From a virus, in IMG/VR virus record IMGVR_UViG_3300025264_000040, positions 1-37,789 of that record: 37,789 nucleotides of DNA; one strand, given 5' to 3'. Positions 1 through 37,789 of this stretch are shown here, piece after piece. A program made the position numbers and the translations under genes. The notes beneath the pieces are model-generated. The model saw only the letters and a list, made by a program, of their open reading frames with translations. It did not search any database and was not told where the DNA came from. Positions within the stretch are counted from its first letter, which is position 1. Each line of letters starts with the position of its first letter.

Positions 1-164
1 GGTTAAAGGAAATGAACGACGGCGGCAGGGCGATGCATCAATACAACTACAGAGATGATCGCGGGGAGTGGAGAAACGTGCGAGTGTGGGGGATTCCAGA
101 GGTGACTAAAGGCGATGTGGATCTACCAGATGTGGAGATGGTGCATAAGGAGATGCCGTTCTGA
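1..164 (+). CDS. small early protein, probably 5'-truncated by window edge
   Basis: The frame is open from base 3 and ends with TGA at 162-164. An ATG at 12 would give 50 residues, but the purine-rich stretch just before it is only one base away, too close for a normal ribosome binding site, so the start probably lies upstream of the window. The product is hydrophilic and acidic at its C-terminus (VDLPDVEMVHKEMPF). I recognise no family. Its stop overlaps the next start as TGATG, which ties it to the early operon that follows. Confidence 0.45.
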   Translation, partial: LKEMNDGGRAMHQYNYRDDRGEWRNVRVWGIPEVTKGDVDLPDVEMVHKEMPF

Positions 165-841
165 TGATCCACTATCACGGCACCCCACTTAGCCCTCAGA
201 TTGAGTTGCTGAAGATGGCGGGGAAGCATTTTTGCGTGAGCTTTGCAAGAACCGATAACGCTACTTGGTGTTTTGCTCACGGGCAAAGTGTGATGTGGGA
301 CAACGGTGCGTTTAGTTTCTACACACGTAAGACTGCCATTAAGTGGGATAAGTTCTACTCTTGGGTTGAGCCTCGCTTAGGACACCCCCATTGGGCTGTT
401 ATTCCGGACGTGATCGACGGGACAGAAGAAGCTAACTGGGCATTGATTAAGGAGTGGCCACTACGCAAAGATTGTGCGGCCCCTGTGTGGCATTTACATG
501 AGTCGCTGCTGCATTTACACAACATTCTTGATGAGGGGTTTCCCCGCATTTGTTTTGGTTCGTCCGCTCAATATTGGCAGATAGGCTCATTGGCATGGGA
601 GCGACGCATGGACGAAGTTTTTAACAGCATTTCGGCGTCTGGCTCAATGCCTTGGGTTCATATGCTTAGAGGGCTTTCGTTGTGTGGGGACAAATGGCCT
701 TTTGCATCAGCAGATTCTGTGAATGTAGCTAGAAACTTTTCGAGTCAGAACATGTGCCCAGAGCGAATGGCTAGGAGAATAGATGCTGTGCAAGGGCCGA
801 TAACGTGGACTTTGAAACCCATTCAAACGGAGCTTTTGTAA
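164..841 (+). CDS. TGT/DpdA-like phage protein (candidate 7-deazaguanine transferase)
   Basis: 225 residues. It belongs to a recurrent phage family that begins MIHYHGTP and carries DNGAF (46-50), IPDVIDG (80-86), PVWHLHES (107-114), a GSS turn (132-134) and ASADS (181-185). The spacing of PD, HLHE, GSS and the late DS motif resembles the TIM-barrel of tRNA-guanine transglycosylases and of DpdA, which insert 7-deazaguanine bases into tRNA or phage DNA. Asp46, Asp82 and Asp184 are candidate active-site acids. At 225 residues it is much shorter than bacterial TGT (about 375), and I see no Cys/His zinc site. It starts by TGATG overlap with the previous gene, with AAGGAG at 147-152. The next two genes look like a queuosine-precursor transporter and a QueF-like protein, which strongly supports the reading. 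The family link is from remembered motifs, not a search. Confidence 0.5.
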   Translation: MIHYHGTPLSPQIELLKMAGKHFCVSFARTDNATWCFAHGQSVMWDNGAFSFYTRKTAIKWDKFYSWVEPRLGHPHWAVIPDVIDGTEEANWALIKEWPLRKDCAAPVWHLHESLLHLHNILDEGFPRICFGSSAQYWQIGSLAWERRMDEVFNSISASGSMPWVHMLRGLSLCGDKWPFASADSVNVARNFSSQNMCPERMARRIDAVQGPITWTLKPIQTELL

Positions 842-1296
842 TGAGATATGTAGCCTTTTATATTGCTAGCGTGGTACTGGTTAACTGGGGCTTTTCGACT
901 TTTCCAGGCTACGAGTGGTTCTGGAGTATTGTTATTGGAGGCGTTTTTATTACTCGAGATTATTGCCAAAGAGCCGTGGGGCATTGGTGTGTGGCTGCCA
1001 TGGCGATAGCTGGTTTACTTAGTTACTGGATGGCAGATCCTTTTGTTGCTATTGCTAGCGTATGCGCATTTGCAGTAGCCGAAGTTGTGGATTGGGTTGT
1101 GTATTCAGTGACCAAACGGCCACTGGCAGATCGAATTCTTATTTCTTCTTCTGTATCAACGCCGCTTGATACTGTTGTGTTTCTATCAATGCTTGGGCTT
1201 TTATCACCTAGTTTAGTGAGTCTTCAAATTGCAAGTAAGATGCTTGCGGCGGTTGGATTGTGGATAGTGTTAAAGTTTTGGGTTCAACGTCGATGA
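841..1296 (+). CDS. VUT/YhhQ-like queuosine-precursor (preQ0/preQ1) transporter
   Basis: 151 residues and strongly hydrophobic, with about four to five membrane segments (roughly 3-20, 26-38, 50-68, 70-90, 112-145). Family features are visible: TRD at 38-40 after a membrane segment (compare ATDL in E. coli YhhQ), an EVVDW motif at 81-85 (compare the acidic D in GQILDV) and SSSVSTPLDT at 102-111 (compare the S-rich stretch ending in DT in YhhQ). YhhQ imports the queuosine precursors preQ0/preQ1 across the inner membrane. This copy is about 70 residues shorter than E. coli YhhQ. The chosen start at 841 overlaps the previous stop (TAATG) and has GGAG at 829-832; an in-frame start at 805 would overlap the previous gene without reason. 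It presumably feeds 7-deazaguanine bases to the neighbouring TGT-like protein. Confidence 0.72.
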   Translation: MRYVAFYIASVVLVNWGFSTFPGYEWFWSIVIGGVFITRDYCQRAVGHWCVAAMAIAGLLSYWMADPFVAIASVCAFAVAEVVDWVVYSVTKRPLADRILISSSVSTPLDTVVFLSMLGLLSPSLVSLQIASKMLAAVGLWIVLKFWVQRR

Positions 1297-1544
1297 AGAT
1301 CTGCCACAAAATTGAGGTGGTATGCAGTTGTCCTTCGGATGCATTGGGAGATGTGTATCAGTGCGAGATCCATACAGAGCGAGTAATAAAGGTAGAGGAT
1401 ATTATTGAGACTGTGGACTCTTTGAAAGATAAAAGTATGTATCAGGAAAGTGTAGCGGAATACTTGAGGAGAACACTGAGGGCTAAGATCGTTCTTAGAG
1501 GAACTCATTACGGACGAATATCAACGGAGGTGGTATGTGAGTAG
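1293..1544 (+). CDS. mini QueF-like T-fold protein
   Basis: 83 residues, starting at an ATG that overlaps the previous stop (ATGA); no clear Shine-Dalgarno is seen, so coupling is likely. CPSDALGD (13-20) lines up with the CPxTxxPD motif of QueF (preQ0 nitrile reductase): Cys13 and Asp20 are exactly seven residues apart, as are B. subtilis QueF Cys55 and Asp62. YQE (50-52) matches the FHE whose Glu binds the substrate base, and RGTHYGRIST (69-78) occupies the place of QueF's C-terminal PRGGI strand. T-fold enzymes (QueF, QueD, FolE) share this base-binding Glu. The protein is about half of B. subtilis QueF (165 residues) and shows no obvious NADPH-binding extension, so it may not be a reductase; a base-binding or transfer role is also possible. 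Together with the two upstream genes it forms a 7-deazaguanine cassette. Confidence 0.5.
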   Translation: MKICHKIEVVCSCPSDALGDVYQCEIHTERVIKVEDIIETVDSLKDKSMYQESVAEYLRRTLRAKIVLRGTHYGRISTEVVCE

Positions 1545-1552
1545 AGGTTCTG

Positions 1553-3094
1553 ATGAATAAGACGGAGGTTACTTACCTAGGACCACCGGGGACCGGCAAG
1601 ACCCAGCGTAACTCGAATTTAGTCCGTAAATGCATCGAGGACGGCATAGCGCCAGACAAGATTGCCAATGTGTCCTTCACTACACGGGCGGCAACAGAAA
1701 GCCAAGATCGCGTTTGCCATGATTGGGGATTGGAGGAAGATGGGCTTCCTTACTTTCAAACGTTGCACAGTATGGCGTTCAGGGCTGGTGGGTATAACCA
1801 TAACGAAGTTATTGCAGGAGACGACTTAAAAGCCCTTGGCGATTATCTCGGTATGGAGTTCAGTCGTCCTAAGAAGCGTTTTGAAACAGACCTCGAGCGT
1901 TTTGGTTTTACTACCGAAGGGGACAGATACCTCAATTTATACAGCTACGCTCGCAGTGTTTGCAAAGATTATGAAGAGGTGTTTCGGGTTAGGGGCGATG
2001 ACAGAATGCAGTGGCCTGTGTTCAAACTTCTTGTGACTACCTACGAGAAATATAAGCGCTTTTACCAGAAGATAGATTTCACAGACATGATTGAGCATTT
2101 TATTGCTATGGATACGTGCCCAGATATAGAGGCGCTTCTTTGTGACGAAGCTCAAGACTTGTCCACGTTGCAGTGGAAGATGATTTCTGTACTGAGACAG
2201 AAGCCTTCTATTCAAGCTTTTTTTGGTGATGACGACCAAGCCATCATGAATTTTGCTGGAGCTGATGTAGCCGCCTTTCAGCAGTGCACGGAAAAGAAGG
2301 AGGTACTCACTCAATCTTATCGAGTGCCTCAAGCTGTACATGAAGTGGCTGAATCTATCTCCAAGAAAATTGTTGGTCGGTTGCCAAAAACATGGAGACC
2401 TAGGCCGTATCAAGGTTTTGTGTTTGAGCACTTAGGGCTTGACAGCATTCCCTTGCATGAAGGCGAGTGGCTTTTGCTTACGAGGACAAATCGCTTAGCC
2501 GACAGATATGGAAGACTTTTGCGGGAGGCTGGCTGGGTATACAAGAATCGCCATGGCGATCCGTCTATTGTGCCTGGTTTGTTTGATGCCATTGTGGATT
2601 GGGAAGCTTGGATAAGAGGGGCCAAGCTTGTGCCTTCTCAAATAAAGGGGATCTATTACTACTTAAAAGCCGATGTCGGTTATAGGGAAGGTTATGCGCC
2701 CAGTGCCAGAATCTTTTCGACGCTAGACGCTACGGTAGCTTTGTCGATGGATGAGGCAAGAGTTTCCTTAGGACTATTAGCACCTAAGGACATCTGGAAG
2801 CGAGCGTTGACTAAGGTTGACGATGAAACCAAGCACTATATTTTGAGTGCTAGGCGACGAGGCGACACCGTTAAAAACCCCAGAATTACTGTGAGCACCA
2901 TTCATTCCATGAAGGGGGCGGAACGAGATAACGTTGTTTTAGTTCCGGAGTTGAACTGGGCAAGTTACGACGAATATCGAAGTAACCCAAACCCAGAGCA
3001 CAGGGTTTGGTATGTGGCGGCCACTCGAGCAAAAGAAAGTTTGCATATTTTGAATTCCAATTCTCTTAGTCACCATTACGCTTATCCTATCTAG
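1553..3094 (+). CDS. UvrD/PcrA-like superfamily 1 DNA helicase
   Basis: 513 residues. All SF1A helicase motifs are visible in order: Walker A GPPGTGKT (10-17), motif Ia near VSFTTRAA, Walker B LLCDEAQD, motif III GDDDQAI with FAGAD, motif IV LTQSYRVP, motif V STIHSMKGAERDNV and motif VI VWYVAATRAKE. It would couple ATP hydrolysis to 3'-5' unwinding, most likely at the replication fork beside the polymerase gene that follows. It is shorter than UvrD (about 720), with reduced accessory 1B/2B subdomains. AGAGG at 1543-1547 sits five bases from the ATG. No stop or frameshift is seen. Confidence 0.9.
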   Translation: MNKTEVTYLGPPGTGKTQRNSNLVRKCIEDGIAPDKIANVSFTTRAATESQDRVCHDWGLEEDGLPYFQTLHSMAFRAGGYNHNEVIAGDDLKALGDYLGMEFSRPKKRFETDLERFGFTTEGDRYLNLYSYARSVCKDYEEVFRVRGDDRMQWPVFKLLVTTYEKYKRFYQKIDFTDMIEHFIAMDTCPDIEALLCDEAQDLSTLQWKMISVLRQKPSIQAFFGDDDQAIMNFAGADVAAFQQCTEKKEVLTQSYRVPQAVHEVAESISKKIVGRLPKTWRPRPYQGFVFEHLGLDSIPLHEGEWLLLTRTNRLADRYGRLLREAGWVYKNRHGDPSIVPGLFDAIVDWEAWIRGAKLVPSQIKGIYYYLKADVGYREGYAPSARIFSTLDATVALSMDEARVSLGLLAPKDIWKRALTKVDDETKHYILSARRRGDTVKNPRITVSTIHSMKGAERDNVVLVPELNWASYDEYRSNPNPEHRVWYVAATRAKESLHILNSNSLSHHYAYPI

Positions 3095-3101
3095 ACGAAA
3101 A

Positions 3102-5048
3102 ATGATTGACGATCTTTTCAACGAGTCAGTTTGGAGTCCTCCTGAAGAGTTACCAAACTTGTCAGACGCTCCGATCATGGCAATTGACGTTGAGACGAGA
3201 GACCCTAATCTAAAAACGCTTGGCCCCGGATGGGTCAGGAATGATGGCAATCTGATTGGAGTAGCCGTAGCGGTTGACGGCTGGTGTGCTTATCTGCCTT
3301 TTGGCCACGGTGATATAGGCAATAACCGTGGTTATGGGAACATGTCCAAAACGTTAATCCTTCGCTGGCTTAAAGGTCAGTTAGCTCATGGGATGCCGGT
3401 TGTGTTTCACAACGCACAGTACGACCTAGGCTGGCTGCTGTCGGAGGGGGTTGATGTCAGGAACCCTATACTTGACACAATGGTTGCCGCTCCGTTGCTT
3501 GATGAGAACCGTTTTAGTTACGCGTTGAACTCGTTAGGAGCCACGTACCTAGGGGAACGCAAGCAGGAGGATGATTTAAGGCGAGCTGCGGCGCAGCACG
3601 GTGTTGATGCCAAGGCAGAGATGTGGAAACTTCCTGCTGCCAGGGTCGCCTTGTACGCACAGACGGACGCTAGGCTGACCTTGGAGCTTTGGCATGTGCT
3701 GAGCAAGAAAATCCGTGCAGACGGCTGTCAGTCCATCTTGGACCTAGAACTCTCGTTGTTACCCACGGTGTTTGAAATGCGGCGCCGCGGAGTTCGAGTT
3801 GATTTGGAGAAAGCGGAAAGAACCAAGAAGGGACTACTTGAGCTCGAGAACAAGCTACTGACAAAAGTGAAGAAGGAAACAGGCATCTGGGTTGAACCGT
3901 GGAACGCTAGAAGTTTGGCCAGTGTCTTTGACAATCTTGGTCTTGAGTATGGTCGAACGGCCAAGAGCGGTGCTCCAAGTTTTACCAAGCAGTTTTTAAA
4001 AACACACGAGCACCCTATTGCTAGGACTATTCTTGAGATAAGGGAGTACAACAAAGCCAATACGACTTTTGTGGATACGATTCTCAGCCACCAGCATGAA
4101 GGCCGTATTCATTGCGAGTTTAACCAGTTGCGCTCAGACGGTGGCGGTACGGTAACCGGGCGTTTTTCTTCCAGCCACCCCAATCTCCAGCAAATGCCCG
4201 CTAGGCATCCTGAGATTAAGAAGCTGATACGGGGTTTGTTCCTTCCAGAAGAGGGCTGCCGGTGGGGGAGCTTTGATTATTCTGCGCAGGAGCCGCGCTG
4301 GTTGATGCACTACGCTTGCCAATCTGAAGGCACTAAGGATAATTCCGTCGTGCAAGAGATTATACGACGTTATCATGAGGATGATTTCGATTTCCACCAG
4401 ATGGTAGCCGACTTAGCTGGAGTAGACAGGACGCTTGCTAAGACACTTAATCTGGGAATCATGTACGGAATGGGGGTTGCCAAGATGGCAACCGTTCTCG
4501 GAGATACTTCTTTTCAAGAAGCCAAAGCCCTTCGGGATGAGTACGAAGAGGAAGTTCCTTTTATCCGAGAGTTCGCCACGATAGTCATGGAGCAGGCACA
4601 GTTGCGCAAAGAGGTGAGAACCTTTCTAGGGCGTAAGTGCAGGTTCCCTATGCGCGAGCGGCCTTGGGAGAGGGGTTCCCCAGTCCACTACGAGACGATG
4701 GAGGCTGAGTGGCAGCAGATTATGGAGACTCCAGTGGCCAATCGGGCGGCCACTTACGGAACCAAGTGGCAGCTCTTAGATCCAGATAAGCTCAGGGTGG
4801 CTTTTACGTACAAGGCGCTGAACAAGTTGATTCAGGCTTCCAGCGCGGACCAAACTAAGCAGGCAATGGCGGATTGCACAAAGAACGGCTATCTGCCGAT
4901 GCTGACCGTTCATGACGAGCTCTGCTTTTCCATTGAAACTGACAGGCAGGTAGGTGAGATAAAAGAACTCATGGAGAAGTGCGTAGAGATGCGCGTTCCT
5001 TCAAGGATTGATGTCGGCATTGGCGACGATTGGGGAGCGGCAAAATGA
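3102..5048 (+). CDS. polA: family A DNA polymerase with 3'-5' exonuclease
   Basis: 648 residues; the replicative polymerase of the phage. Exonuclease motifs: AIDVET (27-32, Asp29 and Glu31), HNAQYD (Exo II) and YAQTDARLTLE (Exo III). Polymerase motifs: TGRFSSSHPNLQQMP, motif A DYSAQEPR (Asp392), motif B R-x3-K-T-L-N-L-G-I-M-Y-G, motif C VHDE (603-606, Asp605). Leu451 sits at the position equivalent to E. coli Phe762 or T7 Tyr526. Motif A has QEP where most relatives have (Q/G)xE(L)R, an unusual Pro. No 5'-3' exonuclease domain is present, as is typical of phage enzymes. The gene follows the helicase by seven bases and overlaps the next start by ATGA. Confidence 0.93.
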   Translation: MIDDLFNESVWSPPEELPNLSDAPIMAIDVETRDPNLKTLGPGWVRNDGNLIGVAVAVDGWCAYLPFGHGDIGNNRGYGNMSKTLILRWLKGQLAHGMPVVFHNAQYDLGWLLSEGVDVRNPILDTMVAAPLLDENRFSYALNSLGATYLGERKQEDDLRRAAAQHGVDAKAEMWKLPAARVALYAQTDARLTLELWHVLSKKIRADGCQSILDLELSLLPTVFEMRRRGVRVDLEKAERTKKGLLELENKLLTKVKKETGIWVEPWNARSLASVFDNLGLEYGRTAKSGAPSFTKQFLKTHEHPIARTILEIREYNKANTTFVDTILSHQHEGRIHCEFNQLRSDGGGTVTGRFSSSHPNLQQMPARHPEIKKLIRGLFLPEEGCRWGSFDYSAQEPRWLMHYACQSEGTKDNSVVQEIIRRYHEDDFDFHQMVADLAGVDRTLAKTLNLGIMYGMGVAKMATVLGDTSFQEAKALRDEYEEEVPFIREFATIVMEQAQLRKEVRTFLGRKCRFPMRERPWERGSPVHYETMEAEWQQIMETPVANRAATYGTKWQLLDPDKLRVAFTYKALNKLIQASSADQTKQAMADCTKNGYLPMLTVHDELCFSIETDRQVGEIKELMEKCVEMRVPSRIDVGIGDDWGAAK

Positions 5049-5431
5049 AATTAAGGACAGTTGTGATGGGATACGTAAAAGTTCATGCTAGATTTAAATT
5101 AAGAAGCAGAGTTGAGCGGGATTTAATAGAAGTTCTGTTGTTGGAAAGAGGTGCTGATCCTGAAACCCTGAGAATAGAAGCCGAGTCTCGGGACCTAGTA
5201 CATAAAGCCTTACGCAAACTGACTAGGAGAAGTCCTAGGGAAGCGGCGGCTGTCAAGCAGCGGTTTTTTGACGGGGCCACTTTCAAGCAAATTGGCAATA
5301 ACCTATCTTGTGGCAGAGACCCCACCGGTCAGCAAAAGAAGACAGTGCTCCAAGAACGGGGGCGGAGGTTGTATAAGAAAGGTATGAGAGACCTGCAAAG
5401 AATCATGTCGATCCCTCCGGAATTCTGGTAG
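5045..5431 (+). CDS. sigma-70 region 4-like helix-turn-helix protein
   Basis: 128 residues from the ATG at 5045, which overlaps the polymerase stop (ATGA); a TTG at 5030 is in frame but less likely. The protein is very basic. Residues 63-118 (SPREAAAVKQRFFDGATF followed by KQIGNNL and later ERGRRLYKKGMRDLQ) follow the layout of sigma region 4: an RE pair, a hydrophobic helix, a T/F-x-x-I-G turn, then a recognition helix with R/K residues ending in a leucine near the end. An insertion of about ten residues (CGRDPTGQQ) falls between the two HTH helices. It has no region 2, so it cannot be a complete sigma factor. It may act as a transcription regulator of the late genes or as a small-terminase-like DNA binder; both are inference. 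Confidence 0.5.
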   Translation: MKLRTVVMGYVKVHARFKLRSRVERDLIEVLLLERGADPETLRIEAESRDLVHKALRKLTRRSPREAAAVKQRFFDGATFKQIGNNLSCGRDPTGQQKKTVLQERGRRLYKKGMRDLQRIMSIPPEFW

Positions 5432-5438
5432 TAATTAG

Positions 5439-5924
5439 ATGAATAGCCGTGACGAATGGAGGACTCCAGCATGGCTTTTTCGGCTGGCACAAAGCATGTT
5501 TGGGCCATACGTACTGGATGCGGCAGCGAGCGATAAGAATGCCCTTTGTGACCGTTTCTATGACCTAGAGAATGACGGCACCAACCAAGAATGGGTTGAT
5601 GGTACGTGGTGTAATCCTCCTTACAGCAACATCACCCCGTGGGTTGACTGCGTAATTGAGCAGGACGTGCGGGCTACCCTATTGATTCCTTCTCCCAATG
5701 GAGAGTTAAGAGACCTAAGAGTTCTAACGGCTTGTTCTGAGATAGTGTTCTTCCAGCAACGAATTGCCTTCATTAACCCAGACACTGGCGTGGCCCAAAA
5801 AGGTAACCCTCGAGGAAGCGTTCTGGTGCATTTTGGCGGTGCAGCAAAAGGTAACTCCCCGCGGCTCCGGGTTATTTCAAAAGCGACCATTGATCTTTAC
5901 AGAAATTGGGGGATTCTCGCCTAA
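5439..5924 (+). CDS. phage-type DNA N6-adenine methyltransferase (Dam family)
   Basis: 161 residues. It has the typical phage Dam-family (Pfam PF05869 type) beginning DEWRTPAWLF, then FGPYVLDAAASDKNALC (SAM/target region) and the catalytic NPPY at 59-62, followed by ITPW. The C-terminal half includes LLIPSPNGELRD and a RIAFINPDTG strand common to this family. It transfers a methyl group from SAM to N6 of adenine in DNA, often for protection against host restriction; the target sequence cannot be told from sequence alone. It is the last gene of the rightward early operon. Together with the putative 7-deazaguanine cassette it suggests two layers of DNA protection. Confidence 0.88.
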   Translation: MNSRDEWRTPAWLFRLAQSMFGPYVLDAAASDKNALCDRFYDLENDGTNQEWVDGTWCNPPYSNITPWVDCVIEQDVRATLLIPSPNGELRDLRVLTACSEIVFFQQRIAFINPDTGVAQKGNPRGSVLVHFGGAAKGNSPRLRVISKATIDLYRNWGILA

Positions 5925-5957
5925 AAAAAGCCCTACAAACGGTGCGATTGTAGGGCT
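5923..5957 (-). terminator. intrinsic terminator for leftward (late) transcription
   Basis: A perfect 10-bp inverted repeat (AGCCCTACAA at 5929-5938, TTGTAGGGCT at 5948-5957) has a 9-base loop. Read on the minus strand, the stem is followed by seven T (5929-5923). On the plus strand no T-run follows. It therefore stops transcripts arriving from the right, just before they would run antisense into the early operon. Confidence 0.75.
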
Positions 5958-6055
5958 GAAATGGTGCGAATAGTGGGGCTGAGGGTCTGTCAGAGTCACA
6001 TTCGCACTGGGGGATACAGACTATAGCGGTTTTTTGACGACGCAGCAAGAAGCGT
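5958..6055. other. intergenic part of the switch region
   Basis: No gene is supported here. The plus strand shows GTCTGT (about 5985) and ACAGAC (about 6016) upstream of GCGGTTTTTT (6036-6041 T-run), a weak candidate rightward terminator for the early operon, but the stem is only about six pairs with a long loop. Confidence 0.3.
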
Positions 6056-6223
6056 CTAGATGTACTTCTCAGGGTGTGTCTTTTCTAGCCATTCACCGTA
6101 ACTTTTCTTAGACCGCTTCCACTCTTCGTCACATTTCTTGTAAAGGTCGATTTCCGTGCCGCCCGTCCAGGTGACTCCGTACACGAAATACAATATAATT
6201 TTTAAGCCAGAACTTTTTACCAT
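6056..6223 (-). CDS. small hypothetical protein, 55 residues
   Basis: An intact minus-strand frame from ATG (6221-6223) to TAG (6056-6058). It encodes a hydrophobic N-terminus (LKIILYFVYGVTW, residues 7-19), then a hydrophilic, Lys/Glu/Trp-rich tail (EEWKRSKKSYGEWLEK) ending in KYI. This composition looks like a real small membrane-associated protein. There is no clear Shine-Dalgarno. It lies between the minus-strand terminator and the protease gene, overlaps the protease promoter on the other strand, and could be the last gene of the late transcript. Function unknown. Confidence 0.5.
   Translation of the reverse strand: MVKSSGLKIILYFVYGVTWTGGTEIDLYKKCDEEWKRSKKSYGEWLEKTHPEKYI
6171..6199 (+). 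promoter_or_regulatory. sigma70-type promoter for the protease gene
   Basis: GTGACT (6171-6176, four of six matches to TTGACA) and a perfect TATAAT (6194-6199) are separated by 17 bases, about 45 bases upstream of the protease ATG, in an AT-rich stretch. Both spacing and position are ideal for a host-type housekeeping promoter. Seen in sequence; activity inferred. Confidence 0.6.
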
Positions 6224-6245
6224 TTAATGCAAGAGGTTCGCCGTT

Positions 6246-7100
6246 ATGCTTAAAACGATACTGTTAATCGGAGCGTTGCTTGTCCTCCTAGTAAGCGGTA
6301 AGGCTAACGCCGCTCCTGCCATTCCGGGTTATCAACAAAAACATAACGAAATGCTCTACACCGTTGTGCTAGTCCGTCCAAGCCGCGGATCGGGATCAGG
6401 CACCGTTATTTGGTCTCAACCAGACGCCGAAGGGGAGTACCACTCGCTTATCCTTACGAACCACCATGTCGTGAGGCAGGCCATCAAGATCGAGGCGGCA
6501 TGGGACCCCAAGCTTGGCAAAAAGGTTGACCGAGAAAAACGTAATCTAGTGCGGGCCGAATGGCATATCTATAACGATTACTCGCACATGGTAGGGTCGA
6601 AATCGAGCCGCGCCGAAATTGTAGCGTACGACGCCAAGCTGGACCTTGCTTTGCTCCGGCTCATCGACCGAGAACGGCAGGTAACTCCCGTAGCATATTT
6701 TCTCCCAGAAGACGAACCGATTTACCTATTTGACGCGGTCACCGCTGTGGGTGCCGGTCTTGGAGAGCCTCCGTTCGCAACACAAGGGAATCTGGCCTTT
6801 ATGGATAAAATTATCGAAGGCGAGACTTATTTCCTTAGTTCCGCGCCGATAATCTTCGGAAACTCAGGAGGCGCCCTTTTCAGATATAGCCCCGAACGCA
6901 CACGATATGAACTGATTGGAGTTCCCTCGAAAGTATCGGCGGCGGGCTGGCAAGCGGTCAGCCATATGACTTGGAGCATCCCGGTCAACAACACCGTTCG
7001 AGACTTTTTGCGTGGGAACTGCTACCACCCCGTATTAGACGAACCTCTTGATGAAGAACTCTGCAAAAGTCTGGGGGAATTAAAAGATTTCGAGGATTAA
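6246..7100 (+). CDS. secreted trypsin-like (S1 family) serine protease
   Basis: 284 residues. A signal peptide is clear: K3, hydrophobic core 5-16, and a probable cleavage after ANA at about residue 22. The chymotrypsin-fold triad is complete: TNHHVV (His74), LDLALL (Asp133) and GNSGGAL (Ser207), with an HtrA-like look around GSGSGTV. No PDZ domain follows. The product would act in the periplasm or outside the cell. It is the only plus-strand gene between the early operon and the leftward late genes, has its own promoter, and AGAGG upstream of the ATG. This is the layout of a moron; possible roles are processing of host envelope proteins or exclusion of other phages, but none is shown by the sequence. 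Confidence 0.85.
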   Translation: MLKTILLIGALLVLLVSGKANAAPAIPGYQQKHNEMLYTVVLVRPSRGSGSGTVIWSQPDAEGEYHSLILTNHHVVRQAIKIEAAWDPKLGKKVDREKRNLVRAEWHIYNDYSHMVGSKSSRAEIVAYDAKLDLALLRLIDRERQVTPVAYFLPEDEPIYLFDAVTAVGAGLGEPPFATQGNLAFMDKIIEGETYFLSSAPIIFGNSGGALFRYSPERTRYELIGVPSKVSAAGWQAVSHMTWSIPVNNTVRDFLRGNCYHPVLDEPLDEELCKSLGELKDFED

Positions 7101-7117
7101 GTTTGGGAAGCGGTACA

Positions 7118-7312
7118 TTACATCACCTCAGGAGGACCCTCGGCGCAGGTGCAGTTCTCACAAACATAACGACCTTGCAAAAAGACAGTTTTAGGCTGGG
7201 CACATCCGCACTTAGGGCAGATTTGACCATGTACGTCCGTCGTACTTTCTAGACTTTTTTCGGTTTGATTGTCCGACATAGCTACAGTGAACCCATCCGG
7301 AATGTGGCTCAC
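7118..7312 (-). CDS. small zinc-ribbon protein
   Basis: Up to 64 residues; ends at 7118. The C-terminal half carries CPKCGC and CENCTC pairs about 17 residues apart, a zinc-ribbon knuckle pattern. The start is uncertain: GTG at 7312 has AAGGAGG directly against it (no spacer), while an in-frame ATG at 7279 would give 53 residues (MSDNQTEKS...) but has no good ribosome site. Either start overlaps the end of the endolysin gene. It is the last late gene before the convergent protease. Function unknown; zinc binding is inferred from the cysteines. Confidence 0.6.
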   Translation of the reverse strand: MSHIPDGFTVAMSDNQTEKSLESTTDVHGQICPKCGCAQPKTVFLQGRYVCENCTCAEGPPEVM

Positions 7313-7658
7313 CCTCCTTATGAAATTCCAAAATCAACTCATCAAAGTCAAGCTCGTTCTTAATCCATAGAGCGGTGTCCTTATTAGAGACACCGGGTAC
7401 CTCGAAGTCTACAGCTTGCCCTGTTATATGTTGGCTAGTATCTGAAGAGCCAATCTGCCTGTTCAAAAGCACACAGCGAAAACCGCTTGATGGACTAATG
7501 GGCCTATTAAAATACTTTCTGACAGGCTCTAAAATGTGAAGGCACAGTTTCTTGAGGTTTTCCACCTCCCCCAGACTAGGAATGTTATCTATCCTGTATC
7601 TTCTAGCCACCTGGGACTTGGTGAGCTCCTCAAGAGTGAAGTGCTCTGAAAGTTTCAT
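7212..7658 (-). CDS. endolysin, M15 family peptidase
   Basis: 148 residues. It shows the Peptidase_M15 layout: FTLEELTKSQ near the start, SGFRC (58-62), QHITGQAVDFE (zinc ligands His77 and Asp84) and GWVHCSY (His124). These enzymes cut peptide bonds in peptidoglycan (L-Ala-D-Glu or D-Ala bonds) and serve as phage endolysins. No signal peptide, so it needs a holin; a 3-TM holin gene lies at 36500-36904. The start overlaps the stop of the large upstream gene (ATGA). Confidence 0.87.
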   Translation of the reverse strand: MKLSEHFTLEELTKSQVARRYRIDNIPSLGEVENLKKLCLHILEPVRKYFNRPISPSSGFRCVLLNRQIGSSDTSQHITGQAVDFEVPGVSNKDTALWIKNELDFDELILEFHKEGEPHSGWVHCSYVGQSNRKKSRKYDGRTWSNLP

Positions 7659-10600
7659 TGCCCAGGATAAGCGCCCATCATTTTCTGCTCCTCAACTTGT
7701 CTAAGAAAGTCTGAACCTGCCGTAGTTACTTGGTTCACAAGAGAAGGTGCCGCTTGTTGTAGGCTAGCAGCCATGTTGGCTTGGTCCTCTGTCTCTGGTT
7801 CAGTAACTGCTGTAGTGGCGATATTACGCGCTAAGTCTCCAGTAGCTTGTACTGACTCTCGCATTCCACCGCCTATGGTCATGGCGGCCACGGCCCTAGC
7901 TTCTCGGTCAATGAGCTCTCTTATCTTCATAGCCTTCAAGTTTAAGTCTGCTGATGGGCCAGTGCCAATGCTCAAACGCTTTTTGGCTAATGCTTCCGCC
8001 TGGCCTCGAGTCATGCTTTGCCCAGCATTCTGCGCTTTTCCTAGGATTTCTTCGGTAAGTATTCTAAGAGACCTTTCAGCATCAGCAGCTCTAATAGTGG
8101 GCTTGGTCATCCAGTTTAAGAAGTGGCGGTTACGAAGCACTCTTCCTGCGGCCAGAACGCTAGCAGCTTCCGTTAAAGCCGAAACCGGCTCTGTCATTAG
8201 CCTTAAACCAAAAGCCGCTGCAAAAGCCGCCGGGGCTAGCCCAGACTTTCCTTTCATAGCAGCGTTGCTGTATCTAACAGATTCGTCGGCGACTTTTAAC
8301 ATCCCCTCCACAGTGTCTTTTCCAAGTATTTCATTTAAACCTTCTCGGTCTTTACGAACAATAGCAGCCCTTAGATTTTTACCAAAATCTCCAGAGGCAA
8401 TTGTGGTAGGACTAAGACCGGTGTCTCCCACCGCTTCAAACAGTAGCTTCTCCACTGTCTTGTCTCTAAGGCCACCAACACTGTCAAAGGCGTCCTCACC
8501 GACAACTCTTCTTAACGATGAAACCATTGACGGTTCTTTCATTGCCGCCAGTATTAGATCGTCAGCATTTTCAATTCTTCCAGACCTCATCGCTTTAAAT
8601 AAAGCGTCCGTGCTCTGAGAAGTGGCGGCTTCCATTGAACTGCGAAGCGTAGAAACAGCGTCTCTCATCCCCTTATTGGTAATGTTGTCTAGCGTCTCAT
8701 CAAACAACTTAGCTTGTTGATTGGACCCCAGTAAGTGAAAGTCCTTTATTAGAGAACGGAATCCTTCAGCTTGTCCCTTAAATAATATGTTTTGCACCTC
8801 ATCCCCTAAAGCATCAAACTTATTTGCAAAGGAGGCTGCATCCGTAGCGCCGCCTTTTTTAGAAGAATCCAGCGCCTCTCTCATCCATACACCAGCCAGA
8901 ATGTCTCTGTTGGTTTCCTTCATTAGTTCTGGGCTTTTTCTTGCGACCATGTCATCCGCCCACGTAGACAGTGTTTCAGCCATATCATCCATGTACGTCA
9001 TAGACAACTTATAAAAAGGACTGCTTTGGTCGCCTGCCCTTAAAACAGCAGCAATACCTTCAGGCGGTCTGCCAACCACTTTGCTAGTTATTCTATTGTT
9101 GTTTAGAAACGAAACAACCGAGTCAACATCTCCATTTCTTGCGGCTTGAGCGGCGTCAGACCACACTCTTGGGTCTGTAGGAAGTCTCTTCAGTTCATCA
9201 ATATTAGATATATTTAAATCATCTAGCCAAGATCTTAAAAATTCAGGCCGTCGGTTTTTTATGACAGAATCCGCCACATCCACCATATCAGCGTATATCC
9301 CTTCCTCCATCAAAGTCCTGAGGCTGGTTATTTTTCCTTTATTAAAAGCCTCTTTGCCGTCACTGTAATGCTTGTTGGCTGCTCGTAATGCCTCAATACC
9401 TTTCGCTCGCTGCTCTATGGTCGCCTTAGATACTGACCTAGGTGCGTACCTAGTGCCTGTACCTATACCGGAACTAATTTCGTTAGCCGTTCCGCCTGCC
9501 ATAACCCTCTCGTAACTTCCGGCAAGCTCCCCAGCTTTGTCTTCCATCATCTTGGTTATGCTGTTGACAAGGTTTTTAATATCAGCATCAACAACCTCTC
9601 CTACAGCGTCTGAGCCTTTACCATGTGCTTGCAGCACTTGCCTGACCACATTGAGATCCGTCAACGAAATAGTAGGGCCTACCTGGTCAAGAAACTCAAA
9701 GAGTGGCTTATCTTTAAGACCAGATCCTAAGGGCCTAGCCACTATACGGGCAGCCTCGTCCTTCAACAATTTGGTACTGAAGGCAAGCACATCTGGGTCA
9801 AGTAATTTGTTTGCGTTCTCAAAGAGCTCCGTACTGTTTTGCTGCCACAGCCTTACTCTCTGCCCTATCTGCTCTTTAAAATAGGCAGCCTCACTAGGGT
9901 TGGACGAACGGGCAAAATTTTTCTGCAAAGCATCCATTTCACCGTCTATAAGAAATTTCAGTTGCTTGTTCGCCAGTTTGACCGCTTCGTCTGGGTCTCG
10001 CATGGCGTTTTTAACAATCCGCATCACTTCAGTCGAGTTTCGTTCCAAAGCTTGATCAAGAGCAGACTGAGACAATTCCCCGCGCTTGTACTGCCCAAGA
10101 AGCTTCTCCACGTGAGCAGCGTTTTGAATAGCTGGCCCCTCATAAGGTAAGATGGCTTCATAAATACCCTGAAGCCTAGACAAAATAGATTTTCCTGTAG
10201 CCTCTCCTATTGCTGGCACGGCTCTAGTTTCTCTAGCTTCCTTAAGAGCCTGTCTTCGTGCCTGTCTTAAAGTTGCCCCTTGGGATACAAGTTCCTTAAT
10301 ACGCGCCTCATCCGGCCTTGTACCCATAGCGGTTCTTACTTCTGTTCGAGCTTCTTGGCCAGCTAAATCTCGAGCTTCTTTCGCAGTAAGTCCACTCTGT
10401 TGCAGTTCAAAGATGCGCTCTTTATTTGGTGCTCCTCCTCCTTTGACAACGCGTCTTATTAATCTTCCCGCTCCTCCTATTACAAAATCGCCAGTGGCAG
10501 CTAAAACACTCTCAAAAGCCACATCTTTCCACACATCTCTGGCGTTTTGGTCCTGGAGATCGCGGACCAAATCCTCTTCTATAAATTCGTCAGCAGCTTT

Positions 10601-11203
10601 TCCTACGCCAGCACCAACGCCAACCAGCAGAGCGGACAATGGTATGCCAGCACCTAAGCTGGCAGCGGCTACTCCAGCAGCCATAGAACCTATAATTGGG
10701 CCTTGGTAGTCGCCCGCAAAACCAACAACATCGGATAAATCGAACATGCCAAGAATATCGCCGCCGGGGCGATTGACATAAATGGTTCCAGAACCAGGAA
10801 GGTTATACTCTTCCTTCTTTTCAGGAGAAATCTTGTCAAGAAGCAATACAAATTCGCCGTCTGGCGCTTTCTCAAAAGTTCCCTCGCCAAACTCTCTGGC
10901 CAATCGCATAGCTCGACCTGTGTCGTTGTCTGCTTTTGCGTAGTTATACTGAAAAGAAACTCCCTCTACTTCACCTTCGTTAGTTGGTTGGTAGGCTTGA
11001 TCTTTGCCGCCAGCGCCAAAGTGAGCTCTCAGATCCTCGTAAGAGGCGGTTGCTATATCAAAATCATCTTCAGGAGTTTCGGCTTGTGCATCTTGTCCAA
11101 AAATAGAACTCTGGATAAGTTCTATTTCTTGTTCCGTAGGCTGTTCTCCAGCAATTTCAAATTTTACTGGACCATCGGGAGTTTCAAAAACAGCGGTGCC
11201 CAT
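7655..11203 (-). CDS. large internal virion/ejection-type protein (1182 residues)
   Basis: The largest gene in the window. The N-terminus (METPDG-like strand, then TEQEIELIQ) is followed by an Ala/Gly-rich segment around residues 160-205 (GSMAAGVAAASLGAGIPLSA) that could span a membrane, then more than 800 residues of almost continuous charged helix. A second Ala-rich hydrophobic stretch (LAPAAFAAAFGLRLM) lies near 1000. I see no lytic transglycosylase or protease motif. By length, composition and position at the end of the structural module it resembles T7 gp15/gp16-type internal proteins that pass with DNA into the host. Exact family not recognised. Confidence 0.55.
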   Translation of the reverse strand: MGTAVFETPDGPVKFEIAGEQPTEQEIELIQSSIFGQDAQAETPEDDFDIATASYEDLRAHFGAGGKDQAYQPTNEGEVEGVSFQYNYAKADNDTGRAMRLAREFGEGTFEKAPDGEFVLLLDKISPEKKEEYNLPGSGTIYVNRPGGDILGMFDLSDVVGFAGDYQGPIIGSMAAGVAAASLGAGIPLSALLVGVGAGVGKAADEFIEEDLVRDLQDQNARDVWKDVAFESVLAATGDFVIGGAGRLIRRVVKGGGAPNKERIFELQQSGLTAKEARDLAGQEARTEVRTAMGTRPDEARIKELVSQGATLRQARRQALKEARETRAVPAIGEATGKSILSRLQGIYEAILPYEGPAIQNAAHVEKLLGQYKRGELSQSALDQALERNSTEVMRIVKNAMRDPDEAVKLANKQLKFLIDGEMDALQKNFARSSNPSEAAYFKEQIGQRVRLWQQNSTELFENANKLLDPDVLAFSTKLLKDEAARIVARPLGSGLKDKPLFEFLDQVGPTISLTDLNVVRQVLQAHGKGSDAVGEVVDADIKNLVNSITKMMEDKAGELAGSYERVMAGGTANEISSGIGTGTRYAPRSVSKATIEQRAKGIEALRAANKHYSDGKEAFNKGKITSLRTLMEEGIYADMVDVADSVIKNRRPEFLRSWLDDLNISNIDELKRLPTDPRVWSDAAQAARNGDVDSVVSFLNNNRITSKVVGRPPEGIAAVLRAGDQSSPFYKLSMTYMDDMAETLSTWADDMVARKSPELMKETNRDILAGVWMREALDSSKKGGATDAASFANKFDALGDEVQNILFKGQAEGFRSLIKDFHLLGSNQQAKLFDETLDNITNKGMRDAVSTLRSSMEAATSQSTDALFKAMRSGRIENADDLILAAMKEPSMVSSLRRVVGEDAFDSVGGLRDKTVEKLLFEAVGDTGLSPTTIASGDFGKNLRAAIVRKDREGLNEILGKDTVEGMLKVADESVRYSNAAMKGKSGLAPAAFAAAFGLRLMTEPVSALTEAASVLAAGRVLRNRHFLNWMTKPTIRAADAERSLRILTEEILGKAQNAGQSMTRGQAEALAKKRLSIGTGPSADLNLKAMKIRELIDREARAVAAMTIGGGMRESVQATGDLARNIATTAVTEPETEDQANMAASLQQAAPSLVNQVTTAGSDFLRQVEEQKMMGAYPGQ

Positions 11204-11205
11204 AG

Positions 11206-13842
11206 CTAGCTCCCTGTGCTTTTCTTAAATGGTGTCTCAGCTAATCTTAAATTCTCTAGTGTCGGACTAAAAAACTGGTCTTGGAAATGCGTTCCTTGTG
11301 CACCATAAAGTCTCATTGTTTCTGTTTTTGGATCGAATTTAAATGTATAACTTGAACCTCCACGTTTTTTCACTCCAGATCTTCTTTGCATAGCTGCTTC
11401 AATTTCCGGAATATAAGGGCTAAGCTTTAGGGCCTCTCTCCGTTTGCTGTAAGAAGCCCCTTCTAAACGGGTAAGAACTGAAAGATATTCCCTTTCCGCT
11501 TCGTCTGCCTGTTTTGAAAACACGGACAAAGTTTGCTGCAATCTGTCAACCATAACCTCCTTATTGGCTGTAATTAAGGCAAGATCAAACACTCCCCCAC
11601 CTTTATTAGATGTCCAAGCTGCGTCAAGATAGGCATCTGCTAAAAGTTCTACATCCCTGTTTGAGATAGAATTGGCTGTCTGAGCTTCTCCTAGACTCAC
11701 AGGAATAAGTTTTTGGAGTCCCAGTTTTATGGCGGCTTTAGCTTCGTCTCTACTGGTAAACTGAGTGGAAATGTCCTTAAATCCAATAGCCTTTAGAGCG
11801 TTCCCCATAAGAGTTTTAGCGGCACCAGATATTCCTATAATATCGTCAGGTCTTGTAGCTAATAGTTCTATAACACTAGACATGGCGGTAGTGCCTACTT
11901 CCGCGCTAATTAAATCCTTGGTTGCTGTCTTCAACTGAAGTTTTAAATCTTTGGCTTCTTGGTACCCTATAAGACCTTCTTTTCGCTGGGTCTCAATCGC
12001 AGCACGTATTGCTTTGGCCTGTTCTGTGGCCTGTTTCTGTGCTGCTAAAACAAAATTCTCTGACCTAAGTCCTTCCGGCATTACGCCACCGGACGCCATA
12101 ATTTCGGCTTGAGAGATAAATCTCACTTCCCCATATGGATTTTCTTTTGTTGCTTTGCTAGTGTCATAGAACATGTGTGTCTTCCTAGCGTCTGCATTTC
12201 TTTGAGTCCTTTCCGCCGTTAAAGCCTGTATGCCGTATTTAGCTGCGGATAAATCAATCTGCCTCTTAAAAGCACGCTGTTCTTTAGCATCTTCACCAAC
12301 AATGTCAGCGTGTTCTTTTAAAGCTTCACCTATGTTCACAAGGGCATGCGGGCTTTTACCAGCCATCATGGCTGCGCCTAAACGCATCCAATCTAATCCT
12401 TTTTCTTCGGAAGTTTTCCCTTCCCATTCAGGCATTGAGTCTATAAATTCTTGCTTAAATGCAGCTAGTTTTTCTGAGTCTAACGCTTCCTCGTTTTCAT
12501 CGGATGCAAGATCTCTAAAAAGAGCCTCTCCTACATTATCTGTTTTTTCACGATTCATATACGGATCGTTACTCAACAGTAACCCAGCAGAATTAACGGC
12601 ACTAGTTGTATCACTATCACTAGTTGTAGTTGTTTCAGTATCAGTATCAGTAGTTGAATCCACTGCTTCTGTTTCTGTTATCTCTGGACCAGAAACAGCG
12701 TCGTCTGTCGAAAGTGACTCGAGGTCTGCGTATGGTGGGCGGATGTTCTGGGAAAGACCTTCGCCATAGCGTCTATCCGCCGAACGAACGAGTTCTAGAC
12801 CTCTCATCTTCATGCGCTCGTCTGATTGCAATAACTCCTCTGCTAAGGTTTCCCCAGGTATACCACCTCCAGCTGTTATTTCAGCTAACTTATCTTGGGC
12901 GACTTGAGAGACAGTCCTAGGAAGGTCCCCCAATTCAGGCCGCATACTCCCACTAGGACCATGACCCGCCCATCCTTTTAATACCGGAGGCAGTTCTGTA
13001 CCTAGAGTTGCGCCTTCCTCAGTCATCACGTTACGGTGCCTCTCTCCCTCCGCAAACCGCCGCAGAGCATCCAACTTAGCGGCCTCGGCGGTATATCCCG
13101 CCGGAACTAAGGCAGGTCGATCCCGCCAGTCGTCTTCGACCAAACTTTGCGGAGCAGCGGCTACAGCAGTCATGGGGCTGGTGCCGTTTACCTGTTCAGC
13201 CACGGACACATCTGGTGAATCATAACCGGTCCATGAGGCTTCCGGAGGCCCACCGGGAATCATATCTCCCGCAGGAGAAGGAACGGGGCTAGTGCCGTTT
13301 ACCTGTTCAGCCACGGACACATCGCTAGCCAAATCGGTTACGCTGCTTAATAAGTCTTCACCTCGGTCTACCAGACCAGCACCAGCGGACAGAGCTTGGT
13401 TTATCATATCCTGAGCAACGGCAGGCGCAACATTAAAAGCTTCGACTATCGCATCAACCGCACTGACTCCTTGAGCCTTTGCGGCAGTTACTATTTCATG
13501 GACCTTACTGAACACTTTATTAAAGGCACTATCTTGGTAGCCTTCCACAGATCTAATCACTTCTTCAAACGGAACATTCTGCAAATTCCCCGGAAGTTCA
13601 CCGTCAACCCCTGCAATATCCAAGTATGTGGTAGGTACATCAGATTGCTTTAATCCTGCCGGACGAGCACCCAAAGCAATTCCACCTCGAGCGTAATTGA
13701 CCAGTCCACCTTCGTTCAAGGTCACTGAATCTATAAGAGGCGAAGATGAAGCTAGGATGCCTGCCGCTTGACTGGGAGGAACCAACCCCCCACCACGGAA
13801 CATCATGCGGTTAGCTAGGATGGATTTAATTAGCTTGGCCAT
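11206..13842 (-). CDS. internal virion-type protein with low-complexity linker (878 residues)
   Basis: The N-terminus has RGGG and ARGGIA elements often seen in marine phage virion proteins. A 13-residue motif DVSVAEQVNGTSP occurs twice (about residues 172 and 208). A Thr/Ser/Asp linker (roughly 395-420, DTDTETTTTSDSD) separates it from a mostly helical C-terminal half rich in Lys, Glu and Ala. No enzyme motif is seen. It sits between two other predicted internal virion proteins, with stop and start only a few bases apart. A structural or ejection role is inferred from context. Confidence 0.5.
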   Translation of the reverse strand: MAKLIKSILANRMMFRGGGLVPPSQAAGILASSSPLIDSVTLNEGGLVNYARGGIALGARPAGLKQSDVPTTYLDIAGVDGELPGNLQNVPFEEVIRSVEGYQDSAFNKVFSKVHEIVTAAKAQGVSAVDAIVEAFNVAPAVAQDMINQALSAGAGLVDRGEDLLSSVTDLASDVSVAEQVNGTSPVPSPAGDMIPGGPPEASWTGYDSPDVSVAEQVNGTSPMTAVAAAPQSLVEDDWRDRPALVPAGYTAEAAKLDALRRFAEGERHRNVMTEEGATLGTELPPVLKGWAGHGPSGSMRPELGDLPRTVSQVAQDKLAEITAGGGIPGETLAEELLQSDERMKMRGLELVRSADRRYGEGLSQNIRPPYADLESLSTDDAVSGPEITETEAVDSTTDTDTETTTTSDSDTTSAVNSAGLLLSNDPYMNREKTDNVGEALFRDLASDENEEALDSEKLAAFKQEFIDSMPEWEGKTSEEKGLDWMRLGAAMMAGKSPHALVNIGEALKEHADIVGEDAKEQRAFKRQIDLSAAKYGIQALTAERTQRNADARKTHMFYDTSKATKENPYGEVRFISQAEIMASGGVMPEGLRSENFVLAAQKQATEQAKAIRAAIETQRKEGLIGYQEAKDLKLQLKTATKDLISAEVGTTAMSSVIELLATRPDDIIGISGAAKTLMGNALKAIGFKDISTQFTSRDEAKAAIKLGLQKLIPVSLGEAQTANSISNRDVELLADAYLDAAWTSNKGGGVFDLALITANKEVMVDRLQQTLSVFSKQADEAEREYLSVLTRLEGASYSKRREALKLSPYIPEIEAAMQRRSGVKKRGGSSYTFKFDPKTETMRLYGAQGTHFQDQFFSPTLENLRLAETPFKKSTGS

Positions 13843-13845
13843 TAG

Positions 13846-14880
13846 CTACCGTCCTTGTGGATTAAAGTAGTTGCCGATAGGATTTCCAAGAGCTTGGTTT
13901 AGACCAAGGCCGGCAATACCCGCGCCCACTGCTTGAGACAAGAAACTGGGTGATGGGGCGGTTGTGGCTTGAAGAGTAGACTGTCCGCTGCTGATTTGAG
14001 GCTTAAAGATATCGGCCATATAGCCTATTCTCTGGAACGGCTCATAAAGCTGCTGCATTTCCGTTTGCCGTGCCGCGTCGAGCTCGCGCTGCGCTTGAGT
14101 CTGCCTAAGAGCGCCAAACTGCGACTCTATCTGCGCCTGCTGTCCAAGGAGGTTCTGTCCTAAAGTGGCAATACCTGTCTGCTGAGTGCCGAGCTGACCG
14201 GCTGTCTGTGCACCGGAAAGAGCCGTTTGCGCCTGCTGTCCGCCAATACCTGACAATAGTTGAGAAATATTTTGCTGGCGCCTCTGCTGGTTCTCAAAAG
14301 CTGTCTGCGAGGCGTTTTGTGCCTGATTGAAATTTCGCGACAGGTCTTCAAAAATCCTACGGCTTTGTATATCAAAAAGATTGCGGTTTAATTCCTGCTG
14401 GGCAATTCCTTGACGGCTGCCTCCAAAAGCGCCACTACCCACTCCCTGTGCGCTAAGCTGGTTCTGCTGCATCTGCGCTTGACGTGCCATTTCCTGCACA
14501 GCGTCTTGCGTAACCAGACTCTGGTACGGGTCCATGAACGGCGCAATCTGCGTTGCGGGGTCAAACCCAGCTCCAGTGCCTGCTGTCGCTTGAGCCGCCT
14601 GCGCTAGTTGCTGCTGCGCCACCGGTAGCTGCTGTTGCAATCCAGCAAGACCCCCGGCGATAGTGTCTGCGCCAGTGGTTAGAAAGGGCTGGTATTGGCC
14701 GATACCTTGGCCAGTTGCAATCGCCTGTTCTGTGAGCGGGTCAAGGCCGGCAACCTCAATGCCCGGAATTTTTACTGGGGTTTCGCCCCTAGCAAACGCA
14801 ATGTCAAGCAATCTCCTTTGCTTAGCCTCAAGATAAGGAGCTTGTCTAAGTACTTGGGTCTGGGTGGTAGTGTCAGCCAT
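13846..14880 (-). CDS. Gln/Ala-rich virion protein (344 residues)
   Basis: Very rich in Gln and Ala, with long amphipathic helices (QQLPVAQQQLAQAAQ; RRQQNISQLLSGIGGQQ) and a conserved-looking FMDPYQSLVTQDAVQEM segment about one third in, common in podovirus-like marine phages. The C-terminus turns Gly-rich and ends NYFNPQGR. No enzyme signature. It is probably part of the inner core or a tail-associated helical protein; the name is inferred from neighbours. Confidence 0.5.
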   Translation of the reverse strand: MADTTTQTQVLRQAPYLEAKQRRLLDIAFARGETPVKIPGIEVAGLDPLTEQAIATGQGIGQYQPFLTTGADTIAGGLAGLQQQLPVAQQQLAQAAQATAGTGAGFDPATQIAPFMDPYQSLVTQDAVQEMARQAQMQQNQLSAQGVGSGAFGGSRQGIAQQELNRNLFDIQSRRIFEDLSRNFNQAQNASQTAFENQQRRQQNISQLLSGIGGQQAQTALSGAQTAGQLGTQQTGIATLGQNLLGQQAQIESQFGALRQTQAQRELDAARQTEMQQLYEPFQRIGYMADIFKPQISSGQSTLQATTAPSPSFLSQAVGAGIAGLGLNQALGNPIGNYFNPQGR

Positions 14881-16187
14881 TACGCGACTCTCTCAAATTG
14901 TTGCATCATGTCGTACATTCTTGCGGCTCCTTGTTGCCTGTTACCACCGCCTGCGCCTCTCACAGCGTCTGCTGTCATTACAAACTCCCCATCGGAAAGA
15001 AGTGCCGGAATGCTGTCAGAAGTCCCTGTGCCGGGGCCATTTATTGCGCCACCATCAGCGACGTTATAGCTACTATCTTGATACTTTTTAGCGGCGTCGA
15101 AGGGAATGCCGGTTACACCGGCCAACCGCGACCTAGTAAAAGCCGGAACGACACCCGCTATTTGGAGAAGCTTTCGTGCGAGAGGGCTATTTTTCTTACT
15201 CGGGGGAAGCGCTAAATATTTGTCATATGCCTCTATTTGCGGGTCCCCAGCGACACCCTCTCCCGGCTCACCATCCTCGTCTTCGTCAAAAGCGCCAAGG
15301 GCGTACGCACCTAGGCCAGCACCACCCAATAGAAGGGCACCTTTGGTCAAAGGGCTTTGGCCGCCCCACCACCCAGATAGACCGCCTTTGGACTGGACAT
15401 CATTTCCATAGTCTATAATCTCAGAAACCCCCGCTTGATATTCTGGGTTGGGTAAGTAAGGTTCTCCTTCTTGGTATCCTGGTGGGTATATATTTTGCGG
15501 GCCAACTTGGGGGGATACCACTCTAGTTGTAGGGGCTTGCCTACTCAAATCCGTTACTTGAGCTCCGGGACCTGTTTTAGGCACCGGACTAGGCACCGAA
15601 CTAGCTCCTGGTATTCCTTGCCCAAAAATACCCTCTTGGAATGCGGCTGTCGGTGATCTAAATATGTTTCCTACCGCTTGTTGTGCACCGCCAAAGAAGC
15701 TTTGTCCGCTTTTGCCAATACTACCCAGTCCGCCCATTAAAGCTTGCGTGCCGCCTGTCAGCAAAACGTTCTTAAATATGTCAGAAGCCCCCCCGCCTGA
15801 AATTGCGGTTCCTAGGGCAGACCCCACTATGCCACCAATACCGGGAGCAATAAGGTTGCCTACAATAGGCAATGCCATGGGTATAATCTTTTTGATAGCC
15901 TTGAATATCTTCTTAAAGAAAAACTCAGGCTGCCCAGTTAAAGGGTTGATTGAGTTGAACTCACTTCCAACTACATAGCGGCTAGGTTCTTCAATACCCA
16001 TCGCCTGCATCTGTCGGAAAATGTCGTTCTTTAAACCTGGATTCGCCTGTAAAACCTCGGCAGGAATGATGGTCTCGCCTTCGGCGGCGTGCACCATGTA
16101 GTCATCGCCGTAACGGCCTAAAGTGGCCAACCCACCTGCCAATGCTTGGGCAGTAGGTTCACCCGTTAGTTTTGGTCCTGTCTCCAT
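14880..16187 (-). CDS. virion protein with two conserved marine-phage end domains
   Basis: 435 residues from the ATG at 16185-16187, which overlaps the previous stop as TGATG; a TTG one codon earlier is possible. The N-terminal domain (AAEGETIIPAEVLQANP, RYVVGSEFNSINPLTGQPEFFFK) and the C-terminal domain (SDSIPALLSDGEFVMTADAV, then ARMYDMMQQFE) are patterns I know from many podovirus-like genomes, usually unnamed. Between them lie a Gly/Ala hydrophobic segment (PMALPIVGNLIAPGIGGIVG) and a Pro/Gly-rich spacer. A role in the internal core or tail is likely. Confidence 0.55.
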   Translation of the reverse strand: METGPKLTGEPTAQALAGGLATLGRYGDDYMVHAAEGETIIPAEVLQANPGLKNDIFRQMQAMGIEEPSRYVVGSEFNSINPLTGQPEFFFKKIFKAIKKIIPMALPIVGNLIAPGIGGIVGSALGTAISGGGASDIFKNVLLTGGTQALMGGLGSIGKSGQSFFGGAQQAVGNIFRSPTAAFQEGIFGQGIPGASSVPSPVPKTGPGAQVTDLSRQAPTTRVVSPQVGPQNIYPPGYQEGEPYLPNPEYQAGVSEIIDYGNDVQSKGGLSGWWGGQSPLTKGALLLGGAGLGAYALGAFDEDEDGEPGEGVAGDPQIEAYDKYLALPPSKKNSPLARKLLQIAGVVPAFTRSRLAGVTGIPFDAAKKYQDSSYNVADGGAINGPGTGTSDSIPALLSDGEFVMTADAVRGAGGGNRQQGAARMYDMMQQFERVA

Positions 16188-16507
16188 CAAGAAATCTCCA
16201 ATACGCTAGCAAAAACATAAATCTTACTTGCTGTGTCGCAATTTAATTGCAGCGTATCGCCGGCCTCGAGGACAAAAGGGCCGGTGAGAGACGTTTCGGC
16301 GTCAGACGCCATGCTGGTTTTATCCAGCGTAATCAACGTAGAGGCAGAACTGTCGTTAATCATAGACAACACGACAATTGCGCCGCTATGGCTATTATAC
16401 AAATTTATATTTTTGATAATAGCTTCTGTGGCAGAAGGGCACGTATATATGGTGACAGTGTCTGTCACTCCTACCAAAGCCGCCGCATTTTTATAGGCAG
16501 AAGCCAT
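16187..16507 (-). CDS. small beta-rich virion protein
   Basis: 106 residues, mostly alternating beta-strand pattern (VTDTVTIYTCPSATEAIIKN; AIVVLSMINDSSASTLITL; AGDTLQLNCDTASKIYVFAS). This looks like a compact beta-sandwich. It sits in the middle of virion genes with overlapping starts and stops on both sides. A decoration or tail role is possible but unproven. Confidence 0.55.
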   Translation of the reverse strand: MASAYKNAAALVGVTDTVTIYTCPSATEAIIKNINLYNSHSGAIVVLSMINDSSASTLITLDKTSMASDAETSLTGPFVLEAGDTLQLNCDTASKIYVFASVLEIS

Positions 16508-17781
16508 TAGGCTGTGCCGTACATACTATCGAGATACGCTTGGGCTTGCGGCACGGTAATTCCTGTAATCATCGCCAACCGAACAGCGTCATAATAAGAG
16601 CCGCCGCCTTCCGTTCCGGCTGGAGAACTGCTAACCCCTGGAAGCAGACCAGCTATTCCAGATGCCGCTTGATTCTGGAGAAAATCAAAATCTGGGCCGG
16701 GAGAAGCAGCGTCGCGCTCTGCCTGGAATTCTCCGCCAGTGTGCGGTGAAAAAAGTCTGCTTAAAAATCCTTGGTTTTGTGCCGCTTCTGCGGCTGCCGC
16801 GTCTACCGCCTGGTTTTGTAGCGCTTGTTGTTGGCGGTTGATCTGATGAATGGTCCTCTCTCGCTGGTTTGCCGCCGCAGCTTCGGTGGCGGCCCTTCTT
16901 GTGGCAAATAGGGCGGCCCGCGTGTCAGCACGCTGAGAAGCCGAGCGCGAGTATGAAGCATCCGCCTCCGCAGCCCCCGTAGCCTCCCTAGCCCCAAGGT
17001 CACCTATGCCACGGCCAAAGCTACCGCCGCCACCTCCTACGCCACCTCCTACGCCACCTCCTACGCCGCCACCGCCCTTAAATCTTTGCACCGGAAGACC
17101 AAACGCTTCGTGGACTGGCAGCATATGACCGCGAGTTCTCGATATCCGTCTGCCATCCCTCATTACGTCGGTAAATAGATTGCCTTCCTTCCCGAGCTCC
17201 CTGAAATGCACAATTGCATCTTCGGGGATGACTTCGGCCAGACGTTTACGTATGTCTGGATCTAGAGTTTCTCGATGCCCCAACGAATATGCCAAGGGTC
17301 CGCCCGGATGCAGAAGTTGCTCTTGTTGGATACCTCTGCGGGTTCGTTGCGATGGACCTACCTCGCTATCGAGATCAGGGCCTCTTTGGTCGCGAATAAT
17401 CTCAGACGGAGTTTGAGGAAACACACTGCCAAGCTTACGAAGATCTCTGCTCGACATTCTCCCCGCCGCCACTGGATCGTAATGAAACCCAGGTTTGTTC
17501 ATTAATGCGTGTAGGAACGCACTTGCAGCAGGCCCAGCAAGTGGCAGACCACCACCAAACGGCATAAAAGGATTAGCTCCAGTACCCAACTTGCCGATCA
17601 TACCCAAGCCCGTCATTGCGGCCCTACCTGGATTTGCTGATCGCCGCTTCTTTACTGCATTAGCCGTATTTTGGTTAGCGACAGATTGGGGCGCTTTGTA
17701 TATTGTATTAGGCTGACCAATATAATTAAGCCTTTCTTGGTCTGGCCCCGCTCCAGCTGCCCTTCCTGATCCATTTGCCAT
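16507..17781 (-). CDS. Gly-rich virion-associated protein, unknown family
   Basis: 424 residues. The middle carries a polyglycine run (GGGVGGGVGGGVGGGGGS) followed by a long Ala/Arg/Gln helix (RRAATEAAAANQRERTIHQI). The C-terminus (VRLAMITGITVPQAQAYLDS) has the look of a small helical domain. The glycine run is encoded by a 12-base repeat (GCCACCTCCTAC copies near 17027-17070). ATG at 17779 has GGAGG ten bases upstream. Function not recognised; context suggests virion. Confidence 0.5.
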   Translation of the reverse strand: MANGSGRAAGAGPDQERLNYIGQPNTIYKAPQSVANQNTANAVKKRRSANPGRAAMTGLGMIGKLGTGANPFMPFGGGLPLAGPAASAFLHALMNKPGFHYDPVAAGRMSSRDLRKLGSVFPQTPSEIIRDQRGPDLDSEVGPSQRTRRGIQQEQLLHPGGPLAYSLGHRETLDPDIRKRLAEVIPEDAIVHFRELGKEGNLFTDVMRDGRRISRTRGHMLPVHEAFGLPVQRFKGGGGVGGGVGGGVGGGGGSFGRGIGDLGAREATGAAEADASYSRSASQRADTRAALFATRRAATEAAAANQRERTIHQINRQQQALQNQAVDAAAAEAAQNQGFLSRLFSPHTGGEFQAERDAASPGPDFDFLQNQAASGIAGLLPGVSSSPAGTEGGGSYYDAVRLAMITGITVPQAQAYLDSMYGTA

Positions 17782-17797
17782 TAGCTATAAACCTCCA

Positions 17798-17965
17798 TCA
17801 CTCAATAAACCACGTGATTGCATTAGTGTCATCTTGGCCACTCACCACTTCTGGGAAATCTATTTTGGTCAGGGCCATCTCGAGATCCCGCATGATTCTT
17901 GCAAAAACCTCTGCGTCGTAAACCTCTGGGACTTCTGGAAAATTGTGGTCTAGTAAAGAAGCCAC
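17798..17965 (-). CDS. small phage protein, 55 residues, GTG start
   Basis: A GTG at 17963-17965 overlaps the upstream TAG (TAGTG) and has GGGAG six bases before it. The frame runs to TGA at 17798-17800. The product is acidic and helical (DAEVFARIMRDLEMALTKID), then FPEVVSGQDDTNAITWFIE, a C-terminus I recognise from unnamed small genes in similar marine podovirus-like genomes. The start, overlap and ribosome site all support a real gene between the nozzle-like protein and the Gly-rich protein. Function unknown. Confidence 0.7.
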   Translation of the reverse strand: MASLLDHNFPEVPEVYDAEVFARIMRDLEMALTKIDFPEVVSGQDDTNAITWFIE

Positions 17966-20235
17966 TATCGTCTCCCATCTGGGCGTAGATCAAGACGGGT
18001 TTCACCCAACGTCCACGCCGCAGTCGTGCTTGCACTGGACACCCGCAAAATTCCAGTTCTCCCGCGGCAGCGAATATCCGCTTTTTTAGTATCCGCTAAG
18101 ACAGACGCAGTAGCTTCCGTAACAGCGGAGCTGCTAGGGAAGTCTCTTGTCTTGATAATATAACTTACTTCTGCGTCGGTTCCCGAGAGCTCGATATCGG
18201 GGATAATTTTGCTTACAAACATAAAGTTGTTGCCGTCCTGAAGATCAAAATCAGAGGACTCTATGTAGGAGCTCATGTTTGCACCGTCGTCGCTTTCTCC
18301 ATTTTCGTGAATAAACACAAAAGAGTTGTCACTTACAATGCCGGAACCTCGAGGTCTCTGGTGAATCCCCGCATCTACCCACGCAGTCCTTGCTAGAGTG
18401 CCTATGTCCCACGTCCCTTCGACGTAGTTAAACTTCACATATCGGTCGATTTCGCTAGCCGAAGAAGACACGTAAAAGAAAAACACCTCATCAAATAACC
18501 TGTTGGATGCCGCAAAAAACTTCGGGGCTTGCTCAAGGTTGATGTCGTCAAACACATACCGCAAAACAGTGCATGGAAGCGTCTGTAAACGTCCTGAATA
18601 AGCGTAAAAGTTCTCTAAATCCATCCAGAAAACCTTGTCACCTACGCTTGTGATGGAGATAGATGATAGTACAGACACGTTGTTAGATAGAACTGTAAAC
18701 CCAAAAGTGAACGGAGGCCCTACAAACCGCATAGAGTACAGTGTTGTATCTGTGAAAATGAGCGTTTCCTGGCGAGTTTTTATGCCAGTGATAATCTCAG
18801 ACCCTGACGAAAGCCGCTGACTGCCAGCAGTGTTGGTGGCAGTAGGCGTCCAATCAAAAGGAGATTCTTGGTCGGACCAACGAACCATCATCAAATCTTG
18901 TGCAGTTTCTCCTATTGGATTACACCCAAGACATACCACATGTCGATCTGCGCCAGAGACTAAAATTTGTCTAGTTATTGTAGGTGCGTCAGAAGCGCCT
19001 GTTTGGGAAGCAAGGTCTGTAGCACGAGTGCTAAGCCCCAAGGTTTTGTCCCAGTAGTAGGGAGTGCTGTCTACTACGCAAAATATCAAGTCTTCACCCC
19101 AATTATCTTGCGGCCAAAGCCTTAAACTTGTGTCTACATTAACCGCAGAAACTCCTCCCCACGTAATGAAATCGTTAGCTTCTTTCACAGAGTCACCATC
19201 GCTGTGGGCGACCGCGGTAGTGCCTCTAACCCCTCGCACCACTCCAGCATCTAAAGTATTAGTAGATTTACCTGTGTACTGAACCAACTCCTGATTGATT
19301 AAGATAAGACCTATGAAGGTCACACTAGCACTACTACTGTGCGCGGCTTGGGTCGTGCCATCGGCCCCTCGGGTCACGTCATTAAGAGTGTTGCCCGATT
19401 TACTAGCATAGATAATGTTCTCGCTGCCTATTTTTATGGTTCCTATATCTGGAAGTCCAGAGGCATCAGCCACGGGTATGGCTCCTCTTTCGTCTATCGC
19501 CACGTTAGAGGAAATTGAGGTAGAAGCGGTCTCAAACAATGCTGCGCTTGCTAAGGCTATTGAGGTGGCAGCATCGGTAATTGCCCCGTCCAGCGTGGTT
19601 TCTGAAAAAGAAGCGACTGTCCCACCATAAAACGCCGTTCCGAACCCAGAGCCTGTAGAGGCGGAGACTAGGCCGATTGTTAGTTGATACTGAGCCACGG
19701 TACTGCCCCCACCATTCCCTGAATCAGAGGCATTTGCTGTGGCAGAAGCTGTGATTGTGTAGGTATTAGCGCTGGGAACCGTTTGAATTTCGAATTCCTG
19801 GTTCAGGACAGCCGCGGTGATAGTACCGCCTAAGCTAGCTGCGCTATTAAAGGTTACAAAATCTCCCGCAATAGCACCGTGGGAAGCATCTGTGACAGTC
19901 AATGTCGCAGAGCCATCAGTAGCTGCGAAAGTAGCTGTGCCTGTATTGGTGTCGCGCAGAGGGGTGATGTCGTTATAGCTACCTCCCTCCTCTATATACA
20001 ACTTAGTATCGGTGCCCGTGCCCATAAACTTTCGAGCATCCAGGGAAGACCATGCGAAAAGAGAGCGCACGGTTCCTTGGATCGTTCCGCTACTAAGCTT
20101 AGTCCAGCCGCCTATCTTTTCAGCGCGGCCTTTTCTGAACCGGATCAAGTTAGAGTCGTACCAACCTTGTTCGTTGGCATAGGACGTGCTTTCTCGATTA
20201 ACGCCTGGTGTGAAAGAAACTTTAACTAGAGGCAT
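17965..20235 (-). CDS. tail nozzle / packaged-DNA stabilization-like protein (P22 gp10 type)
   Basis: 756 residues. The N-terminus (FTPGVNRESTSYANEQGWYD, then RFRKGRAEKIGGW) is typical of a podovirus tail protein family. From about residue 350 the sequence is rich in beta-propeller-like blades, including LIFTDTTLYSMRFVGPPFTF, DKVFWMDLENFYAYSG and RYVKFNYVEGTWDIG, reminiscent of P22 gp10 and T7 gp12, which plug or extend the short tail. Between about 95 and 330 there are Ser/Thr/Ala-rich beta inserts. GGAGAAG precedes the ATG. Family assignment rests on motif memory. Confidence 0.6.
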   Translation of the reverse strand: MPLVKVSFTPGVNRESTSYANEQGWYDSNLIRFRKGRAEKIGGWTKLSSGTIQGTVRSLFAWSSLDARKFMGTGTDTKLYIEEGGSYNDITPLRDTNTGTATFAATDGSATLTVTDASHGAIAGDFVTFNSAASLGGTITAAVLNQEFEIQTVPSANTYTITASATANASDSGNGGGSTVAQYQLTIGLVSASTGSGFGTAFYGGTVASFSETTLDGAITDAATSIALASAALFETASTSISSNVAIDERGAIPVADASGLPDIGTIKIGSENIIYASKSGNTLNDVTRGADGTTQAAHSSSASVTFIGLILINQELVQYTGKSTNTLDAGVVRGVRGTTAVAHSDGDSVKEANDFITWGGVSAVNVDTSLRLWPQDNWGEDLIFCVVDSTPYYWDKTLGLSTRATDLASQTGASDAPTITRQILVSGADRHVVCLGCNPIGETAQDLMMVRWSDQESPFDWTPTATNTAGSQRLSSGSEIITGIKTRQETLIFTDTTLYSMRFVGPPFTFGFTVLSNNVSVLSSISITSVGDKVFWMDLENFYAYSGRLQTLPCTVLRYVFDDINLEQAPKFFAASNRLFDEVFFFYVSSSASEIDRYVKFNYVEGTWDIGTLARTAWVDAGIHQRPRGSGIVSDNSFVFIHENGESDDGANMSSYIESSDFDLQDGNNFMFVSKIIPDIELSGTDAEVSYIIKTRDFPSSSAVTEATASVLADTKKADIRCRGRTGILRVSSASTTAAWTLGETRLDLRPDGRR

Positions 20236-20253
20236 TTCAACTTCTCCTTCAAC

Positions 20254-22092
20254 CTATCCGGTTGCCTCTAACGCATCAATACGCGACTCGAGCGACTCGA
20301 TACGTTCCATGGCTTCTTGCAACGCTTTGACGGCCTTCATATACAAAACGCTGTACTTAACAGCTTTGTAATCAGTGGGATTGCCATTGGCGTCTAACAC
20401 TGGCTCGTCTGGCCCGTCTCCGTCGGCTGGAGGGTTCATGTAGGGCTTTGTTTTGACAAGCCCATTCATTCCACTCGCTTCAAGCTCTTGAGCAATAACA
20501 CCAAGTTGTGTGGGGGCGTCAGTTTCGTCCGAAATGAGAGAGTATTTGCGCACGCGCATCGCCTTGACATCGTCCCATTGACTGCCAGAATCGATAATAT
20601 ATTCTTTCAGGCGCTCATCTGAAGTGGCACCGTACGAGTTAGTGGCGGATTGAAAGTCGCCGTTAGCCTCAATCTCCGATTTAATGGTTCCGCCGCCTGC
20701 AAAGGCTTGCCAGACGGGCGAGCCGTCAGACACGCTTTGTCCTAAAATACGGACGTAATCATCTGCGTCGTAGTAGCAGTACAGGCCCTGCCCCTCTGTG
20801 TTATGGAAAGCCCCGGCGGCGGTGCGCCCGTTGTATATATTATTGCTCTCTTTGTACAGAGCATTGTTTCCCTCCTGTCTGAATGAGGCGTCGATAGTGG
20901 TGGTCCCACTTACCTCCAGTTTGCCATTCAGATCAACCAAAGTAGCATTGAGTTCAATCTCGTCGGTCGCATTTATGTCGAGAGTTGTAGCATCAGGAGC
21001 ATTAATATATTGCGAGTCATCATTGAACTGAAGCTGCATCGTCGAATTAAGCAGCAGACCAGTATCGTGAACATGAGTCAACGTTACTTCCTGGTTATCC
21101 CCAAACGACACGACGGCGGCATCACTATCAAGAACGAGATCATCGCCAAGCCATAAATCCTTAGCAACGCCCAAGCCACCGGCTGTAACTAGCGCTGCCG
21201 TGCCTGTTGCGCTTGCTTCCGTGGTTGCAGAAAGCGAAACAACACCGGCTGACGAAATCGCGATAGCATCAGTATCGGAAGCAGAACCAATATTTGCATC
21301 ATCAGGGACGACAATGTTGCCGCCGGTCGTCATTAGGCCGCCGCCTTGGTACGTACCAGAGACATCGAGGTTGGCATTTACATCAGCTAGGGTCGCATTG
21401 ATCTCAATTTCGTCGGTCGCGTTTATGTCGAGCACCGTGGCGGAGGGTGCGTTGATGTATTGGCTGGCGTCAGAAAACTGCAACTGCATCGTTGAGTTGA
21501 GCAGCAGTCCGGTGTCGTGTACGTGCGTTAGAGTTACGTCAGTATTTGCGCCAAACCCAAGCACCGAAGCGTCAGATATCAGCGTCAAGTCATCGCCGAT
21601 GGTGGCATCGCCATCGACCGTCAAGGCAGATACTTGCAAGTCCCCCAGTGCATTTGTTACCGCAGCGCCAGATCCGGCTCCATCGCAATAAACAATAGCA
21701 TTATTACCATTCTCAATAGTTACGTTCGCACCAGTTCCCTGACTGATAATTACACTGTAGGGGCCGCTTGAACCGGAATCCGTGGTAGCATTTTCAAAAA
21801 TAAAATAGGCTGTCGAAGTATTGGGCGCTACCGTAACTGTATTGTTACCACCTAAGGCTCCAGTAAATTTTATGACCCGATACATCCCGTCCTGAAGGTT
21901 TTCCGTTCCTTGCCCTGGGGACGCCTCTCTTACAGTTAAAGTGTGTGTTGTACCGGAAAGACCGACTGCCTTATAAGACGCAATCCTGTCAAGAATGTCC
22001 AAGTTGAAATTGGTAGTCTTACCCCAAGTCCCTGACTGTTCCCCGGTGGCTATCTCTTCAAAGCCAAAATTAGTAGTGAATGTAGAAGCCAT
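20254..22092 (-). CDS. tail fibre with C-terminal S74 self-cleaving chaperone
   Basis: 612 residues. The C-terminal 122 residues form a Peptidase_S74 intramolecular chaperone: SDERLKEY starts at Ser491 with Lys496 (the catalytic Ser/Lys pair), then YSLISD, GVIAQELE and a final coiled coil (ALQEAMERIESLESRIDALE). Such domains trimerise the fibre and cut themselves off. The middle is beta-rich and contains a 150-residue duplication (HVHDTGLLLNSTMQLQF and INATDEIE occur in both copies). The N-terminal ~30 residues (FTTNFGFEEIATGEQSGTWG) resemble virion-attachment segments. It is likely a receptor-binding fibre. Confidence 0.87.
   Translation of the reverse strand: MASTFTTNFGFEEIATGEQSGTWGKTTNFNLDILDRIASYKAVGLSGTTHTLTVREASPGQGTENLQDGMYRVIKFTGALGGNNTVTVAPNTSTAYFIFENATTDSGSSGPYSVIISQGTGANVTIENGNNAIVYCDGAGSGAAVTNALGDLQVSALTVDGDATIGDDLTLISDASVLGFGANTDVTLTHVHDTGLLLNSTMQLQFSDASQYINAPSATVLDINATDEIEINATLADVNANLDVSGTYQGGGLMTTGGNIVVPDDANIGSASDTDAIAISSAGVVSLSATTEASATGTAALVTAGGLGVAKDLWLGDDLVLDSDAAVVSFGDNQEVTLTHVHDTGLLLNSTMQLQFNDDSQYINAPDATTLDINATDEIELNATLVDLNGKLEVSGTTTIDASFRQEGNNALYKESNNIYNGRTAAGAFHNTEGQGLYCYYDADDYVRILGQSVSDGSPVWQAFAGGGTIKSEIEANGDFQSATNSYGATSDERLKEYIIDSGSQWDDVKAMRVRKYSLISDETDAPTQLGVIAQELEASGMNGLVKTKPYMNPPADGDGPDEPVLDANGNPTDYKAVKYSVLYMKAVKALQEAMERIESLESRIDALEATG
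20920..21560 (-). repeat. direct 450-bp duplication inside the fibre gene
   Basis: The segment around CGTCGGTCGC at 20961 recurs at 21411, a distance of 450 bases (150 codons), and the surrounding residues match in both copies (LLLNSTMQLQF, INATDEIE). It is an in-frame internal duplication of a fibre shaft unit, diverged at synonymous positions, so it is not very recent. Confidence 0.75.
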
Positions 22093-22101
22093 TATCTTTT
22101 C

Positions 22102-22365
22102 CTATGAAGCTATCTTCGTATAGTCCGGAGTTTGTGCTGCCGAAATAGTACTAAAACTAGGGCTTTGTGTTGTCGAAATAGCACTATAGTCCGGAGTTTG
22201 TGCTGCCGAAATAGTACTAAAACTAGGGCTTTGTGTTGTCGAAATAGTACTAAAGTTAGGGCTTTGTGTGGCAGGAATTTTGGCCCAAATACCTTCCCAC
22301 GCTTCATCGGCCCACGCAGCCTTTATCCAAGCTCCATTAGCCCAACTTTTTCCGATAGCTGCCAT
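22102..22365 (-). CDS. small virion-type protein with five 11-residue repeats
   Basis: 87 residues. The first 30 (GKSWANGAWIKAAWADEAWE) are Trp/Ala-rich. The rest is five copies of an 11-residue unit of the form xxxQ(S/T)Px(F/Y)(S/T)xI, in alternating SxxQSPSFSTI and SAAQTPDYxxI types. It lies between the two repeat-rich tail genes. I do not recognise a named family; a linker or small tail component is a guess. Confidence 0.6.
   Translation of the reverse strand: MAAIGKSWANGAWIKAAWADEAWEGIWAKIPATQSPNFSTISTTQSPSFSTISAAQTPDYSAISTTQSPSFSTISAAQTPDYTKIAS
22108..22272 (-). repeat. 33-bp tandem repeats with 66-bp higher order
   Basis: The coding repeat has a 33-base period. Pairs of units form a 66-base block: TAGTCCGGAG starts at 22121 and again at 22187. 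Blocks are almost identical at the DNA level, so recent expansion is likely. Confidence 0.85.
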
Positions 22366-23673
22366 TTAAGCACCATCCCAAGGCGTTGCATTACCATCAC
22401 CCGTCACCTCTGCACCGTTGATGGATTGGGTGTTCGCATCCAACTCGTTAGCTTTGGTGAATACCATCTGGTCAGTGACGGCTTTGATTGCGTCAACTAC
22501 GGTGTCAACTGTCGCAAGATTGGTGGCTGTGGCAGCACTATCTGTCCCGCGCATTGCTGTGGTCGGAATAGCATCCAGCAGCAAATCAAGTCGTCCGCCA
22601 TTAGCCCAGTCACCTTGAAGCTCATTTGTGTCGGCAAGAATGAGTACGGTCTCGGCTTTTACCGTGTCAACTACAGCGTCCAAAGTCGAGATTAAACCCG
22701 GCACATCGTCACCTTGAAGCTCATTTGTGTCGACCAAAATTGCGGCAGTGTCGACCTTAACGGTATCCACGACAGCATCCAAAGTCGAGATTAAACCCGG
22801 CACATCGTCGCCCTGTAGTTCGTTCGTGTCCGCTAGAATTGCGTCAATTATAACGTCAAGACGCCCACCATTAGTCCAGTCACCTTGAAGCTCATTTGTG
22901 TCCGCCAAGATGAGGACAGTTTCCGCTTTAACGGTATCCACAACAGCATCCAAAGTCGAGATTAAACCCGGCACATCGTCGCCTTGAAGCTCATTTGTAT
23001 CGACCAAAATTGCAGCAGTATCGACCTTAACTGTGTCAACTACAGCATCCAAAGTCGATATTAAACCCGGCACATCGTCGCCTTGAAGCTCATTTGTATC
23101 GGCTAGGATTGCATCAATTATAACGTCAAGTCGGCCGCCATTAGTCCAGTCGCCTTGAAGCTCATTTGTATCAACCAGAATTGCAGCAGTGTCCACCTTA
23201 ACTGTGTCTACCACTGCATCCAAAGTCGAGATTAAACCTGGAACATCGTCGCCTTGAAGCTCATTTGTATCAACCAGAATGGCAGCAGTATCGACCTTAA
23301 CGGTATCCACGACCGCATCAAGAGCTGTGATTGATGCCGCAGTTGCGAGCGGAGTTAGAGTGCACGAGCCTACTATTCCCGTCGGGTTCTGACTATCGAC
23401 GGCTAGCGTAGCAAACACCGCAAAAGTATCTGACGCAGCAAAACCATTCCCAGATGTCGCAGCGACAGCAACCTCATAACAGCCTGCGGGATAGTTGGCG
23501 TGACTCAGTAAGGTGGCAGAGCCGCTCAACAAAGGTGCTGCGTCCGCCGCCGCGCCCGCTTCGCGGACATCGTAAACGGCACTCGCGCCGTCGTTCCCGG
23601 ATCCGGAGGTGTCGTTCGCGGCAAACCAGAAATAGACTGTATCGCCCAAGGTTGCACTTTGGTGTCCACTCAT
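22366..23673 (-). CDS. tail/fibre protein with beta head and long coiled-coil repeats
   Basis: 435 residues. Residues 1-115 are an Ig-like beta domain (GDTVYFWFAANDTSG, then PAGCYEVAVAATSGNGF, then TFAVFATLAV). From about 120 to 380 the sequence is built of heptad-rich units (LDAVVDTVKVDTAAILVDTN, ELQGDDVPGLIST) in a 33-residue and a 57-residue form. Such units would make a long trimeric coiled coil. The gene lies just behind the spike gene and ahead of the S74 fibre, so a tail appendage is likely. The copy number of units probably sets its length. Confidence 0.6.
   Translation of the reverse strand: MSGHQSATLGDTVYFWFAANDTSGSGNDGASAVYDVREAGAAADAAPLLSGSATLLSHANYPAGCYEVAVAATSGNGFAASDTFAVFATLAVDSQNPTGIVGSCTLTPLATAASITALDAVVDTVKVDTAAILVDTNELQGDDVPGLISTLDAVVDTVKVDTAAILVDTNELQGDWTNGGRLDVIIDAILADTNELQGDDVPGLISTLDAVVDTVKVDTAAILVDTNELQGDDVPGLISTLDAVVDTVKAETVLILADTNELQGDWTNGGRLDVIIDAILADTNELQGDDVPGLISTLDAVVDTVKVDTAAILVDTNELQGDDVPGLISTLDAVVDTVKAETVLILADTNELQGDWANGGRLDLLLDAIPTTAMRGTDSAATATNLATVDTVVDAIKAVTDQMVFTKANELDANTQSINGAEVTGDGNATPWDGA
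22590..23310 (-). repeat. alternating 99/171-bp coding repeats (270-bp super-unit)
   Basis: The sequence AAAGTCGA(G/T)ATTAAAC begins at 22682, 22781, 22952, 23051 and 23222, giving distances 99, 171, 99, 171. The super-unit is 270 bases (90 codons), all in frame with the tail protein. Copies are very similar in DNA, suggesting recent recombination or slippage. Confidence 0.85.
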
Positions 23674-23861
23674 TTAATTGTCCCGTTCCATAGACTGGAA
23701 CCAAGATTTTGATCTTGCAACAAAGGCATGATCGAACTCGCGACTGCCTCATTATAATTTGTAAACGATCCGAACCCCGGAATATTCACATGGGTAAATG
23801 TGTCCGTATCCTCGACGACCATCGACCCAAATCCCGGTACGTTGACATATTGAGTGGCCAT
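23670..23861 (-). CDS. small protein with duplicated NxPGFGS motif
   Basis: 63 residues. Two copies of an NVPGFGS / NIPGFGS hairpin (YVNVPGFGSMVVED and HVNIPGFGSFTNYN) occupy the first half, followed by a helical tail (EAVASSIMPLLQDQN). Its stop overlaps the next gene's start, and its own start overlaps the stop of the spike gene. Function unknown; it may link or cap the neighbouring tail appendage proteins. Confidence 0.6.
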   Translation of the reverse strand: MATQYVNVPGFGSMVVEDTDTFTHVNIPGFGSFTNYNEAVASSIMPLLQDQNLGSSLWNGTIK

Positions 23862-25159
23862 CAGGACACCGTTAACACCGGGTCAAACCAGAACTTCTTG
23901 CCGGATTCGTACTTCCGCAGAACAACTTGAGCTCCGTAGAAACCCGTCTGGTTGATTGTCGCCGTAGCTGTCAAATTGACCTTGGTCTTCCCAGAGGCTC
24001 CAGTCCAGTCGGCTGAGTGCGATGCGAGAGCGGTTGTCGCCCCCCCAATTTCGAGACCTAGCTCCAAGCTCCATGCGGGCGAACCGGACGTGCCTAGATA
24101 ATATAGATATAGCCCAACCTCCGATTGGTTTAGGGAGGTGAAGTCGTGCACGCAACCGACCGTGAACGTCTTGCTCCCCGTTCCGCCCGTGAAAACAGTG
24201 CCGAAAAGTAGTGATTTCACATCGAGATAGAGATCACAATCAGACGACGGCGTCATTGCGTGGGAAAACCGCCCATCAATCACGTCATTAAAACCGGCAT
24301 CCGCGTACACCGCCGAATCTTGGAGCACGTCGCCACCACGCTCATAGACAAAATCGGCGTTGATGTCACTGTCATCAACCGCACACCCGTAACCCTCAAT
24401 CCGCGCCTTCGAGGAAACGGAGACATCATCTAACATCACGTACGAAGCGGGGAGATTGCATTGAATTAATTTAACTGTCCCAAACGCCTGGCTGTTGAGA
24501 TCAAAAAGACCGTTAGAATTACCGACGGCAGACAGATCGCAGCCTACAAACTCAGCCGCCCCGCCCTGGAATTCGAACAGGCCCGCAGAGTTGATGGCTG
24601 GCGTGTCTCCGCTGTTTTCGAACGTGCATCCAAGCCACCTCCGGACGTTCCGATTGGTCGCTCTATATCTCGGGAAATTAAGTGTGCAGCCGATGGCAAT
24701 TATCGCAGCTTGTGTGCTCGATGTTATCTGGTCCGTCCCGTTGTGGCCCGTTTTGTGCATAAAGTGGCACTCGTACGCTTTGATATCAGCCGTGTTGATA
24801 TCCAGGTCATCGTTGGTTTCAAACCAACACCCCTCGATGAGCCAGTGCGATCCGTTGACAAATTGTATGTCGCTGGTGCTACTGGCTGCGTCCATATAAA
24901 TCTGATGGTCGGTCGGCAGTCTGTATGCGTCTGAATCCGCTGTATCGACTGAGCGCAGGATGCAAGCGTCGGTGCTCGAACTTGTTCCAGGCGTGTAGGT
25001 CACTCCGCCACTCAGATCTTCCCGGTGACGATAGTCCATCAGTATTTTTTCACCAGATCCGCGTGCCGAGACCGCAGTCTCAAGCGAGGTCGCCGCTTTC
25101 GCCGCCGTGTCATACGGAGATGTGTTGCTTCCGGCATCGTATACGTAGATGTCGGCCAT
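23861..25159 (-). CDS. tailspike-like protein, probable right-handed beta-helix
   Basis: 432 residues. The N-terminus (ADIYVYDAGSNTSPYDTAAK) looks like the start of many pectin-lyase-fold proteins. A ladder of short strands with turn residues follows (DIQFVNGSHWLIEGCWFETN; ADIKAYECHFMH; VRRWLGCTFENSG; GGAAEFVGCDLSAVGNSNG; VKLIQCNLP), the pattern of a right-handed parallel beta-helix. The C-terminus (about 300-432) is a beta-sandwich-like domain. No lyase or hydrolase active site can be named. Likely host-receptor binding or glycan-degrading. Confidence 0.6.
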   Translation of the reverse strand: MADIYVYDAGSNTSPYDTAAKAATSLETAVSARGSGEKILMDYRHREDLSGGVTYTPGTSSSTDACILRSVDTADSDAYRLPTDHQIYMDAASSTSDIQFVNGSHWLIEGCWFETNDDLDINTADIKAYECHFMHKTGHNGTDQITSSTQAAIIAIGCTLNFPRYRATNRNVRRWLGCTFENSGDTPAINSAGLFEFQGGAAEFVGCDLSAVGNSNGLFDLNSQAFGTVKLIQCNLPASYVMLDDVSVSSKARIEGYGCAVDDSDINADFVYERGGDVLQDSAVYADAGFNDVIDGRFSHAMTPSSDCDLYLDVKSLLFGTVFTGGTGSKTFTVGCVHDFTSLNQSEVGLYLYYLGTSGSPAWSLELGLEIGGATTALASHSADWTGASGKTKVNLTATATINQTGFYGAQVVLRKYESGKKFWFDPVLTVS

Positions 25160-25668
25160 CAGTCAACTCCCTCAAATCGAGGCTGCTCGTGCCCCAACCC
25201 GTCCGAGGCAGTTCGATGAGCGGTGATTTGCGCACGTACCTCAGCTACCTGCTCGATGGTCCAATCGATGGCAGTGGCGACCTCCGTATCCGAATATTGA
25301 TCCATCCACGGCGCAATGGTATCGATTTTCCACGCCTTGTCTTCATCATTACTATTGACGAGGTTGCACGTCCTTTTCATTAGCAGAACGTCAATCTCAG
25401 CCCGCGTAAATGCCGTGGATTCAAGGTCTGCCGGATCTGTGCCCGCGTATACAGACTCAACTAATCGAGTCCGCTCGCGGGACAGTATTTTCTCTTCAAT
25501 ACCCTCAGCGCGTGCATCCAAATCGGCCTGGACATCAATGCCGTCAAGGACAAACATCGGGCCAAACTGCCACACAATACCCGACTCGGTATGTGTGTAT
25601 TCAGCTCGCACGATTCGTCGGCTCGGCGGCTGAAAACGGTTCTCGGTGATTGTGTTCGTTACAGCCAT
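25159..25668 (-). CDS. tail-associated protein, unknown family
   Basis: 169 residues from the ATG at 25666-25668, preceded by GAGGGA; an upstream in-frame start at 25716 would overlap the previous gene by 47 bases and is less likely. The N-terminal half is beta (RIVRAEYTHTESGIVWQFGP), the middle acidic and helical (QADLDARAEGIEEKIL) and the C-terminus helical. No domain is recognised. Position directly ahead of the spike suggests a baseplate, adaptor or chaperone role. Confidence 0.5.
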   Translation of the reverse strand: MAVTNTITENRFQPPSRRIVRAEYTHTESGIVWQFGPMFVLDGIDVQADLDARAEGIEEKILSRERTRLVESVYAGTDPADLESTAFTRAEIDVLLMKRTCNLVNSNDEDKAWKIDTIAPWMDQYSDTEVATAIDWTIEQVAEVRAQITAHRTASDGLGHEQPRFEGVD

Positions 25669-25669
25669 C

Positions 25670-26008
25670 TCATCCCTCTTGGGCAAAGTACGCCACCACT
25701 GCCGCGCCAACCACAACCGCGCCAGCGATAAATTTCAATATCGCCACAGCAACCCGTGTAAAGGCGCTGATGTCCTGAAGCGTTCGATGCTGCTCCTCCA
25801 GCACTCCAACACGAGGAAGAAGACGCAACACGTTATTCGACAATTCTCCAACCGTATCGGCCATTGAGCGCAGCGCTCCATCAAGCTCCGAGAATCGTTC
25901 AGCTGTCCGTTTATCCCGCTCCTCAGAGGCAATAGCAACCCGGCTGATATCTCGACGGGCACTTTTTGCGATAGACAGAGCTTGGTCAGCAGCAGTTTCC
26001 TCGGTCAC
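25670..26008 (-). CDS. coiled-coil protein with C-terminal membrane anchor (XhlA-like)
   Basis: 112 residues from a GTG at 26006-26008 with AGGGA about ten bases upstream. Residues 15-80 form a long coiled coil (ISRVAIASEERDKRTAERFS; VLRLLPRVGVLEEQHRTL), and residues 84-108 (FTRVAVAILKFIAGAVVVGA) one membrane segment, leaving a very short C-terminal tail. This layout resembles XhlA/hemolysin-type accessory lysis proteins. It is next to tail genes, so an ejection role is also possible. Confidence 0.55.
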   Translation of the reverse strand: MTEETAADQALSIAKSARRDISRVAIASEERDKRTAERFSELDGALRSMADTVGELSNNVLRLLPRVGVLEEQHRTLQDISAFTRVAVAILKFIAGAVVVGAAVVAYFAQEG

Positions 26009-26056
26009 TTTAACATTTCCCTGAAGCCTGCCACTTTTAGTAAGCTACACGGGACA

Positions 26057-26701
26057 CTAGGCCACATCTCTCCTAATACGATCATATCGATACTCGTCTC
26101 TTGTCTGTTTAGCTTCACCAAGATTTTTAAGCCATCTAAGTGACTCCTGAAATCTAGACTCATAGGCAGACATAATGTCTTGCTCTCCCTTCATGAAGAT
26201 ATAAGCCTCCACTAGAGCTCCATAAAGCATTGCTAATTCTGCGTTAGTGCCTAGCCAACTAGCCCCATCAGACGTTGCTGTGATAGAAGTCGGCCTGTAG
26301 AAATAATGCAGTTCAACACCAAGTGAACTACTTGGGGTAGGTGCCACAATAAAAGACTCATCGTTCCAATCGCCGTAATAGAGAGGCACCCCCTCAGTGG
26401 CGGGATTTGGCGTATAGTCCTGCACAAAAGTTACATGCTTGTATAGCAAAAACTCGTTGTTAGAGCTGTTTATTACACTCAAAGAAAACGGAGCTAGAAA
26501 GTCCGTAGGTTTTGTTAGGAATTTAGTAGAAGCGGTTAAAGTTCCACTGACGTTTCTACGAAAAACATCAAGCTGACACTCTTTAAGAATGCGTTCTTCA
26601 GTATTAATAATAAATCGGGAAAGCTGACTGACAAAAGTAGATTCAGAGTTATCCGTATAGTCTTGAATAGCCGTTTTTAATGTCGTAAAGGTAAATGCCA
26701 T
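26057..26701 (-). CDS. head-tail adaptor/neck protein
   Basis: 214 residues. Patterns known from podovirus-like neck proteins are present: an N-terminal helix with DYTDNSESTFVSQLSRFIIN and EERI, a central strand pair with VPLYYGDWNDESFIVAPTP, LHYFYRP, then a helical end (NAELAMLYGALVEAYIFMKG, ESLRWLKNLGEAKQTRDEYR). It resembles T7 gp11/adaptor-type proteins that join portal and tail nozzle. It follows the MPRFASGKHA protein by two bases. Named from motif memory. Confidence 0.55.
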   Translation of the reverse strand: MAFTFTTLKTAIQDYTDNSESTFVSQLSRFIINTEERILKECQLDVFRRNVSGTLTASTKFLTKPTDFLAPFSLSVINSSNNEFLLYKHVTFVQDYTPNPATEGVPLYYGDWNDESFIVAPTPSSSLGVELHYFYRPTSITATSDGASWLGTNAELAMLYGALVEAYIFMKGEQDIMSAYESRFQESLRWLKNLGEAKQTRDEYRYDRIRRDVA

Positions 26702-26703
26702 GA

Positions 26704-27207
26704 TTATGCGCTCAATGTGACAGGACCAGCCGAAGCAACCCCGCCACCGCCTCGTATATCGCCTACAGTGGCAGTTCCACTGCTAGCGGTGAAAGTATAG
26801 TTGTCATTATCTACCTTGGTTATTGTTCGACCAGTATCCACCTCGAGAACAGTTTCTGTAAACCCATCAAAAGCCTCTACATCCCTAAAACGTACGGTAT
26901 CTCCCGTGCTTCTTCCGTGACCAGGCTCTGTCACTGTTATTAAATTAGAGCCACTCGAGGATGATTTAAACGCATTAAATGGCAATAGAACCAGCACGGC
27001 AGGCTCCGTTCTATCGGGTCTGCTTATTCGTAAAGCTTGCGGATCTGCTTTATGGCGACTAGGTGTCAACTGAGGTTGCTTAGGCTCGTACTCATCGCGG
27101 CCAACCAGTAGGCCATTCCACTCCTTAATCATATCATTCAGATGATAAGCGCGACCGGAGCGGTCTGAAATCCCTAAGGCGTGTTTCCCACTAGCAAATC
27201 TAGGCAT
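26704..27207 (-). CDS. conserved virion protein of marine podovirus-like phages
   Basis: 167 residues. The N-terminal half (MPRFASGKHALGISDRSGRA, MIKEWNGLLVGRDEYEPKQP) is a strongly conserved pattern I know from many phage neck modules. The second half is a beta domain (GHGRSTGDTVRFRDVEAFDG; ITKVDNDNYTFTAS), similar to the Ig-like inserts of the nozzle gene. It sits between two adaptor-like genes, so it is probably a neck or tail component. No enzymatic motif. Confidence 0.6.
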   Translation of the reverse strand: MPRFASGKHALGISDRSGRAYHLNDMIKEWNGLLVGRDEYEPKQPQLTPSRHKADPQALRISRPDRTEPAVLVLLPFNAFKSSSSGSNLITVTEPGHGRSTGDTVRFRDVEAFDGFTETVLEVDTGRTITKVDNDNYTFTASSGTATVGDIRGGGGVASAGPVTLSA

Positions 27208-27211
27208 ATGC

Positions 27212-28114
27212 TTAAATCCTTAGTGAGGCATAACTGGGTACCAGTCTGAGCGGTACACCGTGGTCTATATCTTCGGAAGAAGCCCTGTGGAACTCCTCTT
27301 CATAAATAGCCTTTAGCGCTTCTACTCTTGGAGGGGAACGTTTAAGAGCAATATTGTATGAAAGACCGGCAACCAGACACGGTAAAAACCTAAAAGGTAT
27401 TTGAGCGTTGTTAGTAGCCGCATCAGCGTCATCCAAACGCTTCATCCGATAAAAAATCAAAGTGTCCGTAGAGTTTTCAGGAACAGGCCATACGGTCATT
27501 GTCGGGGTTATTTGCCTATCCACGTAAAACTGAGTAGGGCGCCCTTGAGTCGTCTTTTTTGGGATGCTTAAATATTCCTGGCGGCCCATTCGAACAATAG
27601 ACAAATCCTCGCTATCCCTTTGAATAACAGCTTCCAATACATCAACCGTTGCTTGCACATCGGTTAAAGAAGGGTCTGCGGTTATAGTAGTGCTAGCAGA
27701 ACTGCTGGAGCCTGTGATTGTTTCAGATGCGGTAAAAGAACCGCTGGGAACCGTCAAAGTCATAGTAGTTCCCGACGGTTTGGTAATAATATCTGCGGTA
27801 ACTCCGCTGGTTCCGCCAGTAATAGTTTCACCTACAGAAAAACTACCGGAAGCTCCCACGGTAGCCGTGATAGCACCTATGGGATACGTAGCAATTGCAG
27901 AAGAAGTAGACAGTTGAGCCATGGTTTGGGAAACCTGCTCAACTGTCCATAGGTTAAGTCCTCTATTCGCCCAATCTGCGAACAGTAGGTTTAGGGATCT
28001 TCTTGCCGTCTTTGAATCGTAGCCAGTTCTAAGTTCTAATCCGCATCTCTCAAAGGCTTCTTCAGTAACTTCAGACATGTCAAGGTTAAAGTCAACCGAT
28101 CCAGATGTTGCCAT
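27212..28114 (-). CDS. adaptor/tail-tube protein (gp4/gp11-like) with beta insertion
   Basis: 300 residues. The ends match a common phage adaptor family: FNLDMSEVTEEAFERCGLEL, TARRSLNLLFADWANRGLNL at the start, and FYRMKRLDDADAATN, IPFRFLPCLVAGLSYNIALK near the end. Between residues about 75 and 150 an extra beta insert holds two similar units (SFSVGETITGGTSG and SFTASETITGSSSS), with Thr/Ser-rich strands. The core would join portal and tail; the insert may decorate the neck. Named from motif memory. Confidence 0.6.
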   Translation of the reverse strand: MATSGSVDFNLDMSEVTEEAFERCGLELRTGYDSKTARRSLNLLFADWANRGLNLWTVEQVSQTMAQLSTSSAIATYPIGAITATVGASGSFSVGETITGGTSGVTADIITKPSGTTMTLTVPSGSFTASETITGSSSSASTTITADPSLTDVQATVDVLEAVIQRDSEDLSIVRMGRQEYLSIPKKTTQGRPTQFYVDRQITPTMTVWPVPENSTDTLIFYRMKRLDDADAATNNAQIPFRFLPCLVAGLSYNIALKRSPPRVEALKAIYEEEFHRASSEDIDHGVPLRLVPSYASLRI

Positions 28115-28123
28115 ATGTCCTCC

Positions 28124-28336
28124 TCAGGCCAAAATAGCGACTCGAATTGCAATCACTAACTGGCCTAGTATTAAAAACCCTACTCCCCAAAGAACTTTGG
28201 AGGTCATGTCTATAGATTTCTGAATGTGATGAAGATCTGTGGTTTTAATAACATCCAGTTTTTGTGACAGAAGCTTCAGCTCTCCACGTAACTGAACAAT
28301 GTCGATTTGATTTTGTCTGTCTAATGACTCAGACAT
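28124..28336 (-). CDS. small coiled-coil protein with C-terminal membrane segment (XhlA-like)
   Basis: 70 residues. A coiled coil of about 35 residues (IVQLRGELKLLSQKLDVIKT) leads to one membrane segment at 48-69 (VLWGVGFLILGQLVIAIRV). This is the same layout as the 112-residue protein at 25670-26008, though the sequences are not obviously alike. An accessory holin, antiholin or ejection component are options. SD-like GGAGG elements lie in nearby starts. Confidence in the ORF is good; function is inferred from topology. Confidence 0.6.
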   Translation of the reverse strand: MSESLDRQNQIDIVQLRGELKLLSQKLDVIKTTDLHHIQKSIDMTSKVLWGVGFLILGQLVIAIRVAILA

Positions 28337-28338
28337 GA

Positions 28339-28746
28339 CTAGAACTCTTTCACCATCTCCATAGCTATGGAATAGGTATCGCCAGAGGAATGCCCCACAG
28401 TTGTGAACTGAATATCCCCAGTTTTTCCAGAGCCAGAAGCGTTTGGTATCCCTCCAAAAGAAGAGAAATCCAAGGTGTCACTCCAGTCAGCTTGGAGCTG
28501 GAGCGCAATCACATCTGTAGTTGCATCCCAAAGAATCTTAACTCCCATCCCAACTGTCGAATACCAAACTTTAGTAATGCGAACTCCTGTGCACGTTGTT
28601 CCTGCCCCGTCTGGATATTTTGCTAGCGCAGACACATCCACCTTAGTAACGGCGGATTCACCGGTTCCGTCACTGGTGTTAGTGAAATACACGACAAGCT
28701 TGCGAGGGCCGTCATCTACGGTTGTTGAAGTAACAGCGTCAGCCAT
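28339..28746 (-). CDS. beta-rich virion protein
   Basis: 135 residues. The strand-rich pattern (RKLVVYFTNTSDGTGESAVT; VRITKVWYSTVGMGVKILWD; GDIQFTTVGHSSGDTYSIAM) is typical of small head or neck beta-sandwich proteins in marine phages. ATG has AAGGAG upstream, just after the terminator hairpin. It follows the second of two twin terminators and so begins the tail part of the late region. Exact role unknown. Confidence 0.6.
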   Translation of the reverse strand: MADAVTSTTVDDGPRKLVVYFTNTSDGTGESAVTKVDVSALAKYPDGAGTTCTGVRITKVWYSTVGMGVKILWDATTDVIALQLQADWSDTLDFSSFGGIPNASGSGKTGDIQFTTVGHSSGDTYSIAMEMVKEF

Positions 28747-28760
28747 TTTAAGCTCCTTTT

Positions 28761-28785
28761 AAAAAGGAAGGGGGGCGAACCCCCC
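28761..28785 (-). terminator. intrinsic terminator, G6-UUCG-C6
   Basis: On the minus strand, six G, the loop TTCG, six C (28785-28770) and then TTCCTTTTT (28769-28761). UUCG is an especially stable tetraloop. It lies between a head protein gene (28792-29340) and the next gene, so it would limit readthrough into the neck genes. Confidence 0.85.
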
Positions 28786-28791
28786 ACCTAA

Positions 28792-29340
28792 TTATGCAAC
28801 TTGCACATACTCAATAACGAACGTGAAAGAGCCTGCTGTAGTGGCATCCACCGTGTTGGTGATATTGCAATAAACAGTTCGTTCAGCAGAAGCGTATTGC
28901 ACAGAAATTGGAGCAGTCGTAGCATTCTGAGTCTGAACAACCAAAGTAGTCGTAGTCACATTACCTACCACAACGGTAGTTCCACCATCCAGAATCTCAT
29001 CTGTTATTGCCGCAACAATCTGAGCCCCAGAGCTGCTAGTACCTACCTCGTACCCAATATCGCCCGTTCCAATAACCGGAGCAGTGACACAGAAAATCTT
29101 GATGTTGGTGATAATGGTGTTAGCTGGCTGAGTAAACTCGCCAATTGCGCCTGAATCCCCCGCAGTCGTATTCACAGTCACGCCAGTGGCAAAGCCGACA
29201 TGCTTTATATACTTATCAACAACAATTCCCGTAGATGCAATATCACAAGTCTTCGTGACAGCCCCAGTTCCAGATGCAACATTGATTACTTCAAATCCGT
29301 TTTCAGAACGAACCGGACCATTAAAAGTGGTGTTAGCCAT
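28792..29340 (-). CDS. head decoration/fibre-type protein
   Basis: 182 residues. The beginning (ANTTFNGPVRSENGFEVINV) is a pattern common right after the capsid gene in podovirus-like marine phages. The rest is beta-rich with many Thr and Val (GVTVNTTAGDSGAIGEFTQP; TIITNIKIFCV; SAERTVYCNITN; SFTFVIEYVQVA). GGAGG precedes the ATG. It is bracketed by twin terminators and follows the major capsid gene, consistent with a highly expressed surface or decoration protein. Confidence 0.6.
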   Translation of the reverse strand: MANTTFNGPVRSENGFEVINVASGTGAVTKTCDIASTGIVVDKYIKHVGFATGVTVNTTAGDSGAIGEFTQPANTIITNIKIFCVTAPVIGTGDIGYEVGTSSSGAQIVAAITDEILDGGTTVVVGNVTTTTLVVQTQNATTAPISVQYASAERTVYCNITNTVDATTAGSFTFVIEYVQVA

Positions 29341-29367
29341 TTTGGCTGACCTCCTTACAAAGGATTT

Positions 29368-29410
29368 GTTCTAGCGTCTTGTAAGCGTCTGCTGGGACAG
29401 TCGCTAGAAC
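29368..29410. repeat. 9-bp inverted repeat GTTCTAGCG / CGCTAGAAC
   Basis: GTTCTAGCG at 29368-29376 pairs with CGCTAGAAC at 29402-29410 across 25 bases, in the 124-base gap between the capsid gene and the decoration gene. On the late transcript it would form a hairpin in the decoration-gene leader, close to its Shine-Dalgarno. It could be a processing site, a leader stabiliser or a protein-binding site. No clear promoter is seen in this gap. Confidence 0.55.
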
Positions 29411-29420
29411 TATGTTTCCC

Positions 29421-29450
29421 AGTTAAAAAGAAGGGGGGCGAACCCCCCTT
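29421..29450 (-). terminator. intrinsic terminator behind the capsid gene, G6-UUCG-C6
   Basis: On the minus strand AAGGGGGG (29450-29443), loop TTCG, CCCCCCTT (29438-29431), then CTTTTTAAC. The eight-pair stem and loop are almost the same as the terminator at 28761-28785. It lies 15 bases downstream of the major capsid stop. Confidence 0.87.
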
Positions 29451-29464
29451 CCTTACAACACTAC

Positions 29465-30373
29465 TTACGCACCAGGAGAACCGAATACGCAACGTGGGTC
29501 AGAGTAACCGTAGCTATAACGCTCACGGGCCTTGTACCGCACGTTACCGGTGTCAAAGTCACCTTCCATCTTAGTGGACATCGGCATACGCTCGAAGTGA
29601 ATAAATCCGCGAGGTGCATCAGTTTTGATGAACCAAGCGTCAGTGTCGGTGAGGTAGTGGTTAACGGTGTAACCCTGCGGGAGCATACCCATGTTCTTCA
29701 CAGCGTTAACATCATTATCCGCAGACCCCGGACGAAGCGAGGACTCAAGCAACCGATCAGACACAAACTGCAATGCAGCAGGAACGACCAGTTTAGTACC
29801 ACGCACCGAAACCTTAAGGCCGCGCTCATCGACAAAAGCTGCAATGTCAATAAGAGCATTTTCAAGGCTCGTTTCGTTCAAGTCAGCAGCAGTGCTAGGC
29901 TCATTCCGGAGAGTGTTACCACTAACCAGCGGATGATCCGTCGCACAGAGCTCTTTACCGTCACCGCCAGTAAAAGAACTATCAAAAGCGTTGTTCAACG
30001 TAGCAGCGCCTTTCACCTGTTTGGTGTTGGCCATGCTGCGTGCCAAAGCTTTCGTGTAGCGTGAAGCAAGACGGTCATACAGATTATCTTCAATTGCTTC
30101 CTCAGTGATCGAGAAGGCAAGAGCGATAGTCTCATGCGTATATCTTGCAGTGTAGGCTTCCTGCGCATCGTCGAAGGAAACAGCACTTCCTTCGCCTTTT
30201 ACAGGGGCCGCTCCGAAACCGGAAAGCATGACTTCCTCTTCAAAGGCTCGCTCTGAAGATTCAGTGTCATAGATTTCAGCGGATTCATTGTCATACCTGG
30301 CGTACTCCATTCCAAACAGAGCATTCAAACCAGGCTCTAGCTCTTTAGCTAGTTGTGCTCGACTAATAGCCAT
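29465..30373 (-). CDS. major capsid protein (HK97 fold, Mu gpT-like)
   Basis: 302 residues. It matches the gpT-like major head protein pattern: AISRAQLAKELEPGLNALFG at the start, AFEEEVMLSGFGAAPVKGEG, YTARYTHETIALAFSITEEA, ALARSMANTKQVKGAATLNN, ATDHPLVSG, and the end with RYKARERYSYGYSDPRCVFG. It assembles the icosahedral shell with the scaffold encoded at 31545-32420. No separate maturation protease is seen, and no N-terminal delta domain is obvious. A strong terminator follows, as expected for the most abundant transcript. Confidence 0.85.
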   Translation of the reverse strand: MAISRAQLAKELEPGLNALFGMEYARYDNESAEIYDTESSERAFEEEVMLSGFGAAPVKGEGSAVSFDDAQEAYTARYTHETIALAFSITEEAIEDNLYDRLASRYTKALARSMANTKQVKGAATLNNAFDSSFTGGDGKELCATDHPLVSGNTLRNEPSTAADLNETSLENALIDIAAFVDERGLKVSVRGTKLVVPAALQFVSDRLLESSLRPGSADNDVNAVKNMGMLPQGYTVNHYLTDTDAWFIKTDAPRGFIHFERMPMSTKMEGDFDTGNVRYKARERYSYGYSDPRCVFGSPGA

Positions 30374-30385
30374 GATTTAAGTCTC

Positions 30386-31030
30386 CTATACGCCAGTGGT
30401 TGAAGGCGTACCAGCAGCAATGGACCCGTTGGGCGCATTAAAGTGGTTGTTCAACCTAACGATGACACCGATACCGGCTGCGGAAAAATCCGCGTTCTCC
30501 GGATCATCCACCCACCCCATAACGCGCATGTGCAATGCGGCTGTGGTAGCAAGTGTGCTTACTGCCAGACGACCCAAGGAAATCCCTGTGGAATCTGTGC
30601 CAGTTGTTGCCGTGGAAAAATTAGCGTTTAGAAAAGTATCTGCCCGCGCCGTGGCCTTACTAGTCCACGTAGCATCCGTTGCAATGACAAAAAGCTGCAT
30701 TGGATCATCGATAATAAACGCTTTAACCGGATGGTTGCTATCGGCACCAGAACCGGGCCAATAATTTTTCCATATCGTTTTTCCAGTCGTGGAATCGACG
30801 TACTCACAGCCTTGAAAAACGCCAGCAAGACTTACAGTTCCTCCCGCAGCAGCACCTACAGGTTCAACATGACCACCTGCAACTGGAACAACGGGGGCAC
30901 CATGATAAATTTTATCAGTCTCGCCGTTTGCGATTTCATACAATGTGTAGCCAGATCCACCCGTGGAATTAGCCCCTGACCCTAGTTTGTTTAGAGGTCG
31001 AAGGCCAAAACTTCCATTGATGTTAGCCAT
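30386..31030 (-). CDS. head protein next to capsid gene (probable decoration/stabilising)
   Basis: 214 residues. The pattern NINGSFGLRPLNKLGSGANS, then GASNPVVP-like strands (IYHGAPVVPVAGGHVEPVGA), VFQGCEYVDSTTGK and WKNYWPGS is common directly ahead of the capsid gene in marine phages and is usually called a structural or decoration protein. It is beta-rich and ends in a flexible Gly/Ser/Thr tail. It starts after only 14 bases from the next upstream gene and is 12 bases from the capsid start. Confidence 0.55.
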   Translation of the reverse strand: MANINGSFGLRPLNKLGSGANSTGGSGYTLYEIANGETDKIYHGAPVVPVAGGHVEPVGAAAGGTVSLAGVFQGCEYVDSTTGKTIWKNYWPGSGADSNHPVKAFIIDDPMQLFVIATDATWTSKATARADTFLNANFSTATTGTDSTGISLGRLAVSTLATTAALHMRVMGWVDDPENADFSAAGIGVIVRLNNHFNAPNGSIAAGTPSTTGV

Positions 31031-31044
31031 TTAAATTAACTCCA

Positions 31045-31542
31045 TTAGTCCTCTTCCTTACGAGGACCGCCAAAAGAAACACTCGAACGCCGTTCAGGCT
31101 GGCTGATCGGCATCGCCGGATGCTGCTCACGAGCAAGGTCGTTATCGACAGCAGTCATTTGATCGCGGGTCATACCCCGAAAATAATTTTTGCGTTCTTC
31201 AACGATTTCGAGAGGAATCCTAGCTAGAAGTAGTCCTCCTACTCCTATTACACCGGCATGCTTTCCGTCGTCAACGGTAGGCACCTCAAAGTCTGGGTAC
31301 TCATCACCTCGAACTAGCTCGTAACCTTCACGGATTCTGCCAGCTATGTTCTTACGGTCATCAAAACCCATAACTTCTGCCCTCACCCACCTGTGCTTAT
31401 AACCCTCAGGTGCGGGAGGAGCGTCCAACATGGACGGTGGTTTCCAGGGCTCTCTGCGTGCCTGCTTTGCACGGGTTTGGCTTGCGCGTGGCGTCCTAGT
31501 GGTTTTCTGGCTAACTGTGTGCGTGTGTTCATGTTCACTCAT
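31045..31542 (-). CDS. conserved head-module protein, unknown function
   Basis: 165 residues. The first 40 are basic and disordered (KTTRTPRASQTRAKQARREP). The core has PPSMLDAPPAPEGYKHRWVR, a GFDDRKNIAGRIREGYELV segment, GKHAGVIGVGGLLLARIPLE and an acidic end. I know this pattern from many marine podovirus-like genomes between scaffold and capsid genes, without a name. It could be an assembly factor or minor head protein. Start and stop sit within three bases of its neighbours. Confidence 0.6.
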   Translation of the reverse strand: MSEHEHTHTVSQKTTRTPRASQTRAKQARREPWKPPSMLDAPPAPEGYKHRWVRAEVMGFDDRKNIAGRIREGYELVRGDEYPDFEVPTVDDGKHAGVIGVGGLLLARIPLEIVEERKNYFRGMTRDQMTAVDNDLAREQHPAMPISQPERRSSVSFGGPRKEED

Positions 31543-31544
31543 GG

Positions 31545-32420
31545 CTAATCCCTCACGTATTTTGCATATTCTTCAAGTGGTACATTTAACCTTTTAGCAA
31601 TTGCAACTTGCGAAGGTGTTAGCCGCACAGATCGTCGTCCACTACTCCTATTGCGGGATGCAGAAGCCTCGGCTGACGCAACCTTTCGGCTTCCCCCGTT
31701 TGACTTAGTTTTTCGGTCGAATTTGTGTGGAAACTCCGACCTCATCCTATTGTCAAGTTCAGAATAATACGCATCTGACGAAGGATCAAACCCCTCGTCC
31801 TCTACTAACCGTCTATGAACCCCAAAAGCCGCGTATGTCATAACTTCATCTTGGCCAAACCAGTTATTGTCGCTTGCCCAAGACTCTGCTTTAGGATCTG
31901 GAGGTGGCCGGGGTGGCGCTTGAGGTTGACTTACCTGTTCCGGTTCCTGCTGTCTTTCCGGAACTTCTCGTTGCGCTCGAGCCAAGGTTCCCTTTTCATA
32001 GGTAAGATTAGAAAGTGCTTCTTGAGCCTCTACGATCTTATCTACATCACCGCCCTCATGAGCTTCTTTTAAAAGTCTTTTGGCAGTGTCAAGCTGGGAT
32101 TCTACGCGGTCACTAAACTGCTGCTGATAGCCTTTGTCTAAGCTATCTAGACGTTGCTTAAGAGAATCGTTCTCTTTTCTAACGCCTTCAGCATATTGGA
32201 TTGCGGTTTGCTTTTGGCGCTCTTCTTCGCGAAACCGCTTAGTGAGTTTGTCTATACGGGTTTGAACGCCAGCACTGAATTCCTCAAGCTCCTCCTCTTG
32301 GGAAGAAACTTGTACGGACTCCACCTCTGACTGTTCAGGCTGGGAATTACTTTCGTCTAGATCAATATTTACTGAAGATTCTTCAGCATCACCTACATCA
32401 ATGTCTTTTTCAGGAGGCAT
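31545..32420 (-). CDS. scaffolding protein
   Basis: 291 residues, acidic at the N-terminus (VGDAEESSVNIDLDESNSQP) with a long coiled coil in the middle (LDKLTKRFREEERQKQT-like region about 55-140), a Pro/Gln-rich linker (about 150-175) and a basic C-terminus (SGRRSVRLTPSQVAIAKRLN). This layout and the position before the capsid gene are those of podovirus scaffolds (T7 gp9, P22 gp8), whose basic C-terminus binds the capsid. Sequence identity to a named scaffold is not claimed. Confidence 0.7.
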   Translation of the reverse strand: MPPEKDIDVGDAEESSVNIDLDESNSQPEQSEVESVQVSSQEEELEEFSAGVQTRIDKLTKRFREEERQKQTAIQYAEGVRKENDSLKQRLDSLDKGYQQQFSDRVESQLDTAKRLLKEAHEGGDVDKIVEAQEALSNLTYEKGTLARAQREVPERQQEPEQVSQPQAPPRPPPDPKAESWASDNNWFGQDEVMTYAAFGVHRRLVEDEGFDPSSDAYYSELDNRMRSEFPHKFDRKTKSNGGSRKVASAEASASRNRSSGRRSVRLTPSQVAIAKRLNVPLEEYAKYVRD

Positions 32421-32450
32421 GTCATGGTTTCCATAGCTCCTTTCTGCTTT

Positions 32451-32918
32451 CTAGACATGTTTAATATCATCAGGATCGATAATGGTAGCAATTACCTCAT
32501 CGTCGTTGATGATCCGCACTTCGCCATCATCTAGCTTAAATCTAGAACCGGCATATCGGCCAATGCAAATCCACTGACCTTCTTTGCACCACGGGTTATA
32601 AGACTCCCCAAATTTGGCGGCGTCTTTATAAGACAATGGTCCAAGCTTTAGGACGTAAGCCACTACCGTAGCTAACGCCTCTCGTTCTCTTACTGAATCC
32701 GGAATGTGAATGCCGCCGTCTGACGTGGCTTTGCCCATGTAAGGCATTACCAGCAGCCTCCAGCCGGTAGGCTGTGGCAACCGTTCCTTAAGACTTTTTG
32801 ACAACCGGGAAGGGTCTAGATACTTGTCCTTCTCATCCACATAAACGGCAGCTATCGACTTTTTTGCTTTTTCACTCTTTGCAACATGGTCTGGGACCAG
32901 TATTTGCGGGCTACTCAT
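32451..32918 (-). CDS. phage-encoded GroES-like co-chaperonin
   Basis: 155 residues. Residues 52-150 follow the Cpn10 fold: GWRLLVMPY (matching the RPLxDRVxV strand), a mobile loop with GGIHIP at 68-73 (GGIVLP in GroES), REREALATVVAYVLKLGP, the central EGQWICIGRYAGSRFKLDDG strand and the final DDEVIATI. An N-terminal extension of about 50 lysine-rich residues is unusual. Phage co-chaperonins (T4 gp31 type) pair with host GroEL so that the phage capsid protein fits the cage; position two genes ahead of capsid genes fits that job. Confidence 0.83.
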   Translation of the reverse strand: MSSPQILVPDHVAKSEKAKKSIAAVYVDEKDKYLDPSRLSKSLKERLPQPTGWRLLVMPYMGKATSDGGIHIPDSVREREALATVVAYVLKLGPLSYKDAAKFGESYNPWCKEGQWICIGRYAGSRFKLDDGEVRIINDDEVIATIIDPDDIKHV

Positions 32919-33247
32919 TCAGTATCCTCCGATTGCAGGGCTTCTCTAATTTCTTGCTCAGCGAACTCAAGCCCTGTTAGTTCGCCAACCAATTGGCGGT
33001 ACATCTCCATATCCTTAGGAGTGCCGTGTAATATCGCGTCTTGGGTAAGCTTAATCCGTTCCCGTATAGATCTCTGCACGGAGTAAGCGAAAGTGACGGG
33101 GTCAGCCACGTAATATAAGTCCTTTAATAGGGAACACCTCTTATTAAAAAGTACCTTTAAAGCCTTTAATAGCTCCTCTAAATTTTTTTCGGAGAGTTTT
33201 TCGGAGAGTTTTTCCTGTTTTAAGCAATTCGGGTCCAATGCTGTCAC
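32915..33247 (-). CDS. conserved small protein of head module
   Basis: Up to 110 residues. The C-terminal two thirds (YYVADPVTFAYSVQRSIRER, IKLTQDAILHGTPKDMEMYR, GLEFAEQEIREAL) is helical and conserved-looking. The N-terminus has two EKLSEKL copies from a 12-base tandem repeat. The ATG at 33247 overlaps the previous gene by 104 bases and lacks a ribosome site; a GTG at 33107-33109 with AAAGGA would give 64 residues. Its stop overlaps the GroES-like start. Function unknown. Confidence 0.55.
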   Translation of the reverse strand: MTALDPNCLKQEKLSEKLSEKNLEELLKALKVLFNKRCSLLKDLYYVADPVTFAYSVQRSIRERIKLTQDAILHGTPKDMEMYRQLVGELTGLEFAEQEIREALQSEDTE

Positions 33248-33425
33248 GTAAGGAAGCAGCCCTTGCCGCAGGTGCTATACCGCCGTCAGCCATCTTATAA
33301 ACCCCTGCTTCATCCATCTCAATAACTATATAGCCACCATCACCGGACTCTTTAACAACGCCCTTAATTTCATCCGCGTAATCTTGAGCTTCCGATTCTT
33401 TAGTAAAGGTAACGTTGGCAGGCAT
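33144..33425 (-). CDS. small conserved head-module protein
   Basis: 93 residues. The first half is a mixed alpha/beta unit (NVTFTKESEAQDYADEIKGV, then GGYIVIEMDEAGVYKMADGG). The end is very basic (KTLRKTLRKKFRGAIKGFKG). It ends in GTF, as does the protein at 33721-34071, and shares the TLRK(S/T)L element with its neighbour at 33425-33721. TGATG overlap with that neighbour. Function unknown; the last 104 bases overlap the next gene in another frame. Confidence 0.55.
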   Translation of the reverse strand: MPANVTFTKESEAQDYADEIKGVVKESGDGGYIVIEMDEAGVYKMADGGIAPAARAASLRDSIGPELLKTGKTLRKTLRKKFRGAIKGFKGTF

Positions 33426-33721
33426 CAGAATGTCCTCGTAACTTTAGATTTAGCCTTCTTTTTTAAGGACTTTTTTAACGTCTCAATGTCCTTATTCGAG
33501 ATCGCGTTAGCAGATTTAGCCGAAATTTTAGACAAGGACTTTCTTAACGTCTTAGTAGCGCCTCTGGCGACATCTTCAGACATGGACTTTCTTAACGTCT
33601 CAATGTCCTTATTCGAGATCGCGTTAGCAGATTTAGCCGAAGCTTTAGACAAGGACTTTCTTAACTTCTCTTTGATCTTATTCGAGACCGCGTTCGCAGA
33701 TTTAGCCGGATCTTTTGGCAT
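33425..33721 (-). CDS. very basic repeat protein (39-residue repeats)
   Basis: 98 residues, about a quarter Lys/Arg, made almost only of repeats: (L/T)RKSLSKxSAKSANAISNKD IETL(R/K)KS. Two nearly perfect copies and one partial copy are seen. All would be amphipathic and strongly positive, suggesting binding to DNA or acidic proteins, for example packaged DNA. It overlaps both neighbours by TGATG. No named family. Confidence 0.55.
   Translation of the reverse strand: MPKDPAKSANAVSNKIKEKLRKSLSKASAKSANAISNKDIETLRKSMSEDVARGATKTLRKSLSKISAKSANAISNKDIETLKKSLKKKAKSKVTRTF
33475..33710 (-). repeat. 117-bp direct repeats inside the basic protein gene
   Basis: TCTCAATGTCCTTATTCGAG starts at 33481 and again at 33598, a shift of 117 bases (39 codons), with about 50 identical bases in a row. 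A third, diverged copy begins near 33675. Confidence 0.85.
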
Positions 33722-34071
33722 CAGAATGTCCCCTTACCGTCATTGTTGTTGAAATAACGCCCACGAACCTGGAACTCAGTACCTTTAATAAGCTGTTCGG
33801 TACCTTTATCCAGTTTCTCACGGCCCCACTGCATAGGGACATCCTCAGAGCCATGGGTTACGTCGTAAGCAATGCCGCCATCTTTGTACTTCGTCTTTTT
33901 ACGTTTTTTCACAAGACCACCTCTTCGCATTTTTGTTCCACGTGGAACATCTTCTACATCACTAATAGTACCTTTGTTCAAAGAAGCATAGAAAACGCTC
34001 TTGCCTTTATCAGCGCCATACTTGCCCTTCATATTGCGCATAATATCCTTGCCTTTCTTATTTAGCGGCAT
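33721..34071 (-). CDS. small basic phage protein, conserved beside portal genes
   Basis: 116 residues. The N-terminus (PLNKKGKDIMRNMKGKYGAD, KGKSVFYASLNKGTI) is a pattern I know from many small marine phage proteins near portal genes. The middle is basic (RRGGLVKKRKKTKYKDGG), and the end is PVRGRYF-like then GKGTF. Its start is three bases downstream of the portal stop. Function unknown; nucleic acid or portal binding is possible given the charge. Confidence 0.6.
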   Translation of the reverse strand: MPLNKKGKDIMRNMKGKYGADKGKSVFYASLNKGTISDVEDVPRGTKMRRGGLVKKRKKTKYKDGGIAYDVTHGSEDVPMQWGREKLDKGTEQLIKGTEFQVRGRYFNNNDGKGTF

Positions 34072-34073
34072 CT

Positions 34074-36500
34074 CTAGTTTCCTCTACCGGCACTTCCCAT
34101 TTCACCAATTCTTTCAAGGTTGACATCAGCTCTAAGCAACGCAATATCTTCCTGAGAGTCCATCTTCTCGCGGGTCAAATCCTGACGTTGAGCCTCGCGC
34201 TGTTCCTCGAACCCTTGTTTGGAAGAAAACTCATCAGCTTTACGCTGCATATCCATCGCCTTAATGTCGAGCTCCTTACCCCGCAACTGAACCAAGGGAT
34301 CATTCTGCCCTGCTGGCGGCGGTATTAAGGCAGCCATGACTTCCTCGGTGTACTGCGCAATATACTGCGCAACCTTGGCTTCCACATCTACTTGCATCTG
34401 CATTTGAGCCTCTTGCGGTGAAATCTGTCCCGCGGCCTGCATTTGCTGTAACTGCTGGGACTGCTGCATCATTTCAGCCTGTACCACACCCCTGGCTTTA
34501 AACGCTATATGCTCACACAGGTGCGCTTGCAGTAACCCAAAAATAGGTGGGGTGGAAGAAGGAGTGGGTGTCTTCATAAACATCAGGTGAGACGCTATGT
34601 GAGCGTCATGATCCTGTGTCTGAAATGCCTGCAAAGTCTCCTGAATAATGGATCTAGCGTTTTCTATGGACGGATCCGTGGGTTGCGGAGGTGTCGGTGT
34701 CGGTAAAACACCCTCAATGTTGGGAACGCCAATAGCCTCGTAAATGCGCCGATAAGCCTCATAAAGGTTGTGCATTTGCGGATTAGACTGAGCCAACTGC
34801 AATTGCGTCTGGGCCAAAGCCAATCTCTGCGACATTGAGAAAATATTGGGGTCAGACACAGGCATAATGTCAACACGGTCATCAAAATCAGCCTGTTTTA
34901 CTAAAGATTCAGCTCCCCACACGTTGTAGGGGTACATGGGGGGCAGGGATTCCGAAAACACCCTAGCCAACATCTTAAATTCTATCTTCTGAGCGTAATG
35001 CAAGCGCTTATGCACCGCAGACATCACTTTTGACCCCCGCTCGAGGAGGGCAACTGTCGTTCCTACCGCCGCTTGCTGGTTCCCATCGCCTACCTGTAGG
35101 TCGGCAATAGCCGCAAATCGCCTTCCGGCGTCTACGACAAACCCCAAAAGCTGCATTAGGGTTTGTGAGGGCTCTTTGTAGGGAAGCGGGAGAATACTTT
35201 GGCTAAGAACGCCACCGGGGACATCAATATCACGAAACTCGCCAGGAGAAAGAGGCTGGTCAGCATCGCGAATACGGATACCACGAGCTTTAAAACCAGC
35301 AGGAAGATTGGCCAAGGTGCCTGCATCAATCAATTGCCTTAAAATAGAGGTCGCGGAGCGGCCCAAGCCCCCAATCATGTGCAAAAGACCAAAACCGTAG
35401 AAACCAAGCCCAGGAAGGAACTTGTAATGCGTAAAATAAGGGATCCGGCGGAAAAATTCATCACCTTCTCGCCAATTTCGGCGAATTGACAAGATTTTCG
35501 AGCTCCCCTCGTCAACTGTGATGATATAAGGCAGCTTTATGCCTGTTTGCTCATTGTCAATAGGGCTAACATGCTCAAATCCGGGCAGATCAAGGTCTGT
35601 ATGTACCTCTAAAAGGGTGCAATCCTTGTCATCGGTCGTTTTTTGAATCCCTGAGAGTTCCCTTTCCTTGTCTCGAAGCTCATCGTCTTCATCATAAGGG
35701 ATCAATTCCACCTCTCGGTAGAACCCACCGGCCTGAAACTTGCGAACATCATTCTCCGACATGCGAATAACATGCGTAATTCTCGCTGCGGAGTTCAAAT
35801 CAGTTGCGTTATACGGAACTACAAGGTCATCGGCGGGTACAAACCTAGCTACCGCACGATCCAAAAGGTCATCGAAATAGACTTTCTTAAACGCACTACC
35901 GGCAAGCGGCAAATAAAACAGCAAACGGTCCATTTCTGGATCAAATTCTTCCATTACATGGATAATTTGATAGTTCATGAACTCCTTGACGCGCTCAGAT
36001 TGTGCCTCAACCTCTGGGTTGGTGGCTCCTATGATCTGAGTACGCACTGGGCCTGAACTAGGAAGCAGCTCTTTGTACGCCTGCGCCTGAAATTGTGTCA
36101 CCGCTTCCGCAATTACGGGGTGAGTGACTCCACTCGAGCCTCTAAAAGGCTCTTCTCGCTCTTCATACTTAAGACCCAGCAGTTTTAGACCACTAACGTA
36201 AGCATCTTCCCAGTCATCTCGACTAGAACGATCATCCTTGTACAGACCTGTAAGTTCATCGGATATCCGCATCAAGTCGCGTTCATCAAGAACTTCCGCT
36301 AAATTTGCGTCGGGTTCCGTTTGAAGCTGCTCTTGAATGCGTTGACCAAAGTTTAGGATAACGGAACCATCCTCTTCCTCGATCATCTCGGTGGGATCGC
36401 CTATCTCCTCAACATCAACTTCCTCTTCCATCAATTCAACGATAGGCGTTCCCTGTGCAGGCATAATGTCGTCAATAAGGGAGGGTCTTCCGTTAGCCAT
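34074..36500 (-). CDS. portal (head-tail connector) protein
   Basis: 808 residues. The acidic N-terminus leads to a portal core with YKDDRSSRDDWEDAYVSGLK, PFRGSSGVTHPVIAEAVTQF, a long central stem region, and GYPGLGFYGFGLLHMIGG-like residues around 400. The C-terminal third is a Gln/Met-rich helical barrel (MQQSQQLQQMQAAGQISPQE). It forms the dodecameric ring for packaging and ejection. It is long for a podovirus portal (T7 gp8 is 536, P22 gp1 is 725), with a barrel similar in idea to P22. The stop of the holin gene overlaps its start. Confidence 0.87.
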   Translation of the reverse strand: MANGRPSLIDDIMPAQGTPIVELMEEEVDVEEIGDPTEMIEEEDGSVILNFGQRIQEQLQTEPDANLAEVLDERDLMRISDELTGLYKDDRSSRDDWEDAYVSGLKLLGLKYEEREEPFRGSSGVTHPVIAEAVTQFQAQAYKELLPSSGPVRTQIIGATNPEVEAQSERVKEFMNYQIIHVMEEFDPEMDRLLFYLPLAGSAFKKVYFDDLLDRAVARFVPADDLVVPYNATDLNSAARITHVIRMSENDVRKFQAGGFYREVELIPYDEDDELRDKERELSGIQKTTDDKDCTLLEVHTDLDLPGFEHVSPIDNEQTGIKLPYIITVDEGSSKILSIRRNWREGDEFFRRIPYFTHYKFLPGLGFYGFGLLHMIGGLGRSATSILRQLIDAGTLANLPAGFKARGIRIRDADQPLSPGEFRDIDVPGGVLSQSILPLPYKEPSQTLMQLLGFVVDAGRRFAAIADLQVGDGNQQAAVGTTVALLERGSKVMSAVHKRLHYAQKIEFKMLARVFSESLPPMYPYNVWGAESLVKQADFDDRVDIMPVSDPNIFSMSQRLALAQTQLQLAQSNPQMHNLYEAYRRIYEAIGVPNIEGVLPTPTPPQPTDPSIENARSIIQETLQAFQTQDHDAHIASHLMFMKTPTPSSTPPIFGLLQAHLCEHIAFKARGVVQAEMMQQSQQLQQMQAAGQISPQEAQMQMQVDVEAKVAQYIAQYTEEVMAALIPPPAGQNDPLVQLRGKELDIKAMDMQRKADEFSSKQGFEEQREAQRQDLTREKMDSQEDIALLRADVNLERIGEMGSAGRGN

Positions 36501-36904
36501 TACTTAGTTATCCCCTTTGCTTTTTCCCAGCTACGCAGACCGCCCAGACCTAGCATCCCCAGAAGGACTGGCATCATTGCTCCTAAGTCCACTGGGGGCA
36601 GGTCTACATACTGGCCTTGCTGAACCAGAACAAACGTTATGACAGGTTGTGCAAGGTAGGTGTAGAACAAAGCCAGACCGCACGACCATCCGATGAATGG
36701 TCGCCATCCAGCCACAAAAAGATTACGGTGAGTCGCTTCTTGCTGATTGACTTGTATCTGTGCAATATCAATGTGGGCGAGATGATCGGTTAGGCGCGAC
36801 GCAATCTCCCGCTGTGCCTTTGCTTTCTCCTCCTTGTTTGGGAAAAACCGGTCAAGTACATCACCAACAACCGGAAGCAAACCAGGAATCAGACTAGACA
36901 ACAT
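36500..36904 (-). CDS. 3-TM holin
   Basis: 134 residues. The first 65 residues are soluble and amphipathic (LDRFFPNKEEKAKAQREIAS), followed by RNLFVAGWRPFIGWSCGLAL, the signature of the HOLIN_3TMs family, then membrane segments at about 70-90, 92-108 and 108-124 (GAMMPVLLGMLGLGGLRSWE). Holins trigger lysis by making inner-membrane holes for the endolysin (7212-7658 here). Its start overlaps the upstream stop (TAATG). Confidence 0.83.
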   Translation of the reverse strand: MLSSLIPGLLPVVGDVLDRFFPNKEEKAKAQREIASRLTDHLAHIDIAQIQVNQQEATHRNLFVAGWRPFIGWSCGLALFYTYLAQPVITFVLVQQGQYVDLPPVDLGAMMPVLLGMLGLGGLRSWEKAKGITK

Positions 36905-37077
36905 TACCAGTTGCCCTTTTCTTTAGTTGTAATAGCCACAACCACACTAGCCAAGCCAAGAAGTACCAAAACAGGATTATCTAGAACAACACCAAGACCT
37001 ATAAATCCCGCACTAACAGCAGCCCAACTCGAAGGTTCACGAACGCGATCAGAAATCCAAGAGAAAACGCTATCCAT
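36904..37077 (-). CDS. small two-TM membrane protein (holin/antiholin candidate)
   Basis: 57 residues: ATG 37075-37077, TAA at 36904-36906 overlapping the next start (TAATG). Ribosome site AGGAG seven bases upstream. Two hydrophobic segments at about 17-32 (SWAAVSAGFIGLGVVL) and 35-50 (PVLVLLGLASVVVAIT) with short charged ends (DRVREP, TKEKGNW). This topology, next to a 3-TM holin, suggests a class II holin, antiholin or lysis helper. It lies between TerL and the holin and is a real gene by all local signs. Confidence 0.7.
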   Translation of the reverse strand: MDSVFSWISDRVREPSSWAAVSAGFIGLGVVLDNPVLVLLGLASVVVAITTKEKGNW

Positions 37078-37086
37078 TAAATACTC

Positions 37087-37789
37087 CTAATAGTAAACAC
37101 GAGGTCTGGGATTATATGAAGGCTCTACGTCTTCCTCGTCAGAGTCAAGTCGCAAAAACCCTCCTTTACGGTATCTAATAAGCGCCATGGACATTGAATC
37201 GCAATAATCGTCATGGTCGCCATTAGGAAAAGCGGCACACTCGTCGATCACCTCCTCAGAAAAACGTTTCTCAGGAGCCCAAACTTTGCCGCTTTCAAAG
37301 ATAGGGGCCACCATGTGCATCCGCGTATGCTTATCTTTCCCTTTCGAGGGCGTGTAATTAACAACCGGGATACCTACACTTCGTAATTCATCCGTTAACG
37401 GTGTACCCGTCGCTTTGGCCTCTATGAGCACCATGTCCGGTTCCCAGTATTTGTACTCTTCCAACGCTTTGGCCTTCAGCTCAGGGAAGTCCCAACGTCC
37501 GCGTTTTGCATCCATTAGTATAATACTATCGGGACCATATTCATCCGGTTTAAAAACACCCCATGTGGTAATCGCCGAATAATCCGCCGTCTCCTTCTTA
37601 GAAAACGCTGTATCGTAGCTTTGCATAATGTAACTGACCGGCGGCGCTTTCTCTTTCTCCCATTTGTTCCACCATTCCTTTTTGATGATGGCGCCTTCTT
37701 CAGCAGTGGGGTTCTGCTGCCACTGCGCGTTCCATTTGCCCAGCGACAAGGAAGCCTTAACCCTGAGCAATTCATCCTTTTTCCAGAAC
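37087..37789 (-). CDS. terL: terminase large subunit, C-terminal part (cut by window edge)
   Basis: About 234 residues are visible; the N-terminal ATPase domain lies outside the window. The frame is open to the last base (FWKKDELLRV...). The RNase H-like nuclease domain is clear: QSYDTAFSKKETADYSA (first Asp), VLIEAKATGTPL (Glu) and PNGDHDDYCDSMSMAL (final Asp pair). The QQNPTAEEGAIIKKEWW segment before it is typical of TerL. It cuts and packages concatemeric genomes through the portal. Confidence 0.93.
   Translation of the reverse strand, partial: FWKKDELLRVKASLSLGKWNAQWQQNPTAEEGAIIKKEWWNKWEKEKAPPVSYIMQSYDTAFSKKETADYSAITTWGVFKPDEYGPDSIILMDAKRGRWDFPELKAKALEEYKYWEPDMVLIEAKATGTPLTDELRSVGIPVVNYTPSKGKDKHTRMHMVAPIFESGKVWAPEKRFSEEVIDECAAFPNGDHDDYCDSMSMALIRYRKGGFLRLDSDEEDVEPSYNPRPRVYY

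What the first reader, a model, noticed from the sequence alone, without database searches (positions are those of the whole stretch)
164..1544. Candidate 7-deazaguanine salvage and DNA-modification cassette: TGT/DpdA-like + VUT transporter + mini-QueF
Three genes joined by TGATG, TAATG and ATGA overlaps all point to one substrate class. Seen: TGT-like motifs (HLHE, ASADS), YhhQ-like SSSVSTPLDT, and QueF-like CPSDALGD with YQE. Established: DpdA inserts preQ0-type bases into phage DNA, YhhQ imports preQ0/preQ1, QueF acts on preQ0. Inference: the phage makes none of the precursor itself (no FolE, QueC, QueD or QueE in view) and instead imports it, changes it with a very small QueF-like protein and inserts it into DNA. 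A salvage-only, three-gene system of this compact size would be new or barely described.
Basis: partly seen in the sequence, partly recalled or inferred. Interest (0 to 1): 0.88.

Follow-up and report, generated by a model that had tools for sequence, protein, structure and literature searches.

The report
Phage import-and-modify DNA cassette
A phage carries three overlapping genes that probably import a rare guanine-like base, swap it into the phage's DNA and chemically alter it there to dodge host defences; the third gene is an unusually small relative of an archaeal tRNA enzyme and recurs beside the DNA-modifying gene in many unrelated phages.

Summary
Window 164-1544 encodes three overlapping genes. 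Gene 1 is a DpdA/TGT-family base exchanger: PHROG "queuine tRNA-ribosyltransferase" E 1.6e-46, with Cap10, TGT and DpdA as the three best structural matches. Gene 2 is a VUT/QPTR queuosine-precursor transporter. Gene 3 is an 83-aa T-fold protein. It is not nitrile-reductase QueF. It matches archaeosine synthase QueF-Like (QueF-L) best: Z 14.1, 1.0 Å over 82 of 83 residues, and QueF-L is its only significant PDB sequence relative. The catalytic Cys and two Glu are invariant in 16 aligned members. The trio is not accidental. With gene 3 as sole bait, 24/24 loci carry dpdA next door and 21 also the transporter. Gene order differs between phages. In one phage group about 85% identical in DNA, transporter plus mini-QueF-L is replaced by queD-queE-queC at the same site beside a 93%-identical DpdA. 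Best reading: import of preQ0, exchange for G in phage DNA, then thioimide chemistry on the DNA, most likely giving deoxyarchaeosine. DpdA, phage transporters and salvage were already proposed. The mini-QueF-L family and the synthesis-for-import swap I did not find described; a key 2023 paper could not be read. No chemistry was measured.

The parts
164..841 (+). dpdA-like gene, 225 aa: predicted DNA 7-deazaguanine transglycosylase (TGT superfamily)
   Evidence: phrog_887 E 1.6e-46; AlphaFold model best VIA-align matches 9ntn Cap10 Z 10.8, 2ash TGT Z 9.9, 7ui4 DpdA Z 9.9; same family as MED16 DpdA
841..1296 (+). VUT/QPTR (COG1738, YhhQ-type) queuosine-precursor transporter, 151 aa
   Evidence: TIGR00697 E 7.6e-5 (21/21 members of the aligned family match), Pfam Vut_1 E 1.4e-4 below cut-off, phrog_4899 E 4e-29; relative of CAjan 'putative preQ0 transporter'
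1293..1544 (+). mini QueF-L: 83-aa T-fold protein with Cys13, Asp20, Glu35, Glu52
   Evidence: profile hits 5jyx archaeosine synthase QueF-L E 1.3e-4; model pLDDT 93.8; Foldseek top 13 all QueF-L; VIA-align Z 14.1, rmsd 1.0 over 82 residues
162..166 (+). TGATG overlap with the preceding ORF (translational coupling, inferred)
   Evidence: sequence
839..843 (+). TAATG overlap of dpdA and transporter
   Evidence: sequence
1293..1296 (+). ATGA overlap of transporter and mini queF-L
   Evidence: sequence

Best explanation
A three-gene phage cassette that modifies phage DNA with a 7-deazaguanine without making the base. The membrane protein (841-1296) brings preQ0 into the infected cell. The TGT-fold enzyme (164-841) exchanges selected guanines in phage DNA for preQ0. 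The 83-aa T-fold protein (1293-1544) then attacks the nitrile of the inserted preQ0 with Cys13, and ammonia resolves the thioimide to give 2'-deoxyarchaeosine (dG+). The modified DNA resists host nucleases. Shown here: families, folds, conserved catalytic residues, linkage, and exchange against queD-queE-queC. Inferred: substrate preQ0, DNA as target, order of steps, product dG+, protective role. Broad reading (import + insertion + further modification of a 7-deazaguanine in DNA) about 0.8; dG+ as product about 0.5.
For: Gene 1: phrog_887 E 1.6e-46; TIM-barrel model whose top matches are Cap10, TGT and DNA preQ0 insertase DpdA. Gene 2: 21/21 members match queuosine precursor transporter TIGR00697. 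Gene 3: QueF-L is the only significant PDB sequence match (E 1.3e-4; next 0.29) and the best structure (Z 14.1, 1.0 A; next GTP cyclohydrolase I 11.2, QueF 10.8); Cys aligned with the thioimide Cys21, Asp20 with Asp28. Linkage: gene-3 bait gives dpdA adjacent in 24/24 loci, transporter in 21; dpdA bait gives the transporter adjacent in 49 of 73 distinct clusters with intact flanks, in several gene orders. Swap: L065 has queD-queE-queC-dpdA where L076 has VUT-queF-L-dpdA, upstream flanks about 86% identical in DNA. 21 transporter-carrying records lack QueC, QueD, FolE and QueF. QueF-L acts on preQ0 already in nucleic acid, with free ammonia (PMC5485725). A DpdA-only phage of this family carries dADG in DNA (PMC8306585).
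Against: No chemistry was measured. The dpdA model is only moderately confident (pLDDT 74.5, C-terminus poor). The general-acid Asp of QueF/QueF-L (+7 from Cys) is present in the window clade but is Asn or Ile in most relatives, and the His before Glu52 is Gln here, so the reaction may differ from QueF-L. HHpred-called phage QueF-L proteins in Dp-1 and HVTV-1 made dPreQ1 (PMC6884629). MED16 had only 0.13% dADG and little restriction resistance from it (PMC8306585). Many relatives lack gene 2 or 3. The window phage is incomplete at both ends.
Confidence: 0.6

Rival explanations
1. Gene 3 is a nitrile reductase: it reduces preQ0 to preQ1 (free or in DNA) and the phage DNA carries dPreQ1.
For: Same superfamily; QueF nitrile reductase is a structural match (Z 10.8). 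Phage proteins called QueF-L by HHpred made dPreQ1 in Dp-1 and HVTV-1 (PMC6884629).
Against: QueF-L is clearly closer in sequence and structure; no Pfam QueF match; the QueF NADPH motif (recalled: E[SL]K[SA]hK..) is absent after Glu35 in all 16 members.
Confidence: 0.13
2. Gene 3 forms the thioimide but water resolves it, giving the amide dADG (nitrile-hydratase-like).
For: The general-acid Asp is not conserved in the family, so the second half-reaction may have changed; dADG occurs in DNA of DpdA-only phages MED16 and 7-11 (PMC8306585, PMC6884629).
Against: MED16's dpdA neighbourhood and the searched 45-kb part of 7-11 that holds its dpdA lack a gene-3 homologue, so dADG seems to arise without it; the QueF-L precedent is ammonia.
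Confidence: 0.15
3. The cassette acts on host or phage tRNA (queuosine/archaeosine metabolism), not on DNA.
For: TGT fold; QueF-L's known substrate is tRNA (PMC5485725).
Against: DpdA proteins insert 7-deazaguanines into DNA (PMC6884629), 7ui4 DpdA ties with TGT as match, and MED16 of this family has modified DNA (PMC8306585).
Confidence: 0.08
4. Gene 3 is a non-catalytic partner or base carrier for DpdA or the transporter.
For: Very small, always next to dpdA (24/24); general acid variable.
Against: Cys, Tyr, Glu, Glu, His invariant in 34 family sequences, with Cys and Glu matching a covalent active site.
Confidence: 0.07

Closest known systems
Archaeosine synthase QueF-Like (Pyrobaculum calidifontis, PDB 5jyx/5k0p)
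   Same: T-fold, thioimide Cys, paired Glu, Asp at +7 in the window clade, no NADPH motif; Z 14.1
   Different: 83 aa versus about 109; archaeal tRNA enzyme versus phage gene next to dpdA; His before Glu replaced by Gln; 21% identity
DpdA-only phages, e.g. Pantoea phage MED16 and Salmonella phage 7-11 (PMC8306585, PMC6884629)
   Same: Related DpdA, no preQ0 synthesis genes
   Different: No transporter and no mini QueF-L detected next to dpdA; DNA carries traces of dADG
Pantoea phage Vid5 and Queuovirinae-type phages (CAjan, 9g)
   Same: DpdA or TGT-like gene plus, in Vid5 and CAjan, a VUT preQ0/preQ1 transporter; salvage proposed for Vid5 (PMC6266253); CAjan transporter 39.5% identical to the window's
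   Different: They also encode preQ0 biosynthesis genes; mini QueF-L not known there (not searched)
QueF / phage QueF of Dp-1 and HVTV-1
   Same: Superfamily and thioimide chemistry
   Different: NADPH-dependent reductase activity, accompanied by FolE-QueDEC; DNA carries dPreQ1 (PMC6884629)

Membership tests
DpdA / TGT superfamily | sequence homology to known phage DpdA | tested here: met
   phrog_887 E 1.6e-46; 40.6% identity to MED16 DpdA, E 2e-33
DpdA / TGT superfamily | TIM-barrel with TGT/DpdA as nearest structures | tested here: met
   VIA-align: Cap10 Z 10.8, TGT 2ash 9.9, DpdA 7ui4 9.9 lead the list, PdxJ barrels 9.1-9.6 close behind; model pLDDT only 74.5; Foldseek alone gave no E below 0.001
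DpdA / TGT superfamily | Pfam TGT match | tested here: inconclusive
   no match in the window protein or 42 members; the MED16 relative was linked to TGT by HHpred (PMC8306585)
DpdA / TGT superfamily | base exchange in DNA | not testable with these tools
   needs LC-MS or an enzyme assay
VUT/QPTR (COG1738) transporter | family profile match | tested here: met
   TIGR00697 in 21/21 aligned members, best 2e-11; the window protein alone is below the curated cut-off
VUT/QPTR (COG1738) transporter | transports preQ0/preQ1 | not testable with these tools
   inferred from YhhQ and from exchange with queDEC
QueF-L archaeosine synthase | T-fold closest to QueF-L | tested here: met
QueF-L archaeosine synthase | thioimide Cys and substrate Glu residues | tested here: met
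   invariant C13, E35, E52, aligned with the Cys21 region of 5jyx
QueF-L archaeosine synthase | general acid Asp at +7 from Cys | tested here: inconclusive
   met in the window (Asp20) and some relatives; Asn or Ile in most of the family
QueF-L archaeosine synthase | makes G+ from preQ0-nucleic acid with ammonia | not testable with these tools
   needs an enzyme assay
QueF nitrile reductase | NADPH-binding motif after the first Glu | tested here: not met
   no Lys at +2 after Glu35 in any of 16 members; no PF14489 match; the motif itself is recalled from the literature

The most novel reading that the evidence does not exclude
A widespread, previously unnamed family of about 80-residue QueF-L enzymes works on preQ0 already built into phage DNA, and phages can exchange a whole preQ0-synthesis block (queD-queE-queC) for a two-gene import-and-finish block (transporter plus mini QueF-L) at the same place beside the same DpdA. 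This would be a minimal DNA hypermodification route and a T-fold enzyme acting on DNA.
Probability: 0.45. Interest if true: 0.8.

Novelty: new variant of a known kind. Interest (0 to 1): 0.7.

Why it matters
It would show how phages without precursor synthesis still hypermodify DNA, make uptake of an environmental micronutrient part of phage anti-restriction, and give a testable product for many DpdA phages whose modification is unknown (Hutinet group 3). It also gives a function to a family listed as unknown in PHROGs (phrog_37496) and annotated hypothetical in cultured phages.

Tried and rejected
Pfam and NCBIfam alone do not call gene 1 or gene 3; profile and structure work was needed. BLAST of gene 3 against named phages found nothing; a Pseudomonas-prophage member used as query found Epa33, Mae-JY30 and RHph_X2_30. 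Hypothesis that dADG in MED16 or 7-11 comes from an overlooked mini QueF-L: rejected for MED16's dpdA neighbourhood and for the first 45 kb of 7-11, no homologue. Foldseek on the DpdA model gave only generic TIM barrels; VIA-align ordered Cap10, TGT and DpdA first. A Fisher test of transporter versus QueE over clusters is not significant (p 0.105), partly because merging at 90% identity joins the swapped phages; the direct swap is the stronger evidence. A genome scan with the gene-3 profile failed for lack of a conserved stretch; dpdA was used instead. No Rfam family (so no known riboswitch) in 1-6000 and no tRNA. A profile search for the transporter in transporter-less records was empty but had no positive control. 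The 2023 NAR paper on further 7-deazaguanines and DpdA subfamilies is not in the library, so prior naming of this protein cannot be excluded.

Full report
Observation. The three ORFs are at 164-841, 841-1296 and 1293-1544 on the + strand, joined by TGATG (with the preceding ORF), TAATG and ATGA. They are followed by a UvrD-type helicase (1553-3094), a family-A DNA polymerase (3102-5048), a small sigma-like protein and a Dam-type methylase. The rest of the window is mostly a structural module on the - strand: tail fibre, major head, portal and terminase genes. The contig is a virus record; the terminase gene runs off its end.

Gene 1. Pfam is silent, but PHROGs gives 'queuine tRNA-ribosyltransferase' at 1.6e-46. 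tblastn finds 104 phage records, including Pantoea phage MED16, whose DNA was shown to carry dADG (PMC8306585). The alignment of 37 relatives has invariant H110, D46, D82, S182, D184 and S185. The AlphaFold model is moderate (pLDDT 74.5). VIA-align puts Cap10 (Z 10.8), TGT 2ash (9.9) and DNA preQ0 insertase DpdA 7ui4 (9.9) first, with PdxJ and other barrels just below. I take it as a DpdA-type transglycosylase.

Gene 2. The single protein is below curated cut-offs. All 21 aligned members match TIGR00697, queuosine precursor transporter, and CAjan's 'putative preQ0 transporter' is 39.5% identical. CAjan is an established dPreQ0 phage (PMC6884629), and several Vibrio hits are classed as Queuovirinae.

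Gene 3. The profile of 16 members has one significant PDB match, archaeosine synthase QueF-L (E 1.3e-4, next 0.29). The AlphaFold model is very confident (pLDDT 93.8, strand-strand-helix-helix-strand-strand). Foldseek's 13 best hits are all QueF-L chains. VIA-align gives Z 14.1 at 1.0 A over 82 of 83 residues, against 11.2 for GTP cyclohydrolase I and 10.8 for QueF. Cys13 aligns with Cys21 of QueF-L, the thioimide nucleophile (PMC5485725). Glu35 and Glu52 are invariant, and Asp20 sits where QueF-L has Asp28. In 34 family sequences Cys, Tyr, Glu, Glu and His are invariant, but the Asp at +7 is often Asn or Ile. The NADPH motif of nitrile reductases is absent (motif recalled).

Linkage. Scanning 2.9 million viral contigs with gene 3 as the only bait returned 24 loci. 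All 24 have dpdA adjacent and 21 also the transporter. With dpdA as bait, after merging at 90% identity and requiring 1 kb on both sides, 73 clusters remain: 49 have the transporter next door and 19 a mini QueF-L. Orders differ: DpdA-VUT-QF (window), VUT-QF-DpdA, DpdA-QF-VUT, VUT-GLEP-QF-DpdA, QF-DpdA. Backgrounds range from metagenome phages to cultured Rhizobium phage RHph_X2_30 (L104), Microcystis phage Mae-JY30 (L106), Pseudomonas phage Epa33 (L157) and Pseudomonas, Cupriavidus and Roseateles genomes. Repeated reshuffling with retained adjacency argues for shared function.

The swap. L065 and L076 are about 86% identical in DNA upstream and about 83-84% downstream, and their DpdA proteins are 93% identical. 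L065 3329-5000 carries queE and queC with queD just before them. L076 4279-5000 carries transporter and mini QueF-L. QueC and QueD were confirmed by Pfam in the L065 record. Twenty-one transporter-carrying records have none of QueC, QueD, FolE or QueF. The transporter (with gene 3) thus occupies the place of local preQ0 synthesis, which supports preQ0 as its cargo.

Mechanism. Import of preQ0, exchange into DNA, and thioimide formation on the inserted base followed by ammonia to dG+ is the reading that fits all parts. The first two steps are strongly implied by family. The product is a prediction at about even odds; dADG and dPreQ1 are the rivals. Loss of the conserved Asp in much of the family warns that the second half-reaction may have changed.

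Known and new. [quoted passage not shown] Salvage by a phage transporter was proposed for Vid5 (PMC6266253). I did not find in the library the mini QueF-L family, its strict link to this DpdA family, the strong DpdA-transporter link, or the synthesis-for-import swap. PHROGs lists gene 3's family as unknown (phrog_37496). The 2023 NAR paper on DpdA subfamilies could not be read. Verdict: a real, coherent cassette, a new variant of a known kind.

Noticed in passing
L026, L029, L103, L104, L105, L117, L119 next to dpdA (e.g. L103:5678-5938): A conserved 80-86 aa protein of unknown function (motif GGLEPRF..ERADG.PI...RRY..VLDFSGADP) sits inside the dpdA cassette in Rhizobiales phages, Pam5 and Caulobacter phage DMCA.
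   Followed up: partly
L105:4705-5001 (Caulobacter phage DMCA): A 98-aa QueD-like protein (HGH motif, PF01242 E 1.9e-5 below cut-off) directly precedes dpdA; another small T-fold partner of a DpdA.
   Followed up: partly
L143-L149, L154 (Pseudomonas genomes), L157 (phage Epa33): Mini QueF-L directly upstream of dpdA without a transporter; probably host-made preQ0. Epa33 also has a C5-cytosine methylase next to dpdA.
   Followed up: partly
L065, L009, L011: Same DpdA family next to queE (and queC, queD in L065) instead of the transporter.
   Followed up: yes
window 164-841: The top structural match of the DpdA model is Cap10 of a Cap10-CdnD complex (type IV CBASS), suggesting kinship between phage DNA modifiers and a defence enzyme.
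   Followed up: no
window 6246-7100 (+): Trypsin-like peptidase (PF13365 E 1.2e-15) downstream of the Dam methylase.
   Followed up: no
window 3102-5048 (+): Family-A polymerase resembles aminoadenine polymerase DpoZ (305 bits, cut-off 500); dZ partner genes were not searched.
   Followed up: no
window 36500-36904 (-): Holin of the gene-transfer-agent type (PF11351 E 8.9e-18) beside the portal gene.
   Followed up: no
window 7655-13842 (-): Two large proteins (1182 and 878 aa) without PHROG match, between endolysin and DNA-ejection genes.
   Followed up: no
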